Virus record (IMG/VR): IMGVR_UViG_3300034375_005370 | Location: 1-42,233 of that record | DNA: 42,233 nucleotides | From: a virus | Reading direction: 5' to 3' (one strand) | In this document: one piece after another, positions 1 to 42,233 of the stretch | Layout: the number at the start of each line of letters is the position of its first letter | Numbering within the stretch: position 1 is the stretch's first letter | Translations under genes and position numbers: made by a program | The notes under the pieces: generated by a model | Databases searched by the model: none | Told to the model about the DNA's origin: nothing | The model's input: only the letters and a program-made list of their open reading frames with translations

Positions 1-2119
1 CAAGGACGCTGTTCTCAAAGTCATACCATGAGATGAGGTTGGCGGTTGAGCCTGTATAGTCTGCTAGGGTTCCATTATACCTAACTTCATTAAGTAATGA
101 ATCTAAATTTGCTTTTGATAAATCACTATTAAAAACAGCTTCCCAATGAAGAGAACCGTCTAATGTCCATGTTGATGAAGGATCGTCACCAATAGTAAAG
201 TTACTTTTGCTAACCATTCCACCATAAACTCCACTAGAAAAAGCACTTGTTGTTTCTTCTGTAAAGGATGTTTCACTAGAATTTGCTACAAAAAGTTTAA
301 TTCCACTATCAGCTTGTGTTCCATCGTAGGTAACGGCAATTACATAATCAGTATTAGTTGATAGAGAGTTTGTAACCTGTCTGCCAATATAATTGCCAGA
401 TGAATCGCTTATATTACAAAACATAGTAGCACCGCCAGACAAAAATCCAAAAGCATATTGCCTAGTATTCACCGCACTCATATCTCCATTAAAACAAGCT
501 AAAAATTGAGATAAATTATCAGCGTTAATTGATGCTATAATAGTAAAGCCATTTGCTTCGGAAGTGCTAAAATCAAAACCAGAATTTGTATTAACCAAAT
601 AATCAGTTGAGCCATTCAAATCTGCATACTGTGTCCTCGCATCCTTAACACCGCCTACCAGATCCGCTTCTGCTATATTATTAGGAGTCAGGTGGTTGAG
701 ATTAGTGTGGCTATCCTGACCAATGATCGTGTGATCTTGCTCGTTAAAGTCCCAGTGTGATACTAGGTTGGTCTTTTGGGCTGCACTTAGGTCTGCGTAG
801 TTGAGTGGTGCTCCGTTGTTGTAGAGGGATAACACATCCGAGTCACTTAATTTGGTATCATACCAATTAACTTGATCAATTTTTCCCAAGTAAAGACCAC
901 CACCGTTGCCCGTTGCGGATATACTGAAATAAGATCCTGCGGTCTGATTAGTGTAACTAGAGTTTAATCTAGTATTTGTAACATTGATGCCATTTACATA
1001 AATTTCTAAATCAGTGTCTACCGCACCACCACCATAAGTCGCATAAAAATGATACCAACCCGAACCGCTAGATATTGCCGAGCTTCTAACACCTATATAA
1101 CCAACACCATCATATATGAAAAAGGACAATTGTTTTGAACCATCAAAAACAAGTTGCATAGTAGTGCAAGCACTAGCACTACTGCCCATGCCAAACATAT
1201 TATCAAGTGTCGTTGTCCCATCCCAATAGAACCAACCACCAAATGAATATGTTATTTCACTAGACCCGCTTGTAGTAAAATCAGATCCGGTAACAGCAAA
1301 ATAATCATTCGCCCCATCCAACTGAACCGCATGAGTATCTTGGCTACTCTCACGACCAAAGTTTCTTGGGGAGTCAAAATCATACCACGCAGCTATGGAG
1401 CTATAGTATGTCTCGCTGCCCGTAAGATCACGATGTTTGATCCCTGTGCCGGAGTTGTAGAGGTCGGTTACTTCTCCAAGGATATCTTCGTCTAGTGCTT
1501 TGTTAAATATTATAACTTGGTCATATTTACAATTAGCATCTGAGGCACCCGAAAAATATTTTCCATCTATTCTAAATTGCTTTACTGAATAGGTTATGTC
1601 ATCGGGAGTTCCACTACTAGTGCTACTGCTTTGAGCAACTTCGCTCCCATCTACATACATTTTAAAACCAGTATTTAGCTTAGATCCATCATAAGTGTAA
1701 ACTAAATGATGAAAATCATCATCTGTAAAAGTTGTGTTAAATTTTGGGTATAGTAAAGCCCCATTGTCTGTTTTAATTATTGCCTCGTTTGACTCAACAC
1801 CAAAACCAACACCATACCCTAATGCGCCTGTATTTTCTAAATTATGTATCAATGGGTTAGCTGCTCCTTTGCTTTGCAATCCCCCAATCCAAATACTAAT
1901 AGACCAAGGTTCATCTGAGTTGAACATTAGACTATCACTTGAGCTTTCTAAATACTCATCAGTTGTTGACGCATCAACCGCCAACTTACCATTGATCCCT
2001 GTATCACTTCGCCAGTAACCCCACAAATTAGCTATATCTGTAATAGCCTGAGCAGCAGCTACAACGGCAGTTTTAGTCCAATGCCTAAAGTAAGGTAACA
2101 CTTTTGTCTTGAAAGACAT
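1..2119 (-). CDS. LamG-repeat virion protein, probable tail fibre/receptor-binding protein (3' end beyond window)
   Basis: The frame is open for 706 codons from ATG at 2119 to the left edge, with no stop. The start follows a near-perfect ribosome site (AAGGAGGT, then AGCA). The protein has serial concanavalin/LamG-like modules, for example the core HHLVYTYDGSKLNTGFKMYV, joined by linkers such as SSIAAWYDFDSPRNFG and LVSHWDFNEQ. LamG domains are carbohydrate- or protein-binding beta sandwiches, common in phage adhesins. Its linkers are almost identical to those of the gene at 40472-42233, while the modules between them differ. The gene is last in the late minus-strand series, 10 nt after the preceding gene. 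A role in host binding is inferred from the domains and position. Confidence 0.85.
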   Translation of the reverse strand, partial: MSFKTKVLPYFRHWTKTAVVAAAQAITDIANLWGYWRSDTGINGKLAVDASTTDEYLESSSDSLMFNSDEPWSISIWIGGLQSKGAANPLIHNLENTGALGYGVGFGVESNEAIIKTDNGALLYPKFNTTFTDDDFHHLVYTYDGSKLNTGFKMYVDGSEVAQSSSTSSGTPDDITYSVKQFRIDGKYFSGASDANCKYDQVIIFNKALDEDILGEVTDLYNSGTGIKHRDLTGSETYYSSIAAWYDFDSPRNFGRESSQDTHAVQLDGANDYFAVTGSDFTTSGSSEITYSFGGWFYWDGTTTLDNMFGMGSSASACTTMQLVFDGSKQLSFFIYDGVGYIGVRSSAISSGSGWYHFYATYGGGAVDTDLEIYVNGINVTNTRLNSSYTNQTAGSYFSISATGNGGGLYLGKIDQVNWYDTKLSDSDVLSLYNNGAPLNYADLSAAQKTNLVSHWDFNEQDHTIIGQDSHTNLNHLTPNNIAEADLVGGVKDARTQYADLNGSTDYLVNTNSGFDFSTSEANGFTIIASINADNLSQFLACFNGDMSAVNTRQYAFGFLSGGATMFCNISDSSGNYIGRQVTNSLSTNTDYVIAVTYDGTQADSGIKLFVANSSETSFTEETTSAFSSGVYGGMVSKSNFTIGDDPSSTWTLDGSLHWEAVFNSDLSKANLDSLLNEVRYNGTLADYTGSTANLISWYDFENSVL
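662..829. repeat. adhesin linker repeat L2, left copy
   Basis: Near-identical to 41125-41291 (only a few scattered differences by eye over about 168 bases). It codes for the LVSHWDFNEQ linker. The sequence on both sides is unrelated between the copies. Confidence 0.8.
1325..1763. repeat. adhesin repeat L1, left copy
   Basis: Codes for the end of the first LamG domain and the SSIAAWYDFDSPRNFG linker. It matches 41799-42233 closely; the last 93 bases match exactly up to the window edge. Confidence 0.8.
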
Positions 2120-2129
2120 TGCTACCTCC

Positions 2130-2621
2130 TTATTCTACTGTTATGTTAAGCCTAAGAACTACTCCACTAGCTGTATATGTTGGTGTCCCTCGCGTGACTG
2201 CTCCTACATATAAATAATTTGAGTTACTAATATTAAACCCAATTGGAGTAAATGAACTTGGCTGACCATATTGGCTATTGATAAGGTCTGTGTAACTAGA
2301 GATATTTGCTACACCTATGATCTTGGCTGCATTTGCATCTGATATGCTAACTGCTGAACCTTCAGTTCCTAGAGTTGGTGCTGCTGTATCAAGAGATTGA
2401 GCAAAGATGACATCCATTTCAATACCCTGGTCATCCTTATCTACAACTTTTACATCATTGATAGTGCCTCTGATATGAATGTCTTGCGCTCTAGCTGCTC
2501 CTACTACATCAAACTTTTGAAAGTCTGCCACAATATCACCTGCTGCATGAGTTGCTGCATCTAGTGTTAATGTAACATCTACTATTTGAGTTCTAAAATT
2601 GCTTACGTTTGTTGCTCCCAT
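2130..2621 (-). CDS. hypothetical virion structural protein (163 aa)
   Basis: I do not recognise a family. The sequence is rich in small and beta-forming residues (V, T, A, S, N) with few charges, and has no signal peptide or membrane segment. It lies between the tail adaptor gene and the LamG protein, so a small particle-surface or tail protein is likely. The leader carries a short A-rich hexamer repeat (ATAGAA three times, then variants) just before the ATG, and the ribosome site is weak. A promoter-like pair lies about 50 nt upstream (2663-2695), so the gene may be transcribed separately as well as by read-through. Confidence 0.75.
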   Translation of the reverse strand: MGATNVSNFRTQIVDVTLTLDAATHAAGDIVADFQKFDVVGAARAQDIHIRGTINDVKVVDKDDQGIEMDVIFAQSLDTAAPTLGTEGSAVSISDANAAKIIGVANISSYTDLINSQYGQPSSFTPIGFNISNSNYLYVGAVTRGTPTYTASGVVLRLNITVE

Positions 2622-2662
2622 TTTCTGTTTCCGTTTCTATTTCTATTTCTATTGGAGAATAA

Positions 2663-2695
2663 ACTATAGTTAATTCACTTTTTATTATTTGTCAA
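2663..2695 (-). promoter_or_regulatory. candidate sigma70-type promoter before gene 2130-2621
   Basis: On the minus strand TTGACA lies at 2695-2690. TAACTA follows after 17 bases, and TATAGT after 21. The stretch TTGACAAAT plus an A-rich run plus AAGTGAAT resembles the promoter at 8852-8881. The -35 box is perfect; the choice of -10 box is uncertain. Confidence 0.5.
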
Positions 2696-2696
2696 A

Positions 2697-3308
2697 TCAT
2701 ACGCCAATCCTGTATTGAGTAGAGCCATGAGTGGTTACATAGACAGGTTGCTGTTGATTTTGTTGCCTTTCAAATTTCTCTATTTCAAATAAGATCATTT
2801 GTTCCGCTTCATCCATAGCCATTTGTGCCTTGCCATGCTGACCTTCTGCTTTGAGCCAATCTGCATAGCAGACATTAATCAGGTATGGAAGAAAAATGTA
2901 AGGTATTGTTTGAGTGCCTACTGTAGTATATGTTGATACCTTAGTTCTAAAACGCACAAAAACAGTTCCAGAATCGCTATCCCAGTCAATTAGGTTAGCA
3001 CCATTACCATCAAGCTCAAAAGTGTATTCTTGAGGAACCTGAGTGCTTCTAGGGTTAACATCATATATATTAAAGAACCCTGATATGGCCGTTTCGCCAC
3101 CTTGCTCATAATCTATCAAGCCATTACTGTCAGGAGTGCGTTCTTCAATGGTTATGACTTCAGGCCATTCCCACCTCTCCCATGCAAGCCTAATCCACTT
3201 ATTAAAATAAGCATTAAGCTGTGTCTGTTCAACTGTTTGTAGATCATCAATGCCTATTAAAGCCTTAACTCCATCCTCAAATTCACTGTATGTGCTTGTT
3301 CTTGCCAT
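2697..3308 (-). CDS. probable tail adaptor/head-to-tail connector protein (T7 gp11 / P22 gp4-like)
   Basis: At 203 residues it matches the usual length of podovirus adaptor proteins (T7 gp11, tail tubular protein A; P22 gp4). The N-terminal part is helical (LNAYFNKWIRLAWERWEWP). The C-terminal helix (ADWLKAEGQHGKAQMAMDEA onwards) is typical of the adaptor's helical bundle. The middle (residues about 60-135) is beta-rich. It sits after the capsid and decoration genes, as in many podoviruses. Such proteins form a ring below the portal and receive the tail nozzle. The assignment rests on pattern and position, so it is moderate. The ATG has no clear ribosome site. Confidence 0.6.
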   Translation of the reverse strand: MARTSTYSEFEDGVKALIGIDDLQTVEQTQLNAYFNKWIRLAWERWEWPEVITIEERTPDSNGLIDYEQGGETAISGFFNIYDVNPRSTQVPQEYTFELDGNGANLIDWDSDSGTVFVRFRTKVSTYTTVGTQTIPYIFLPYLINVCYADWLKAEGQHGKAQMAMDEAEQMILFEIEKFERQQNQQQPVYVTTHGSTQYRIGV

Positions 3309-3310
3309 AA

Positions 3311-3673
3311 TTAATAGTGGCTATTAGTGTAGCCTTTGACTTTAAATTGCGGATTGTCCCTATAAAAACTATTAAGGAAGTGCTTATCTTCCCATACATG
3401 ATCGCCTTGATCCTGCCTCCATCTAAAGAACTCTCTGGCAGGGATTACTCCTTTAAGTTGCCCTAATCCATCAATTCCCTTGTTTTGGTTATCAAGAACT
3501 TTTTTTTCCATTAATGCATCTGCTTCTCGCTTTTTGAAGCTAAATTCTTTTACATCCCTAGATTCGCTAAATCTAAAATATCTTTCAAGTCCATCCATAT
3601 ACGCTGTTCCATTCATTCCCCGCAATTCAGGAACATCATACATATTATCTGCAAGTTGGTCAATTTCGCTCAT
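3311..3673 (-). CDS. hypothetical protein in head gene cluster (120 aa)
   Basis: No family recognised. The protein is hydrophilic and mixed in charge, with several aromatic residues (RYFRFSESRDVKEFSFKKRE; FFRWRQDQGDHVWEDKHFLN) and no membrane segment. It lies 2 nt upstream of the adaptor gene and 56 nt after the decoration-like gene, so it is probably co-transcribed with structural genes and may be a small virion or assembly protein. Confidence 0.7.
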   Translation of the reverse strand: MSEIDQLADNMYDVPELRGMNGTAYMDGLERYFRFSESRDVKEFSFKKREADALMEKKVLDNQNKGIDGLGQLKGVIPAREFFRWRQDQGDHVWEDKHFLNSFYRDNPQFKVKGYTNSHY

Positions 3674-3729
3674 AATGTATAAGTTAAAGGGGTGGCCTAA
3701 CTTTGTAGACCGCCCCCCATTAAGATTGT

Positions 3730-4191
3730 TTATTTAATTTCGCTGAAGTCTCTGATACGAGCTGCGATTACAACTTCACCTGTAGAGATGTCACTGTTTG
3801 AATCTCCTGTTGGTGTGAATACCGCGCTAAGAGTCTTAGTTGCAGCATTGTCATACACTTTACAGTTACCTGTATTAGCATCCGAACCAACGGTGAAATA
3901 TGCACCAGTATTGATTTTAGAGCTAACTGCGGTTCCGTCAGCGTGAATTGTTGCAGATGCAATGAATCCGTCTGCGTCATCGTCATCACCTACTGTGATT
4001 GCCAAATCTGAAGAACTTGCTCCATCGAACTCTGTCTTTAGATAAAACAACACCTCATCCACGCACCCATCTTTAGGGATAGTGAACAGATTTTCTGTTT
4101 CAGCACCACCAGAAGTAGTGCTAGTCAAATCTGCTGCTGTGATTGTTTTAACGTGAGTGTAACCTAATAAGGCTGCTTCTTGAACTGTCAT
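3730..4191 (-). CDS. probable capsid decoration/minor head protein (153 aa)
   Basis: It follows the major capsid gene by 25 nt. It is small, acidic and rich in beta-forming Ala, Thr, Asp and Gly residues, with an aspartate cluster (VGDDDDADGF) near residue 67. Start ATG at 4191 has a good ribosome site (AGGAGATATATAAC). Small beta-rich proteins directly after the capsid gene are often capsid decoration or cement proteins. That role is inferred from position and composition, not from a recognised domain. Confidence 0.65.
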   Translation of the reverse strand: MTVQEAALLGYTHVKTITAADLTSTTSGGAETENLFTIPKDGCVDEVLFYLKTEFDGASSSDLAITVGDDDDADGFIASATIHADGTAVSSKINTGAYFTVGSDANTGNCKVYDNAATKTLSAVFTPTGDSNSDISTGEVVIAARIRDFSEIK

Positions 4192-4216
4192 GTTATATAT
4201 CTCCTATATTGAATTA

Positions 4217-5197
4217 TTAACTAGCAGCTTTAAATGCACCTAATCCCAAAGGATTCTTTACGCAAAGAGAGAGCACCGCGTCACAAAATCCACGCTCACC
4301 CCCACCCTGGTTCTCAAGGCGTTGTGAAGATTCTGCTTTAAGAATCGGAACCTCAATTAAATCGTTAGTTAGTAAATAACCACGATGACGAACTGTTGCA
4401 TCAATGCCACTTCCGCTAGTGCGTCCGTTGAATAGTGAAGGAACAATATAAACTACACCGTAATCACCTTCATATTGCATAACGTTAAGAGTGATTTTCT
4501 TATCGTTTGCATCTTCAGTCACGCGATAAGTAGTATCAGATGCGCGAGCGAAGTCTGTGATTGTGCGTTTAAGAGTTGGTCCTGCAACGAGATATAGATT
4601 ATCTCCTGCTGATCCTACTTGTTCATAACGGCTTTGAAGAACACCCTGTAGAGTATCTTCTGTGAATGAACCCATTGCTGTCGAGTTAACACTTGCAGAA
4701 GGAGTTCTGTATGCTGCGGGAACGTCAGATGGTCCTGAAGCATCAATCCAATCGCCTAAACCGCGAAGTTTGTATGGAGTTACTGCACCAGTTTCTTGCT
4801 GACGATCTTGGTCGGAAGCGATTGCTGATTCAATATCTCTTTTTAATTCACGAACACATTTTGCTTCAGAACGTGCGATTTCACTTGGAACGCCCGCAGT
4901 AGCAACGAGTTGCTGAATATCTGAAACTTGCCAGGTTCTACGAAACTTCTGAACGTAGTTACCAAGTTTTGCTCTATTCGCTGCCTTATTGTCGAATGAA
5001 TTTACGTCTGCCCCTTCTGATACTCCTGCAAATGCGGGTGTATCTAAATCATCGGCTTGCCACTCTACAAAAGTTGCTGTAGCTTTTGATTTCTTTGCCA
5101 TTGACAGAATTGGAGTTTCTTCTGGCTCCAAAACTGTAAGGTCATCTGTGATTTGCTCACGATTACCTGCTGCGTTATATGATGTTGCTAATGCCAC
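4217..5197 (-). CDS. major capsid protein (SU10/DUF5309-like, HK97 fold)
   Basis: This 326-residue protein has the layout of the SU10-like capsid family: an N-terminal stretch with PEETPILSMAKKSKATATFVEW, an acidic ADDLDTPAFAGVSEGAD segment, then VQKFRRTWQVSDIQQLVATAG and a long DNLYLVAGPTLKRTI region. Members form the icosahedral shell with an HK97-type fold. The frame begins with GTG at 5197, preceded by AGGAAAGG at suitable spacing; no ATG fits better. It follows the acidic scaffold gene by 27 nt, the usual scaffold-then-capsid order. It ends in LGLGAFKAAS. Confidence 0.88.
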   Translation of the reverse strand: MALATSYNAAGNREQITDDLTVLEPEETPILSMAKKSKATATFVEWQADDLDTPAFAGVSEGADVNSFDNKAANRAKLGNYVQKFRRTWQVSDIQQLVATAGVPSEIARSEAKCVRELKRDIESAIASDQDRQQETGAVTPYKLRGLGDWIDASGPSDVPAAYRTPSASVNSTAMGSFTEDTLQGVLQSRYEQVGSAGDNLYLVAGPTLKRTITDFARASDTTYRVTEDANDKKITLNVMQYEGDYGVVYIVPSLFNGRTSGSGIDATVRHRGYLLTNDLIEVPILKAESSQRLENQGGGERGFCDAVLSLCVKNPLGLGAFKAAS

Positions 5198-5224
5198 TGT
5201 ATTTTACCTTTCCTAATATATGTA

Positions 5225-6391
5225 TTATAAGTTTTTGAGTTGACCTCTCAACTCAGCTAATCTGATTCTATCGTTAGTGCTGCCAGTCTCAGAATATGTT
5301 TTTTCTGCTGCTGCTATGCGCTTTGCTAATGCTGATTTTTCCGCAGTGTTGCCTGTCGCTTTCTTTGATGATGATCCAGAAGGAATTGGTGCTACTGGTG
5401 CTTTTTTCTTAGCAACCTTTTTAGCGGGTGCTTTGCCTTGTTTTTCGGCAATAACTTTTTGCCCCTCAATCATCAGACCTATCATGTAGTTTGCGTTTGG
5501 TAGCATATCAAGAATCTTACCCATCGTAGGATCTTGTTTTACTGACGCATATATTTGATACTCTTCAGATTCGTGTTGCCCTTCCTTAAAGAAATCGAAC
5601 GTTTGAACTGCTAATTGATCCGCTTGTTGCCTTTGCTCAATGAATTTCCTTTGATTGGCAATAAACCCTGTTTTGCCTAGAGCATTTTTAGCATTCTCAC
5701 GAATTGCTTTTAGTTGCTCTCTGCTGTAGCGTTTACCATCCTTTTCTGCGAGATATTCATTGCCATCGTCATCATATTTATCCTCTTGCATTAGACTTTC
5801 CACTGACCAATCAAGTAGTTCCTCAATTTGATCTGCTTGCTTGTCTAACTCAGCAGGATCTAAGATGTCTGCAACGGGGCTATTAAGATCGGCAGTTGCA
5901 ACTTCCTGTTTAGGTTGACTTTCCTGTTGAACTTGCTCAAGCTGTTCCTGAGCTTCCTTCTTCTGTGCTGTCAACTTATTGATTCTCTTTAGCATCTTAT
6001 CCCTGCCAAGAGCGTCAGTTAGTTGTTGTATCTGCTCTTCTGATAACCCTTCGGTATCAATTCCCAACTGTGAAAGAACATCGCTGCTTTCGCTATCTTC
6101 TGAGATAGGCTCATCTTCCGCTTCTGTTTCCGAAGATTCACTTTCGCCATCGGATTCTTCTGCTTCTGATTCTCCTGACAATTCATCAATTAGCTCTGTT
6201 GAACTGTCTGACTCGTCAGGATTATTTTGCTCTACTTCCCCCTCTCCCTCTGCTTCAGGTTGTTGATCTTCTTGTGGAAGATTTTCATACCTTTGCGTTA
6301 ATCGAGAAACGAGTTCTGTTTCGCTAATATTCCCAGATGCTTCTTCATTAGAGACGCTTGCATCAGTAGCGTCTGATTGTGTTTCTGCCAT
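5225..6391 (-). CDS. capsid assembly scaffolding protein
   Basis: This 388-residue protein is very acidic in its first 110 residues (runs such as EGEGEVEQNNPDESDSS and SETEAEDEPISEDSESSD). It is then helical/coiled coil with many Gln and Glu (KKEAQEQLEQVQQ), and has a basic Lys/Ala patch (KVAKKKAPVAP) near residue 325. Acidic, helical, Gln-rich proteins directly upstream of the major capsid gene are the normal phage scaffold. Such proteins guide procapsid assembly and leave before or during packaging. Start ATG 6391 lies about 25 nt downstream of an excellent promoter (6415-6442). Confidence 0.82.
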   Translation of the reverse strand: MAETQSDATDASVSNEEASGNISETELVSRLTQRYENLPQEDQQPEAEGEGEVEQNNPDESDSSTELIDELSGESEAEESDGESESSETEAEDEPISEDSESSDVLSQLGIDTEGLSEEQIQQLTDALGRDKMLKRINKLTAQKKEAQEQLEQVQQESQPKQEVATADLNSPVADILDPAELDKQADQIEELLDWSVESLMQEDKYDDDGNEYLAEKDGKRYSREQLKAIRENAKNALGKTGFIANQRKFIEQRQQADQLAVQTFDFFKEGQHESEEYQIYASVKQDPTMGKILDMLPNANYMIGLMIEGQKVIAEKQGKAPAKKVAKKKAPVAPIPSGSSSKKATGNTAEKSALAKRIAAAEKTYSETGSTNDRIRLAELRGQLKNL

Positions 6392-6414
6392 AGGTCTAAC
6401 CTAAGATGTTATAT

Positions 6415-6442
6415 ATTATATTGTGTTTTTAGTTTTTGTCAA
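6415..6442 (-). promoter_or_regulatory. strong sigma70-type promoter for scaffold/capsid operon
   Basis: On the minus strand TTGACA (6442-6437) and TATAAT (6420-6415) are both consensus, separated by 16 bases. The predicted start near 6408 gives a short leader before the scaffold ATG at 6391. It lies in the gap after the small gene 6456-6677. Confidence 0.8.
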
Positions 6443-6455
6443 ATCTGCCCAAAAT

Positions 6456-6677
6456 CTAACTATTTTGGATGTCCTTGACGTTATCAATCAGAGAATCATA
6501 CGCTGCAATCATCCCTGACGTGGTAAAGTGTAAGTTTGTGTCTTTTATGACAGCAGGTGTCTGTAGATTCTTTAATGCATCCTCTCTTAATAGGGCTACA
6601 TACTCTAAAAAGTTTCTGAAGTGGTCAGAATCCTTTAACACCTTGATTGATACTTGAATTTCTTCTTCTTTTGCCAT
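6456..6677 (-). CDS. hypothetical protein (73 aa) between portal and scaffold
   Basis: No family recognised. It is a small soluble helical protein beginning MAKEEEIQVSIKVLKDSDHF, with a leucine-rich middle. It follows the portal stop by 9 nt, so it is in the same transcript. Its ATG has only a weak A/G-rich ribosome site (GAAAGAAAAA). A minor assembly role is possible but not shown. Confidence 0.7.
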   Translation of the reverse strand: MAKEEEIQVSIKVLKDSDHFRNFLEYVALLREDALKNLQTPAVIKDTNLHFTTSGMIAAYDSLIDNVKDIQNS

Positions 6678-6686
6678 TTTTTCTTT

Positions 6687-8813
6687 CTATGATGCTGCTC
6701 CGAATCCACCAGATGGTCCACCTAATCTACCAATAACAGCGTTTTGTTTTTGTTGAACTTGAAATTGTCTCTTCTTCATGTAGTCCTCGAATCGTGCTGC
6801 AAATGCCTCATCCTCTTGGAGTGCTTCCTGAATATCAGGTTGTTGTGCCCACTGCATTGCAATCTGCATCTTAACCTCGTGAGCATCATTTTCTTTGACA
6901 TCCAATGGGAAGCCGTTTTTAACCTCAGTTAGTGCTCTACGCTCTTCCTCATACATTTTCTGAGATGCTGTAGATTGTGGTAAGATTAACTCATCCCAAC
7001 CTGGCCATAAGTGACCTACCGCCTTTTTGAGCAGCGACTCCGTATCCAACACCCCATTCTTATCAAGCGTGGAACCGAGTTGTGCAGTGGCTGTAGCTTT
7101 TTCGATAACATTTGACGGGTCTTGATTACTCGCATCGAAACTGAAGTAGAAGTCGTATCTATTTGATGCCTCTCCTTTTTGGAATCTTTGAATTTCATTT
7201 ACACCTATTACCCTGAAGTATTCTTCGTCAGGTCCATATTGTTGATACAAGCTCCATATTTGGTCAAGTGCCTGACTCAAGTGACTAAAAACTCTATTCA
7301 TAAGAGCTTGCTGTTTGTTTGAAATCTCTACAGGGTCAGAATCATCATCAGCGAATCCAAAATACTTATTGAATTGTCGCTTGATTTCTTCGCGCATCTC
7401 AAGAGTTCCTTGATCGAAGTTTGGAATGTCTGCAAATGAGTATTCACCAGGTGATCTTACACCTAGCCAAACACCAGGACCCCAAGCTTTGGGAGGTCTG
7501 CCAATTGGATGCTGTAATGGAGGAAGAGTGGCGAGAGAATTGCGGTCGATTTGGGAGTCAATCTCTACTTTTAATTGGTGCTGTAATGATCTCCCTACTT
7601 CTGCGTAAGATCTCGTTTCATACAGCCTTTTAGACCATTCTTCTAACTTAGTGACTACAATCGGGTAGCGTCCATGAGCGTAGTCAAGAAGTTGGTGTTT
7701 TGCCCATGTTTGTTCCAGTTGACCTGCGTGACCTGCGTTATCCCCGTGAACTTGAGGATGAAAGACTGTGCAGTAGATACCAGGAATACCATCTTCATCG
7801 TGTAGCTTTTGATAGCAATAGATGACTCTGATTGTCTGGTCGTCATATAGGTTAAATTCTATGTTTCTCTCGCGGTGGGTCATTCTGCTATAATCTATAT
7901 CAGCCTCATTGTGAGTAGCCTGTAGATTATTAATTGCATACTCTACCCAATCTTCATTCCACCCATCATCTCTAACCTTTGCTCTAAGCTCTTGAGGGCT
8001 ATGATATGATGCCACAAAGAAATAAGGTGCATCTTGTGGGTCGATTGTCCATGCAGGAAAGAAAACGTCCTCATCTGGTGCAAGTGCCTTAATAGCGGGT
8101 CGATTGACTGTCTGTGTGGGTATTCCAAGGCTAGATTGACCAGTTTCTCTTAGTTCAGTGATGAATTTCTTGGCTTTTTTCTTACTAACCTCTAGTGCTT
8201 CCGATAGTCGAGATGTGAGTTCTTTGTCAAACTCTTCTGAGATAATTGATTGTGCAAGTTCAGGGTCTTGTTGCGCTAAATCTTCCAAGGTAAATGTCTG
8301 TAGAGTGCGCTCTTCCTTCTGCTCCCAATACTGAAAAGTGACCATTAATCCCTTCTCTAGCAGGTGATTGCAAGCCACTTCCATTTCGCGTTTAAACTCT
8401 TTGATCTTCGTGTTGAGCATCCACTTCATAAAATTGGATACTACTGCTGATCTCTCTATGTCATCGTCCTCTACAGGAGTTGCCATGAAATCAGCCTTAT
8501 TAATTGAGTTCATTAGCATATCAACGTGAGTTCTAATCGCGTTGTCTACTAGCCATACATCCTGATCTGAAGCACCATCCCAAGGAAAAGGCTTCTGTGT
8601 TGTGGTTGCTCGAGCGTGTTTGCGGTTGTCTCTCGATTTACCAGGCCAAATATTAAATCTAGTATCAAAGCCGTTCTGCTGTGCTTCTAGGAAATCAGTC
8701 AACTGTGACCGAGTTTCCTCATACGCAGCAGCTAATTGTGATATATCTGGTGTGTCCTGAAGAAACTGAAGAGCATCCTCTTTTGGGTCTGTTTTTTGTT
8801 GATGAAATGCCAT
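6687..8813 (-). CDS. portal protein
   Basis: This 708-residue protein is the head-tail connector. Its length is close to that of the P22-type portal (about 725) and longer than T7 gp8 (about 536). Features include an N-terminal helical arm, GKSRDNRKHARATTTQKPFPWDGASDQD near residues 60-85 (typical portal 'pfPWdGa' region), a long wing domain, and a C-terminal barrel-like Gln-rich helix (FEDYMKKRQFQVQQKQNAV). The ring of 12 subunits sits at one capsid vertex, docks the terminase and conducts DNA. It follows terL, the usual order. The ATG has no Shine-Dalgarno but lies in an ATTATGGCA context shared with other late genes. Confidence 0.9.
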   Translation of the reverse strand: MAFHQQKTDPKEDALQFLQDTPDISQLAAAYEETRSQLTDFLEAQQNGFDTRFNIWPGKSRDNRKHARATTTQKPFPWDGASDQDVWLVDNAIRTHVDMLMNSINKADFMATPVEDDDIERSAVVSNFMKWMLNTKIKEFKREMEVACNHLLEKGLMVTFQYWEQKEERTLQTFTLEDLAQQDPELAQSIISEEFDKELTSRLSEALEVSKKKAKKFITELRETGQSSLGIPTQTVNRPAIKALAPDEDVFFPAWTIDPQDAPYFFVASYHSPQELRAKVRDDGWNEDWVEYAINNLQATHNEADIDYSRMTHRERNIEFNLYDDQTIRVIYCYQKLHDEDGIPGIYCTVFHPQVHGDNAGHAGQLEQTWAKHQLLDYAHGRYPIVVTKLEEWSKRLYETRSYAEVGRSLQHQLKVEIDSQIDRNSLATLPPLQHPIGRPPKAWGPGVWLGVRSPGEYSFADIPNFDQGTLEMREEIKRQFNKYFGFADDDSDPVEISNKQQALMNRVFSHLSQALDQIWSLYQQYGPDEEYFRVIGVNEIQRFQKGEASNRYDFYFSFDASNQDPSNVIEKATATAQLGSTLDKNGVLDTESLLKKAVGHLWPGWDELILPQSTASQKMYEEERRALTEVKNGFPLDVKENDAHEVKMQIAMQWAQQPDIQEALQEDEAFAARFEDYMKKRQFQVQQKQNAVIGRLGGPSGGFGAAS

Positions 8814-8851
8814 AATAAAGAAATAACTACCTTTTTTTCACTAATAAGAAC

Positions 8852-8881
8852 ATAATGTATTCACTTTTTTTCATTTGTCAA
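8852..8881 (-). promoter_or_regulatory. candidate promoter between terL and portal
   Basis: TTGACA at 8881-8876 (minus strand) is followed after 18 bases by CATTAT, or after 17 by ACATTA. The spacer shares AAAAAGTGAAT with the promoter at 2663-2695, which suggests a common phage promoter type. It sits in the 75-nt gap between terL and the portal gene. Confidence 0.55.
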
Positions 8882-8888
8882 ATCGGTG

Positions 8889-11570
8889 TTAATATCCACC
8901 CGCGCATTCCGTTCCCACGCTGTAATTGCTGCCTATATAGATAGGATCGGATACGCACAAATATCTCACGCAGTCAACAGGATCTTTGTAAGCTTCCTCT
9001 CGAGACACTCCCATATACTCCAACATTGCTGTAATTGTGTTTTCGCAACGATCAGAGACATATAATCTAGGTCTATTTTCGTCAGAGAGAGGTTTGTTAC
9101 TATCCCATGCTAGATAATCATTAATTTTCCCTATGCCCTGATCCTCGTCATCGGCAGGTGCGGGTTTAAAGTAGAAGCCTAAATCACCCATCTCTTGAAT
9201 GATATTAGTCTCTCCTGAAGCAGCCTGTTGCGTGTATTTGCCCATTCTAGGGTCAATGATGCGCTCAAATATCTCTGCTTTTCCTTCAATGTCTATGATG
9301 GTCTGTTTATATTCCTCATATCCATAACCTAGAGGTCTTTGACCGCCTCCCGCTTTTCCGATAGGTTTACCTGCTGCATTTGTCCAAGGCAATGCCCATT
9401 CGCCCATCGTGATGTCAGGAAACTCAGCATATATATAAATGTCCTCCCGATAGTCCACAGCAGCCCATAGCATAAACCAAGGCTTAGAACCCGCAGGATC
9501 GCATATATGGTATCTAGTAACTTTATGGTCTGGATCTTTAACAAAAGGTAAATCATCGTGGGGAATTACATTAACGTGCCTATTAAAGCGAGGTAGCCTG
9601 TTGTGGAAGGCTTTAGAAGGGACTCCATGAAGACGAGCAAGCTTAATTTCTAGCGGTTGGCCTGAGAACTGCGCTTCTAGTGCGTCAGACTCCACAAATG
9701 GGTTGTCTCTAGTCCACCAATAGTAGACATTCATGTTTGCGAACTTCTTTGATAGCTGCTTAACGGGCAGTTTCATGTTCACATAGTCAGAGTGCCTTTT
9801 TTCTACCGTTTTTGCACCATTAAGTATCTCAGAAACTAAATCTGTCCACCCCTGTAGCGTTGTAAACGTGAGTAGAAGCTTTCCTCTATAGTCAGTGAGC
9901 CTCGACAATAGCGTAATGACAAGGTCTTTAGGTGCTTCTTCGTCACACCAGATAAAATGAGCTTTAAAACCCTCTGCAACTTGTTTATCATGCTGATATT
10001 GCTTATAGTTGTTGAAATAGATATAAGACCCCTTTTTTCTGCCAGGATGTGGAGGTAAAATCAACTTATTGTCAGTAAACCCATTCTTTTGCGAATATTG
10101 AATGCTATGATTAGGACCCTTTTTTTTGGTCATATTCTTATACTTCTCAGGCAGCATAGCCCAAACCATAGCTTGTTGGTCTTGGATAGATCGTTCCTCA
10201 GATACATGAAAGCAGCGAATTTCGGCTTCAGGGATGTTTTCTAATAACCATACTACTAGTGCTGCTGAGAAAAACGATTTTCCTGAGTTGTGGTGAATGG
10301 CTCCCCCATGGTAATAATTGTGATATACTGGAACATTAAAATCCCATACGCTATCATTTCGGAGGTATTCGACCTTTTCTATCTTGACAGAATAGGTTTT
10401 TATGCTATTATCTCTAAAATATGGTAAGAAAACATAGAATAAACTATCCTGTGGAACAGATTCGCCAATGGATTGAGCAAGACGGCAAAACGCAAGCCTG
10501 GATTGCTCAAGAACTATCGAATACTGTTGACGATCGAATAACACCAAAGCTGATTTACAAAGTCTGTAAAAAGCATAACATAAATTGCCAAAGAACTGGC
10601 CCTCGTAGCGGTTCTGATCACCCAAAGTGGAAAGGAGGTCGCTGTCTAAATAAGAGTGGATATTGGGAAATATTTCTGCCAGATCACCCCATGGTTGTCC
10701 AGAGGAACAAAGCATTGAAGGAGAAACATAGGGGAGAGAAGAAATATATTCACCCAAATAACTACTACTTAGAGCATAGATACGTTGCAGAACAAAAATT
10801 AGGTCGTGTTCTTTCTCCCGAAGAAGTTGTTCATCATCGTGATGGAGATACTCAGAATAACCATCCAGACAATCTTGAAGTTTTTCCAAGCAATGGAGCA
10901 CACCTTGCTGCGACCCTAAAAGGGAAGTGTCCGAACTGGTCAGAGAACGGAAAGAAGAAGCTGAGGGCATTTCAGGATCTCCGAAGAATGAAAGCAAAAG
11001 CTCGTCACCACTTTTTAGATGTCCTACGCTACGGTATCCAACAGGAGTTAAAACTCGATGAGCCTTGGAGCAAGCAAAAGACATCTCGTTGGGCAGATGA
11101 ACACGATATATCTCTTGAGACTCCTTTTTATAAGGTTTCTCTGCTTTTGCTTGAACAAGCTTAACTCCATCCCAAGCTAATACATGAAAGTCAGTATCTA
11201 TCTCAGATATTGGCTTTTTTGCGTCAGCCACAGGATCATAGATCAATGACTCTGGCGCTAAACAACGATTTCCACCGAACACTGTAGCAGAAGTCCATTC
11301 TGACCAATCATTTAGAACTTTTTGCCAACAATGCAGGGTAAATGTCCACTCCAACGGATCTTGAGTTGCCCAATCTTCGTGGTTTTCGATGATGTCAGCC
11401 AATTTCTCTGCTCCCGCAGGATTTCTGGCTATGAGTGCTTCAGCCTGTTCTGTAGATAGGTTGCTTTTTAATATGCCCCTCTCTATCCTAAAGGTATCAG
11501 AATCCCAAGGAAAGCCAAATTCAGGCTGAACATCACTAGTATGTATCCTCTTGCTACTCGTTTTTGACAT
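8889..11570 (-). CDS. terL: terminase large subunit (TerL) precursor containing an intein
   Basis: The 893-residue frame gives a 567-residue TerL after removal of a 326-residue intein (residues 103-428). TerL is the ATP-driven DNA packaging motor and headful/end nuclease. The Walker A loop is split: FGGNR at residues 98-102 continues as SGKS after the intein. Walker B is seen in AHFIWCDEEAP. Nuclease acidic residues appear in YHICDPAG, RIIDPRMGK and DPVDCVRYL. Start ATG 11570 has AAGGA six bases upstream. The C-terminus ends GTECAGGY. It follows two small genes, the first a DNA-binding protein, and precedes the portal. Activity requires splicing, because the insertion breaks the ATP-binding loop. 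Confidence 0.93.
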   Translation of the reverse strand: MSKTSSKRIHTSDVQPEFGFPWDSDTFRIERGILKSNLSTEQAEALIARNPAGAEKLADIIENHEDWATQDPLEWTFTLHCWQKVLNDWSEWTSATVFGGNRCLAPESLIYDPVADAKKPISEIDTDFHVLAWDGVKLVQAKAEKPYKKESQEIYRVHLPNEMSFACSKAHRVLTPVGYRSVGHLKSGDELLLSFFGDPEMPSASSFRSLTSSDTSLLGSQQGVLHCLEKLQDCLDGYSEYLHHDDEQLLREKEHDLIFVLQRIYALSSSYLGEYISSLPYVSPSMLCSSGQPWGDLAEIFPNIHSYLDSDLLSTLGDQNRYEGQFFGNLCYAFYRLCKSALVLFDRQQYSIVLEQSRLAFCRLAQSIGESVPQDSLFYVFLPYFRDNSIKTYSVKIEKVEYLRNDSVWDFNVPVYHNYYHGGAIHHNSGKSFFSAALVVWLLENIPEAEIRCFHVSEERSIQDQQAMVWAMLPEKYKNMTKKKGPNHSIQYSQKNGFTDNKLILPPHPGRKKGSYIYFNNYKQYQHDKQVAEGFKAHFIWCDEEAPKDLVITLLSRLTDYRGKLLLTFTTLQGWTDLVSEILNGAKTVEKRHSDYVNMKLPVKQLSKKFANMNVYYWWTRDNPFVESDALEAQFSGQPLEIKLARLHGVPSKAFHNRLPRFNRHVNVIPHDDLPFVKDPDHKVTRYHICDPAGSKPWFMLWAAVDYREDIYIYAEFPDITMGEWALPWTNAAGKPIGKAGGGQRPLGYGYEEYKQTIIDIEGKAEIFERIIDPRMGKYTQQAASGETNIIQEMGDLGFYFKPAPADDEDQGIGKINDYLAWDSNKPLSDENRPRLYVSDRCENTITAMLEYMGVSREEAYKDPVDCVRYLCVSDPIYIGSNYSVGTECAGGY
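10384..10411 (+). promoter_or_regulatory. promoter of the antisense HNH gene, inside the intein coding region
   Basis: TTGACA (10384-10389), 16 bases, TATTAT (10406-10411) on the plus strand. The predicted start (about 10418) is only two or three bases before the HNH ATG at 10421, so the mRNA would be nearly leaderless. The promoter lies within codons for the intein's C-terminal splicing region on the other strand. Confidence 0.7.
10421..11164 (+). CDS. HNH homing endonuclease encoded antisense within the TerL intein
   Basis: This 247-residue protein has an N-terminal helix-turn-helix-like region (QTDGK-type segment, KTQAWIAQELSNT, residues 23-35) and HPKWKGG at 67-73. The HNH motif comprises LEHRYVAEQKLGR (117-129), EEVVHHRDGD (134-143), NN 146-147, NLEVF 151-155 and H161. 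Such enzymes cut DNA with a metal held by the His/Asn residues, and often mobilise introns or inteins. The gene lies wholly inside the intein, opposite to terL. Its C-terminal residues about 195-247 overlap intein residues 34-88, including block B. It has its own promoter. Homing of this intein is inferred. Confidence 0.9.
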   Translation: MVRKHRINYPVEQIRQWIEQDGKTQAWIAQELSNTVDDRITPKLIYKVCKKHNINCQRTGPRSGSDHPKWKGGRCLNKSGYWEIFLPDHPMVVQRNKALKEKHRGEKKYIHPNNYYLEHRYVAEQKLGRVLSPEEVVHHRDGDTQNNHPDNLEVFPSNGAHLAATLKGKCPNWSENGKKKLRAFQDLRRMKAKARHHFLDVLRYGIQQELKLDEPWSKQKTSRWADEHDISLETPFYKVSLLLLEQA

Positions 11571-11748
11571 ACTGATTCCTTATATAGTCCAAATCGTTGC
11601 TATATTCCTTCAAACAGTCAATTTTAGCGTCAACCTCTGCCCTCAGATTGTCAATTAAATCAATTATTTGTCTCTCTGTTGATCTGTAATCTTGATGTCT
11701 GCGGTTTTCATGCGATTCACAACCTCCCCTGATACTGGCTTTTCCCAT
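11554..11748 (-). CDS. hypothetical protein (64 aa) overlapping terL start
   Basis: No family recognised. The C-terminal two thirds is a charged helix (RQIIDLIDNLRAEVDAKIDC), possibly a coiled coil. The start ATG 11748 has one of the best ribosome sites in the window (AAGGGGAG, six bases, ATG), although this makes the gene overlap the preceding one by 85 nt. Its end overlaps the terL start by 17 nt, which suggests translational coupling. A role near terminase, for example as small subunit or regulator, is only a positional guess. Confidence 0.6.
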   Translation of the reverse strand: MGKASIRGGCESHENRRHQDYRSTERQIIDLIDNLRAEVDAKIDCLKEYSNDLDYIRNQYVKNE

Positions 11749-12194
11749 ATTAATCTCCCCTTATTTGTATATTTACCTACCAAGTGATATGCAGACCCAA
11801 CAGCAACAGGGAATCCGAGCAAATAATCACCATTTCTAAATCTATTATCATAACGCTTTATTCTTACGTTTACACGCTTGTTATCGTAGTCTCTACAGAC
11901 TAGACAAGTGTCTTTTGGTCTGCCTTCTATCTTAAACATACTAGATTCCCTCACAAGCGTCTCAGGATGGGTCAATTTCCATAGCCCAAATTCGATTCTC
12001 ACAAGGTTTTTCTGCTCATTGAGGTCTTGGTTCAAAATTAACCTAGACAAGCCTAATTCATTAGCCAGTTGCTCCTGAGTTATGCCATGCTTTTCCATAA
12101 ACTCCTTGTATGGATTAAATGGAACTACCTTTTTAGCTACTTTTTTAGCTGCTGATTTGGTTACTTTTTTGGCAGCCTTCTTTTTCTCACTCAT
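11664..12194 (-). CDS. HTH DNA-binding protein with histone-like basic tail; candidate small terminase or late regulator
   Basis: This 176-residue protein starts with a Lys/Ala tail of histone H1 type (KKKAAKKVTKSAAKKVAKK). An XRE-like helix-turn-helix follows (GITQEQLANELGLSRLILNQ, residues about 37-56), and then a C-terminal domain containing CLVCRDYDNKRVNVRIKR. It is the first gene after the control region and lies two genes upstream of terL, where a small terminase often sits. The helix-turn-helix would equally suit a transcription regulator. A promoter lies just upstream (12203-12231), and the ATG lacks a clear ribosome site. Confidence 0.6.
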   Translation of the reverse strand: MSEKKKAAKKVTKSAAKKVAKKVVPFNPYKEFMEKHGITQEQLANELGLSRLILNQDLNEQKNLVRIEFGLWKLTHPETLVRESSMFKIEGRPKDTCLVCRDYDNKRVNVRIKRYDNRFRNGDYLLGFPVAVGSAYHLVGKYTNKGRLIWEKPVSGEVVNRMKTADIKITDQQRDK

Positions 12195-12202
12195 ATTAAA
12201 GA

Positions 12203-12231
12203 ATTAAATACCATTAATTCTCTTTTGTCAA
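12203..12231 (-). promoter_or_regulatory. late promoter before the HTH/terL operon
   Basis: TTGACA at 12231-12226 and TTTAAT at 12208-12203 on the minus strand, 17 bases apart. The -10 box is only 8 nt before the ATG at 12194, so the transcript would be leaderless or nearly so. Confidence 0.6.
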
Positions 12232-12264
12232 ACAAAAAATGCAAATGTGACAAATATATTGCAC

Positions 12265-12315
12265 AAAAAAGCACCTCAGCAGGAAAAAGAAAGAAGGAAA
12301 AACCCGCCAAGGTGC
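12265..12315 (-). terminator. intrinsic terminator on the minus strand
   Basis: Read leftwards, GCACCT pairs with AGGTGC (arms 12315-12310 and 12276-12271) and is followed at once by TTTTTT. The loop is an unusually long pyrimidine tract. It would stop transcripts from the promoter at 12344-12371 about 70 nt after their start, and any read-through from the early genes, before the late genes begin. Confidence 0.7.
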
Positions 12316-12343
12316 ATATGCCTATTATAACTGTCAATATAAT

Positions 12344-12371
12344 ACTATATACAACTATCTATATTTGTCAA
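12344..12371 (-). promoter_or_regulatory. strong minus-strand promoter feeding a short leader RNA
   Basis: TTGACA (12371-12366), 16 bases, TATAGT (12349-12344). It has the same boxes and spacing as the plus-strand promoter at 12407-12434 and lies back to back with it. The first terminator comes about 70 nt downstream (12265-12315), ahead of the late genes. Confidence 0.7.
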
Positions 12372-12406
12372 GTCTATACATTAAAGAATTAAAGATAGTT
12401 ATTTAT

Positions 12407-12434
12407 TTGACAAACCACAAAATATGTATATAGT
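12407..12434 (+). promoter_or_regulatory. strong plus-strand promoter of the structured RNA
   Basis: TTGACA (12407-12412), 16 bases, TATAGT (12429-12434). The predicted transcription start is near 12441, directly before the outer stem of the RNA at 12461. Confidence 0.75.
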
Positions 12435-12440
12435 ATATAA

Positions 12441-12660
12441 GATAAAGTAGGAAAAGCCATGTAGAGCTAGATAGTATAATCTACATCGTGTAGTCTGAGG
12501 GTGACGAGAATACGCCCTATAGCACCAAGGAGGTGTCAGATGAAGTCAAGCGACAGGACTCACCCGCCTGTCTTGATTAATATATTGGGTCTTAGCTGAC
12601 GTTACTAAGCTAGGTTGGGATGGGGAACATCTTGAGCCGAGAAGACCGACTAGCTCTATC
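12441..12660 (+). ncRNA. probable structured noncoding RNA of unrecognised class
   Basis: No convincing reading frame is present. A perfect 9-base outer stem joins TAGAGCTAG (12462-12470) with CTAGCTCTA (12650-12658). Inside it are consecutive hairpins: CTACA-TCG-TGTAG, AGGG...CCCT, CACC-AAGGA-GGTG, GACAGG...CCTGTC, CTTAG...CTAAG and GATG-GGGAA-CATC. The whole follows a strong promoter with a start near 12441. This layout is typical of a folded RNA. I could not match it to tRNA, tmRNA, RNase P, 6S or a group I intron. The 3' end is uncertain; a large hairpin at 12718-12759 may be part of it. Confidence 0.6.
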
Positions 12661-12717
12661 CAAAATATGTCCTGACTATAACTGCTCAGATTATTTATAA
12701 AGTTTTATCAACAACTT

Positions 12718-12759
12718 AGGATACAATCCCTACCCTAAATGGGGGGTTTATTGTATCCT
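12718..12759. repeat. perfect 10-base inverted repeat with G/C inner stem
   Basis: AGGATACAAT (12718-12727) pairs exactly with ATTGTATCCT (12750-12759). Inside, CCC/CCC triplets face a run of six G. No T-run follows on either strand, so it is not a standard terminator. It could be the 3' part of the upstream RNA, a protein site or an origin structure. Confidence 0.7.
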
Positions 12760-13002
12760 TCACGAGCCTACTACCCTACTAGCTATTTATAAGCAGTATT
12801 ATCAAATATAACCACTTTTTACGAGTATAACCTTGCGTAATAACCACTTATAAATAAGACTAAATACCCAGTTTTTAAGAGCTTATTTGTCAGATATAAA
12901 AAAAATTAGGCAGTTGATTAATCGCAATATTTATTATCAGAAAGTTCGTATCCCCCTCCCCCTATCTGGAAATAACACTTGATAACAAATTTTATCCATG
13001 CC

Positions 13003-13043
13003 AATAACAGCAGGTAACAGCATGAATAACAGTAGGTAACAGC
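13003..13043. repeat. two 19-base direct repeats
   Basis: AATAACAGCAGGTAACAGC (13003-13021) and AATAACAGTAGGTAACAGC (13025-13043) differ at one base and have a period of 22, about two helical turns. This spacing suits binding of a protein to one face of the DNA. Confidence 0.75.
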
Positions 13044-13085
13044 TAAAGGTAAGAAATATGGGAAAAGAAAAAGAGTGTTGTTTAA

Positions 13086-13155
13086 TCAAATCTTTCTTAT
13101 TGTCACATTTACACTATGCGTCAAATCTTACTTATTGTCATCTTTACACTATGCA
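13086..13155. repeat. two tandem 35-base repeats (iteron-like)
   Basis: Units 13086-13120 and 13121-13155 abut exactly. Both begin TCAAATCTT, share CTTATTGTCA, and end TTTACACTATGC plus one base; they differ at only a few positions. A weaker third copy follows to about 13187. Tandem iterons of this kind bind replication initiators or regulators. Confidence 0.75.
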
Positions 13156-13280
13156 TTCAAGTTTACTACTCTCATATTTACATAAGTAATACCGGTAATC
13201 TCTCTAATGAGCTATAGAATGCAGTATAGAATTGATTTACATATAGTTTTAATGCTAGTATATCAATGGACATAAGAAAA

Positions 13281-13302
13281 CCCGTATCGGTTAAAATACG
13301 GG
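13281..13302 (-). terminator. hairpin terminator after early minus-strand genes
   Basis: CCCGTAT and ATACGGG form a 7-base stem with an 8-base loop. On the minus strand TTTTCTT follows. On the plus strand a weaker T-rich tail follows, so it may act both ways. It lies 30 nt downstream of the small gene at 13332-13460. Confidence 0.6.
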
Positions 13303-13331
13303 CTTATTTGATTGTTTTATATGTTTGCTAT

Positions 13332-13460
13332 TTATAGGCTGAATGCAAGCGCAAGACTAAAGCCCATTAATAAGCAAGCTCCAAGCATTGCAAGGTTGCA
13401 AGCTATGTTGATAAATAGTTCTTTGTTGTATTGTAGGTTGTATTTGATAAATTGTCTCAT
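13332..13460 (-). CDS. small membrane protein (42 aa)
   Basis: This short frame starts at ATG 13460 with AAGGA eight or nine bases upstream and lies just after the gene at 13473. It encodes a polar N-terminus (MRQFIKYNLQYNKELF), then one hydrophobic helix (residues about 17-41) rich in Leu, Ala and Gly, ending SLALAFSL. Function is unknown. The ribosome site and position between a gene and a terminator support a real gene. Confidence 0.6.
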   Translation of the reverse strand: MRQFIKYNLQYNKELFINIACNLAMLGACLLMGFSLALAFSL

Positions 13461-13472
13461 TTCAATAGTTCC

Positions 13473-13925
13473 TTAAATTAACTCTCCTTTCTCGGTAAAC
13501 TCATAGTCACTACTCTCAATAGCTTCCTCAATCGCTTCCTTGCTAGTTAGATATTCATAATCACTTTCAATGGTTAACCTATAATATTCCTGAATGTCTT
13601 TCAGGTAATCATCGCAGCTATATTCCTCTTCGCTGGTATTTAAAAATCTCTTTGCGGCCTTGTAACTGTCGCAACAATTCCCATGTTCTTTTAAGATTAA
13701 CTCTGCTGTTTCTTCAGCAGTTCCTAAAAACTTCATCTTAGTCTCATATAATCCATCATGACTAATAATTTCCATATTTATTCTTTGTGCATCTTCTTCC
13801 CAGTATTCAAACCAGTATTGCGAATCCACATTAATATCCCAAAAAATATTCAAAGCATTTTCCTTGGCTGCTCCGCTCAATTCATTATATTCAAATACTG
13901 TTGTTTCTGTTATAATTGTTCTCAT
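13473..13925 (-). CDS. hypothetical early protein (150 aa), antitoxin/antirestriction-like composition
   Basis: No firm family. The protein is strongly acidic and aromatic (YWFEYWEEDAQRINMEI; EEEYSCDDYLKDIQEYYRL). It starts MRTIITETTVFEYNELSGAAKENAL; the FNELS...AKE.A beginning is common in uncharacterised phage early proteins. The acidic character might suggest a DNA-mimic or inhibitor, but no such activity can be read from the sequence. It follows a 50-residue RHH gene by 13 nt, in the same transcript. Confidence 0.7.
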   Translation of the reverse strand: MRTIITETTVFEYNELSGAAKENALNIFWDINVDSQYWFEYWEEDAQRINMEIISHDGLYETKMKFLGTAEETAELILKEHGNCCDSYKAAKRFLNTSEEEYSCDDYLKDIQEYYRLTIESDYEYLTSKEAIEEAIESSDYEFTEKGELI

Positions 13926-13938
13926 TGTCTCACTTTAT

Positions 13939-14091
13939 TTAATTGTTGTTATCTATGTGTCTTTCGACACAATAAGTAATTAATCTTGCAATTGAGATCC
14001 CATTTCTTTTGCAGTATCTTCTCCATTTTGCTTTTTTTGATGGTTCGATAATTGCTTCGATTTTTGCTGTTTTTTTCTCTTTATTAATCAT
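13939..14091 (-). CDS. small ribbon-helix-helix-like DNA-binding protein (50 aa)
   Basis: ATG 14091 overlaps the upstream gene's stop by eight bases (ATGATTAA). The protein reads as a basic strand (KKTAKIEAIIEP), then helices SKKAKWRRYCKRNG and SIARLITYCVERHI. This is the strand-helix-helix pattern of Arc/CopG/MetJ-type repressors of about 45-60 residues. It probably binds DNA as a dimer and regulates phage promoters. The family call is by pattern only. Confidence 0.6.
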   Translation of the reverse strand: MINKEKKTAKIEAIIEPSKKAKWRRYCKRNGISIARLITYCVERHIDNNN

Positions 14092-14593
14092 TATTTGATC
14101 TTTCGTTTTCTAAGATTTCTTTTAAGTCTTCTATATTTGGGTATAATCCAATGTGTGAATAACTGTAGTCTAAATAGCAATATTCATTTTTTATATAGCT
14201 ATTTGTTTCTCTTTCTATATAATCTGCTAATATTTTATAATACCATTTATTTTTATAAGGTATTAATTCTTCGATTTGTATTTCTTCCTCGCCAATTAAA
14301 AAAGAAATAATTGCATTTTCGTCTGCATAAGGAAAACCTTGAATTTTAGTTCTTAATTCGTGATTTCCATTTGTGATTAAATCATAGCACAATTCGTCAA
14401 ATTCGCTTTCTGTTAATTTTGTATCAAGTTCTCTTTCAAGCCATTTTTTAGGGCAACTAGGACTGTTATCCGCGCGATAATATTGTAAACTGTCAGCTAT
14501 GCAATGTTCATAATTATTTGCATAGTCTTGATTATTTTCTATATAATCTTTATGATTTTCGATTATATTTATTATTTTTTCGCTAAATTTCAT
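14084..14593 (-). CDS. hypothetical early protein (169 aa)
   Basis: No family recognised. The protein is rich in Asn, Tyr, Glu and Lys, mostly helical (for example FSEKIINIIENHKDYIENN), and soluble. The segment KWLERELDTKLTESEFDEL may be a helix-turn-helix-like fold. It overlaps the following RHH gene by eight bases and lies 10 nt downstream of the 87-residue gene, so it is part of one early operon. Confidence 0.7.
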   Translation of the reverse strand: MKFSEKIINIIENHKDYIENNQDYANNYEHCIADSLQYYRADNSPSCPKKWLERELDTKLTESEFDELCYDLITNGNHELRTKIQGFPYADENAIISFLIGEEEIQIEELIPYKNKWYYKILADYIERETNSYIKNEYCYLDYSYSHIGLYPNIEDLKEILENERSNND

Positions 14594-14603
14594 AATTTGT
14601 TTA

Positions 14604-14867
14604 TTATCTCATTCCCTTTGTTTGTTCTAGTCCAGTAATCATACCATTTAGGAAGTATGAAAGTTCTCTAGCTGTTAATCTGTCACTTATGTCTCTTACA
14701 CCACCATTAATATTGGTAATTTGTTCTAATCTGTAACCGCCATAGGCTTGCCCTATGTAGTAACAATTGATTTGCGCTTCTTTGTTATTATATGGATTCT
14801 TTGGAGTTCCAGATAGTTCATTGATATATTCAACTTTATTCTCTAGTTTTTTTAGTGTCATTCTCAT
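14604..14867 (-). CDS. hypothetical early protein (87 aa)
   Basis: Begins MRMTLKKLENKVEYINELSG, with a middle YYIGQAYGGYRLEQITN and a C-terminal helix (TARELSYFLNGMITGLEQ). This resembles small uncharacterised phage proteins of nucleotide or host-takeover clusters, but I cannot give a function. The first ATG lies close to AAAGGAAAGAGAC, a reasonable ribosome site. Confidence 0.72.
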   Translation of the reverse strand: MRMTLKKLENKVEYINELSGTPKNPYNNKEAQINCYYIGQAYGGYRLEQITNINGGVRDISDRLTARELSYFLNGMITGLEQTKGMR

Positions 14868-14883
14868 GTCTCTTTCCTTTATA

Positions 14884-15084
14884 TTATCTGTTTAAAAATT
14901 TAATGTTGTTTTGCCTTTTAAACTCTTTTAAAAAGCTTTTAAAACAATCATCGAGCGTGTTACCTGTGCCTATAATAATACTGCTTGTAATGTCGCTTAT
15001 TGCTTCTATTACATAGATGCCATCCCATACGATATTCACGCTTCTAAAGTTCATACCATAAAGTTTTAATTCAATTGATTTCAT
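14884..15084 (-). CDS. hypothetical early protein (66 aa)
   Basis: No family recognised. Small mixed alpha/beta protein: MKSIELKLYGMNFRSVNIVW, then a glycine-bearing turn (IIIGTGNTLDDCFKSF) and a basic tail. It has no membrane segment. It is co-directional and closely spaced with neighbours on both sides. Confidence 0.65.
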   Translation of the reverse strand: MKSIELKLYGMNFRSVNIVWDGIYVIEAISDITSSIIIGTGNTLDDCFKSFLKEFKRQNNIKFLNR

Positions 15085-15102
15085 AATTTTTATCTTTCTT
15101 TT

Positions 15103-15231
15103 TTAGTGATTTAAAATAGCTCTCGTTATTCCTTTTATCGCAAACATTAGTTTTGTTTGCGTGAGTTGTAAATGACAAGCCAAAACTAGGATTGCCATAG
15201 CCCAATATTTGATTTGATTTAATCTACTCAT
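15103..15231 (-). CDS. possible small protein (42 aa) with a hydrophobic segment
   Basis: The frame MSRLNQIKYWAMAILVLACH and onwards has one short hydrophobic stretch (WAMAILVLAC) and a basic C-terminus. It lies 18 nt upstream of the 66-residue gene, on the same strand, at the head of the operon. There is no clear ribosome site, so the evidence is its position and the open frame only. Confidence 0.4.
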   Translation of the reverse strand: MSRLNQIKYWAMAILVLACHLQLTQTKLMFAIKGITRAILNH

Positions 15232-15510
15232 AATTAAAACAGTATGCATGCATGTATGTTTTGCAAGTAAATTTTAATATTATTTTTATTTTTCTGCTAT
15301 TTTTTATCCTAAATTTACATAAATAACTATATTTCAATAATTTAAAAATACGCTGTTTTATTGCGTTTTTATCACATATATTCATTGTACTATATATACG
15401 CGGAAAATGTTCTTTGATTGCTGCTTTTCACAAATCAGTAAATTTTATAGATGTAGTAAATTTATTTTTATGCATCTTTATCTGATTTTTAAAATGCCAA
15501 TAAACAGCAA

Positions 15511-15597
15511 ACAAATTGTCTGGAAATGTTTATTAAAGAATTAAATATCTTTATTGTAGACAACTAACAAATTGCCTGAAAATGTTTATTAAAGAAT
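15511..15597. repeat. two 31-base direct repeats
   Basis: Copies at 15511-15541 and 15567-15597 share ACAAATTG, CTG and AAATGTTTATTAAAGAAT with two differences. A shorter third match (GACAAATGTTTATCA) lies near 15620. The core TTAAAGAATTAAA also occurs near 12198 and 12381. Confidence 0.7.
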
Positions 15598-15731
15598 AAA
15601 AGGTAGTTGATTCTCGAATCGACAAATGTTTATCATTTCAGGAGAGGAACTTTTTTAACTTTTTTGCCCCTTTATAGTAAAATACGGGGTAAATTTTGAA
15701 AATTTGGCAGAGGGGGGTCATTTTTTTACAA

Positions 15732-15766
15732 CAAAAAAGGCAAATCCTGTGTAGGAAATGCCTTTC
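15732..15766 (-). terminator. strong terminator after gene 15789-16133
   Basis: On the minus strand AGGCA, TTTCCT, a loop, AGGATT, then TGCCT form a long stem followed by TTTTTTG. It begins about 20 nt after the stop of the minus-strand gene and ends the ribonucleotide reductase/dUTPase transcript. Confidence 0.8.
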
Positions 15767-15788
15767 TGTAAGAGGGGTGGGGTTGTTT

Positions 15789-16133
15789 TTACTCTATGGT
15801 TTTCCAATCACCATCATACCAAGGTCTATTGCCATTCAGCATATAAAATCTACTTATTCTTAGTATATCATTTATCCACAGTTCAGGAACCTTACTGCCA
15901 TCTTGACTATCACTGTAATACCAAACAGCTTCAATATCTGGATCTTGCATCAATGTCATTAAGGTATTGCAAATTTTCGGCCATGGTCCTCTCGGGTAAT
16001 TCTCGCTATAATAACGAGCGCAATCTATATATATTTCTTTTGTTGCCCCATTTGGAAAATCATAAGTCCATTCATCTACTTCTAATGGTTTCTTACCCTT
16101 TTCTTTAATGTATATCATTGCACATTGTCCCAT
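15789..16133 (-). CDS. hypothetical protein (114 aa)
   Basis: No family recognised. The protein begins MGQCAMIYIKEKGKKPLEVD and has a beta-rich centre with WTYDFPNGATKEIYIDCARY and AVWYYSDSQDGSKVPELW. It is soluble, and is the last gene before a strong terminator. It may be an accessory to nucleotide metabolism by position, but the sequence does not show this. Confidence 0.7.
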   Translation of the reverse strand: MGQCAMIYIKEKGKKPLEVDEWTYDFPNGATKEIYIDCARYYSENYPRGPWPKICNTLMTLMQDPDIEAVWYYSDSQDGSKVPELWINDILRISRFYMLNGNRPWYDGDWKTIE

Positions 16134-16177
16134 ATTATTTCCTTTCGCTTTTTATATGCTCATCTTTAGAGTATGTT

Positions 16178-16375
16178 TTACTTCATCGTCCAGTGATAAT
16201 GAGGAATTGGTTGTGGTGGACGAACTCTTTTATTCCATTTGTCTATTTCTTCACCCCATCCTGATATACCAAGACCACATTCGATGCACTTTACCTTCCA
16301 ATCTTCTCCGCAATCTCTTCTTATTGCTTTGCCTCCGCAACAAGGGCATGGTTTAAGTTCTACTTCTTTACTCAT
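16178..16375 (-). CDS. Lar-like zinc-ribbon protein (65 aa)
   Basis: Two Cys pairs, CPCCGGKA (residues 9-16) and CIECG (about 34-38), with VELKPCPCCGGKA at the start and WNKR near residue 48, match the small Lar/restriction-alleviation type zinc ribbon common in phages. Family members can modulate host restriction, but most are uncharacterised. Its start overlaps the dUTPase stop by four bases (ATGA), so the two genes are translationally coupled. Confidence 0.7.
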   Translation of the reverse strand: MSKEVELKPCPCCGGKAIRRDCGEDWKVKCIECGLGISGWGEEIDKWNKRVRPPQPIPHYHWTMK

Positions 16376-16794
16376 CGTCCTGTGCTACCAAATCCACCTT
16401 GTTCACGCTCACTATTGCTAACATTTTTTACCTCATTCAACACTGCGCTGTAGTGTTTTTCAAAGATAATCTGAGCTATTCTATCACCCTTGTTTACAAT
16501 AAACGTATCATCTCCATGATTCATTAGGATAACGCCTATATCGCCTCTGTAATCGCTGTCTATCACACCTGCTAATACGTCAATACCATACTTGTAGGCT
16601 AAGCCACTTCTAGGTGCAATTCTGCCATAGAATCCCTCTGGAATTTCCATTGATATATTAGTTTTGATTAGTCCATGAACACAAGATGGTATGGCTGTTG
16701 ATTCTGCTGCATATAGATCATATCCTGCTGCATAAATTGAGCCTTTTGTGGGCTGTTTTGCTAATTCTGATAGTTTTTTAAAGTTTATTGTCAT
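16372..16794 (-). CDS. dut: dUTP diphosphatase (trimeric dUTPase)
   Basis: At 140 residues it has all five motifs of the trimeric dUTPase family: AGYDLYAA (1), PRSGLAYKYGI (2), GVIDSDYRGDIGVIL (3), KGDRIAQIIF (4) and the flexible C-terminal loop EQGGFGSTGR (5). The enzyme converts dUTP to dUMP and pyrophosphate, keeping uracil out of phage DNA and supplying dUMP for thymidylate. The gene lies in the same transcript as the ribonucleotide reductase. The ribosome site is AGAGAG before ATG 16794. Confidence 0.95.
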   Translation of the reverse strand: MTINFKKLSELAKQPTKGSIYAAGYDLYAAESTAIPSCVHGLIKTNISMEIPEGFYGRIAPRSGLAYKYGIDVLAGVIDSDYRGDIGVILMNHGDDTFIVNKGDRIAQIIFEKHYSAVLNEVKNVSNSEREQGGFGSTGR

Positions 16795-16806
16795 TTTTCT
16801 CTCTTT

Positions 16807-16911
16807 CTATTTATCTCTTTTTGCCATTCTATACTGAAACCAGACAACTTCAGCCTGAACACTGAGGTTGCCATGGTTTGCCAATTGTTTAACTAATAAG
16901 TAGTAATCCAT
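16807..16911 (-). CDS. small protein (34 aa) between two metabolic genes
   Basis: The frame MDYYLLVKQLANHGNLSVQ and onwards starts at ATG 16911, sharing a base with the preceding stop (TAATG). It ends 12 nt before the dUTPase start. The tight packing on both sides supports translation. The sequence is amphipathic and basic at the end (YRMAKRDK); no function is recognised. Confidence 0.55.
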   Translation of the reverse strand: MDYYLLVKQLANHGNLSVQAEVVWFQYRMAKRDK

Positions 16912-17087
16912 TACACTGTTTTGTCAAGAAATTCTTCAATTTCTGCTGCAATTAAGGATGTTTCATCTACATACATTAGGCAGGAGGCCAGTATATATCT
17001 GGCTTCCTCGAATAATTCATCTTGATCTTCCAGTATTTGCTCTAATACTGCTACCTTATCTTCTATATTTTTAATTTCATTTTTCAT
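16911..17087 (-). CDS. small acidic helical protein (58 aa) after ribonucleotide reductase
   Basis: Start ATG 17087 overlaps the ribonucleotide reductase stop by four bases (ATGA); a non-ATG start further upstream would intrude into that gene. The protein is acidic and helical (MKNEIKNIEDKVAVLEQILE, then DQDELFEEARYI), probably a coiled coil. Function is unknown. Confidence 0.65.
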   Translation of the reverse strand: MKNEIKNIEDKVAVLEQILEDQDELFEEARYILASCLMYVDETSLIAAEIEEFLDKTV

Positions 17088-19063
17088 TTTACTGGACAAG
17101 CTCCACCTGCACATTCTGTTCCTGACACTTCGTGATGCCCATTAGCATCATCTAGGTCAATTTCTTTAAGTTTATTAACGTATTCATCGTATGTAGATTT
17201 GTCAACAACTTCTTGAGGTAAATATTTATACCCTAGATCAGCAGCAGTTTTTGTAGGATCTGCGCGAAACAAAAACGATACACCTATGTAATTATCCCAA
17301 TTGCGCTCTAGCCAGTCTATTATGGCAGGAACTTCAGATGGGTCATAGCTGATAGTCGAAGATACATTTTGATGACACCAGTTAGTTTGTAGCATTAGGT
17401 ATCTATCTAATTGTTCTACAGCAGTTTCTAAGTTAACTTCTTTGCCATTTACCACGTCAAATTCTACACCATCATTGCAAACTGGAAACGTAACTAACAT
17501 TGAGTCTGCATCTGTTGGATGAGGAAAAACATTGTATTCTGCATCCTGAAGGATTTTTACAACTGGGTCATGCTTAGAAAAGTTGACATTGTTAAAGATG
17601 TATTTGCCTAGTGGTTTGTGCATCCCTTCGGTGGTATCATAGATTTTACTCATTGTTCCAGAAGGTTTTACAGTAGTAACATTCTTCGGTCTAGGTAGAT
17701 TCATCTCATCTGCCATACCATAGGCTGCTGAAGTAGCGATTCTTTCCAGTGATCTATAGTCGTATGCGTCTAAATCAGGTCTTTTAGCGATTCCTGTGAT
17801 ACCAACTCCGCAAAGGTGTAAGAACTCGTTGTTTTGATGCCAAGTATCCTGTAATATCCCATCTCTGAGGTCTACACAAGTTTGTCTGTAGTTTGCCCTT
17901 GAGATTAGTCTTGTTGCTTCCATGAGTCCAGAGTGATCGCCCTTGAATTTGGCTAGATCAATCTCAGATAGGTTACAAAAGCTTTTGTTGCCCAGTAGGA
18001 TTTCAACACAAGGATTACAGCCTTTAAACCAAGGTGCTTTTTTGAGTGCAGCTTCACCGTTGATAAACCCTGGTTCTGATCCACCTGCTTTGACCATAAG
18101 ATCAAAGATGTTTTCCATTTCTTCGCGCGTTGGCTTGCTATGGAAGAGTAGGGAATTGTTGCTTTGACATCTGTGCTCGTTGTCATACAACCACCAATCT
18201 TTCTTTGCTACCGCAAAATCCATCCATTCGGGTTCACTATAATCAAATAAGGCTATTTCAGCACTTCTACGGCTGCTTAAAACCGTTCCGAGATGATTTA
18301 CTACATCTAGTATATCCATCTTCTTTAAAAGGTTTCCTGAACGTTGTGAGAGGATCTGAGCTATTCTAGTATAAGCCTTTGAAATTGCTTCTGTTCCGCT
18401 AGAAATCCACCCATAACCTTTAAGTCTATCACCCGCAGGTCTAATCTCACTAAAGTCAAGCACAATTCTTTCAGCAGGATATTTCATTGCGAGAAGTTTG
18501 CCTACAGACTTAGCCCATGCTTCAGCACTATCGCCTATTTTTAATGTCCATGTTTCGCTCTCAGCATCCCAAAATTCCTCGTTGTGTTCCTGACCGCCCT
18601 TAGTTAATCTGCTCGATTCTACTACAACTATGTCTGATACAGGCTTGGTAAAACCAGTGAGAGTGCCTGTTACTGGCTTAAAACCTACTCCGCAACCCTG
18701 TAACAGCAGCCATAAGATGTCTACGCAATCATTGACAGTTTCAGCATAGGTGAATGAGCAGTTAAACATGGAACTTTCCCTGCGTCTACTAATTTCTGTG
18801 CCACCTAACCATAAAGTGCGACCTGCTACTGCAACCTTTCTGCTGAGAAGTAGTTGTTTAAGCTCAAATAGTTCAATTGACTCATCATCTGTCAATTCTC
18901 TATCTATCGCTCTTTCCCATAGCCATTTCTGGTGTTCAATTACACGATCAATGGTTTCGTGCCATGTTTCAAAGACAGTTCCTTCATCATTGAGAGGTCT
19001 ATTGTAAGTTCTTCTAGTTATTACTTTTGCTCTAGTGCTTGGATTGTTAACTATTGATTCCAT
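17084..19063 (-). CDS. nrdJ: class II (adenosylcobalamin-dependent) ribonucleotide reductase
   Basis: This 659-residue enzyme reduces ribonucleotides to deoxyribonucleotides for phage DNA synthesis. The catalytic set Asn350, Cys352, Glu354 (NPCVE) and Cys363 keeps the spacing of the monomeric Lactobacillus leichmannii-type enzyme. Cys102 (FNCSF) is the partner redox Cys, and the tail pair Cys651/Cys656 (CAGGACPVK) would re-reduce the site. The N-terminal RTYNRPLNDEGTVFETW is typical. No nrdA/nrdB pair or glycyl-radical activator is present, which fits the oxygen-independent B12 class. The gene starts inside the end of the 71-residue gene and is coupled to the next. Confidence 0.93.
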   Translation of the reverse strand: MESIVNNPSTRAKVITRRTYNRPLNDEGTVFETWHETIDRVIEHQKWLWERAIDRELTDDESIELFELKQLLLSRKVAVAGRTLWLGGTEISRRRESSMFNCSFTYAETVNDCVDILWLLLQGCGVGFKPVTGTLTGFTKPVSDIVVVESSRLTKGGQEHNEEFWDAESETWTLKIGDSAEAWAKSVGKLLAMKYPAERIVLDFSEIRPAGDRLKGYGWISSGTEAISKAYTRIAQILSQRSGNLLKKMDILDVVNHLGTVLSSRRSAEIALFDYSEPEWMDFAVAKKDWWLYDNEHRCQSNNSLLFHSKPTREEMENIFDLMVKAGGSEPGFINGEAALKKAPWFKGCNPCVEILLGNKSFCNLSEIDLAKFKGDHSGLMEATRLISRANYRQTCVDLRDGILQDTWHQNNEFLHLCGVGITGIAKRPDLDAYDYRSLERIATSAAYGMADEMNLPRPKNVTTVKPSGTMSKIYDTTEGMHKPLGKYIFNNVNFSKHDPVVKILQDAEYNVFPHPTDADSMLVTFPVCNDGVEFDVVNGKEVNLETAVEQLDRYLMLQTNWCHQNVSSTISYDPSEVPAIIDWLERNWDNYIGVSFLFRADPTKTAADLGYKYLPQEVVDKSTYDEYVNKLKEIDLDDANGHHEVSGTECAGGACPVK

Positions 19064-19262
19064 ATTTAATTTCCGATGATGCTAATTGATTGGTTAATTT
19101 TTGTATCTCATTTTTGAGATGTTGGTTTTCTTTTTTATATTTCTCAAATTGTTTTTCTAATTCATAGATTCTAGGGTCAGTCCAGTCTGCATTACAACTA
19201 CACTCAGACTCGCCATAAGCATAGCATTCGCACCCTTTTCCTGCGTAATATTCCTCACTCAC
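19047..19262 (-). CDS. hypothetical Cys-rich coiled-coil protein (71 aa)
   Basis: GTG start at 19262 (MSEEYYAGKGCECYAYGESE) overlaps the preceding gene's stop by eight bases. Five Cys in the first 25 residues (CECYAYGESECSCNAD) may bind a metal. A coiled coil follows (RIYELEKQFEKYKKENQHLK). Its last 17 nt overlap the ribonucleotide reductase start. No function is recognised. Confidence 0.62.
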   Translation of the reverse strand: MSEEYYAGKGCECYAYGESECSCNADWTDPRIYELEKQFEKYKKENQHLKNEIQKLTNQLASSEIKYGINS

Positions 19263-19279
19263 TCTGTGCCTCGCTTTCT
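19254..19279 (-). repeat. gene-junction motif, copy with GTG start
   Basis: Minus strand: AGAAAGCGAGGC, then ACAGAGTGAGTGAG. It spans the stop of gene 19255-19467 and the GTG start of the next gene. It matches the junctions at 19459-19482 and 27914-27937. Confidence 0.6.
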
Positions 19280-19467
19280 AAAAATTTAATTATTTCATTT
19301 TCCTCTATTCCATTTCTCCAATTTTCTAATATATCACGTAGCAATTTCTTAGCCTCCCGAAGCTCCCGCTCTAGTTGCTTGGCATGAAATAGCATACTAT
19401 AAAAAGACTCTTCCCATGTGCGGTGATAAGACTCAGCCTCTACATCCGTTCTTGGTGTCTCACTCAT
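19255..19467 (-). CDS. hypothetical helical protein with MSETPRTD start (70 aa)
   Basis: Starts MSETPRTDVEAESYHRTWEE; the MS(D/E)TPRTD opening is common among uncharacterised small phage proteins and recurs here at 27684. The rest is a charged helix (FHAKQLERELREAKKLLRDI), and the end is FLESEAQSE. The start ATG lies in the repeated junction motif, where GAGG would act as ribosome site. No function known. Confidence 0.65.
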   Translation of the reverse strand: MSETPRTDVEAESYHRTWEESFYSMLFHAKQLERELREAKKLLRDILENWRNGIEENEIIKFLESEAQSE

Positions 19468-19482
19468 TCCGCCTCGCTTTCT
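19459..19482 (-). repeat. gene-junction motif, copy 2
   Basis: Minus strand: AGAAAGCGAGGC, then GGAATGAGTGAG. The stop of gene 19464-19670 and the ATG of gene 19255-19467 overlap inside it (ATGA). Confidence 0.65.
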
Positions 19483-19670
19483 AGGAATCTTCTAGCTTCA
19501 TTGCAAGCTGCAATTAATTTATCTAATGTCTCAACGTCATTTACAAACACATGAATATCAAGGTTATCTGAACCTATATCTATTGACGTATATCTATTTG
19601 GAAGAACTTCGCTTCCATTAAATAAGCTTGCTTCAAATCTTTCTGTATTGTGAACCAATATTGTATTCAT
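19464..19670 (-). CDS. hypothetical protein (68 aa)
   Basis: No family. MNTILVHNTERFEASLFNGS leads into a beta strand and a helix ending RRFLESEAE, the same ending type as the next gene (FLESEA). The ribosome site AAAGGA precedes ATG 19670 by six bases. The leader contains the hairpin at 19687-19715, which may shape its expression. Confidence 0.65.
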   Translation of the reverse strand: MNTILVHNTERFEASLFNGSEVLPNRYTSIDIGSDNLDIHVFVNDVETLDKLIAACNEARRFLESEAE

Positions 19671-19686
19671 ATCTTTCCTTTTTTGT

Positions 19687-19715
19687 GGGTTCCACTGAAA
19701 CAGTCAGCAGAACCC
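19687..19715 (-). promoter_or_regulatory. leader hairpin upstream of gene 19464-19670
   Basis: GGGTTC and GAACCC pair (six bases), with an inner ACTG-TTT-CAGT stem. No T-run follows on the minus strand, so it is more likely an RNA processing or stability structure than a terminator. It lies between the small membrane protein gene and the next ribosome site. Confidence 0.5.
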
Positions 19716-19730
19716 TATTATATTATTTGT

Positions 19731-19886
19731 TTATTTCTCTTTGCAGAACAAAGCTGCATAAGTGCTAGATAATGTCGCCATAACTAATAATGTAATAGTT
19801 ATAGGCATTTGTGTAAATTGGCAATACACTAAAAGTGCGCCAAGCGATATAATTAATGGGACTTTGCTATTCTTTTTATTTTTCAT
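19731..19886 (-). CDS. small two-helix membrane protein (51 aa)
   Basis: ATG 19886 overlaps the upstream stop by four bases (ATGA). After a basic N-terminus (MKNKKNSK) come two hydrophobic helices, VPLIISLGALLVYC and MPITITLLVMATLSS, and then FCKEK. The positive-inside rule puts both ends in the cytoplasm. A holin-like or host-membrane role is possible but unproven. Confidence 0.6.
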   Translation of the reverse strand: MKNKKNSKVPLIISLGALLVYCQFTQMPITITLLVMATLSSTYAALFCKEK

Positions 19887-20116
19887 AATACTAAATCTAA
19901 TGGAACTCCGTTTGCTTCTAATAATTCTCTTATTTTTTCTCTTATTTTTTCTGCATATTCTACCACCTCTTCAGTTGCTTTTTCATCATATTTAATTGTA
20001 TTCCTCAATATTTGGTTATCTAACTCCCATATTGTAGAGGCTATTCCCATCGCATGAACAGCTTGTTTAAGCTGATCCATGTCGTGAAACTCTCCATGAA
20101 TTTCAAATTTAACCAT
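19883..20116 (-). CDS. hypothetical protein (77 aa)
   Basis: MVKFEIHGEFHDMDQLKQAV then a helix TEEVVEYAEKIREKIRELLE. I chose ATG 20116 because it has GGAG upstream and overlaps the previous stop by eight bases (ATGGTTAA); an ATG nine bases earlier is also possible. It looks like a small alpha/beta protein; function unknown. Confidence 0.65.
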   Translation of the reverse strand: MVKFEIHGEFHDMDQLKQAVHAMGIASTIWELDNQILRNTIKYDEKATEEVVEYAEKIREKIRELLEANGVPLDLVL

Positions 20117-20309
20117 TGTTTTCATCTCCAGTTGTAATTTGTGTTATTATTTCTTCTGAGTGAACTTCTTTTATTACTCTAAGCTTTACACCTTTTGACG
20201 TAATTCCTGAGATATTAAACAAATCTGTTAATGCAGACTCCTTTTTATCAAAAGTTCTCACTGTTTCCCAATCGAAAAGATCCATCATCTGTAACTTATA
20301 AGCTACCAT
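20109..20309 (-). CDS. hypothetical protein (66 aa)
   Basis: MVAYKLQMMDLFDWETVRTF then KKESALTDLFNIS; mixed alpha/beta and soluble. The ATG at 20309 is preferred over an upstream TTG. It overlaps the stop of the broken frame upstream (ATGGTAG), like other junctions in this operon. Function unknown. Confidence 0.62.
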   Translation of the reverse strand: MVAYKLQMMDLFDWETVRTFDKKESALTDLFNISGITSKGVKLRVIKEVHSEEIITQITTGDENNG

Positions 20310-20366
20310 TGCCAGTCCCTTTCGTATTCCCAATCATTACAATCATCATCATAATCGTAATAAACA

Positions 20367-20492
20367 CTACTTCCTTTTTTTATCAAGTTTTTTTTCATCT
20401 TTTTTTTCACTTTCTTGTTTTTTACTCCAATCAATAGCATCGTAATTGCTCTCGTAATTGGCTGTTGGTCTGCGTTTACTTCCTTTACTCAT
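20367..20492 (-). CDS. hypothetical basic protein (41 aa), possibly shortened by an A7 frameshift
   Basis: ATG 20492 overlaps the previous stop by four bases. MSKGSKRRPTANYESNYDAI continues through Lys/Glu-rich residues to DKKRK and stops just after a run of seven A (20381-20375). One A fewer, or ribosomal slippage, would extend it by about 21 residues (SSVYYDYDDDCNDWEYERDW and two more) to a stop at 20303 that overlaps the next ATG as usual here. The full-length gene is therefore probably 62 residues. Confidence 0.5.
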   Translation of the reverse strand: MSKGSKRRPTANYESNYDAIDWSKKQESEKKDEKKLDKKRK

Positions 20493-20632
20493 AATCTTCC
20501 CATCATTGTTAAATAATCAATAATAATATCAAACTCCTTGTTTGTTAACCCTAGTTCTTTTTTAATTGTGTAATGCCCGATGTCCTGTTCAAGCAAATCC
20601 ATTACATCCTCTACTTGTTCTTCAACTATCAT
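20489..20632 (-). CDS. small helical protein (47 aa), winged-helix-like
   Basis: ATG 20632 overlaps the stop of the RuvC-like gene (ATGA). The sequence MIVEEQVEDVMDLLEQDIGH, YTIKKELGLTNKEFDIIIDY has a helix, a turn and a recognition-like helix, as in small winged-helix or HTH proteins. Function is unknown. Coupling on both sides supports translation. Confidence 0.6.
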   Translation of the reverse strand: MIVEEQVEDVMDLLEQDIGHYTIKKELGLTNKEFDIIIDYLTMMGRL

Positions 20633-21186
20633 AGATTATGCCCATAAGTTGCAATTAAGTAAGCGTCAGCCGTATCTGCTAATATCGCCTCATCTGGAAA
20701 CAATTGTGCAGCTTTTTCTCGTAAAACTGCTTTCCTAGCTGTGCGTTTTCTAGCTGCCGTTGCACTTTTGGTTTCCTGTTTTACTTTACTGAGCATATTT
20801 TTGTATTCCTTCATCCATCTTTGAGGTGTTATAAGCTCATAGTCTATCTTATTTGCTACCAAAGACATCTTAATCATACCAAAGTTCTCACCGAAGTTGA
20901 ACGTTGCTACAGAGCTTTGATTTGGCATTCCATGCACCTTTTCGAGATAGCAAGTCATAGTCGCACCTGTCACTAATTCATAGCTTTTGCAATCAGTGAT
21001 GAACTCAATCCATTTTCTAGGTGTATCCCATCTGTGCACTAATGGCTTATCTAGCCCTAGCAATACTGCTGCACCGCTTTTACCTGGATCTATGCCCAGT
21101 GTTAATTTGCGCTCTTTTTGCATAATGTTATCTTTCTTTGGAGGTTCTATTTTTTTTCTTCGATCTATATTCACCACGTTGACCAT
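20629..21186 (-). CDS. RuvC-like Holliday junction resolvase
   Basis: RNase H-fold nuclease. LTLGIDPGKSGAAVLL holds the first acidic residue (Asp33). CYLEKVHGMP has Glu82, followed by NFGENFGMI. LADTADAYLIATYG provides Asp171 and Asp174. Such enzymes cleave branched DNA during recombination and before packaging. The ATG at 21186 overlaps the preceding gene by 16 nt; an internal ATG at 21123 (MQKERKLTLGIDPG), behind AAAGAAAG, would give a more usual 164-residue product. The gene belongs with the exonuclease, SSB and ERF genes upstream. Confidence 0.85.
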   Translation of the reverse strand: MVNVVNIDRRKKIEPPKKDNIMQKERKLTLGIDPGKSGAAVLLGLDKPLVHRWDTPRKWIEFITDCKSYELVTGATMTCYLEKVHGMPNQSSVATFNFGENFGMIKMSLVANKIDYELITPQRWMKEYKNMLSKVKQETKSATAARKRTARKAVLREKAAQLFPDEAILADTADAYLIATYGHNL

Positions 21187-21473
21187 TCCTTCCCAAATGT
21201 TAGCTCAAGTAAAAACGGATATTCTTCGTTTTTTCGTTTTTTATCATAAGTAACTGTCAGTCCACCGCTTGAGACTCGCCATAGGTCTTTCTCAATTACT
21301 TCGTGAAGTTTTTTTCTAGCATCATGTTTTAATTCGTGGACTGTAGGTGACGTTTTGTCAAATCCCCAATTCCAATTGGTTGCTTTCATCGCATCTGCAC
21401 ACCACTCAAAATCAAAGCTTTCCATGATTTCTTCAATAGCCTTGAAATGTTTCTTTTTTAGTTTTTTACTCAT
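21171..21473 (-). CDS. hypothetical protein (100 aa)
   Basis: No certain family. It starts MSKKLKKKHFKAIEEIMESF, has a Trp-rich middle (FEWCADAMKATNWNWGFDKT), and ends in beta strands (GGLTVTYDKKRKNEEYPFLL). Many phages encode similar unnamed proteins in recombination modules. Its start overlaps the phosphoesterase stop by eight bases (ATGAGTAA) and its end overlaps the RuvC-like gene. Confidence 0.7.
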   Translation of the reverse strand: MSKKLKKKHFKAIEEIMESFDFEWCADAMKATNWNWGFDKTSPTVHELKHDARKKLHEVIEKDLWRVSSGGLTVTYDKKRKNEEYPFLLELTFGKEWSTW

Positions 21474-22272
21474 ATCCTTTAATTAATTCACAATATGCGT
21501 TCCATGTTGGCTTTAGTCTAGGACTATTGACAGCCTGAGAATAGCCATAGCAGACAGCATGACCCCATTTCTGTTGATATTTGCGCTCCATATAAGAGCA
21601 TTCCATTGTTCTAGTGCAACCTGCGTTGAGATAAAACCTGTCTGTTGGCCTTGTTTGTGTTAACTGTGCATTGACTGGTTCACCTGGTGTTGGTCTGTGG
21701 GTATGTCCCGAAACAAACAAGCCATGAGGCCACCCAAGAGAAAATGCCTGAAATTTGTCACTAGCTCCACCTGCTTCATATCCATGAGCAAATACTGTAG
21801 CACCAATTCTTGCAGTTCCTTTTTGGTTATATTTATATTTAGCCTTAACTTTCCAATGTTGCAATTCTTCATTGAGATATATTCCAGAAGTGGTATATTG
21901 TGGAGCTTCCCAATCTAAGCTATCCCTAATTTTCCAGTCAAACCTACCCTCTGCGCGAAGGTTCTCATCGTGATTACCAGGAAGCAGCCAACATTCAGCA
22001 TTTTCATTTGCCTCCCTTAGTTTTTTGAGAACCTGATTACAGCCCGCATCAAGCTCATCTTCATACGTCCAATTATATTCACTACCCCACTTAGAAGCAC
22101 TATCAGCCTCAAATAAGTCTCCGAGATGAATGATAACATCTGGTTGATATTCTTTGATTCTTTCACAGATTATGTCTATAGTCTCATTATCTTGTATTGG
22201 AGCATGGCTGCAACTTAGCGCAAGCCATTTTGTTTCTCCATTTTGCGGTTCTAGCATTGATGTTAGATTCAT
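21466..22272 (-). CDS. calcineurin-like metallophosphoesterase
   Basis: This 268-residue protein has the family's metal-binding blocks: HLGDLFEAD (residues 49-57), LLPGNHDE (about 97-104), FAHGYEAG and SGHTHRPTP. The first block, usually D-x-H, reads S-C-S-H, so the usual first aspartate (residue 21) is Cys. Family members hydrolyse phosphodiesters or phosphomonoesters, and SbcD/Mre11 relatives are DNA nucleases. Here it sits between exonuclease and resolvase genes, so a DNA-processing role is likely but not shown. It is coupled to the exonuclease gene by an ATGA overlap. Confidence 0.82.
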   Translation of the reverse strand: MNLTSMLEPQNGETKWLALSCSHAPIQDNETIDIICERIKEYQPDVIIHLGDLFEADSASKWGSEYNWTYEDELDAGCNQVLKKLREANENAECWLLPGNHDENLRAEGRFDWKIRDSLDWEAPQYTTSGIYLNEELQHWKVKAKYKYNQKGTARIGATVFAHGYEAGGASDKFQAFSLGWPHGLFVSGHTHRPTPGEPVNAQLTQTRPTDRFYLNAGCTRTMECSYMERKYQQKWGHAVCYGYSQAVNSPRLKPTWNAYCELIKGYE

Positions 22273-23111
22273 ATGTCTACTCCTAATTTTCTAAGTTGCC
22301 AATCGTTTAACTCATCTTCTAATACGATGTTTGTTGTTTGTTTTGGGAAGTTGTTTGTTAGGTAGCAGGTTTCTAGCTCTTCTCGTGCAGCTTCCATTTT
22401 CCTATTTGCAGCATCCATTACAGCAGGACCAAGCTCAACTGACATAGATTGATATGGATAGTTCTTTTCACAGAACACAAATGACCAGTTTGTTACAGGT
22501 AATCCAGTGGTTTTCTCAATTACCCACGCATAAAAAGCTGCCTGAATGTTGTAATGATACTTGATTATATCATCTGTAATTTTTTCCAACGGGCTAGATG
22601 TTGTTTTTAAATCAACAACAGACCAACTATCACCATTATTGTCAACAAGCCAATCAGCTCGACACTGATATGTTAGCCCGTCATAATTGACCCTAAAGCC
22701 TACCTCTGGTTCTCCATCAGACAAAAGATTAGATACAAATTCATTATCTCTAATGCCTTCTAACATCTTAATGCACAAGTCATAGTCTTTGTATGCTAAT
22801 TCAGTTTTATAAGGATTGGCTTCTTTTAATTCTGCCCTTAAAGCCTTATCTGCCTTGCGCACCTTGCCTACCCCTTCAGGAACTACATAAAACTCTTTCT
22901 GAAAAGCCTGAGTGCCTTCTAGGGCTAAACTGTGAAATGCACTCCCTATGTCAAATGCGTTAGTGTTCCTTTGTGGTCTGTGTTCTCCACTGACATACGT
23001 TCCGTAATACGCTCTTGGATCGCTAATAAACCCTTTGAGCATACTACTGCTTATCGCTTCTGTTTTGTGATAGTCGTAATTCGACTCACCCTTAATAATA
23101 CCGTATTCCAT
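22269..23111 (-). CDS. PD-(D/E)XK exonuclease, RecE/exonuclease VIII-like
   Basis: This 280-residue protein carries the RecB/RecE-type nuclease core: GSAFHSLALE (His60), CRADWLVD (Asp153), SVVDLKTT (Asp167-x-Lys169) and YNIQAAFYAWV (Gln190). Such enzymes digest one strand of dsDNA ends and produce 3' tails for an annealing protein. The ERF-like and SSB-like genes just upstream in the operon support a two-component recombination system. The ATG is preceded by AAAGAA, a moderate ribosome site. Confidence 0.88.
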   Translation of the reverse strand: MEYGIIKGESNYDYHKTEAISSSMLKGFISDPRAYYGTYVSGEHRPQRNTNAFDIGSAFHSLALEGTQAFQKEFYVVPEGVGKVRKADKALRAELKEANPYKTELAYKDYDLCIKMLEGIRDNEFVSNLLSDGEPEVGFRVNYDGLTYQCRADWLVDNNGDSWSVVDLKTTSSPLEKITDDIIKYHYNIQAAFYAWVIEKTTGLPVTNWSFVFCEKNYPYQSMSVELGPAVMDAANRKMEAAREELETCYLTNNFPKQTTNIVLEDELNDWQLRKLGVDI

Positions 23112-23121
23112 ATTCTTTCTT

Positions 23122-23349
23122 TTATTCGTATTGATGTCTTGTTATGTAGACCATATCTTCATCATATCCCATACGAGTAAGATGTCGGTCAATTCTTTCA
23201 AATTCTTCTTGGCTAGGTTCTTCACCTTCAGCGTGGACTGGTTCTAATTTGTCGTCCAGAAAAACTTCAACAGTAGGCATATTATCAATTGCCTCTTCTA
23301 GCAAAGCCTCATAATCAGAGGCTCCGCAGAAAACATATTTCCAGATCAT
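23122..23349 (-). CDS. hypothetical protein (75 aa) between SSB-like and exonuclease genes
   Basis: MIWKYVFCGASDYEALLEEA, with acidic central residues and DRHLTRMGYDEDMVYITRHQ near the end. Its ATG shares a base with the SSB-like stop (TGATG), indicating coupling. No family recognised; a small accessory to the recombination module is possible. Confidence 0.65.
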   Translation of the reverse strand: MIWKYVFCGASDYEALLEEAIDNMPTVEVFLDDKLEPVHAEGEEPSQEEFERIDRHLTRMGYDEDMVYITRHQYE

Positions 23350-23660
23350 CAGAATGGAACGTCATCGCCATCGTCAATGTCACCGACTTCTGGCAGTTTT
23401 TGTGCTCCATTGCCATTTGAAACCTCTGGATTTTTGTCATAAGGCCAACCCATTGCTTTGTCGGCATTTCCGATGTATGGAGCTTGTTCGCCTTTATCTC
23501 TAGCTTCTTTAGGAATTTGTTGCTGAATAGAAAAATCTCCATATTCAGAATCGTTTCTCCAAAGAACAGCATCCAGATAGACTCCCTTTTTGCCTTTAAA
23601 CAAGTATTTCTTGTCAATTTTTGATACGTCTATTTTTACTTTTATTACAGGTCCACTCAT
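23349..23660 (-). CDS. probable single-stranded DNA-binding protein (103 aa)
   Basis: The N-terminal beta-rich region (VIKVKIDVSKIDKKYLFKGK, then GVYLDAVLWR) fits a short OB-fold-type protein. The C-terminus is an acidic tail ending DIDDGDDVPF, the hallmark of bacterial and phage SSBs, whose tail binds partner proteins. It lies between ERF and exonuclease genes. I infer the function from the tail and context; the OB fold itself is not certain. Confidence 0.7.
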   Translation of the reverse strand: MSGPVIKVKIDVSKIDKKYLFKGKKGVYLDAVLWRNDSEYGDFSIQQQIPKEARDKGEQAPYIGNADKAMGWPYDKNPEVSNGNGAQKLPEVGDIDDGDDVPF

Positions 23661-23679
23661 TTTTTGTATTTTTTTGTTG

Positions 23680-24234
23680 TTATTTTTTTAGGTGTGAAAT
23701 TGCTTTTGCTAACTCAACGGGAGATAGATCAATGATCTTTTTGCCCTTTGGAGTGCATCCTTCTTGTCTGTCTGGAAACTTGTCAGCATTATTTTCTAGC
23801 AATAATGTAAGCTCTTTTCTCATGCTGTCAACATCTTTTCCATGAGTATTTAAAGCATCTGCATCTTTGTTGTCGTCAATTGCAAAAAGGCCATTAAGTG
23901 CATACTTCCTAGCATAAGATGAAGTAGATCCCGATATTTGGCTATCATCCATGCCTTTTTTTGTCGCTGCTTCTCTAGCTATTCCTACTGATTCTATACA
24001 AGTCCGAGACTCACCATCTTGTAATAGTGCAACTGCTTTAATATAAACCCTGTCACCATGAGCTTCTAGACTATCTGTTAGAATTATGCTGCATTTGTAT
24101 TTAAATAACAGTGGTTTCAAAGACTCAAGAATACCCTCGCAACTTCGGTAGTTGTAATTACCAAAATTGTTCTTCATATTCTTGGGAGCAACTAGCTCGC
24201 TTTGAATTAAATATAATTTTTCTTGAATATCCAT
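23680..24234 (-). CDS. erf: ERF-family single-strand annealing protein
   Basis: Start ATG 24234 gives 184 residues; the frame runs further upstream, but those residues are low-complexity leader. It starts MDIQEKLYLIQSELVAPKNM and contains NFGNYNYRSCEGILESLKPL, KGMDDSQISGSTSSYARKYA and NGLFAIDDNKDAD, the typical ERF/phage recombinase core (Gly-Ser-SYARRYAL-type motif). It anneals complementary single strands made by an exonuclease. It is the first gene of the leftward early operon, facing the divergent plus-strand operon. Confidence 0.9.
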   Translation of the reverse strand: MDIQEKLYLIQSELVAPKNMKNNFGNYNYRSCEGILESLKPLLFKYKCSIILTDSLEAHGDRVYIKAVALLQDGESRTCIESVGIAREAATKKGMDDSQISGSTSSYARKYALNGLFAIDDNKDADALNTHGKDVDSMRKELTLLLENNADKFPDRQEGCTPKGKKIIDLSPVELAKAISHLKK

Positions 24235-24273
24235 CTTTTTTGTGTATATTATTAATTTGAAGTTAATTTTGAA

Positions 24274-24291
24274 TATTGCAATTAAGCAATA
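24274..24291. promoter_or_regulatory. palindromic operator candidate between divergent operons
   Basis: TATTGC, AATTAA, GCAATA is a symmetric 18-base site in the 97-base gap between the erf start (24234) and the rightward gene (24332). A repressor here could control both directions. AT-rich -10-like sequences (TAATAT near 24245) flank it. Confidence 0.5.
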
Positions 24292-24331
24292 CCAATACAA
24301 TTACAGATAAATCCGAAAACGCAAATAAAAA

Positions 24332-24925
24332 ATGAAAAAAGTTACAAAAAAAACTACAGCACGTAAACGAGGTAGACCGCCAAAGACAGACAGGCAGCGA
24401 GCTTCAGAGGAAAAGAAAGCTGCTAAAAAAACTGCAAAAAGAATCGAAAAAGCTGAGAAAAAAGCTGAAGATGAACTTGTGGAAGCAATAATTAACCCAA
24501 TAACTAGCATCAAAGTGAGCGAATCCTTAGAACTAGCTGTGATAGAAATGCAAGCAAAGGGTTATACTTATGAACAAGTTTGCGAAGAATTAGGAGATAA
24601 TGCACCTAGTAAAGTAGACTATGCGAAGATTCAAAATGCATGGGAGATGTCGCCTGACGAGTTTGTTAGGTTACAATCAAAGAAATATCAACTACTAGAG
24701 AATAAACTTTTGGATAATGTGTATAGAAATGCTGATATACTCGAACCTCATCAAGCTTCTATGGCATTAGCGCGAATAGCAGACCTTAGAGCAACTAACA
24801 TGGGTATGCCTAGTAATATAACAGCTACAGTCAATTTTAACGCGAAGAAACGCGATTTAAAGGCGCTATTGGCTAATGATGTTCCTGCTGCAATAGAACA
24901 CGCCAAGAAGGTAGATAATGGGTAG
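24332..24925 (+). CDS. AT-hook-like DNA-binding protein (197 aa), first gene of rightward operon
   Basis: The N-terminus is very basic and has an AT-hook core (ARKRGRPPK, residues about 11-19), followed by an Ala/Lys/Glu helix. A helical domain comes next (YTYEQVCEELGDNAPSKVDY), then PHQASMALARIADLRATNMG and a basic end. The helical part resembles the layout of small-terminase-like or regulatory proteins, but I do not recognise it. It has no good ribosome site. As the first gene of the replication operon it may bind the origin or regulate. Confidence 0.62.
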   Translation: MKKVTKKTTARKRGRPPKTDRQRASEEKKAAKKTAKRIEKAEKKAEDELVEAIINPITSIKVSESLELAVIEMQAKGYTYEQVCEELGDNAPSKVDYAKIQNAWEMSPDEFVRLQSKKYQLLENKLLDNVYRNADILEPHQASMALARIADLRATNMGMPSNITATVNFNAKKRDLKALLANDVPAAIEHAKKVDNG

Positions 24926-25235
24926 GCAAAACCAAACATTTGCACAGATTGCAGATATTATAGACAAAAAAATAGAGAAAAAATTACTCTATGACCCAAA
25001 CCAGGCATGGGATAAATTTGTTGAATCTGTGCCTCAATTAAATATACCACCAGAAAAAACTGTCAAAGTTCAGGTTCAATGGCTCAAAGAAGCTTTTCAG
25101 AGAGGGTGGCAATATGGAAATGACTTTGGAATGAGGTGGGGAAGGCAGGTAGAGCGACATAATGAGTGGAGAAAATTGCGAGAATTAAGAGCTTATACAG
25201 AAGATGACTTAGAAGAATTAAATAAAAAAGTTTAA
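24918..25235 (+). CDS. hypothetical protein (105 aa)
   Basis: ATG 24918 overlaps the upstream stop by eight bases (ATGGGTAG). The protein is helical and basic-aromatic (QTFAQIADIIDKKIEKKLLY; EAFQRGWQYGNDFGMRWGRQ). No family recognised. It belongs to the rightward replication operon. Confidence 0.65.
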   Translation: MGRQNQTFAQIADIIDKKIEKKLLYDPNQAWDKFVESVPQLNIPPEKTVKVQVQWLKEAFQRGWQYGNDFGMRWGRQVERHNEWRKLRELRAYTEDDLEELNKKV

Positions 25236-25277
25236 AATATATTTGACAATAACTGTTTTTTGGCAAATTTTTTAAAT

Positions 25278-25478
25278 ATGAACGAAAACAAGAAAGAATT
25301 AAAATGGGATCTCGTTTACTGGGCAGGTGAGCGAGATATATGGGTGAGGACTAAATCTGGAATGCATAGAGCATATTGGAGAAGTGGCGGTCTTGTTGAT
25401 AAAAATAGCGAATGGAGAGATTGCATTGTGGATGCTCTTGCAGATGCTAAATTACACTTAGAAGGGTTTGTGAAATGA
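25278..25478 (+). CDS. hypothetical protein (66 aa)
   Basis: ATG 25278 is chosen over an in-frame TTG at 25260; neither has a ribosome site. It reads MNENKKELKWDLVYWAGERD then MHRAYWRSGGLVDKNSEWRD. A consensus -35 (TTGACA, 25243-25248) lies 35 nt upstream of the ATG, so a nearly leaderless transcript is conceivable, but the -10 box is poor. Function unknown; its stop overlaps the next start (ATGA). Confidence 0.6.
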   Translation: MNENKKELKWDLVYWAGERDIWVRTKSGMHRAYWRSGGLVDKNSEWRDCIVDALADAKLHLEGFVK

Positions 25479-26056
25479 AGAAGTCATTTATATTATATCA
25501 CGATGCCTGTGAAAACATTTTTGATTTATCAAATGAAGATGCAGGAATAGTTTTTAAAGATATTATTTTTCACAGCTTTGAAAAGAATAATCATAACCCA
25601 AAGAAAGCGAAAAAACCCAATGGGTTAAATGGGTTATTGAGTATAGTCTCGACATTCTATAAAGACCAAATAGACAGGGACTTAGAGAATTATAATAAGA
25701 TTGTAGAAGTCAATAAAAACAATGGAAAAAAGGGAGGCAGACCAAAGAAGAAAAACCCAATAAAAGCGAAAAAAGCCGATAAGGATAAGGATAAGGATAA
25801 GGATAAGGATAAAGAAAAAGAAATATATAATATTTATCCACGAAAGATAGGTGGAGCTAAAGCAATTGAATCAATCACAAAAGCTCTAACCAAAATCTCA
25901 TACGAAGAACTCAGAGAAAAAGTAAAAACGTATGCAGAACAATCAAAGGAAACTGAACCTCAGTTTATTCCTCATCCTTCAACTTGGTTCAATCAAGAAA
26001 GATGGTTAGATGTTCAGCAGATAAAAAACAATAAAGTATTCTTGAATTTGATATGA
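25475..26056 (+). CDS. replication initiation protein (DUF6291-like)
   Basis: The 193-residue protein begins KKSFILYHDACENIFDLSNE and has GVFKDIIFHSF-type and YKDQIDRDLENY segments, as in DUF6291 proteins of phage replication modules. A low-complexity Lys/Asp linker follows (residues about 100-118). The C-terminal part contains YPRKIGGAKAIESITKALTK and IPHPSTWFNQERW, the end typical of helicase-loading or initiator proteins. It is coupled to dnaB by an ATGA overlap, so it probably opens the origin or loads the helicase. Confidence 0.7.
   Translation: MKKSFILYHDACENIFDLSNEDAGIVFKDIIFHSFEKNNHNPKKAKKPNGLNGLLSIVSTFYKDQIDRDLENYNKIVEVNKNNGKKGGRPKKKNPIKAKKADKDKDKDKDKDKEKEIYNIYPRKIGGAKAIESITKALTKISYEELREKVKTYAEQSKETEPQFIPHPSTWFNQERWLDVQQIKNNKVFLNLI
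25778..25813 (+). repeat. hexanucleotide microsatellite in the initiator gene
   Basis: GATAAG five times followed by GATAAA, in frame, encoding Asp-Lys repeats in the linker. A change in copy number would keep the frame but alter linker length. Confidence 0.85.
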
Positions 26057-27330
26057 GCAAAAAAATTGAACAGGGAATCTTAGCTTGCATTCTCAAAGAT
26101 GGTGAATCAATCGTTGATGTAGTCAGCGAAGGAATTAAGCCTAAGTCTTTTGAAGATCCACAATGCTCTAAGCTTTTCGAGGATATGCTAAAAGTCTACT
26201 CAAATGGTGAAAATCCAGATTATGTAGAGATGTGTATGCAAGAGAACGCTGATATAAGCCTTCTAGGATACCTAGACGAGCTTGTAGACACATCAGCTAT
26301 GCTTGGGTCTTATTTGAAAAAGAAAAAGGCTTCTATGGCTAAATATGAGCTTTTAAGGAAATTAAAGGAAATATGGGAATTAGTTAAAAATGATACCTGT
26401 GATTCTGAAAAAGCAATCGGATTAATGTGTGAGTTAAATAAAAACTCAAAAAACGAGAAAAACATCACTGTCAAAAAAGAAGTAGAAAAGCTAAAAAAGA
26501 TAGCCATAACTCCTGAAGATGAAAGAAGCGAATTAACGCGCACATTTACCTTTGGATTAAAAGGTGCAGATTTAAAACTAAGCAGAATACGAAAATCTGA
26601 GCTTGTTGTAGTTGGTGCTAGACCCTCCACTGGAAAAACATCGTTAGCGTGTCAAATCATGGATTCTAATGCCAAAGAGCAGAACAACATCCTATTCTTT
26701 AGCTTCGAAACAGATGCAGACGAATTGTCAGAAATAATCATGTTGCAAAGAACCAAGCAGAACCTAGATTGTATCACCCAGGATGGAACAGATTGGTGGG
26801 ATAGACAAACAGATGATTCGTTAGACAATATGCAGATTATATCAAAACCCTGCACAGTTGAAGAAATCGTTGGCAAGGTTAAAGCAAATCATGGAGCAGG
26901 AAAGTGTGATATGGTAATCATTGATTATCTTCAGCTTATAGTTCCATCGGACAATAAGCAGAGTAGAGAACAGCAGGTTGCTCACATATCCAGACAACTC
27001 AGGCTATTGACAATCGAATTGTGTGTTCCAGTTATAGCACTAGCACAACTAAATCGTGGCACAGAAAAAGAAGATAGACCGCCAAGGATGTCAGACCTCA
27101 GAGAATCAGGAGCTATTGAACAAGATGCCTCTAGGATAATTATGATACATAGACCCAAGGAGAAGTTTGACGGGTCAACTCAAGACCCTGAGCAGGGTTA
27201 TACGTCATTTGTATTTGACACAGCGTTACTACAGGTAAAGTGCAAAAAAGGACCAAAGGGAGTAGGTATTCCAACTAGATTTATGGCTCCTGAACAAAAG
27301 TTTTATGAAATATCTTCGATTTCTGTTTGA
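26053..27330 (+). CDS. dnaB: replicative DNA helicase DnaB
   Basis: The 425-residue enzyme has the N-terminal helical domain (residues 1-90), then the RecA-like core. Walker A is VVGARPSTGKTS (residues 186-197), Walker B MVIIDYLQLI (287-296), and SREQQVAHISRQLRLL and ALAQLNR with RPPRMSDLRESGAIEQDA correspond to the conserved DnaB motifs. It unwinds DNA at the fork and, in phages without a polymerase gene, recruits host replication proteins. It is coupled to the upstream initiator gene (ATGA) and followed by small genes. Confidence 0.95.
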   Translation: MSKKIEQGILACILKDGESIVDVVSEGIKPKSFEDPQCSKLFEDMLKVYSNGENPDYVEMCMQENADISLLGYLDELVDTSAMLGSYLKKKKASMAKYELLRKLKEIWELVKNDTCDSEKAIGLMCELNKNSKNEKNITVKKEVEKLKKIAITPEDERSELTRTFTFGLKGADLKLSRIRKSELVVVGARPSTGKTSLACQIMDSNAKEQNNILFFSFETDADELSEIIMLQRTKQNLDCITQDGTDWWDRQTDDSLDNMQIISKPCTVEEIVGKVKANHGAGKCDMVIIDYLQLIVPSDNKQSREQQVAHISRQLRLLTIELCVPVIALAQLNRGTEKEDRPPRMSDLRESGAIEQDASRIIMIHRPKEKFDGSTQDPEQGYTSFVFDTALLQVKCKKGPKGVGIPTRFMAPEQKFYEISSISV

Positions 27331-27380
27331 CAACAACAATAAACTAAGCATTAGTAATATCAGTTAACCAAAAAAAGATT

Positions 27381-27572
27381 ATGAAATATATAGAAATGAT
27401 ACAAGATATGACCGAAAATAATATGGTCGAATTATTAATTGAAATCCGCGAGGCAGCAGATGAAGGTGTATTTGCAAGCACCAAAGATCCAGATGGGTTA
27501 CTAATGGAAATGATTGACGAATATAGCACGTTTCCTTTTATTCCAACAGATTTAGAAGAGGAAGAAGGATGA
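27381..27572 (+). CDS. hypothetical acidic protein (63 aa)
   Basis: MKYIEMIQDMTENNMVELLI, helical and acidic, ending DLEEEEG. A possible promoter (TTGACA at 27327, overlapping the dnaB stop) precedes it, with a poor -10 box. The end overlaps the next ATG by four bases. Function unknown. Confidence 0.62.
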   Translation: MKYIEMIQDMTENNMVELLIEIREAADEGVFASTKDPDGLLMEMIDEYSTFPFIPTDLEEEEG

Positions 27573-27691
27573 ATAAAGAAGAAATTTATTTGGAAGAAGT
27601 TTACTGGAAAGAACTTGCGAAGATGGTGGCGAAAGGGACAGACTATTTCTGGTCTAAACGATTAAAAAAAGAAAAACCTGAAGATGAGTGA
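27569..27691 (+). CDS. small protein (40 aa)
   Basis: ATG 27569 overlaps the upstream stop (ATGA). MNKEEIYLEEVYWKELAKMV then YFWSKRLKKEKPEDE; helical, acidic start and basic end. The stop overlaps a further ATG by eight bases (ATGAGTGA). Coupling on both ends supports the gene; function unknown. Confidence 0.55.
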   Translation: MNKEEIYLEEVYWKELAKMVAKGTDYFWSKRLKKEKPEDE

Positions 27692-27734
27692 TACACCTAG
27701 AACAGACAGAAAAGATGTTAAAATTGACTATTAA
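27684..27734 (+). CDS. tiny MSDTPRTD peptide (16 aa), possible leader or gene remnant
   Basis: The frame MSDTPRTDRKDVKIDY stops at 27734. Its first eight residues match the opening of the gene at 19255-19467 except for one Asp/Glu change. It overlaps the next gene in another frame, so it may be the remnant of a frameshifted gene or a coupling leader. Confidence 0.4.
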   Translation: MSDTPRTDRKDVKIDY

Positions 27735-27936
27735 ATCGGAGAGTGGAGAGCATGAGATAAACATTCATGCTAAAACAATGAATGAACTTATAGATGATAA
27801 TTTACCAAAATGGTTGCCTGATTGGGAAGAAACGAAAGAGTTTCTTCAGAAAGTAGGGAATACCGATGAAGAGATAGAGCAAAAGTATAGAGAAGATGAA
27901 TTTTGGTATTATAAGAAAGCGAGGCAGAATGAGTGA
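27715..27936 (+). CDS. hypothetical protein (73 aa)
   Basis: ATG 27715 gives MLKLTIKSESGEHEINIHAK, then LIDDNLPKWLPDWEETKEFL and an acidic end. A GTG at 27688 in the same frame would add nine residues. The start of the fold is a beta strand pair followed by helices. The last bases fall in the repeated junction motif. No family recognised. Confidence 0.6.
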   Translation: MLKLTIKSESGEHEINIHAKTMNELIDDNLPKWLPDWEETKEFLQKVGNTDEEIEQKYREDEFWYYKKARQNE

Positions 27937-27937
27937 G
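27914..27937 (+). repeat. gene-junction motif, copy 3
   Basis: Plus strand: AGAAAGCGAGGC, then AGAATGAGTGAG. Here the motif is read in a different frame from the copies at 19254-19279 and 19459-19482, so the DNA, not a shared peptide, is what is conserved. Confidence 0.65.
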
Positions 27938-28183
27938 GAAGAGGCAGAAAACCACTTCCTACCTCCATATAGGAAGTATGTGGATGAATATGACGAGAAC
28001 CTTACAAAAGAGCTAGTAGCCGTTTTAAACAGGTTTTCGGATCAATATGTTCCATCTGAAGATATGGAAAAAGGTTGCGTTAAGAGGTTTTGGGAATATG
28101 TAAAAGATAGGTGGGATTATGAATATGAATATTATGAAGTCCCACTTGAAGAATCTGACGATGAAGAGGAAGAAGAGTGGTAA
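27929..28183 (+). CDS. hypothetical acidic protein (84 aa)
   Basis: ATG 27929 lies in the junction motif and overlaps the previous stop by eight bases (ATGAGTGA). MSEEEAENHFLPPYRKYVDE, RFWEYVKDRWDYEYEYYEVP, and a very acidic end (LEESDDEEEEEW). Function unknown; it is the last gene before the terminator. Confidence 0.65.
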   Translation: MSEEEAENHFLPPYRKYVDEYDENLTKELVAVLNRFSDQYVPSEDMEKGCVKRFWEYVKDRWDYEYEYYEVPLEESDDEEEEEW

Positions 28184-28190
28184 TAGTATG

Positions 28191-28221
28191 ACCCTAGTTC
28201 ATTGAGAGCTAGGGTTTTTTT
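28191..28221 (+). terminator. strong terminator of the rightward operon
   Basis: ACCCTAG (28191-28197) pairs with CTAGGGT (28209-28215), followed by a run of seven T. The converging minus-strand gene stops inside the 3' arm (TAG at 28211-28209). Confidence 0.85.
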
Positions 28222-31200
28222 ATTATTACATTAGCATCTCCAGCAACCCCCTTTTTTACTTCGGCTTCTGGAAGTATTTTTTGAACAAACTCAATAAAAT
28301 CACTCTGCTTATATCCCTTTTGAAAAGTTCCCTTTCCAGTTATAACCTCTCTTGGTCCTACTAATTTTGTTTTAGGATTATTGAGCGTTTTCTTAATACT
28401 GTTCCAACCCATTACATTGACAAAAGCCTCGCCTTTATTATCCAACACCCTATATATACCTTTAAGTATATCAACCCGAGTCTGTTCTGGAACCACATTT
28501 AATACAGCATTGTTTATGATTTTATCATAACTATTAGATGGGATGTCATTTACATTTTCAAAATCAGGATCTATAACTCTTTTCTCTGGCTGAGAAAATG
28601 GTTCATACCCATCTATATTATATCCTTTATCTTTTAGCGCCTTGGTTCCATGGCCTAATCCAGCACTAAAATCTAGGATTCTCTCGTTTTTATTTATGAA
28701 TTTTTCCCCTATTTTTTCGTAAGTGCCTTTCGTGGTTGTTATTTGTGTTCCTTTTGCATCTTCTGGATTGTAGCCATTTGCAAATAAATAATCCCATGTT
28801 GCAGGAGGCATATCTCCGCCCTCCTCTTTTGGGATAACCTCATTAGATATTTTTTTCTTGGGCATAAATTTAGCCTTAGTTATATTGTATGCTATAGATG
28901 GCGATGGAACATCTATTGATTCTATTCCAACCAACCCATCTATATATGTTGACTTAAATGTATTATATGGGTTTCCCTCTCCTGTTGGTCTAGCATTGCC
29001 CTCCCTCTGCTTATATCCAGTTTTACTTTGTGTTCTCTCTTTCATCTGCCTTTCAGCCCATTTTTTTAAGTCTGTATCTTTAATTGGGATTACATATTTA
29101 TCTGGACCTTTTATGCCATATAAAACCTTATACCTTTCTGGCATTGCACTGTCTTTTTTATACATATCCCTTGCGTAAGTATTAAGGTCATCAATAATCT
29201 CATCTACCGTCATTAAAGAGCCGTCCTTATTGAGGTATTTTTCTGGCATATCTCTTCTTGCCAATCTAGCATTTTCTCTAAGGTAATGCATATCAGTGAA
29301 TTGCAAAGAAACCCCAATCGCTCCACCCTTCTTTTGAACCAACTTAATACCAAATGGAGCAACTATTCTATTGGCTGCAAATCCAGTAAGCTTACCATCT
29401 TCACCAATATATTGCATTGTAATATTTGCAAGCTTATTCATTTGGGTAGAGTTTTCCCAGTTGTCCAGTGTTGTTAAGTATTTTTCCAACTGATCTGATA
29501 GATCCTCAATTTTACCCTTTTGAGACATTATTAAATTTTGAATAAACCTTCTATCTAGTATTATCCCATAGTTGCCCTCTTTGTTTTTTAAATCAAATGG
29601 AACAACTCCACCAGTTTCAGCTATATCTTTCAAATTTTTAATTGAATCCTTTTTAACTTTCTTGTCTGGAACAATGCCAACCATATTTTCACCTTGAGCG
29701 TTTTTGTGGCTGACAATGCTCATATTGGGATTGGCAGTCTTTATCTTGGAAACTTCATTTGGGGTAATCTTTCTATATCCCAATTCGTTGTTCATTTCCT
29801 CTTTTGCTCTATGATCTTGAATCTTTTTAACTTGATGCCAGTTGTTTATAAGCTTTTTGATTTCAGGGTTCCTTTTTAACCTTTGTGCCGCACCTTTAAT
29901 TTCGTCACCGTTTTGTTTTATAAACCCATTTTCTTCAAGCGTTCTCCTTATGGCTGAAGAAAAGAACTCTAGCCCTGTATCATCTAAAGATTCAAATATG
30001 TCTGGATTTTTTTCAAACATCAATCTATAATGCTCTGCGCTATATTCATGTAGAAAATCATCGTATGTTCTTATAACATCTCCACCTAAAGCATCATTAT
30101 ATCCTGAAATGTAATCAACTGCCTCATTCGACAGTCCCTTGATTTTTGTTCCGTCACGAAGGACAACCTCTTTGTTTCCTGTCGTTCCAAGTCTAAGGGC
30201 AGCTATGATATTATCTCCCTCTGGTGAGTTTAGCATAGAATCAAATGCAGCGTGACCTATTTCGTGAGCATTATTCCCCACTAACTCATCTACCTTTTTA
30301 GTAGTTGCAGTTTCTCCGTTGATATAAACAGTTCTATTATCTAGTCTATCATAGGCCGCTTCCACTTTATCACCAAACATATCTACCATCTCTTGATTTG
30401 AGAGTATCTTTAGCTTAAAGTTGTTTCCCGCTAACTTAGCAGATGCAAATTGTATTTGTGCTTCAGGAGGTAGTTTTTTAAAGGCTTTTACTTGATCTTT
30501 TTCTAATCCTTCTTCTATAAATTGAGCGATTGTATTTTTCTGCCTCTTGCTTCCTGCACCAGAACCAAGACCACCCTTACTACCGCTAAATGCTGCTGTC
30601 ACTGGTCCTAATAGTCCTGTTGCAGCCGCTCCACCTGCTTCACCAACATCACCTGTAGCTGCATATTCTAATGCCGCATTGAGTGCACCTATTTCAATAC
30701 CATCTGCTATTGTATCAAAGGCATAGTCACCAAATTTAGTTCCACCCATATCATAGGCTTTTTTTGCTAATCCTCTTATTTTGGGGTTTATTTCTGGATT
30801 TGATGCAACCCTAAGAAAAAACCTCTTACTAGTCCCTGGGTCTGTCATCATTTTAAATATCTGATTGGCATTTTCACCCAATTTCTCAGTAGTTCTAGCT
30901 GCTCTTTTTGCTGCTGAATACATAAACTCTGGAACAGCTTTGCCTCCTAGATGCCCTAGTGCTGCACCAATTTGACCTCCAACTATAGCACCCCAACCTC
31001 CACCAATTGTTGCTCCAATAGTCCCTCCAACTGTTGCACCTTGCCAAGCACCCTGTCTCTTTCCTACTTCAGTAGTTTTTCCTGCAAGATATTTAATTGG
31101 CTTTGATTCCAACACCCAACTTGAAGATTTTCCTGAGTATTTAGGTATAGCAGCCGCCATTCTAGGTAGATATGCTGATTTTCTTGCAGCTATAGACATT

Positions 31201-32051
31201 CCTGTTTTTGCTAATTTACCTGGACCTGAAACCACAACTAAATTACCTGGGTCTGTTAGTAATGAAGATGCATTTTTTAAGTTTTCATAAACTTCTTCAG
31301 GCTTAAATATTAAACCGTATTGTTGTTGAGCTTTTTCTTTCCACCTTCTGCTTCTTAGTCTTTCTGATTCTGCCTGAATTTCTTCCTCTAGCTTTGGTCC
31401 ACTCCAATAGTGTGTTCCATATTTGGCAAGCTCTTTTATTTGAGTAACTGCCCCTGAAGCTATTCTAGCATAGTCCTCTATGTTTTGTGCTCCACTTTCA
31501 ATTATACTCTTTTCTAACTTTGATAAGCCCTGACCACCTTCATACTGTGCAACATCCTCTTGAGTTAACCCTAATACACTAGGATCTCTCTTTAAATCCC
31601 TCATCCCCTTATGTTTGAAGTGCTCTTTCAGCGCAGTAGGTAATTCTCTTGCTGCACCCTTTGCCATTTCCTTGATGCCAATAGCTGCTTGCCCAAACAT
31701 TCTAGTTGCCCTGCTAATATCCTCTAATATGTTTTCGGTAGGAGTTTGCAGATTTCTTTTTCTCTGCCTTATCTCATACATTTCTGGCGTTTCTGGTGCA
31801 TTTCTAGCTTCAGGTGAGTTAAAAATATCATCCAATTCCTCGTCTGTAGGATTTTCACCCTTTGGAAACTCAAACTCCAATATCTGTCCTGTTTCTTCGT
31901 TAATAACTTCAAGCCACTCATATTGAGTATCGTCAACAACTTCTTGAGGTTGATTGTCTAACTCTACCTCTGGTTCAGGCATTGGTGCAACCTGTTCACC
32001 TGTTGGTAGTGTTTTTCTATCTAAGCTAGGTGGTAATGCTCCGTATAACAT
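28209..32051 (-). CDS. large polyvalent ejection protein: glycine zipper, HEIGH metallopeptidase-like and C-terminal methyltransferase regions
   Basis: 1280 residues. Residues 1-130 are acidic. A glycine-zipper hydrophobic region (GAWQGATVGGTIGATIGGGW, about 334-353, continuing to about 366) could cross a membrane. NNAHEIGHAAFDSML (594-608) is a zincin-type HExxH-like metal site, with HEYSAEHY near 668 as a possible third ligand. Residues 1124-1270 look like an S-adenosylmethionine methyltransferase: ILDFSAGLGHG (1125-1135), GYEP (1148-1151) and NNAVLNVVP (1180-1188). It follows the other ejection genes, where T7 has gp16. It probably enters the host with the DNA and may cut host proteins and modify DNA; both activities are inferred. 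Confidence 0.78.
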   Translation of the reverse strand: MLYGALPPSLDRKTLPTGEQVAPMPEPEVELDNQPQEVVDDTQYEWLEVINEETGQILEFEFPKGENPTDEELDDIFNSPEARNAPETPEMYEIRQRKRNLQTPTENILEDISRATRMFGQAAIGIKEMAKGAARELPTALKEHFKHKGMRDLKRDPSVLGLTQEDVAQYEGGQGLSKLEKSIIESGAQNIEDYARIASGAVTQIKELAKYGTHYWSGPKLEEEIQAESERLRSRRWKEKAQQQYGLIFKPEEVYENLKNASSLLTDPGNLVVVSGPGKLAKTGMSIAARKSAYLPRMAAAIPKYSGKSSSWVLESKPIKYLAGKTTEVGKRQGAWQGATVGGTIGATIGGGWGAIVGGQIGAALGHLGGKAVPEFMYSAAKRAARTTEKLGENANQIFKMMTDPGTSKRFFLRVASNPEINPKIRGLAKKAYDMGGTKFGDYAFDTIADGIEIGALNAALEYAATGDVGEAGGAAATGLLGPVTAAFSGSKGGLGSGAGSKRQKNTIAQFIEEGLEKDQVKAFKKLPPEAQIQFASAKLAGNNFKLKILSNQEMVDMFGDKVEAAYDRLDNRTVYINGETATTKKVDELVGNNAHEIGHAAFDSMLNSPEGDNIIAALRLGTTGNKEVVLRDGTKIKGLSNEAVDYISGYNDALGGDVIRTYDDFLHEYSAEHYRLMFEKNPDIFESLDDTGLEFFSSAIRRTLEENGFIKQNGDEIKGAAQRLKRNPEIKKLINNWHQVKKIQDHRAKEEMNNELGYRKITPNEVSKIKTANPNMSIVSHKNAQGENMVGIVPDKKVKKDSIKNLKDIAETGGVVPFDLKNKEGNYGIILDRRFIQNLIMSQKGKIEDLSDQLEKYLTTLDNWENSTQMNKLANITMQYIGEDGKLTGFAANRIVAPFGIKLVQKKGGAIGVSLQFTDMHYLRENARLARRDMPEKYLNKDGSLMTVDEIIDDLNTYARDMYKKDSAMPERYKVLYGIKGPDKYVIPIKDTDLKKWAERQMKERTQSKTGYKQREGNARPTGEGNPYNTFKSTYIDGLVGIESIDVPSPSIAYNITKAKFMPKKKISNEVIPKEEGGDMPPATWDYLFANGYNPEDAKGTQITTTKGTYEKIGEKFINKNERILDFSAGLGHGTKALKDKGYNIDGYEPFSQPEKRVIDPDFENVNDIPSNSYDKIINNAVLNVVPEQTRVDILKGIYRVLDNKGEAFVNVMGWNSIKKTLNNPKTKLVGPREVITGKGTFQKGYKQSDFIEFVQKILPEAEVKKGVAGDANVIIKKP

Positions 32052-32059
32052 AAGATTTA

Positions 32060-33406
32060 TTACTGTTGCTTTTGTCTAATAATTCTGTATCTTTTATTTG
32101 ACTTAGCAGTTTGAGATTCTGCTATTTTATCCTCTGTAGATTTAAGCTGCGACTGAATTTCTTCATCTGTTTTTGCTTTCAGTTTTTTTTCTAATTCTGG
32201 GTTTTTCGGGAATATTTCCCTTAGTTCTCCTATATTTCTTGTTCCAGCTTTCAATATATCTAAACTTCCCTGAGTGCTATAATATAGCGTTTCCTCTAAG
32301 TCTTTAAAAATTATTTCTGCGATCTCTTCGGGTCTATTAAGAGTTGGCAATAAGTCTGCATATCTAGCGAAGTCCTTATCCGTTAATACTCCAACCTCAC
32401 CAAATACACCTCTGGCTAAATCGGCCACCATAGAAGTTTTTAGTGCGGCTATTCTGGCTGCCTTAGAATCTAATCCTGCCCAACCTTTCATTTGACTTAT
32501 AGCCCCTCCAATTCTCCCAGTTTTGGAGCCACTCTTTACGGCATCTTTATAAGCTGAATTTAGTTTTTTAAGTTGAATCCCAATTAATTTTGCCTTCTTA
32601 AAGACCTCCAAATCTCTACTCTCTAAGTTAGCTCCAAGAGATGCTTTATCAATTGATTGCCTAGACTTTGCTAGTTCAGCAACCTCCTTGGGTTTTAACT
32701 CTTTTGGAAGTCCTGAGCTTTCAATAAAATCTTGGATGTTTTTCTTGGAAACATCCACTCCTCTTTTGGTCATAAAAGACAATAAATCTTTTTGAGTGTC
32801 ACCAACCTCATTTCTCACTGCTTGTTCATATTCCATAGCACTTGCAGTTTTTCCGGTCTCTTGGGCTTTTTTAAGAAGAGATTCTGCTGTAATTTTTGTG
32901 CTTGGAGCCTCTTTTCCCATTAAACTAAAGTCTCTCAATTCAGACTTAGGCTCTTGAGATCGACTAAAAAAATCAGCCATAGCTTGAGTTGCTTTGTTTG
33001 TATTATCCCGTTCCGCTTGTAATCCAATAATCTTGGCTTCATCGAGTTTTTCTGCTGCATCTAGCCTTTCAGATTGTGCTCTATAATAGTCGGCCATCAT
33101 TTGCTGTTGAGATTGCTTTTGCTCAATTTCCATGACCTTAGTTAAAGCATCAATAGAACCCTTATCTTTTGACAGATATTTTAATTCTTCCTCTGAGGAC
33201 TCTGGAAGTAATCTTGCTAGCATTGTTTGTCTTCCAAGTCTAGCCTCTTCTTCTTGCTCTTTCTTATACTTCCTTTCCATGGCTGCACCCACAGATTGAC
33301 CTAGCTTCTCAAAAGCCCTACCCATAGCCCTACCAGGAGCCATTAAAAGCTCTGGTGATACCTGCTGAATTGGAACTGGTTGATTTGTAAAATATGGTTG
33401 TGCCAT
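32060..33406 (-). CDS. internal virion/ejection protein (448 aa), coiled coil
   Basis: Long, helical, charged protein: MAQPYFTNQPVPIQQVSPEL then coiled-coil segments (EQKQSQQQMMADYYRAQSER; AAEKLDEAKIIGLQAERDNT). It has no cysteine-rich or enzyme motif. It lies between the 387- and 1280-residue genes, in the position of podovirus internal core proteins such as T7 gp15. The ribosome site AGGAGAT before ATG 33406 is strong. Such proteins are ejected to help the genome cross the envelope. Confidence 0.68.
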   Translation of the reverse strand: MAQPYFTNQPVPIQQVSPELLMAPGRAMGRAFEKLGQSVGAAMERKYKKEQEEEARLGRQTMLARLLPESSEEELKYLSKDKGSIDALTKVMEIEQKQSQQQMMADYYRAQSERLDAAEKLDEAKIIGLQAERDNTNKATQAMADFFSRSQEPKSELRDFSLMGKEAPSTKITAESLLKKAQETGKTASAMEYEQAVRNEVGDTQKDLLSFMTKRGVDVSKKNIQDFIESSGLPKELKPKEVAELAKSRQSIDKASLGANLESRDLEVFKKAKLIGIQLKKLNSAYKDAVKSGSKTGRIGGAISQMKGWAGLDSKAARIAALKTSMVADLARGVFGEVGVLTDKDFARYADLLPTLNRPEEIAEIIFKDLEETLYYSTQGSLDILKAGTRNIGELREIFPKNPELEKKLKAKTDEEIQSQLKSTEDKIAESQTAKSNKRYRIIRQKQQ

Positions 33407-33421
33407 TTCTATATCTCCTAT

Positions 33422-34585
33422 CTAAAATGATGCGAAATCAATTTCATCTTGAGCAGAGAATTGTTGAACCTTTGGACTGCCTCCAAACATCCCTGCTATG
33501 CCTGAACCTATTTTTCCTAGTCCTGCCATGCCTTGTCGAGAAGTAAGTATATTGCTACCTAATCCCATAAGACCTGCACCCATTTGCGCCCTGTTAGTTT
33601 GTTGGGCTGCTGCTGCTTGATTCTGTGCAGATATACCTCCTGTAAGTAAAGCATTACCCGCAGGATCAAATGGATTAAATAATGTAGGCTGAGAGGTAGC
33701 ATACTGACCTGCCATGCCTAACATTGCCCCTGGCGTCATCGTCATTGCCTGTTGCAAGCCTGGTGCTAATAAAGGATTAATTTTACTAGCTATACCTAAT
33801 TGCCCTACTCCAAGTCCAAATCTTCCTACATCTAAGCCGTAAGCTCTATCTTGCTGCTGACCCTGCCTAAACATCTGATTAGCACCCATTGCAAAACCTC
33901 TTCTGCGTTGTTCTGCTTCAGTTCCTAGTCTGTATCTATTTAATACATCTTGAGCAATTGCAGCGTTATCTACAGCCCTTCCTCGCGCCTGAAATCCACC
34001 TCTAGTTGCTTGCTCTAAATCTCTAGCCTCTCTTGGGTCTAATTGTCTACCCAATTGCAAATCTGACAATGCCTGACCTCTCAGAGTTTCCTCGATCTCT
34101 GTAGGACCACGAGTAGCTTGAGCATCTGCCATTAAATCCTTGTATTGACCAGTTGCTAAACCTAATGTCTCATACAACTCAGGATTAAGTTGCCTAACCA
34201 TACTGGCGTAACCAGGAGCATACTTCTGCATCGCTTGTTGGCTTTGCTTTGCAGAGAAGTCTGTAGCCTCTCCTATGCCCTTTCTCAACCTCCCAAAAGC
34301 GTGTTCCATGCCACGAACACCTATGTCAGTCATCTGTGGTCGCCAAAAATCCTCTTGTTCTGCAACTAATGGCAATAATTGAGTCTGAGCACCTAATGTT
34401 TGATGTCCTATGTCAAGTGGATTATAGGTCTTTACCTTGGGCTTTTTAGAACCAAAAGTAGACATTGCTGCACCACCCAATGTTGCTGCACCACCTATTC
34501 CGGCAGCCCAGACAGCAGGAGCAACCTGAAACTTAGGAACTATGCTATGAAACCAGTTAAATATATTGTATTTTCTACCTGTCAT
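33422..34585 (-). CDS. internal virion/ejection protein (387 aa), Gly/Ala/Gln-rich
   Basis: The N-terminal region carries a short hydrophobic Gly/Ala segment (AVWAAGIGGAATLGGAAMST, residues about 24-43), a likely membrane-active helix. The rest is Gln-, Ala- and Gly-rich (QQAMQKYAPGYASMV; AQNQAAAAQQTNRAQMGAGL). This resembles phage ejection proteins such as T7 gp14 or P22 injection proteins. Ribosome site AGGA lies six bases before ATG 34585. It sits upstream of the two larger ejection genes, the order seen in T7-like phages. Confidence 0.65.
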   Translation of the reverse strand: MTGRKYNIFNWFHSIVPKFQVAPAVWAAGIGGAATLGGAAMSTFGSKKPKVKTYNPLDIGHQTLGAQTQLLPLVAEQEDFWRPQMTDIGVRGMEHAFGRLRKGIGEATDFSAKQSQQAMQKYAPGYASMVRQLNPELYETLGLATGQYKDLMADAQATRGPTEIEETLRGQALSDLQLGRQLDPREARDLEQATRGGFQARGRAVDNAAIAQDVLNRYRLGTEAEQRRRGFAMGANQMFRQGQQQDRAYGLDVGRFGLGVGQLGIASKINPLLAPGLQQAMTMTPGAMLGMAGQYATSQPTLFNPFDPAGNALLTGGISAQNQAAAAQQTNRAQMGAGLMGLGSNILTSRQGMAGLGKIGSGIAGMFGGSPKVQQFSAQDEIDFASF

Positions 34586-34592
34586 ACTAATC

Positions 34593-35180
34593 CTATAGTT
34601 TGTAAATTTTTAAATCGAGATGACACACTTTAACTCCTGCCCCCATTATATTAAAACCAAGACCAGACGCATTTGCAACTACAGCAGATGAAGCAGACCT
34701 AACATCAACATTTGATGATGAGGATAGTGTAAAATATCCACTGCTTTTTCTGTGGGAAATAGATGCACCAGCCAACGTCTCATAACCATGTGGTTCAGTA
34801 TATGAGAGATCAGCCGTTCCGGTTTTATCGTAAAGTATCGTTGTCCCTGTTCCATTATCCACATTGACAACTGAAATGATCTCATAATAATAATCTCCTG
34901 ATGGTAGAGTTACATGAGTGCTATTTACATGAACACCAGATTGATTATTTACAATTGTCTGAGTTCCAACCGCACCAACATTCCCGCTTGTTGTGCCGTC
35001 ATTAGTTAAGGTTGCACCTGTTATGCTATTTTTTACAATTCTATTAATATCTCTAGTGTAGTAAGTGTCAGCAGCATCAATAAAGCCTCCACCTACATCA
35101 CCTGCCTTTACATCTTGAACATGGAGAACTGGCTTAGATTGCAAGCCTCCACCGCCTAATAATGTGCTTAAATTTGCCAT
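34593..35180 (-). CDS. hypothetical virion protein (195 aa)
   Basis: Beta-rich, Ser/Thr/Gly-rich protein: MANLSTLLGGGGLQSKPVLH, and HVNSTHVTLPSGDYYYEIIS. A central module reads like a beta sandwich (VNVDNGTGTTILYDKTGTAD). It lies between tail and ejection genes, so a tail or fibre accessory is likely. Ribosome site AAGGT precedes ATG 35180. Confidence 0.68.
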   Translation of the reverse strand: MANLSTLLGGGGLQSKPVLHVQDVKAGDVGGGFIDAADTYYTRDINRIVKNSITGATLTNDGTTSGNVGAVGTQTIVNNQSGVHVNSTHVTLPSGDYYYEIISVVNVDNGTGTTILYDKTGTADLSYTEPHGYETLAGASISHRKSSGYFTLSSSSNVDVRSASSAVVANASGLGFNIMGAGVKVCHLDLKIYKL

Positions 35181-35189
35181 AATGTTACC

Positions 35190-35549
35190 TTATATTCCTG
35201 TAATTCTCCATTCGCTTTGAGTGCTACTGTATCTCAGGAAGAAACTAGCATTCTTAACATCTACAACCAATGTAGAATCTCCATGAATATTTGTTCCGTT
35301 CCCGTCTATTGTTAAGTTTTTTGAATCAAATGTATCGGCTGCATCTGCTATGCCAATCATATCTCCATCACTAGGAGAACTAGGCAGCGTCAATGTCCAT
35401 GCTGCACTCGATGTGTCAGCCATGACCTGATCTCTGTCAACTGCTGTATATGTTGTTGTTTTTACTGTCCAATCAAAACTTCTAGCAGCTAATTCATTAA
35501 TACCGCTAGGCTTGACTATATCACCATTACTATAATAATTTTCTGCCAT
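35190..35549 (-). CDS. small tail fibre/knob-like protein (119 aa)
   Basis: MAENYYSNGDIVKPSGINEL, with AAWTLTLPSSPSDGDMIGIA and DGNGTNIHGDSTLVVD. The strand pattern 'tvtLPssPsdGdei.i.d' is typical of short beta-helix knob regions near the ends of tail fibres or side tails. It follows the tail nozzle gene by 6 nt. The exact part it plays is unknown. Confidence 0.65.
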   Translation of the reverse strand: MAENYYSNGDIVKPSGINELAARSFDWTVKTTTYTAVDRDQVMADTSSAAWTLTLPSSPSDGDMIGIADAADTFDSKNLTIDGNGTNIHGDSTLVVDVKNASFFLRYSSTQSEWRITGI

Positions 35550-35555
35550 AATGTT

Positions 35556-37625
35556 TTATTCGAATGTTCTAGTTCCTCTAAATTTATCAATTGCTTCAGT
35601 GTTGACACCTCTAATTTCAGGTCTTCCTTTTGTTGTTTCTATCTGAATACTACATCCATAGCCTCTTTTTGGTATAGATGCCCTTACAAATGTATCTTCT
35701 ATGGTTGCTCCTGAGTTGCTTACTGTTTTTAGTAGTGTCTCACTATCAGGATTTTGTGTAATTGCTGTAATTTCTAATGAAGAATCTGCGGGCATATCTA
35801 AATCAGCCTGAAGTCTGCTAAACTTCTTAATCTGCTGATTACCATGAGTGTATCTTCTGGTTGTTATTTTCCCATTGATTTCTGTAGTTTGAGCAGAACC
35901 AGTTTCATCATTTTCTTTTTCTTCAAGCAGAATGAGTATTCCTGAAGCACCTACAGCGAATAATCTATGGTCATTTCCATAATCTACGATGTGAAATTTA
36001 TTTATTTGTAGCCCAGTTGGGTATGTATCAACAGATTCCCACGCTTCATTTAATATGTTGTAAACAAACACCTTATTGTTTGTAGTAGATGAACCAGTTG
36101 GAACTGCTATGTAGTATCTATTATTGTGATATGCTGCTGTTGAGCCTTCTACTGCGCTAAAGTTAAGATCATTTATCTGGTCGTCAATTGGCTTAGATAA
36201 AGGTTCTGCATACCCCTTTAATCTGTCCTCAAAACCTGATTGTAGGCTGTATACTCCCTGCTCAGATAAAAAGAAAATTCTTTCACCTATTGTAACAATT
36301 GTATCTCTAGCAATACACCCTACTTCTCTGGTTAATTCCTCAACGTCAACATTATCTAAGTTGTTTGATACATTCTTAATAAGGTGGATTGAGTCTCTAA
36401 GGAACACCACTAAATCATCTTCTTTGTAAGGACTAAACCCTACAACCTTGTCACCTGACCCATCTCTGAGCTTAAATTGGTTTTGAGCAGCATCATATGT
36501 GTCAACATCAAGTATATCAGATAGTATAATATCGTTTCTGGAGCCATCAGGATAGTCTAAAATCAATCTGTTTTGGTAATACAGCCCAAAGTTAGCCTTT
36601 GGCATGGGAATCAAATCTAGGCGATCCCTGCCCTTATATAGAGTGTCACCAGAAGAGTTACTTGTCCAGTTATTGTCTGCTGTTAATGTAGTATCTGAAG
36701 CAATGGATGCAACAAAGTTATATTCACCATTGACCTTAATTCTATCGTTTACTGCTAAATCGGTTTTAAAGTATGTATCTGTTCCTGTGACTGTTGCTGC
36801 ACCTGAAGCAATACTAACTGTGCCTGTTATTGAATTAAGCCCATCTGCTCCTATTGCTGTGCTTGATACAAGCTCAAAATCACTAGGAGAACTCAAATCA
36901 CCATCAAATTCTAATGGTTGTTTACTATCTCCGCGCAACATTACTAACTTATTGAGACACTGTATCAAATCTACATTGTCTGTAGAAGCAATGCTCTCTG
37001 TTCCTGTATAATCTACCTCAATAGGGTTACTAGCGTCATCTGGATCAACGAAGAAAGCTTTACTAGCAGATAACAGAACAATATACTCGTTTCCGTCCGA
37101 ATCATCTGTAAAAACGCCAGATGAGAATATACCATCATCATATTCTTCCTGTATTATTAATCTTTGTATTCCTGTTGCATTGGTGGGGTTTTCACCTGCC
37201 AATGACGTTCCTATGTTAATGCCAAAAACGCTTACAGAGGCTAATGATACAACACCAGTAGCATTGTAGCCTGATATAGATGCTCCTGTAACTTCGCAAG
37301 TATCTCCATCTAATAATCCATGCCCGCCTCCAACTGTATATTTAGCTACAGAACCCGCAGATGTAATGCTGTCTATATTAAAAGATGTTGGAAATGTGAA
37401 AGATATTGTTATCGGTGTTTTGGCTAATGATATTGCATCGGATAGGTATTCTGAACCTTTTCTTACCTTTGCAACAGTCTTGTCTAGTCTCATGTTTTGA
37501 GACAGAGCAAGCAACCCTGGTTCTAACGTAGTTGGATGCCTACGAGAATCCATTCCCTTCCACGCAAAATCTCCATCCTGTGTGATAGGGTCATCTAATT
37601 GTGCAAATGCTCTGAATCTCGACAT
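35556..37625 (-). CDS. tail nozzle/tail tubular protein B-like (689 aa)
   Basis: Long beta-rich protein with repeated propeller-like strand units: FAWKGMDSRRHPTTLEPGLL, VVFLRDSIHLIKNVSNNLDN, IVTIGERIFFLSEQGVYSLQ, YYIAVPTGSSTTNNKVFVYN. Starts of the type 'G.dsr..pt.l..g.l..a.Nm' are seen in podovirus tail nozzle proteins (T7 gp12/P22 gp10 position). It is the first gene after a strong promoter (37665-37692), and all following structural genes run in the same direction. It would form the tip of the short tail. Confidence 0.72.
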   Translation of the reverse strand: MSRFRAFAQLDDPITQDGDFAWKGMDSRRHPTTLEPGLLALSQNMRLDKTVAKVRKGSEYLSDAISLAKTPITISFTFPTSFNIDSITSAGSVAKYTVGGGHGLLDGDTCEVTGASISGYNATGVVSLASVSVFGINIGTSLAGENPTNATGIQRLIIQEEYDDGIFSSGVFTDDSDGNEYIVLLSASKAFFVDPDDASNPIEVDYTGTESIASTDNVDLIQCLNKLVMLRGDSKQPLEFDGDLSSPSDFELVSSTAIGADGLNSITGTVSIASGAATVTGTDTYFKTDLAVNDRIKVNGEYNFVASIASDTTLTADNNWTSNSSGDTLYKGRDRLDLIPMPKANFGLYYQNRLILDYPDGSRNDIILSDILDVDTYDAAQNQFKLRDGSGDKVVGFSPYKEDDLVVFLRDSIHLIKNVSNNLDNVDVEELTREVGCIARDTIVTIGERIFFLSEQGVYSLQSGFEDRLKGYAEPLSKPIDDQINDLNFSAVEGSTAAYHNNRYYIAVPTGSSTTNNKVFVYNILNEAWESVDTYPTGLQINKFHIVDYGNDHRLFAVGASGILILLEEKENDETGSAQTTEINGKITTRRYTHGNQQIKKFSRLQADLDMPADSSLEITAITQNPDSETLLKTVSNSGATIEDTFVRASIPKRGYGCSIQIETTKGRPEIRGVNTEAIDKFRGTRTFE

Positions 37626-37664
37626 ATTACTATTAAGTATTATTTAGGTAACTATATTTAATTA

Positions 37665-37692
37665 ACTATATTTAATTCTTGAATTTTGTCAA
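37665..37692 (-). promoter_or_regulatory. strong promoter for the tail/ejection operon
   Basis: Minus strand: TTGACA (37692-37687), 16 bases, TATAGT (37670-37665). Transcription would begin about 33 nt before ATG 37625. A second TATAGTT-like box lies just downstream. The boxes and spacing are identical to those of the promoters in the control region at 12.4 kb. Confidence 0.78.
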
Positions 37693-37693
37693 A

Positions 37694-39016
37694 TCACTCA
37701 TATTCTAGCACGTGCATAGATGCCCATACATTTGTAGTGTTTGCCATTGCTGTAGCATATATTACAAATAGATCTGAAACTGAACTGTCGTAGTTTTGAA
37801 CAGCTAAACTGTGTGTATCATCAAACCTAGATTGGCTTGAGCCAGAACCAGATTGCCCCTGTCCACCTGAACTTGCGGGAACAAAATATTCATCAAATGT
37901 ATGATTATCTCCACCTGTTATTGTTGGCTGACCTACATTATATTCAATTGCAGAGTGGGTAGAATCAACACTAGTCCAAGAACCACCCGTTACAGATGTT
38001 GGACTGTGAACTACCGCAACACGAACATAAACATCCTCTGTGTCTGCTAAAAAAGAAGTAGTTAGCAATTTAATTATTCTTCTAACATCCTGAGAATCAA
38101 AGGATGTTTTAAGTCTAGCAACCAAAACAACCTCTTCGCTTGTTCCTACATTGATTGGTGTTGCTTTAGTTCCAAATGCCCAATCTGAACCTACCAATCT
38201 ATGTCCCCCCTCTGCTACAACATCAACACACCCTTCAACTAATTTTGTTCCACTAGCTGCTGTTCCTGTGTTTTCAATCTCATATCTAGCAGGGAGATTC
38301 GGCTTTGATATATAAGGAACAGTTTCACCATCTGGATAATATTGGTGGCATTTTATTCTTTTGCCATTCTTTATAATACCCCACTTAACACCTACTGCCC
38401 CTTGCCATAAGTATTCTACCCAAAAAAGTAACCATTCATTCCAACTTGTAACAGTTTCACCGCTAGGTCCAGTTCCATCAAGTGGATCTATATTCCAATC
38501 TGCTTGAGACACCCTATTATTAACAATTGAACCACTTGTTTTTGTTCTGCGAACAACACCCATTCCAGTTCCATCATCTTCAAAGAAAACCCCATTGTCA
38601 TTGTCAAACATTCCAATTCGCTGCGAGACATTTGCCTTTGATTCCGCAAAAACCCCTGTCATTTTTGCTGAAACAGGACTACCAGGAAGGTATGGTATGT
38701 AATAAAATGATTGTCTAGTTACCCTATCCCCACTTGCTGTTGTTGTATTTAAGTCTGTTGCACTTAAATTAAATTGAAATGTAGAAGAACCACTCCCCGC
38801 AGTGTCTTCTATCATAGTGTGATTTTTCATACTAAAGGCAGCATGAGTAAATAATTCTTCCTTCTCTGAGGTTCTAATTCTGTCTGCAAAATCTGTGCTA
38901 TTGCCCCCGCTGCCTATTCCAACTTGGAGATTTCCCGCGTTGTCTACTCTTACCTTGTTTCTTTGATTTGGATTACTGTCTTTTCCTTCAATTCTTATTT
39001 CATTATATCTGCTCAT
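37694..39016 (-). CDS. hypothetical virion structural protein (440 aa)
   Basis: Beta-rich with aromatic clusters: MSRYNEIRIEGKDSNPNQRN, then RQSFYYIPYLPGSPVSAKMT and NDNGVFFEDDGTGMGVVRRT. The ATG at 39016, behind AGGATTTGAG, is preferred to an in-frame TTG six bases earlier. The C-terminus holds a Gly/Ser/Gln linker (SSGGQGQSGSGSSQSR) and a final strand region. It is likely a tail spike or head-surface protein, by position beside the holin-like and LamG genes; no enzyme motif is visible. Confidence 0.65.
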   Translation of the reverse strand: MSRYNEIRIEGKDSNPNQRNKVRVDNAGNLQVGIGSGGNSTDFADRIRTSEKEELFTHAAFSMKNHTMIEDTAGSGSSTFQFNLSATDLNTTTASGDRVTRQSFYYIPYLPGSPVSAKMTGVFAESKANVSQRIGMFDNDNGVFFEDDGTGMGVVRRTKTSGSIVNNRVSQADWNIDPLDGTGPSGETVTSWNEWLLFWVEYLWQGAVGVKWGIIKNGKRIKCHQYYPDGETVPYISKPNLPARYEIENTGTAASGTKLVEGCVDVVAEGGHRLVGSDWAFGTKATPINVGTSEEVVLVARLKTSFDSQDVRRIIKLLTTSFLADTEDVYVRVAVVHSPTSVTGGSWTSVDSTHSAIEYNVGQPTITGGDNHTFDEYFVPASSGGQGQSGSGSSQSRFDDTHSLAVQNYDSSVSDLFVIYATAMANTTNVWASMHVLEYE

Positions 39017-39018
39017 TC

Positions 39019-39222
39019 TCAAATCCTGTTTTGTTGTTTTTCTTTAAATTCTTTTCTTATCATAAAAGCTTTTCTGATCTGAGAATAGGCAGTGAATAAA
39101 GCACCAACAAGTGCTATAAATGCCGTCACGAATGCCATAATGGTAGTCGCGCTCTCCATCCATAGATAAGCACCTGTTCCTCCCGAAACAGTATACATTG
39201 CTAGTGCTTTATTTGCGTCCAT
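39019..39222 (-). CDS. holin-like membrane protein (67 aa)
   Basis: One clear membrane helix (SATTIMAFVTAFIALVGALF, residues about 24-43), perhaps with a weak helix before it, and a strongly basic C-terminus (RKAFMIRKEFKEKQQNR). This is typical of small phage holins, which open the inner membrane at lysis. A lipoprotein gene lies just upstream. No endolysin is recognised nearby, so lysis function is inferred from form alone. Confidence 0.65.
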   Translation of the reverse strand: MDANKALAMYTVSGGTGAYLWMESATTIMAFVTAFIALVGALFTAYSQIRKAFMIRKEFKEKQQNRI

Positions 39223-39224
39223 TG

Positions 39225-39644
39225 TTAGCTAACTTCCTTTACTATATTGTTAACCTCCTTGGATACCCCATTCTTGTCTGCAAGCTTGGCTACTTTAGCC
39301 TTAACCTCTCTAATAGCCTCTTGACCTGCCTCACTTTTAACTGCTGTTTCTATGGCAATTGCAGCGATCTTGGCTACCTTCTTAGCCTTTCTTCGCTTTA
39401 CCTCTAAGAATGCTGTCAATAGTGTTCCCAACACGCCTGTAACTGCCGTTCCAAAAGGAACTGTGCTTGCAAGTGGTTCTACAATATCCATGCTTTTCTC
39501 AACGATAGGATTCAATACGATTCCCTCATTGACATCTGGTGTTGCAGGGTTATCTTGCCCATTATCAACATACAGTGCTTTTTCAACTGTGCTGCATCCC
39601 ACAAATAGGAAGCATAGTGCTAGTGTCGCTATTATTTTTTTCAT
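39225..39644 (-). CDS. small lipoprotein (139 aa), lysis-cluster candidate
   Basis: ATG 39644 has AAGGA just before it; an upstream ATG at 39656 overlaps the previous stop. The signal peptide MKKIIATLALCFLFVGC ends in a lipobox (FVGC), so the mature protein would start with a lipidated Cys. A second hydrophobic Gly/Thr/Ala segment (VPFGTAVTGVLGTLLTAF) and a basic helical tail follow. An outer-membrane spanin-like or superinfection-exclusion role is possible. A Gram-negative host would fit. Confidence 0.7.
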   Translation of the reverse strand: MKKIIATLALCFLFVGCSTVEKALYVDNGQDNPATPDVNEGIVLNPIVEKSMDIVEPLASTVPFGTAVTGVLGTLLTAFLEVKRRKAKKVAKIAAIAIETAVKSEAGQEAIREVKAKVAKLADKNGVSKEVNNIVKEVS

Positions 39645-39652
39645 ATTTCCTT

Positions 39653-40240
39653 TCATTTGAAGAGTGCTTTTAATTCCTTTGGAACTTCGATTTCAAAAGA
39701 ACCAACCTCACCTTTCCTAAAGTTACAATTTGATGCCTTGTCTGGAAGTCCTATTAAATCTAATCCGATGAAATTTAAAACCATCTCCCAAAAGGTGTTC
39801 TTCCACTTTACCATATTCTCAAAACTAGTGTGCCTAATCTGAATCCTGTCATCCATGAAAGCATACCACTCGTGGTTCCAATCTTTATATTCTTCATAGA
39901 CAGGAACAAATTCTCTTACCTTTTCTTCAAATGATAACTTATTCCAATCAGAATGAGGTGCTTCTAATCTATTTCTGTGGTGAAGCCTTGATAATGCAGC
40001 ATCTTTAGGGCATCTATGGTGGACTATTAATCTTTTTTGACCTGTAGATAAAATGAAATCTATCAATTCTTTACTTGGTCTTTGGTGCATCTTCCCAACA
40101 AATCCATAATCAGGAAGATCGTTTATCTTAGTATGATTGTAATTGCTTATGTCATATCGTGGAAGTGCTGAATTTAGGGCTATTGTATCAGCCATATACT
40201 CAGATGCCGTTTTTACTCCCGCTATAAATATAATGCTCAT
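39653..40240 (-). CDS. putative sulfotransferase-fold protein (195 aa)
   Basis: MSIIFIAGVKTASEYMADTI resembles the phosphosulfate-binding loop region. RLIVHHRCPKDAALSRLHHR corresponds to the 'v.R.P.d...S' 3'-phosphate-binding motif. FMDDRIQIRHTSFENMV matches the 'v.yEdL' strand. NCNFRKGEVGSFE fits the C-terminal 'FRKG..GdW' signature. Sulfotransferases move sulfate from PAPS to hydroxyl or amino groups. The protein is shorter than most (250-300). Placed among LamG and lipoprotein genes, it might modify the host surface or a virion glycan; that is inference. Confidence 0.6.
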   Translation of the reverse strand: MSIIFIAGVKTASEYMADTIALNSALPRYDISNYNHTKINDLPDYGFVGKMHQRPSKELIDFILSTGQKRLIVHHRCPKDAALSRLHHRNRLEAPHSDWNKLSFEEKVREFVPVYEEYKDWNHEWYAFMDDRIQIRHTSFENMVKWKNTFWEMVLNFIGLDLIGLPDKASNCNFRKGEVGSFEIEVPKELKALFK

Positions 40241-40470
40241 TATGACACCCAGGTTAAGTCTCTTTCTACTAGTCCATTGAATTGATCTTCCATACTCTCA
40301 GGAATTGGCATAAATAGATTTCCATATTCCTCATGCTCAGTATTATTCACAATACATTCTGTTATATTTACCCACTTTTCACCGCACCTTCTTGGCAGCC
40401 CTAATTCGTTCTTAATTAAGGTGTGAGCGTCCATCCAATCTTGTTGTGCTGTGTAAATTTTATAATACAT
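40240..40470 (-). CDS. hypothetical protein (76 aa) after LamG protein
   Basis: I take ATG 40470 as start; the frame extends 19 residues upstream to 40527, but there it overlaps the LamG gene. MYYKIYTAQQDWMDAHTLIK, a short Cys pair (RRCGEKWVNITECIV) and PESMEDQFNGLVERDLTWVS. The stop shares a base with the sulfotransferase start (TAATG). Function unknown; probably an accessory of the adhesin or the sulfotransferase. Confidence 0.55.
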   Translation of the reverse strand: MYYKIYTAQQDWMDAHTLIKNELGLPRRCGEKWVNITECIVNNTEHEEYGNLFMPIPESMEDQFNGLVERDLTWVS

Positions 40471-40471
40471 A

Positions 40472-42233
40472 TCAATATACGCTAAATCTGTTATTAAGGT
40501 CGGTGAATACATCTGCCATTTCTGCATCTGTAAGTGATCGCTGATACACTACTACAGAGTCAATGAAAGCTGTGCCTGTAAGAGTTGTATTAATTAGTCT
40601 AAGGGCTGCATCTGTTGTATTATTGGTAGTGTCTGTAATACTGTCACCCTGAGTTCCGTCAAACCAATAATCACCCGCTACACCATCTTCTAACCTTACT
40701 GCAAATATCTTATTTGTATCATTGACTAGTGCCGTAGTGGATGCATTTGGTGTAGTGGCAAAATCGTTTTTAATCTTACCTGAAGTATCCTTACTAATTA
40801 AGTCTGCGCTAGTTTTAAGTAGTGCTGTAGCTTCTGTAATATCAGTAAATTGACCTACTATAAATACGGTAAAATCAGTTGCTATTCCTGCATTGCCAGA
40901 TGTAATAAGAAACTCGCTTCCAGTAAATCTAATGCCCTTATTTTCATCGAATATTGGCTGATTGGCTATCGTTGATTGCTCTAGGTCGTTACTATTACCG
41001 CTAAGATCAGTCCAAGAGAATACATTTTCTTGATTTATTACCTGACCTACTACCACCCCCGCGACTGCATTACTAGAATCTATGCCATTTTCTGTGAGGT
41101 CTAGCGATCCAACCCCTCCAACCAGATCCGCTTCTGCTATGGAATTAGGAGTCAGGTGGTTGAGATTAGTGTGGCTATCCTGACCTATGATCGTGTTGTC
41201 CTGCTCGTTAAAGTCCCAGTGTGATACTAGGTTTGTCTTTTGGGCTGCACTTAGGTCTGCGTAGTTAAGTGGTGCTCCGTTGTTGTAGAGGGAGTTGATT
41301 GTGGATGCGGAGAGGTTTGTGTCGTAAAATGAGATTTGATCTATAGTCCCATCCATTAAAACACCTGTACCATCCCTAGCACCTATATTAAAATCAATAG
41401 TGTTTGCTATTGTATTAGATGCTAAATCATCCTGAATAGGAGTAGAGTTTGTATCGTCAACACCATTAACATACAATTTTACACCACTTGCGTTACCGCT
41501 ACCATCATAACTAAATGATACATGATACCATTCATCCGTATTTAACGTATTATTAGTATCAACCTGTATACCTACCGTTGCAGTATTGTAAATTCCAAAC
41601 TCCAAGATAGAAGAGGCATTTAAATAAAATATATATCCTCTAAAATTACCTGAATTTTCCTGCTTTGAAAAAATAGTTCTTGATGTGCTATCAAACTTTA
41701 TCCAAGCCGTACCGCTAAAACTATCAGTGTATTCTAAATCAAAATCATTTGATGCAACGTGAGTTATATTAAAATAATCCAACGTCCCACTTAAATCAAC
41801 CGCATGAGTCTGTTGCGAACTCTCACGCCCGAAGTTTTTGGGGGAGTCATAATCATACCATGCAGCAATGGAGCTATAGAATGTTTCGCTGCCCGTAAGA
41901 TCACGATGTTTGATCCCTGTGCCTGTGTTGTAGAGCGCGGTTATTTCTCCGTACGTGTCTTCGTCTAGTGCTTTGTTGAAAATTATTACTTGGTCATATT
42001 TACAATTAGCATCTGATGCACCAGCAAAATATTTTCCATCTATTCTAAATTGCTTTACTGAATAGGTTATGTCATCTGGAGTTCCACTACTAGTGCTGCC
42101 ACTTTGAGTAACTTCGGTTCCATCCACATACATTTTAAAGCCAGTATTTAGCTTAGATCCATCATAAGTGTAAACTAAATGATGAAAATCATCATCTGTA
42201 AAAGTTGTGTTAAATTTTGGGTATAGTAAAGCC
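40472..42233 (-). CDS. LamG-repeat virion protein, second paralogue (5' end beyond window)
   Basis: The frame enters from the right edge with no start in view; the first ATG inside (42133) is not the real start. It contains LamG-like modules (FHHLVYTYDGSKLNTGFKMY; WYHVSFSYDGSGNASGVKLY) joined by NFGRESSQQTHAV and LVSHWDFNEQDNTIIG linkers. The linkers match those of the gene at 1-2119; the LamG modules between them are unlike. It probably binds the host surface. The last 93 bases of the window equal bases 1671-1763 exactly. Confidence 0.85.
   Translation of the reverse strand, partial: ALLYPKFNTTFTDDDFHHLVYTYDGSKLNTGFKMYVDGTEVTQSGSTSSGTPDDITYSVKQFRIDGKYFAGASDANCKYDQVIIFNKALDEDTYGEITALYNTGTGIKHRDLTGSETFYSSIAAWYDYDSPKNFGRESSQQTHAVDLSGTLDYFNITHVASNDFDLEYTDSFSGTAWIKFDSTSRTIFSKQENSGNFRGYIFYLNASSILEFGIYNTATVGIQVDTNNTLNTDEWYHVSFSYDGSGNASGVKLYVNGVDDTNSTPIQDDLASNTIANTIDFNIGARDGTGVLMDGTIDQISFYDTNLSASTINSLYNNGAPLNYADLSAAQKTNLVSHWDFNEQDNTIIGQDSHTNLNHLTPNSIAEADLVGGVGSLDLTENGIDSSNAVAGVVVGQVINQENVFSWTDLSGNSNDLEQSTIANQPIFDENKGIRFTGSEFLITSGNAGIATDFTVFIVGQFTDITEATALLKTSADLISKDTSGKIKNDFATTPNASTTALVNDTNKIFAVRLEDGVAGDYWFDGTQGDSITDTTNNTTDAALRLINTTLTGTAFIDSVVVYQRSLTDAEMADVFTDLNNRFSVY
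41125..41291. repeat. adhesin linker repeat L2, right copy
   Basis: Second copy of the linker at 662-829, in the other LamG gene. The conserved block ends abruptly on both sides. Confidence 0.8.
41799..42233. repeat. adhesin repeat L1, right copy (cut by window edge)
   Basis: Second copy of 1325-1763. Because the last 93 bases are exact, an assembler could not extend beyond this point; the edge is probably a repeat break and not the phage end. Confidence 0.8.

Follow-up and report, generated by a model that had tools for sequence, protein, structure and literature searches.

The window analysed here is a stretch of viral DNA of 42,233 nucleotides (IMG/VR record IMGVR_UViG_3300034375_005370, positions 1 to 42,233). 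On its minus strand, an open reading frame of 893 aa (8889-11570) encodes a terminase large subunit (TerL) interrupted by an intein. The intein spans 326 codons (10287-11264, minus strand; TerL residues 103-428) and sits in the P-loop, between an N-extein (11265-11570, minus strand) and a C-extein (8889-10286, minus strand); with hyphens at the splice points, the junctions read FGGNR-CLAPES...AIHHN-SGKS. Entirely within the intein, on the plus strand, there is a gene of 247 aa for an HNH endonuclease (10421-11164), whose product matches PF13392 HNH_3 (2e-10) and PHROG HNH families (to 1e-20). A sigma-70-like promoter sequence precedes this gene on the same strand (10384-10411).

Among the residues expected at the splice sites, Cys1 (codon 11262-11264), the block-B His at intein residue 69 (11058-11060) and the C-terminal His-Asn (10287-10292), all on the minus strand, are invariant in 46/46 aligned ORFs. 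The intein is followed by Ser+1 (10284-10286, minus strand), and the +1 residue is S, T or C among the TerL ORFs compared. Pfam Intein_splicing matches TerL residues 119-428 (E = 1.6e-6) and Terminase_6N matches residues 429-642 (E = 2.6e-4), both slightly short of the curated cut-offs. When the alignment of related inteins was compared with solved inteins (best 9e-24, 4o1r), the N-terminal and C-terminal stretches matched separately, and no solved-protein match was reported for the middle of the intein alone by the same profile comparison with solved structures. The AlphaFold model gives block pLDDT values of ~93-98 for intein residues 1-92 and 290-326, and of ~36-61 for a linker of residues 93-289 (10398-10988, minus strand), which lies opposite most of the HNH gene; Foldseek searches with this model retrieve solved inteins. 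In the alignment supplied to AlphaFold two phage-collection rows were left out and the row of locus L008 is without its final four residues, the model of the window being unaffected. By its residues, its predicted Hint fold and its in-frame insertion in the P-loop, the intein of the window is a canonical class 1 Hint-type intein.

In the HNH protein the core comprises residues 118-161 (10772-10903, plus strand), where H119, R120, H139, N147, N151 and H161 are invariant in 130/130 relatives. A search of the PDB with the HNH profile yielded no solved relative at 0.01, and the single-sequence AlphaFold model of this protein is poor (pLDDT 38). Position 1 of the HNH codons is opposite position 1 of the TerL codons, and HNH position 3 faces TerL position 2. 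The C-terminus of the HNH protein (10989-11164, intein residues 34-92) is encoded opposite the N-terminal Hint half and its block B. As for the promoter-like sequence, the -35 hexamer TTGACA (10384-10389) and the -10 hexamer TATTAT (10406-10411), separated by a 16-nt spacer with TG before the -10, agree with the consensus at 11/12 bases. Between the -10 and the HNH ATG at 10421 there are 9 nt, so that a transcript started there would be near-leaderless. A preliminary description of this DNA had pointed to clean splice ends (Cys1, His-Asn, Ser+1) in the TerL P-loop, to a complete 247-residue HNH protein on the opposite strand inside the intein, and to TTGACA, 16 bases and TATTAT ahead of it; all three observations agree with the analysis presented here.

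The same arrangement recurs in other phages. Used as a query against phage records, the HNH protein led to Pectobacterium phages (Ymer and others) and to Pseudoalteromonas phage PHS3; both cases again show the HNH gene antisense within a terL intein, the HNH protein of PHS3 having 236 aa. Scanning viral contigs with a profile made from three sequences retained 80 loci, and in 80/80 the HNH gene is antisense in one long open frame and in the same codon phase; two further scans, started from other sub-groups, brought the total to 239 loci, of which 131 are distinct at 90% HNH identity. In 130/131 distinct relatives the HNH gene runs antisense to a single uninterrupted TerL-intein frame, and the codon phase never varies among them; because the scans pick loci by HNH similarity and not by strand, this proportion was not selected for, and it is valid only for HNHs close to that of the window, as the census was seeded from the HNH protein and not from TerL inteins at large. 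The single exception, locus L280 (330-1028), is a free-standing member of the HNH family outside any intein, and may be related to the gene from which the antisense one was derived. The host gene was examined in 46 ORFs, each of which either matches a terminase large subunit family or shares the terminase P-loop. The insertion falls at two points, either ahead of the (S/T)GK of the P-loop (101 cases) or directly after its GK (26 cases). A scan of contigs from cellular genomes found only 5 relatives, 1 of which (L103) has the same architecture.

Two of the public records deserve a comment with regard to annotation. In the record of PHS3 (L022, KX912252.1, terL at 2541-4667) the C-terminal part of TerL and the HNH protein are given, while its N-terminal part is left out along with the intein. 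In that of Ymer (L021, OP748252.2, 2577-4841) the intein-bearing TerL is annotated as 'hypothetical protein', and the antisense HNH gene is unannotated.

The constraint acting on the two overlapping frames was studied by counting substitutions at TerL codon position 2 versus position 3 in 13 pairs of relatives; these counts are descriptive, since the pairs have branches in common. The position 2/position 3 ratio is low in the C-exteins (0.25) and on either side of the overlap (0.31 ahead of it, 0.29 beyond it), but reaches 2.8 to 4.0 across most of the HNH gene. At the ends of the overlap the ratio is intermediate, with values of 0.66-1.13 where the HNH C-terminus covers the N-terminal Hint half; both proteins are probably constrained in this stretch, as block B on one strand and the HNH C-terminus on the other share the same DNA. 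The switch of the ratio inside the overlap indicates that over most of its length the HNH protein is conserved and the TerL linker drifts: by these substitution patterns the HNH protein is under strong purifying selection, with the TerL frame there merely kept open.

Keeping this frame open is not a trivial feature of the HNH sequence. Synonymous recoding of the HNH gene of the window introduces on average 6.4 stops in the TerL frame, and 0/300 recodings are stop-free; likewise, 47 HNH proteins recoded synonymously acquire a mean of ~2 to 9 stops each in the TerL phase, while the real genes have 0. The other two antisense phases of these 47 genes contain plenty of stops. In this phase, a Phe followed by Ile, Met, Thr, Asn or Lys is unencodable without producing a stop in TerL. 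Such dipeptides occur at 0 of the 183 Phe of the antisense HNHs (41 expected) and at 12 of the 32 Phe of ten free-standing HNH relatives (9 expected), which thus show no avoidance; 9/10 of the latter have antisense stops in every phase. Resampling places stops in all three antisense phases, so the phase is not forced by stop frequency, and its constancy suggests a common origin.

For 38 non-redundant loci, the expression signals ahead of the HNH gene were examined. When the 90 nt preceding the HNH start are scored for sigma-70-like sites, the best site has a median score of 10.7, compared with 5.9 for shuffles and 4.6 for control windows on the same strand (p = 3e-22 vs control windows), and Shine-Dalgarno-like sites are present at 20/38 HNH starts and at 27/715 control ATGs (p = 2e-16); as the loci are akin to each other, both p-values overstate the evidence. 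Two layouts can be recognized: a near-leaderless one, in which the -10 ends 6-9 nt before the start and there is no Shine-Dalgarno site (the window, L026, L027, L030, L032, L033, L050 and L092), and a leadered one, mostly with a Shine-Dalgarno site. Taken by itself, the window has no more promoter-like matches than shuffles do (3 vs 3.5), and the case for a promoter-like element there rests on its position, its strength (11/12) and its recurrence in relatives.

Several points of the preliminary description can be judged from these data. As one refuting outcome it had named a lack of constraint on the plus-strand frame in homologous inteins; this was examined with the opposite outcome, the HNH frame being the constrained one over most of the overlap. 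Its view that the endonuclease is separate from TerL is borne out by the antisense position of the gene in nearly all distinct relatives, with transcription and translation signals of its own. The additional claim that this design does not burden the spliced protein does not hold, because the DNA of the HNH gene is still read in the TerL direction as a linker of ~197 residues, and the precursor is not relieved of that length.

Related phages provide information on the mobility of the element. Pseudoalteromonas phage AL, whose host species, Pseudoalteromonas marina, is the same as that of PHS3, aligns to PHS3 with 94.7% and 96.8% identity on the two sides, and its sequence is uninterrupted at the point of a 900-base insert in PHS3, which corresponds exactly to the 300-codon intein with its HNH gene; this is the one case found of an exact empty allele in a near-identical phage. 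An intein-free P-loop, GGNRSGKS/T, is present in L011, L012, L013 and L023. In another pair, L008 and L010, the terL flanks are 97.3% and 96.2% identical and the inteins only 58.1% identical: that of L008 carries the antisense HNH gene, while L010 has at the same terL site a mini-intein of 132 residues (1113-1508) without HNH, which reflects either loss of the HNH gene or a different allele. The pair represents an exchange of alleles, an outcome that general recombination could yield as well. HNH distances track those of the intein better than those of TerL (rho = 0.53 vs 0.39; partial rho = 0.46 vs 0.26); for example, L085 and L099 share 72% identity in HNH, 71% in the intein and 38% in TerL. 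On the HNH tree there are 8 changes of insertion point, compared with 24 when the labels are shuffled, and by this count the insertion site follows HNH ancestry. Altogether, the element appears to be present or absent as a unit in related phages, and the PHS3/AL and L008/L010 comparisons, as comparative evidence, fit movement of the element as a unit into an allele lacking it.

These results are very probably explained by a mobile intein whose homing endonuclease is encoded as a separate gene on the opposite DNA strand. In such an element transcription and translation of terL would run on across the insert. The two Hint halves would fold, a flexible linker would be made from the DNA complementary to the HNH gene, and splicing would remove the intein to leave an active TerL. 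From the promoter inside the intein an independent antisense transcript would give rise to a free HNH endonuclease; this enzyme would cut the intein-free terL P-loop DNA of a co-infecting phage, and repair from the occupied copy would insert the whole element. The transcript and its timing, the splicing, the cleavage and the repair are steps that we infer, while the anatomy is read from the sequence.

A more ambitious version of this scheme would have a single-origin, widespread class of inteins with functions on opposite strands, where the antisense promoter has two tasks: early production of the nuclease, in many cases from a near-leaderless mRNA, and, through its transcript, a delay of terL until late, so that the element times its own host gene; we consider this version rather unlikely. 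It is less likely still that the HNH protein is a packaging factor working with the terminase, located in the intein by chance and kept for packaging instead of homing. Terminase-adjacent HNH genes can act in packaging, as reported for HK97 (discussed in PMC10448857), and the HNH gene is indeed found in terL in nearly all cases. Yet phage AL, ~95-97% identical to PHS3 around terL, is without intein and HNH together, L010 has intein and TerL without HNH, the HNH gene is entirely within the intein, and its divergence follows the intein over TerL, all of which argue for a homing endonuclease over a packaging role.

Loss of the endonuclease is common in inteins, and a mini-intein allele exists in L010; the HNH frame of the window might be a decaying, unexpressed relic of an earlier insertion, the intein having been reduced in effect to a mini-intein with a long linker. 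The strong purifying selection on HNH, the catalytic set intact in 130/130 relatives and the recurrence of promoter-like and ribosome-binding sites leave this reading with only a slim chance. An even slimmer one goes to the suggestion that the antisense transcript is the main function, restraining terL until late, with HNH secondary: a promoter-like site in terL pointing against terL, recurrent in relatives, would suit this role, but the selection on the HNH protein is left unexplained, and phage AL manages without the element. Codon bias can yield long antisense ORFs, but we give virtually no credence to the plus-strand ORF being a shadow of conserved sense coding, whether for an in-frame endonuclease domain or a functional linker, as substitutions in the overlap pile up at HNH wobble positions and not at TerL wobble positions, the linker is modelled at low confidence, the HNH protein matches HNH families, and the sole Pfam matches in the 46 TerL ORFs are to intein, Hint and terminase families. 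Both the in-frame endonuclease and the shadow ORF were rejected by the codon-position counts.

The mobile intein with its nuclease gene on the other strand can be placed with respect to known systems. Dassa et al. reportedly described in 2009 'fractured genes', in which split inteins have a free-standing endonuclease gene between their halves. These share with the present case a free endonuclease protein from an intein-bearing locus, but there the host gene is broken in two, whereas here the TerL frame runs unbroken over its 893 aa, with the endonuclease gene overlapping it from the opposite strand. Free-standing phage HNH_3 endonucleases (Thibault gp148, phiH, Soul22) have the HNH core family in common with that of the window, but are ordinary genes beside their neighbours, with stops in the antisense frames. 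The mycobacteriophage P-loop TerL inteins TerL1-a and TerL1-b, reported to splice and cut (PMC5050341), resemble the present one in the terL P-loop site, the Hint splicing domain, the long insert between the Hint halves and the sporadic occurrence. Usual bifunctional inteins carry the endonuclease as a domain within the intein protein itself (PMC6801210, PMC8966425), whereas here it is encoded antisense, as a protein in its own right that has its own start and a promoter-like site. The ShiLan element and the Pacc40 insertion are also phage insertions that are open in the frame of the host gene and hide an HNH, presumed to be for homing, in a different frame, but no splicing domain was found there (PMC11855218); in the window there is a complete intein with a full Hint domain, and the HNH gene is on the opposite strand. 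Finally, the Didymium L2066 group I intron is a self-removing element with a homing endonuclease gene on the antisense strand; expression of its product, I-DsqI, and cleavage of the empty site by it have been demonstrated (PMC9548176). That element is an RNA intron in rDNA of a eukaryotic nucleus with a His-Cys enzyme, and its other strand need not stay open for translation. In the literature searched, with most subscription journals outside the search, we found no description of an antisense endonuclease gene inside an intein. We regard the two-strand design as a variation on the homing intein, and not as a new kind of element.

This variation amounts to a second way to build a mobile intein, with the nuclease unfused from the splicing domain and separately controllable. 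The ~130 distinct conserved two-strand cases offer a natural test of how an antisense gene is kept up, through stop avoidance, forbidden dipeptides and codon-position switching. As the cases of PHS3 and Ymer illustrate, such genes are lost in annotation. Useful tools may also come from inteins with a linker that tolerates much change in sequence, and from a family of HNH enzymes whose probable targets are terminase P-loops.

Elsewhere in the window, all on the minus strand, we noticed a major capsid protein of the SU10 type (4217-5197), which supports a tailed phage, and a ribonucleotide reductase alpha chain with a B12-dependent (class II) insertion domain (17084-19063). An ORF of 1280 aa (28209-32051) has a weak match to a methyltransferase domain close to its C-terminus.

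Follow-up and report, generated by a model that had tools for sequence, protein, structure and literature searches.

An antisense HNH gene within a viral terminase intein and its overlap with the DNA of the splicing domain

In the usual description of an intein, the endonuclease is a domain encoded in frame. In split-intein fractured genes, the host gene lies in separate ORFs that flank a free-standing endonuclease. Among the inteins of mycobacteriophage large terminases, several splice and possess active endonucleases, according to the available part of the report on them (PMC5050341). I-DsqI of nuclear group I introns represents an antisense homing endonuclease, a type described as expressed and active in the accessible portion of the article (PMC9548176).

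We analysed a window of 42,233 nt, which is the whole stretch of viral DNA under study (IMG/VR record IMGVR_UViG_3300034375_005370, positions 1 to 42,233). Its large terminase gene contains an intein with an HNH gene on the opposite strand, and the locus has the following features.

8889..11570, minus strand: large terminase (TerL) precursor ORF, 893 aa, with the intein splitting the Walker A motif (GGNR-intein-SGKS)
10287..11264, minus strand: intein, 326 aa (CLAPES...HHN), from an Intein_splicing match and a match of its model to the fold of solved inteins
11043..11081, minus strand: intein block B, SFACSKAHRVLTP, intein residues 62-74, His69 invariant
10287..10352, minus strand: C-terminal splicing blocks, SVWDFNVPVYHNYYHGGAIHHN, with D308, V311, Y317 and N326 invariant in 40/40
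10395..10991, minus strand: intein residues 92-290, for the most part translated from the strand behind the HNH gene; open, low-confidence and linker-like (pLDDT and dNN/dSN)
10421..11164, plus strand: antisense HNH endonuclease gene, 247 aa (HNH_3)
10421..10573, plus strand: N-terminal part of the HNH protein, helices 11-20, 25-35 and 42-51 in the model
10763..10915, plus strand: HNH catalytic core, residues 115-165, with H119, H139, N147, N151, N158 and H161 invariant in 42/42
11003..11164, plus strand: HNH tail, residues 195-247 and stop codon, on DNA common to the N-terminal splicing domain of the intein (coordinates, model, constraint in relatives)
10384..10411, plus strand: candidate sigma-70-like promoter, TTGACA-16-TATTAT, proposed from sequence evidence, with 9 nt between its end and the HNH ATG

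The terminase intein and its antisense HNH gene

The terminase frame is uninterrupted from end to end over its 893 aa, and the locus is thus not a split-intein fractured gene. The match of the window ORF to Terminase_6N (0.00026) falls slightly under the cut-off and those of its relatives to Terminase_3/6 exceed it; a DNA search of phage records with the terminase gave no match.

The intein extends from C1 (11262-11264) to its last Asn (10287-10289). Its match to Intein_splicing (1.6e-06) is under the curated Pfam cut-off, and it is identified as an intein by C1, H69, D308, V311, Y317 and N326, all invariant in the 40 aligned inteins. Of 89 loci, 82 allowed both Cys1 and the C-terminal Asn to be placed, and the seven without a located Cys1 were left out of the counts; the block-B His and a Ser or Thr codon at +1 are each present in 81/81 aligned loci. 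In the structural model, residues 1-91 and 291-326 reach a pLDDT of about 97 and are predicted to adopt the Hint fold, with 24 Foldseek matches among solved structures at E <= 0.001, nearly all of them inteins (best 4.8e-07). The intervening insert lies mostly at pLDDT 32-57. In relatives, sense dNN/dSN is 0.84 across the HNH cores, and the HNH-free splicing parts are under strong purifying selection (0.19-0.39). The sense product facing the HNH core is probably an unconstrained, disordered linker of about 200 residues, to judge from the model and these rates; the low pLDDT and near-neutral sense change argue against a second functional domain and against an endonuclease domain in the intein frame. 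Neither is the window's element, at 326 aa and with an antisense HNH gene, one of the mini-inteins of the family, which measure 130-132 aa.

On the opposite strand, the HNH protein of the window matches HNH_3 above the cut-off (2.1e-10), a family matched by 40/40 aligned members. H139, N151 and H161, the presumed catalytic His/Asn/His of this family, are kept in 42/42 and mark an HNH domain, and helix-turn-helix families match the N-terminal part of several HNH relatives. The model has a mean pLDDT of 90.8 and places helices in the tail up to residue 246, at pLDDT 88-94 as far as residue 230 and 59-65 beyond. No match was obtained in a sequence search of solved structures with the HNH protein, and the best Foldseek match of its model, I-HmuI, was not significant (E 0.21).

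The candidate promoter matches 11 of 12 positions, with a TG before the -10 box, and none of 22 background windows scores equally well; the region contains 2 promoter-like sites, where shuffled sequences average 2.6. With 9 nt separating it from the HNH ATG, the promoter would give an almost leaderless mRNA. Among 38 representatives, the corresponding site is equalled by no more than 10% of background windows in 23, and three have no candidate at all, so that promoter conservation across the HNH representatives is suggestive only.

Register, recurrence and mobility of the element

The whole HNH gene lies within the intein (intein residues 34-282), and 11003-11164 is the portion that overlaps the splicing domain. 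An earlier note on this DNA had described an HNH frame crossing the DNA of intein residues 34-88, including block B, with HNH residues of about 195-247 inside 11003-11164. The coordinates prove exact: HNH residues 195-247 and the stop codon lie there on the plus strand, and the last 53 HNH codons are antisense to those intein residues. HNH codon position 1 stands opposite intein position 1, HNH position 2 opposite intein position 3 and HNH position 3 opposite intein position 2, and consequently nearly all synonymous sites of either frame are replacement sites of the other.

The same fixed register, antisense to a long open frame, was found in 80/80 viral HNH relatives and in 4/6 from bacterial contigs. 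Opposite the HNH core, the intein frame is free of stops in 38/38 representatives, and synonymous shuffling of HNH codons introduces a mean of 1.7-8.5 stops into that frame (P of zero stops from <0.0005 to 0.126). The presence of an antisense HNH gene within the intein is a confirmed observation that goes beyond chance.

Comparison of alleles reveals a footprint of mobility. The inteins of L112 and L115 differ at 0/933 sites and their C-exteins at 150/1437, with identity extending 3 and 5 nt beyond the intein ends; the C-extein of the empty allele L108 is 97.9% identical to that of the intein-bearing L107. In the family of these four alleles, 68 of the 75 terminases examined are empty, after exclusion of 5/80 loci (L117, L123, L131, L139 and L152) whose match begins past the insertion site. 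Within the L029 group, inteins differ at 0-9 of 933 sites and C-exteins at 42-260 of 1437. Recent mobility is indicated by the nearly identical inteins that sit in diverged terminases, alongside alleles that are empty; presence/absence polymorphism, together with entry into diverged alleles at a single site, was found for the intein and HNH unit of the L029 group and not for the window's own copy. The Ser+1 codon in this group is TCC in 6/6 intein-bearing alleles and AGC or AGT in the 8 empty alleles compared. As a mark of the mobile unit this codon switch is not general, since AGC or AGT occupies +1 in 20/81 inteins and TCN is found in 16/68 empty alleles.

Selection on the overlapped DNA and competing explanations

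The close copies of the window are 99.8-100% identical and its lineage offers no usefully distant relative, so all measurements of constraint refer to relatives outside that lineage. Position-wise rates come from 13 chosen pairs (not all disjoint) of five overlapped groups, and four-class substitution figures from 11 disjoint pairs. Four loci without the P.W anchor were excluded from the region tests, and L055 (N-domain deleted) and L073 (C-end misassigned) were dropped from the clusters. An alignment of the N-domain tried as a query yielded no conserved stretch.

The reduction in synonymous change for which the earlier note had proposed to look is present: 53/280 4-fold intein sites changed in the overlap, against 69/145 in neighbouring HNH-free intein DNA. 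Per site, intein-synonymous change is 0.182 in the overlap and 0.466-0.472 in adjacent HNH-free intein DNA, a drop of about 2.5-fold. At 4-fold sites the change is lower in four of the five groups; the L022/L028/L030 cluster has no drop (9/50 vs 10/52), and third-position counts show no significant drop in that cluster (Fisher p 0.66), in L029/L020/L034 (p 0.90) or in L040/L042 (p 0.33). In the overlap, dNN/dSN for the intein frame is 0.53 (0.43-0.68). For the HNH frame, dNN/dNS is 0.63 (0.46-0.81), as compared with 0.82-1.59 in five HNH-free regions of the same pairs and with a likewise low 0.57 (0.37-0.93) in an HNH-free control, residues 1-33 of the 171-aa clade. Opposite the HNH core, HNH position 3 changes most (0.393) and position 2 least (0.140), an order reversed in HNH-free intein DNA (0.110 and 0.424, respectively); in the overlap, the three positions are alike (0.229, 0.224 and 0.266). 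These results support purifying selection on both frames in the overlap, i.e. two-way coding.

The HNH frame might instead simply run on to the next available stop, with a functionless tail over block B conserved through the intein alone. We consider this passive read-through unlikely, although the tail ends anywhere from intein residue 7 to 83, its conservation across the family is low (columns from residue 191 onwards hold about 0.5-1.0 bits, vs about 2.6-3.3 in the core), it is not covered by the non-intein HNH matches listed, and 21/81 loci do not overlap block B. Against it stand the lowered intein-synonymous change, the dNN/dNS of the HNH frame, the confidently modelled helices to about residue 230, and the tail length, which in the first members of 33 clusters exceeds that predicted by synonymous recoding of the intein in 31/33 (mean 44.8 codons vs 24.2 expected, 0/1000). 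Conservation of the overlap through a recent gene conversion tract is very unlikely: conversion is common here, as the L029 group illustrates, and the HNH core of the 171-aa clade is less diverged than its N-domain, yet more diverged DNA borders the overlap at either end in L025/26/27 (0.278 at the third position on the preceding side and 0.210 at HNH position 3 on the following side, with 0.024 for both inside the overlap), and the lower intein-synonymous change recurs in four of the five groups at 4-fold sites. That the HNH insertion merely broke the terminase gene, leaving no working intein, is scarcely credible. Annotation can read that way, the terminase of E. coli MEI003 being flagged as incomplete, with its N-terminus missing, beside the HNH gene; the stop-free sense frame across all 38 cores, the invariant Cys1, block-B His and terminal Asn, the predicted Hint fold and the strong purifying selection on the HNH-free splicing parts all speak against it.

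The earlier note went further and suggested that the overlap ties the endonuclease to splicing, loss of the HNH end being lethal to the phage. The two-way coding part of this interpretation is upheld by the reduced intein-synonymous change and the dual constraint. As the reason why the overlap evolved or persists, such a tie is highly improbable, even though block B is covered in 54/81 loci by DNA selected in both frames. A search for early-ending HNH homologues, set beforehand, found that the gene ends before block B in 21/81 loci (2/33 clusters) and inside it in 6/81, so that the overlap is not obligatory, and 171-aa HNHs exist without overlap. Moreover, natural HNH-less inteins keep their splicing blocks intact, namely the mini-inteins in 7/80 loci found via the intein C-end and a further one, L010, which as a query matched only itself. 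L245 shares its N-domain with the HNH-bearing L025 and L026 and retains the antisense tail frame, the HNH core being gone. Deletion of the HNH start and core spares block B, and the overlap therefore protects the end of the HNH gene only. Because the element sits in the terminase P-loop, losing all of it imprecisely is costly.

Given the architecture, its constant register, the stop-free sense frame, the constraint on both frames in relatives and the footprint of mobility, we regard the element with good confidence as a mobile intein with an antisense HNH homing endonuclease gene, the tail of which is partly overprinted on the splicing domain. The HNH gene forms a separate opposite-strand unit between the halves of the splicing domain, in an intein seated in the Walker A loop of TerL. 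The sense strand would give a Hint domain able to splice and the linker, held stop-free, and the antisense strand a helix-turn-helix and HNH endonuclease, probably expressed from its own promoter just inside the C-terminal part of the intein. This enzyme would cleave terminase alleles that lack the intein, at the insertion site or close to it, and repair would then copy the intein and HNH gene into the cut allele. The 3' end of the HNH gene reads on into the N-terminal splicing domain, and in most lineages this read-through has become a portion of the endonuclease that is under constraint and probably folded, so that block B is covered by dual coding.

We lean slightly towards a broader reading in which the family is a widespread, old class of mobile inteins with an antisense homing endonuclease gene in fixed register with the splicing frame, where the N-terminal splicing domain shares its DNA, through overprinting, with the C-terminal and possibly DNA-binding portion of the endonuclease. 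If the overprinting is true, one set of bases specifies an active-site block for splicing in one direction and a piece of a nuclease in the other. Such inteins would probably have been overlooked because annotation tends to show the terminase as broken or without a name, with an ordinary HNH gene next to it or in its place. The antisense architecture explains a class of annotation errors: besides MEI003, the terminase annotation of phage PHS3 covers just the part downstream of the HNH gene, and the two Pectobacterium phage records that we examined list the terminase as a hypothetical protein and leave the HNH gene unannotated. With same-site clades bearing or lacking the overlap, empty alleles and HNH-less forms, the family constitutes a natural experiment in antisense dual coding.

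Comparison with known systems

No earlier report of an intein with an antisense endonuclease gene was found in the literature searched, to which a preprint on Actinobacteriophage inteins did not belong (bioRxiv 10.1101/2025.01.02.630785); its title announces a non-canonical intein architecture and it may already report something similar. The mycobacteriophage inteins likewise lie within the ATPase domain of large terminases, but no antisense HNH is seen in the available text, from which the words 'antisense' and 'opposite' are absent (PMC5050341). The hidden HNH of the ShiLan type in phage methylases resembles the present one in occupying another frame of an insert that is open in the host-gene frame, in its phage setting and in its homing pattern (PMC11855218). 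The accessible part of that article places the HNH in another frame without mention of an antisense or reverse strand, and no splicing domain was detected there; the window has a splicing domain and its HNH gene is on the opposite strand, and is not an insertion of this type. I-DsqI, too, is a homing endonuclease encoded antisense to a self-splicing element, but, in the portion of the article available, it is a His-Cys enzyme in an RNA intron of rDNA, whose sense strand need not stay open (PMC9548176).

In common with inteins bearing an in-frame endonuclease, such as Mtu RecA and PI-PfuI, the window's intein has the predicted Hint fold, Cys1, the block-B His and the HN-Ser/Thr junction, its endonuclease lies between the splicing halves, which is the general place of HEN insertion, and it would be mobile at the DNA level. 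Unlike in those inteins, a gene of its own encodes the endonuclease on the opposite strand and the in-frame insert is probably an unconstrained linker rather than a folded domain. As an independent antisense gene, the HNH can be timed in its expression apart from the terminase gene, and both proteins evolve on the same bases.

Organization of the antisense-HNH intein

Examination of the window confirmed that two coding frames share positions 11003-11164, and the coordinates proposed in the earlier note are correct: this segment encodes intein residues 34-88 and, on the opposite strand, HNH residues 195-247. A coordinate check gave the following features.

8889-11570, minus strand: large terminase ORF, broken by the intein at the Walker A loop between GGNR and SGKS
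10287-11264, minus strand: intein, 326 residues
11043-11081, minus strand: intein block B
10421-11164, plus strand: HNH gene, 247 codons, entirely within the intein and on its opposite strand

HNH codon positions 1, 2 and 3 pair with intein positions 1, 3 and 2, so that sites silent in both frames are nearly nil. In Pfam, the HNH protein exceeded the cut-off of HNH_3 (2.1e-10), and Intein_splicing (28.4 bits vs 35.8) and Terminase_6N (21.1 vs 22) fell slightly under theirs; among ten scanned relatives, six passed a terminase cut-off and one (L094) the intein cut-off. Elsewhere, the window carries a ribonucleotide reductase with a class II (B12-dependent) insertion domain (17084-19063, minus strand) and a DnaB-like helicase on the strand opposite to the terminase (26053-27330, plus strand).

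An AlphaFold model of the intein, built with a 40-row alignment, has pLDDT of about 97 over residues 1-91 and 291-326, mostly 32-57 in the insert between them; structure comparison matched it to solved inteins (E 4.8e-07 at best). The HNH protein was modelled with confidence (mean pLDDT 90.8): three helices at the N-terminus precede the HNH core, which is followed by a long helix (175-209) and, in the tail, by two more (218-227 and 236-246). The pLDDT is 88-94 over 191-230 and 59-65 past 230. Its top solved match is the homing endonuclease I-HmuI, with a probability of 0.97 and a non-significant E of 0.21. Helix-turn-helix families hit the HNH of some relatives, any single family in at most 7 of 40.

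A promoter-like site (TTGACA-16-TATTAT with TG) ends 9 nt upstream of the HNH ATG, which would place the transcription start a few bases from the start codon. Comparable sites end 6-9 nt ahead of the start codon in the related loci L021, L025, L043, L045 and L067, and several other members, by inspection, show a Shine-Dalgarno-like stretch instead. Promoter-like sites across the region match the shuffled frequency (2 vs a mean of 2.6, not enriched), so the candidate promoter is sequence evidence alone.

A family largely hidden by annotation

The larger finding is a family of inteins with an antisense endonuclease whose tail is partly overprinted. A search of viral and bacterial contigs with an alignment of five HNH proteins retrieved 488 viral relatives, the best 80 of which were retained, and 6 bacterial ones. 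A single stop-free frame of 1.3-3.7 kb lies opposite the HNH match in all 80 of these viral loci, many of them close copies of one another, and in 4 of the 6 bacterial ones, L102 and L103 being those without it; the antisense register is identical in every covered relative. Together with the window, L008 (a further related locus) and three phage records, the relatives made up 89 loci. In 82 of them the position of both Cys1 and the terminal Asn could be determined, and 80 of these form 33 clusters at 68% DNA identity. Three insertion registers occur in one P-loop among 42 representatives, between GGNR and S (27), GK and T (8) and GxG and S (7), and the HNH tree groups by register (4 changes vs a shuffled mean of 14.0).

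Matches were found in eight Pectobacterium/Dickeya phage records, Pseudoalteromonas phage PHS3, Enterobacter cloacae DSM 26481 and one of 5426 complete E. coli genomes. Annotation conceals the element: in two Pectobacterium records that were inspected, the terminase appears as a hypothetical protein and the HNH gene is not annotated, and the PHS3 terminase annotation covers solely the part beyond the HNH. In E. coli MEI003 (L263; NZ_CP071263.1, 151257-153544), RefSeq flags the terminase as incomplete, its N-terminus missing, and annotates the antisense HNH like any other gene.

Selection on the shared DNA

Substitutions per site at intein codon positions 1, 2 and 3 (13 pairs pooled, five overlapped groups)
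HNH-free N-part: 0.155, 0.110, 0.424
Overlap: 0.229, 0.224, 0.266
HNH core: 0.196, 0.393, 0.140

These patterns are those of intein coding alone in the N-part, HNH coding alone in the core and both in the overlap. As the earlier note had proposed, the overlapped DNA is constrained in both frames, here in relatives: for the overlap, a four-class count over 11 disjoint pairs gave a dNN/dSN of 0.53 [0.43-0.68] in the intein frame and a dNN/dNS of 0.63 [0.46-0.81] in the HNH frame, compared with 0.84 and 0.23 in the core. In these pairs, the five regions free of HNH gave antisense dNN/dNS of 0.82-1.59, and residues 34-83 of the clade whose HNH stops before block B gave 1.35; the measure is noisy, since HNH-free residues 1-33 of that clade give 0.57 [0.37-0.93]. 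Intein-frame four-fold sites changed less in the overlap (53/280) than in the HNH-free N-part (69/145; 66/154 in the unoverlapped clade) or the C-extein (108/206), with the exception of the L022/L028/L030 group (9/50 vs 10/52).

Independently of substitutions, the intein N-domain was recoded synonymously in 1000 simulations. Antisense tails averaged 44.8 codons against 24.2 expected, a value equalled in no simulation, and exceeded expectation in 31 of 33 clusters; for the window's cluster alone the tail was 56 vs 22.9 (P 0.054). Dual coding is thus supported in the relatives. The splicing frame also selects on the HNH gene's own codons, as seen in the stop-free intein frame: none of 38 representatives has a stop there opposite the core. 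Synonymous shuffling of HNH codons leaves 1.7 to 8.5 stops on average, and the two remaining antisense frames contain 1 to 16.

Mobility, probable loss and comparison with known systems

Among 75 classified terminases (80 fetched) of one family, 68 have an empty site, six carry intein and HNH, and one is cut. The six inteins differ mutually at 0-9 of 933 bases and their C-exteins at 42-260 of 1437. L112 and L115 have identical inteins with 150 C-extein differences, identity stopping 3 nt and 5 nt beyond the intein; the C-exteins of empty L108 and intein-bearing L107 are 97.9% identical. Identical inteins in diverged exteins, beside empty alleles, are the footprint that homing predicts. The enzyme behind it, we infer, is the antisense HNH, judging by its domain, the invariance of its motif residues (42/42) and its purifying selection.

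In five pairs from the 20-locus L048 cluster, the N-domain has diverged like the exteins (third position 0.433) and the HNH core far less (HNH position 3, 0.120), so the HNH part seems to have been exchanged separately. L055, around 1497-2066, has an intein of the same family that lacks most of the N-terminal splicing domain, block B included; its 211-aa insert, with an antisense HNH ORF, may be an inactive intein, a split one or an artefact of assembly. In L008, a separate HNH-like ORF (8719-9444, plus strand) directly follows a portal-like gene (6575-8722), whose C-terminus (GRLGAAMPGPM) it nearly repeats at its own end, as though the gene end had been rebuilt by an HNH insertion.

The earlier note had further suggested that the overlap may lock the endonuclease to the intein, which is not supported. 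In 54 of 81 loci the HNH reaches across the whole of block B; it stops within it in 6 and falls short in 21, which form two clusters. Of 80 loci reached through the intein C-end, 73 have an antisense HNH, and the other 7 are mini-inteins, 130-132 aa long. L010 likewise carries a mini-intein, of 132 aa; compared with HNH-bearing L008, its terminase exteins are 96.5% and 97.9% identical, while the inteins at this P-loop site share 51% protein identity. L245 and L246 largely share the N-domain of L025/L026, relatives of the window's intein, and diverge inside block B (L246) or not before the N-domain end (L245); L245 retains the antisense tail frame to the identical stop, the HNH core being absent. 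Such closeness to inteins that carry an HNH, which extends to the antisense tail, speaks for loss rather than for the HNH never having been present. The mini-inteins and L245/L246 show that the HNH can be absent with the splicing blocks kept; the overlap puts constraint on the end of the gene, without tying it to the intein. What is sound in the lock argument is already covered by an existing idea, that loss after insertion into a critical site is costly when imprecise (PMC2988022).

Searches of a library of open-licence PMC papers turned up no report of an antisense endonuclease inside an intein. Terminase inteins are already known in mycobacteriophages (PMC5050341). Among the nearest reports are the antisense endonuclease genes of nuclear group I introns (PMC9548176) and the ShiLan HNH hidden in phage methylases, within an insert in which splicing domains could not be detected (PMC11855218). 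Intein endonuclease domains are reported to have one conserved insertion site in common (PMC6801210); the antisense HNH gene occupies the same general place.

Follow-up and report, generated by a model that had tools for sequence, protein, structure and literature searches.

The IMG/VR record IMGVR_UViG_3300034375_005370 is a linear virus contig of 42,233 bases from an uncultured phage, and its whole length, referred to here as the window, was analyzed. Matches to PHROG families (Table 1) identify a tailed phage, and the best named relative of its major head protein is found in Phage C75C1 (45% identity). The intein-like insert of the terminase large subunit comprises residues 119-428 and resembles Pfam PF14890 with an E-value of 1.6e-6, which is under the curated cutoff. 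A 1280-aa protein with a methyltransferase-like C-terminus is encoded amid the virion genes (28209-32051, minus strand).

The largest gap of the record without open reading frames (ORFs) of 60 aa extends from 12195 to 13472 and marks the junction of the replication and virion modules; positions 1-2119 were not counted as a gap, as the ORF located there runs off the record end. The RNA candidate lies in this gap and adjoins the DNA-packaging genes of the terminase operon. The original prediction had described the region as devoid of genes, which holds for ORFs of at least 60 aa but not for short frames, one of which is preceded by a perfect Shine-Dalgarno sequence. No evident plus-strand gene follows the RNA before a terminator-like hairpin, which is bidirectional by sequence and would both terminate the leftward operon lying to its right and keep transcription of the RNA from running on. 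Within 13003-13155, the same gap contains a 19-nt repeat in two copies and a 35-nt repeat in two tandem copies (direct repeats at 13003-13043 and 13086-13155), which might represent a replication origin. At 15501-15601, two 45-nt direct repeats each carry TTTATTAAAGAATWAAA at their end, and their 3' part occurs again at 12192 and 12377.

Table 1. Genes, promoters and predicted RNA elements of the phage contig.
Feature	Position	Strand	Basis or remark
Major head protein	4217-5197		PHROG match
Terminase large subunit gene with intein-like insert	8889-11570	-	PHROG match
Promoter of the divergently oriented 176-aa HTH gene (11664-12194), a mirror image of the RNA promoter	12344-12371	-	Same -35/-10 as RNA promoter, common TGTATATAGTAT
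Promoter TTGACA-16-TATAGT (TTGACAAA variant) before the RNA	12407-12434	+	13/14 matches
Predicted transcript start and 5' leader	12441-12460	+	Predicted, 7 nt after -10
P1 outer stem	12461-12470/12650-12659	+	Pair probabilities 0.83-1.0
P2 hairpin, 5 bp	12481-12485/12489-12493	+	Probability 0.54-0.82; rearranged in L002 variant
P3 three-way element, closing helix	12494-12497/12537-12540	+	Weak, 0.48-0.57
P3a	12498-12503/12513-12518	+	Minimum-energy fold, inside P3
P3b	12522-12526/12532-12536	+	Minimum-energy fold, inside P3
Perfect Shine-Dalgarno sequence AAGGAGGTG	12527-12535	+	Single copy of the 9-mer in the record
19-codon open frame MKSSDRTHPPVLINILGLS	12540-12599	+	Behind the Shine-Dalgarno sequence; predicted
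P4 hairpin, 6+6 bp plus one inner pair	12544-12549/12573-12578, 12552-12557/12567-12572	+	Minimum-energy fold
P5 three-way element, closing helix	12588-12592/12643-12647	+	Minimum-energy fold
P5a (span 12593-12612)	12593-12597/12608-12612	+	Minimum-energy fold, inside P5
P5b (span 12613-12638)	12613-12622/12628-12638	+	Minimum-energy fold, inside P5
Strong stem-loop, candidate transcript 3' end	12718-12759	both	z -3.5 (+), -3.7 (-); 0/200 shuffles equally stable
Terminator-like hairpin	13278-13305	both	Bidirectional by sequence
dUTPase	16372-16794		PHROG match
Ribonucleotide reductase	17084-19063		PHROG match
Holliday junction resolvase, exonuclease, Erf-like annealing protein	as far as 24300		PHROG match
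Replication initiation protein and DnaB helicase	25475-27330	+	PHROG match
Virion proteins	toward right end of record		PHROG match

The RNA had been proposed to be driven by a consensus promoter, and the elements TTGACA and TATAGT, separated by a spacer of 16 nt, are present as described. Record-wide, four sites show at least 13 of 14 matches to TTGACAAA/TATAAT, with 0.1 expected from mononucleotide shuffles (n = 20), a count that is partly circular as this pattern was refined after the sites had been seen. The unrefined pattern, TTGACA-14..19-TATAGT, is present three times in the record versus 0.08 expected. The RNA promoter is clearly beyond chance, and the genome-wide site count strengthens its assignment. 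Three of the four sites are found on the minus strand ahead of leftward virion-module genes, and the fourth is the RNA promoter. Their predicted transcription starts are situated 17 nt ahead of a neighbor of the major head gene that starts at 6391, 33 nt ahead of a virion protein gene starting at 37625, and 143 nt ahead of the gene starting at 12194, upstream of the terminase. Another site, with 12 of 14 matches, precedes the gene starting at 8813 by 34 nt. Sites of this score mean little on their own, because the nine sites with at least 12 matches in the record compare with 3.2 expected by chance and some of them are located within genes or on the opposite strand. The best reading is that a phage promoter class would serve both the virion module and the RNA, its "late" timing being suggested by the gene content. 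This common promoter type fits an expression of the RNA alongside the virion module, and nothing more; the roles originally suggested, in the late switch, at the origin or in countering host defense, are hypothetical. Judged by its sequence, the candidate has a promoter of its own, as is expected of a free-standing phage small RNA.

The minus-strand promoter of the 176-aa helix-turn-helix (HTH) gene mirrors the RNA promoter, and an imperfect 37-nt inverted repeat (12342-12378/12400-12436) spans the two. These back-to-back, near-identical promoters with TGTATATAGTAT occupy 12342-12436 between the HTH gene and the RNA and might constitute a shared operator. The 176-aa protein exhibits weak HTH matches to regulators (best E-value 0.002), and blastp against the genes at the same place in C75C1 and in a related viral contig, L062, yielded nothing significant. 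It could be either a regulator or the small terminase subunit.

Transcription is expected to start at about 12441, approximately 20 nt ahead of the outer stem, which agrees with the original placement of the start just before this stem. The minimum-energy fold of 12457-12665 (-64.5 kcal/mol, 63 pairs) contains the proposed outer stem of nine perfect pairs, extended to 10 bp by an outermost G-U pair, and the six local hairpins enclosed by it can be equated with P2, P3a, P3b, P4, P5a and P5b. Seven of the 63 pairs are G-U pairs, which form in plus-strand RNA only. Consequently, the minus strand gives a less stable fold (-52.7 versus -64.5 kcal/mol), and a DNA cruciform was rejected, as the G-U pairs argue against it. 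Two long-range pairings, noted by eye only, are possible between the P5a loop and 12473-12477 and between the P4 loop and 12499-12504.

Compared with chance, the advantage of this fold is only modest. Its stability corresponds to a z-score of -1.72, with 10 of 200 shuffled sequences equally stable, and to -2.16 in a larger test (37 of 1500); overall, z-scores ranged from -1.7 to -2.35. A closing helix of at least 10 pairs over at least 150 nt was obtained in 19 of 1500 shuffles, and sequences that were as stable and also closed by so long a helix in three of 1500. In a scan of the genome, in which 371 of 414 windows were scored, the region ranked first of 371 by energy but 24th by z-score, indicating that part of its stability is a matter of composition. 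Between 12459 and 12661 the G+C content amounts to 47%, compared to 26% on either side, which is the 98.6th percentile among 200-nt windows. This local G+C island is unusual, and its borders fall at the outer stem, by which they had been defined for that measurement.

A feature that was absent from the original prediction is the perfect Shine-Dalgarno sequence AAGGAGGTG in P3b, which is followed by an ATG and a frame of 19 codons. Its AAGGA portion is predicted to be unpaired in the P3b loop while the last four bases are paired in P3b. An AAGGAGG motif with an ATG 4-8 nt further on exists twice in the record, here and at an end-open gene of 706 aa starting at 2119. Among 20000 shuffles of the 325 nt, AAGGAGG-4..8-ATG arose in 76 and AAGGAGGTG-3..7-ATG in six. 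The likelihood of obtaining the combination of Shine-Dalgarno sequence and ATG at random is about as low as that of the fold, and a peptide or a ribosome contact must therefore be taken seriously. The elements of a small protein gene, a ribosome-binding site and an open frame, are both present. A search with the 19-aa peptide, to which one residue was added to meet a length limit, gave no family match, and the pattern AAGGAGGTGNCAGATGAAG produced five non-self matches in viral contigs that, by eye, resemble ordinary gene starts.

The description as an unrecognized RNA was supported by searches for known families. None of the 4227 Rfam 15 covariance models, which presumably include tmRNA, RNase P, 6S RNA, group I and II introns, pRNA, GOLLD, ROOL and riboswitches, matched the window at its gathering threshold, and ARAGORN identified no tRNA or tmRNA genes in it. 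At E-values of up to 10, the region 12380-12800 showed a single hit, attributed to chance, to snR57 on the opposite strand (17.2 bits, gathering threshold 50). Distant blastn against the phage collection gave no match at 1e-5 and, at E-values of up to 10, three fragments, attributed to chance, that spanned 11-16% of the query; the plasmid collection contained no match. Within 90 loci, full-length blastn matches were restricted to L001, L002, L004 and L011, all the same phage. Matches of 14-15 bases in seven further loci (L027, L044, L046, L052, L038, L045, L058) were rejected, as reading of the letters placed them in apparent coding sequence. Relatives among viral contigs were collected by terminase (nine loci), major head protein (193, of which 80 were kept), the 176-aa gene (two, both the same phage) and the portal candidate (three, all the same phage). 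Four RNA patterns retrieved 7, 13, 37 and 7 stretches from viral contigs and no relative beyond the same phage, and three stretches from a pattern scan of genomes were judged to be chance.

A covariance model of the RNA, R1, was built from two near-identical sequences and has little power, finding close relatives only. It was run against overlapping sets of 93, 44, 46, 8 and 2 sources. Beyond the same phage, the 93 sources contained one match at 6.8 bits and the 8 sources one match at 10 bits. In the 46 sources, R1 had 15 matches, none above 13.0 bits, which mostly covered the seed stretch itself; the best of them (L114, E-value 0.019) was off-seed and patchy, and these were discarded. Among 44 records of terminase and head protein relatives, only the two near-identical ones matched. 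In C75C1 (OQ984151) and L062, where the module border was taken as the comparable place, R1 found nothing; the comparable gap of L062 (1354-2146) is also non-coding. Three genomes yielded one match with an E-value of 0.095, and 398 genomes of one phylum, which may not be that of the host, one match with an E-value of 3e-4 (21.4 bits). The latter, the only match beyond the same phage with an E-value under 0.001, was rejected, since it is located on the coding strand within an apparent urease alpha gene, a name presumed from the look of its sequence. In the collections searched, relatives of the RNA were confined to contigs of what is practically the same phage, and a covariation test is impossible because only such near-identical contigs were found.

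Among the contigs searched with the model, only these near-identical ones, L002 and L004, carry the RNA. In L004, the RNA region is identical, as is the entire non-coding stretch covered, and 25 of 4787 positions differ elsewhere. L002 is otherwise 99.9% identical and, over 14,680 bases, shows 16 differences, of which three fall into hairpin P3b (12523-12536), flanking the Shine-Dalgarno sequence on both sides. The predicted fold of L002 retains P1, P3a, P4 and P5 and loses P2 and P3b, and the Shine-Dalgarno sequence, the ATG and the 19-codon frame are all preserved. This variant speaks against a strictly needed P3b and is neutral on the rest. The original view of a structured RNA is plausible, but it concerns a single sequence whose L002 variant changes both sides of P3b without clean compensation.

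Downstream of the folded domain, a strong stem-loop is a candidate for the transcript 3' end. It is not followed by a U-run and contains two weak terminator-like sites; the next such site is located at 13281-13302. Depending on which candidate 3' end applies, the transcript would measure either ~320 or ~870 nt.

These features make an orphan transcript of the phage plausible, which would probably be a structured small RNA of the virion stage and possibly also encode a peptide. In the proposed scheme, whose transcription, transcript ends, action in trans and ribosome contact are all predicted, the region would be a plus-strand unit of the phage that is transcribed independently. Its sigma-70-type promoter, of the type also serving the virion-module genes, would initiate the transcript, which would fold into a compact domain of ~200 nt with P1 closing P2, P3 (a and b), P4 and P5 (a and b), and would end near the strong stem-loop or, failing that, at the terminator-like hairpin. 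At the virion stage, this small RNA would then act in trans. Since no plus-strand gene is evident downstream of it, regulation in cis is unlikely and action in trans most likely; for the same reason, a leader of a downstream gene was rejected, no evident plus-strand gene being found ahead of the terminator-like site. Because the P3b loop would display the AAGGA of a perfect Shine-Dalgarno sequence, contact with the 30S subunit would be the likeliest first step. An antisense RNA directed at the phage was likewise discarded: the longest exact match comprises 12 nt, and duplexes were no better than those of shuffled RNA (best duplex at 40 phage gene starts -36.6 kcal/mol, shuffled mean -38.3 kcal/mol). 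A free-standing RNA of the virion stage that acts in trans, with contact likeliest at the P3b ribosome-binding site, is thus put forward as a tentative interpretation.

The same Shine-Dalgarno sequence would be read differently if the region were a small mRNA, in which the 19-aa peptide is the point and the hairpins gate the ribosome-binding site or stabilize the message, perhaps in a dual-function RNA. The rarity in shuffles of AAGGAGGTG with an ATG at the right spacing, shared in its AAGGAGG form with one other gene of the record, agrees with this possibility, as do the ordinary gene starts seen at the AAGGAGGTGNCAGATGAAG matches elsewhere and the L002 variant, which alters the hairpin around the Shine-Dalgarno sequence yet retains it together with the ATG and the frame. 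However, a message of only 19 codons, whose peptide is without a family match and whose Shine-Dalgarno sequence has its last four bases paired in P3b, would leave the elaborate P1 and P5 unexplained, and this explanation is considered rather unlikely. Alternatively, the gap might be a spacer without RNA function, that is, regulatory DNA between the early and virion modules with promoters, HTH operators and repeats, the fold of its G+C-rich part being fortuitous. The strong promoter of the phage's own class that points into the region, the sharp composition borders at the outer stem and the G-U pairs, which make sense in RNA only, speak against a spacer, which is nevertheless given an equally modest chance in view of the modest folding scores, the lack of visible conservation with only near-identical contigs found, the nearby direct repeats and the comparable gap of L062, also non-coding and without a model match.

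A packaging RNA that partners the terminase, as pRNA does in phi29, would be suggested by the position beside the terminase operon, the promoter type in common and the two three-way elements of the fold. The pRNA gene of phi29, a member of a different phage group, is presumably also located beside packaging genes. The Rfam search gave no family match, and hence none to the pRNA family, and of the 44 records of terminase and head protein relatives, only the two near-identical ones matched the model; a packaging role is thus regarded as extremely improbable. Highly improbable, too, is a new kind of phage RNA, which would be expressed along with the virion genes by a promoter in mirror-image arrangement next to the terminase operon, contain a ribosome-binding hairpin as its core and function in head assembly or packaging, or in drawing 30S subunits to or away from messages at a late stage of infection.

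If real, the tentatively favored trans-acting RNA would provide a group of tailed phages, known chiefly through metagenomes, with a structured RNA that is free-standing, and it would demonstrate that promoter class and composition can lead to such RNAs where covariation is unusable. At present it is an orphan candidate, and its value hinges on evidence at the RNA level or on relatives that have diverged.

Small RNAs of 200-300 nt have been recorded in phages (Table 1 in PMC12197685), among them misc_4 of phiR1-37, a phage-encoded trans-acting small RNA of 296 nt (PMC12197685). The candidate resembles the trans-acting RNAs described there in being phage-encoded, of similar length and, as predicted here, free-standing; however, no sequence relation to them was found, and it is known from its sequence alone. 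The dual sRNA and mRNA IsrK of prophage Gifsy-1, listed with 217 nt (Table 1 in PMC12197685), is similar in length and also contains a small frame, whereas both roles are putative for the present RNA, and the two were compared only via Rfam and the sequence collections. The packaging RNA of phi29 is described as a phage RNA with a three-way junction (PMC12670572), while the present RNA lacks an Rfam match and has a different layout, with P1 closing four elements. GOLLD and ROOL are non-coding phage RNAs with elaborate folds, which are often found near tRNA islands, and many GOLLD RNAs exceed 800 nt (as characterized in PMC12286853). In contrast, the present RNA is smaller and without an Rfam match, and its record contains no tRNA; as families, GOLLD, ROOL and phi29 pRNA were excluded by the Rfam search. 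Among these systems, the RNA is best described as an orphan candidate of a known kind, the phage small RNA.
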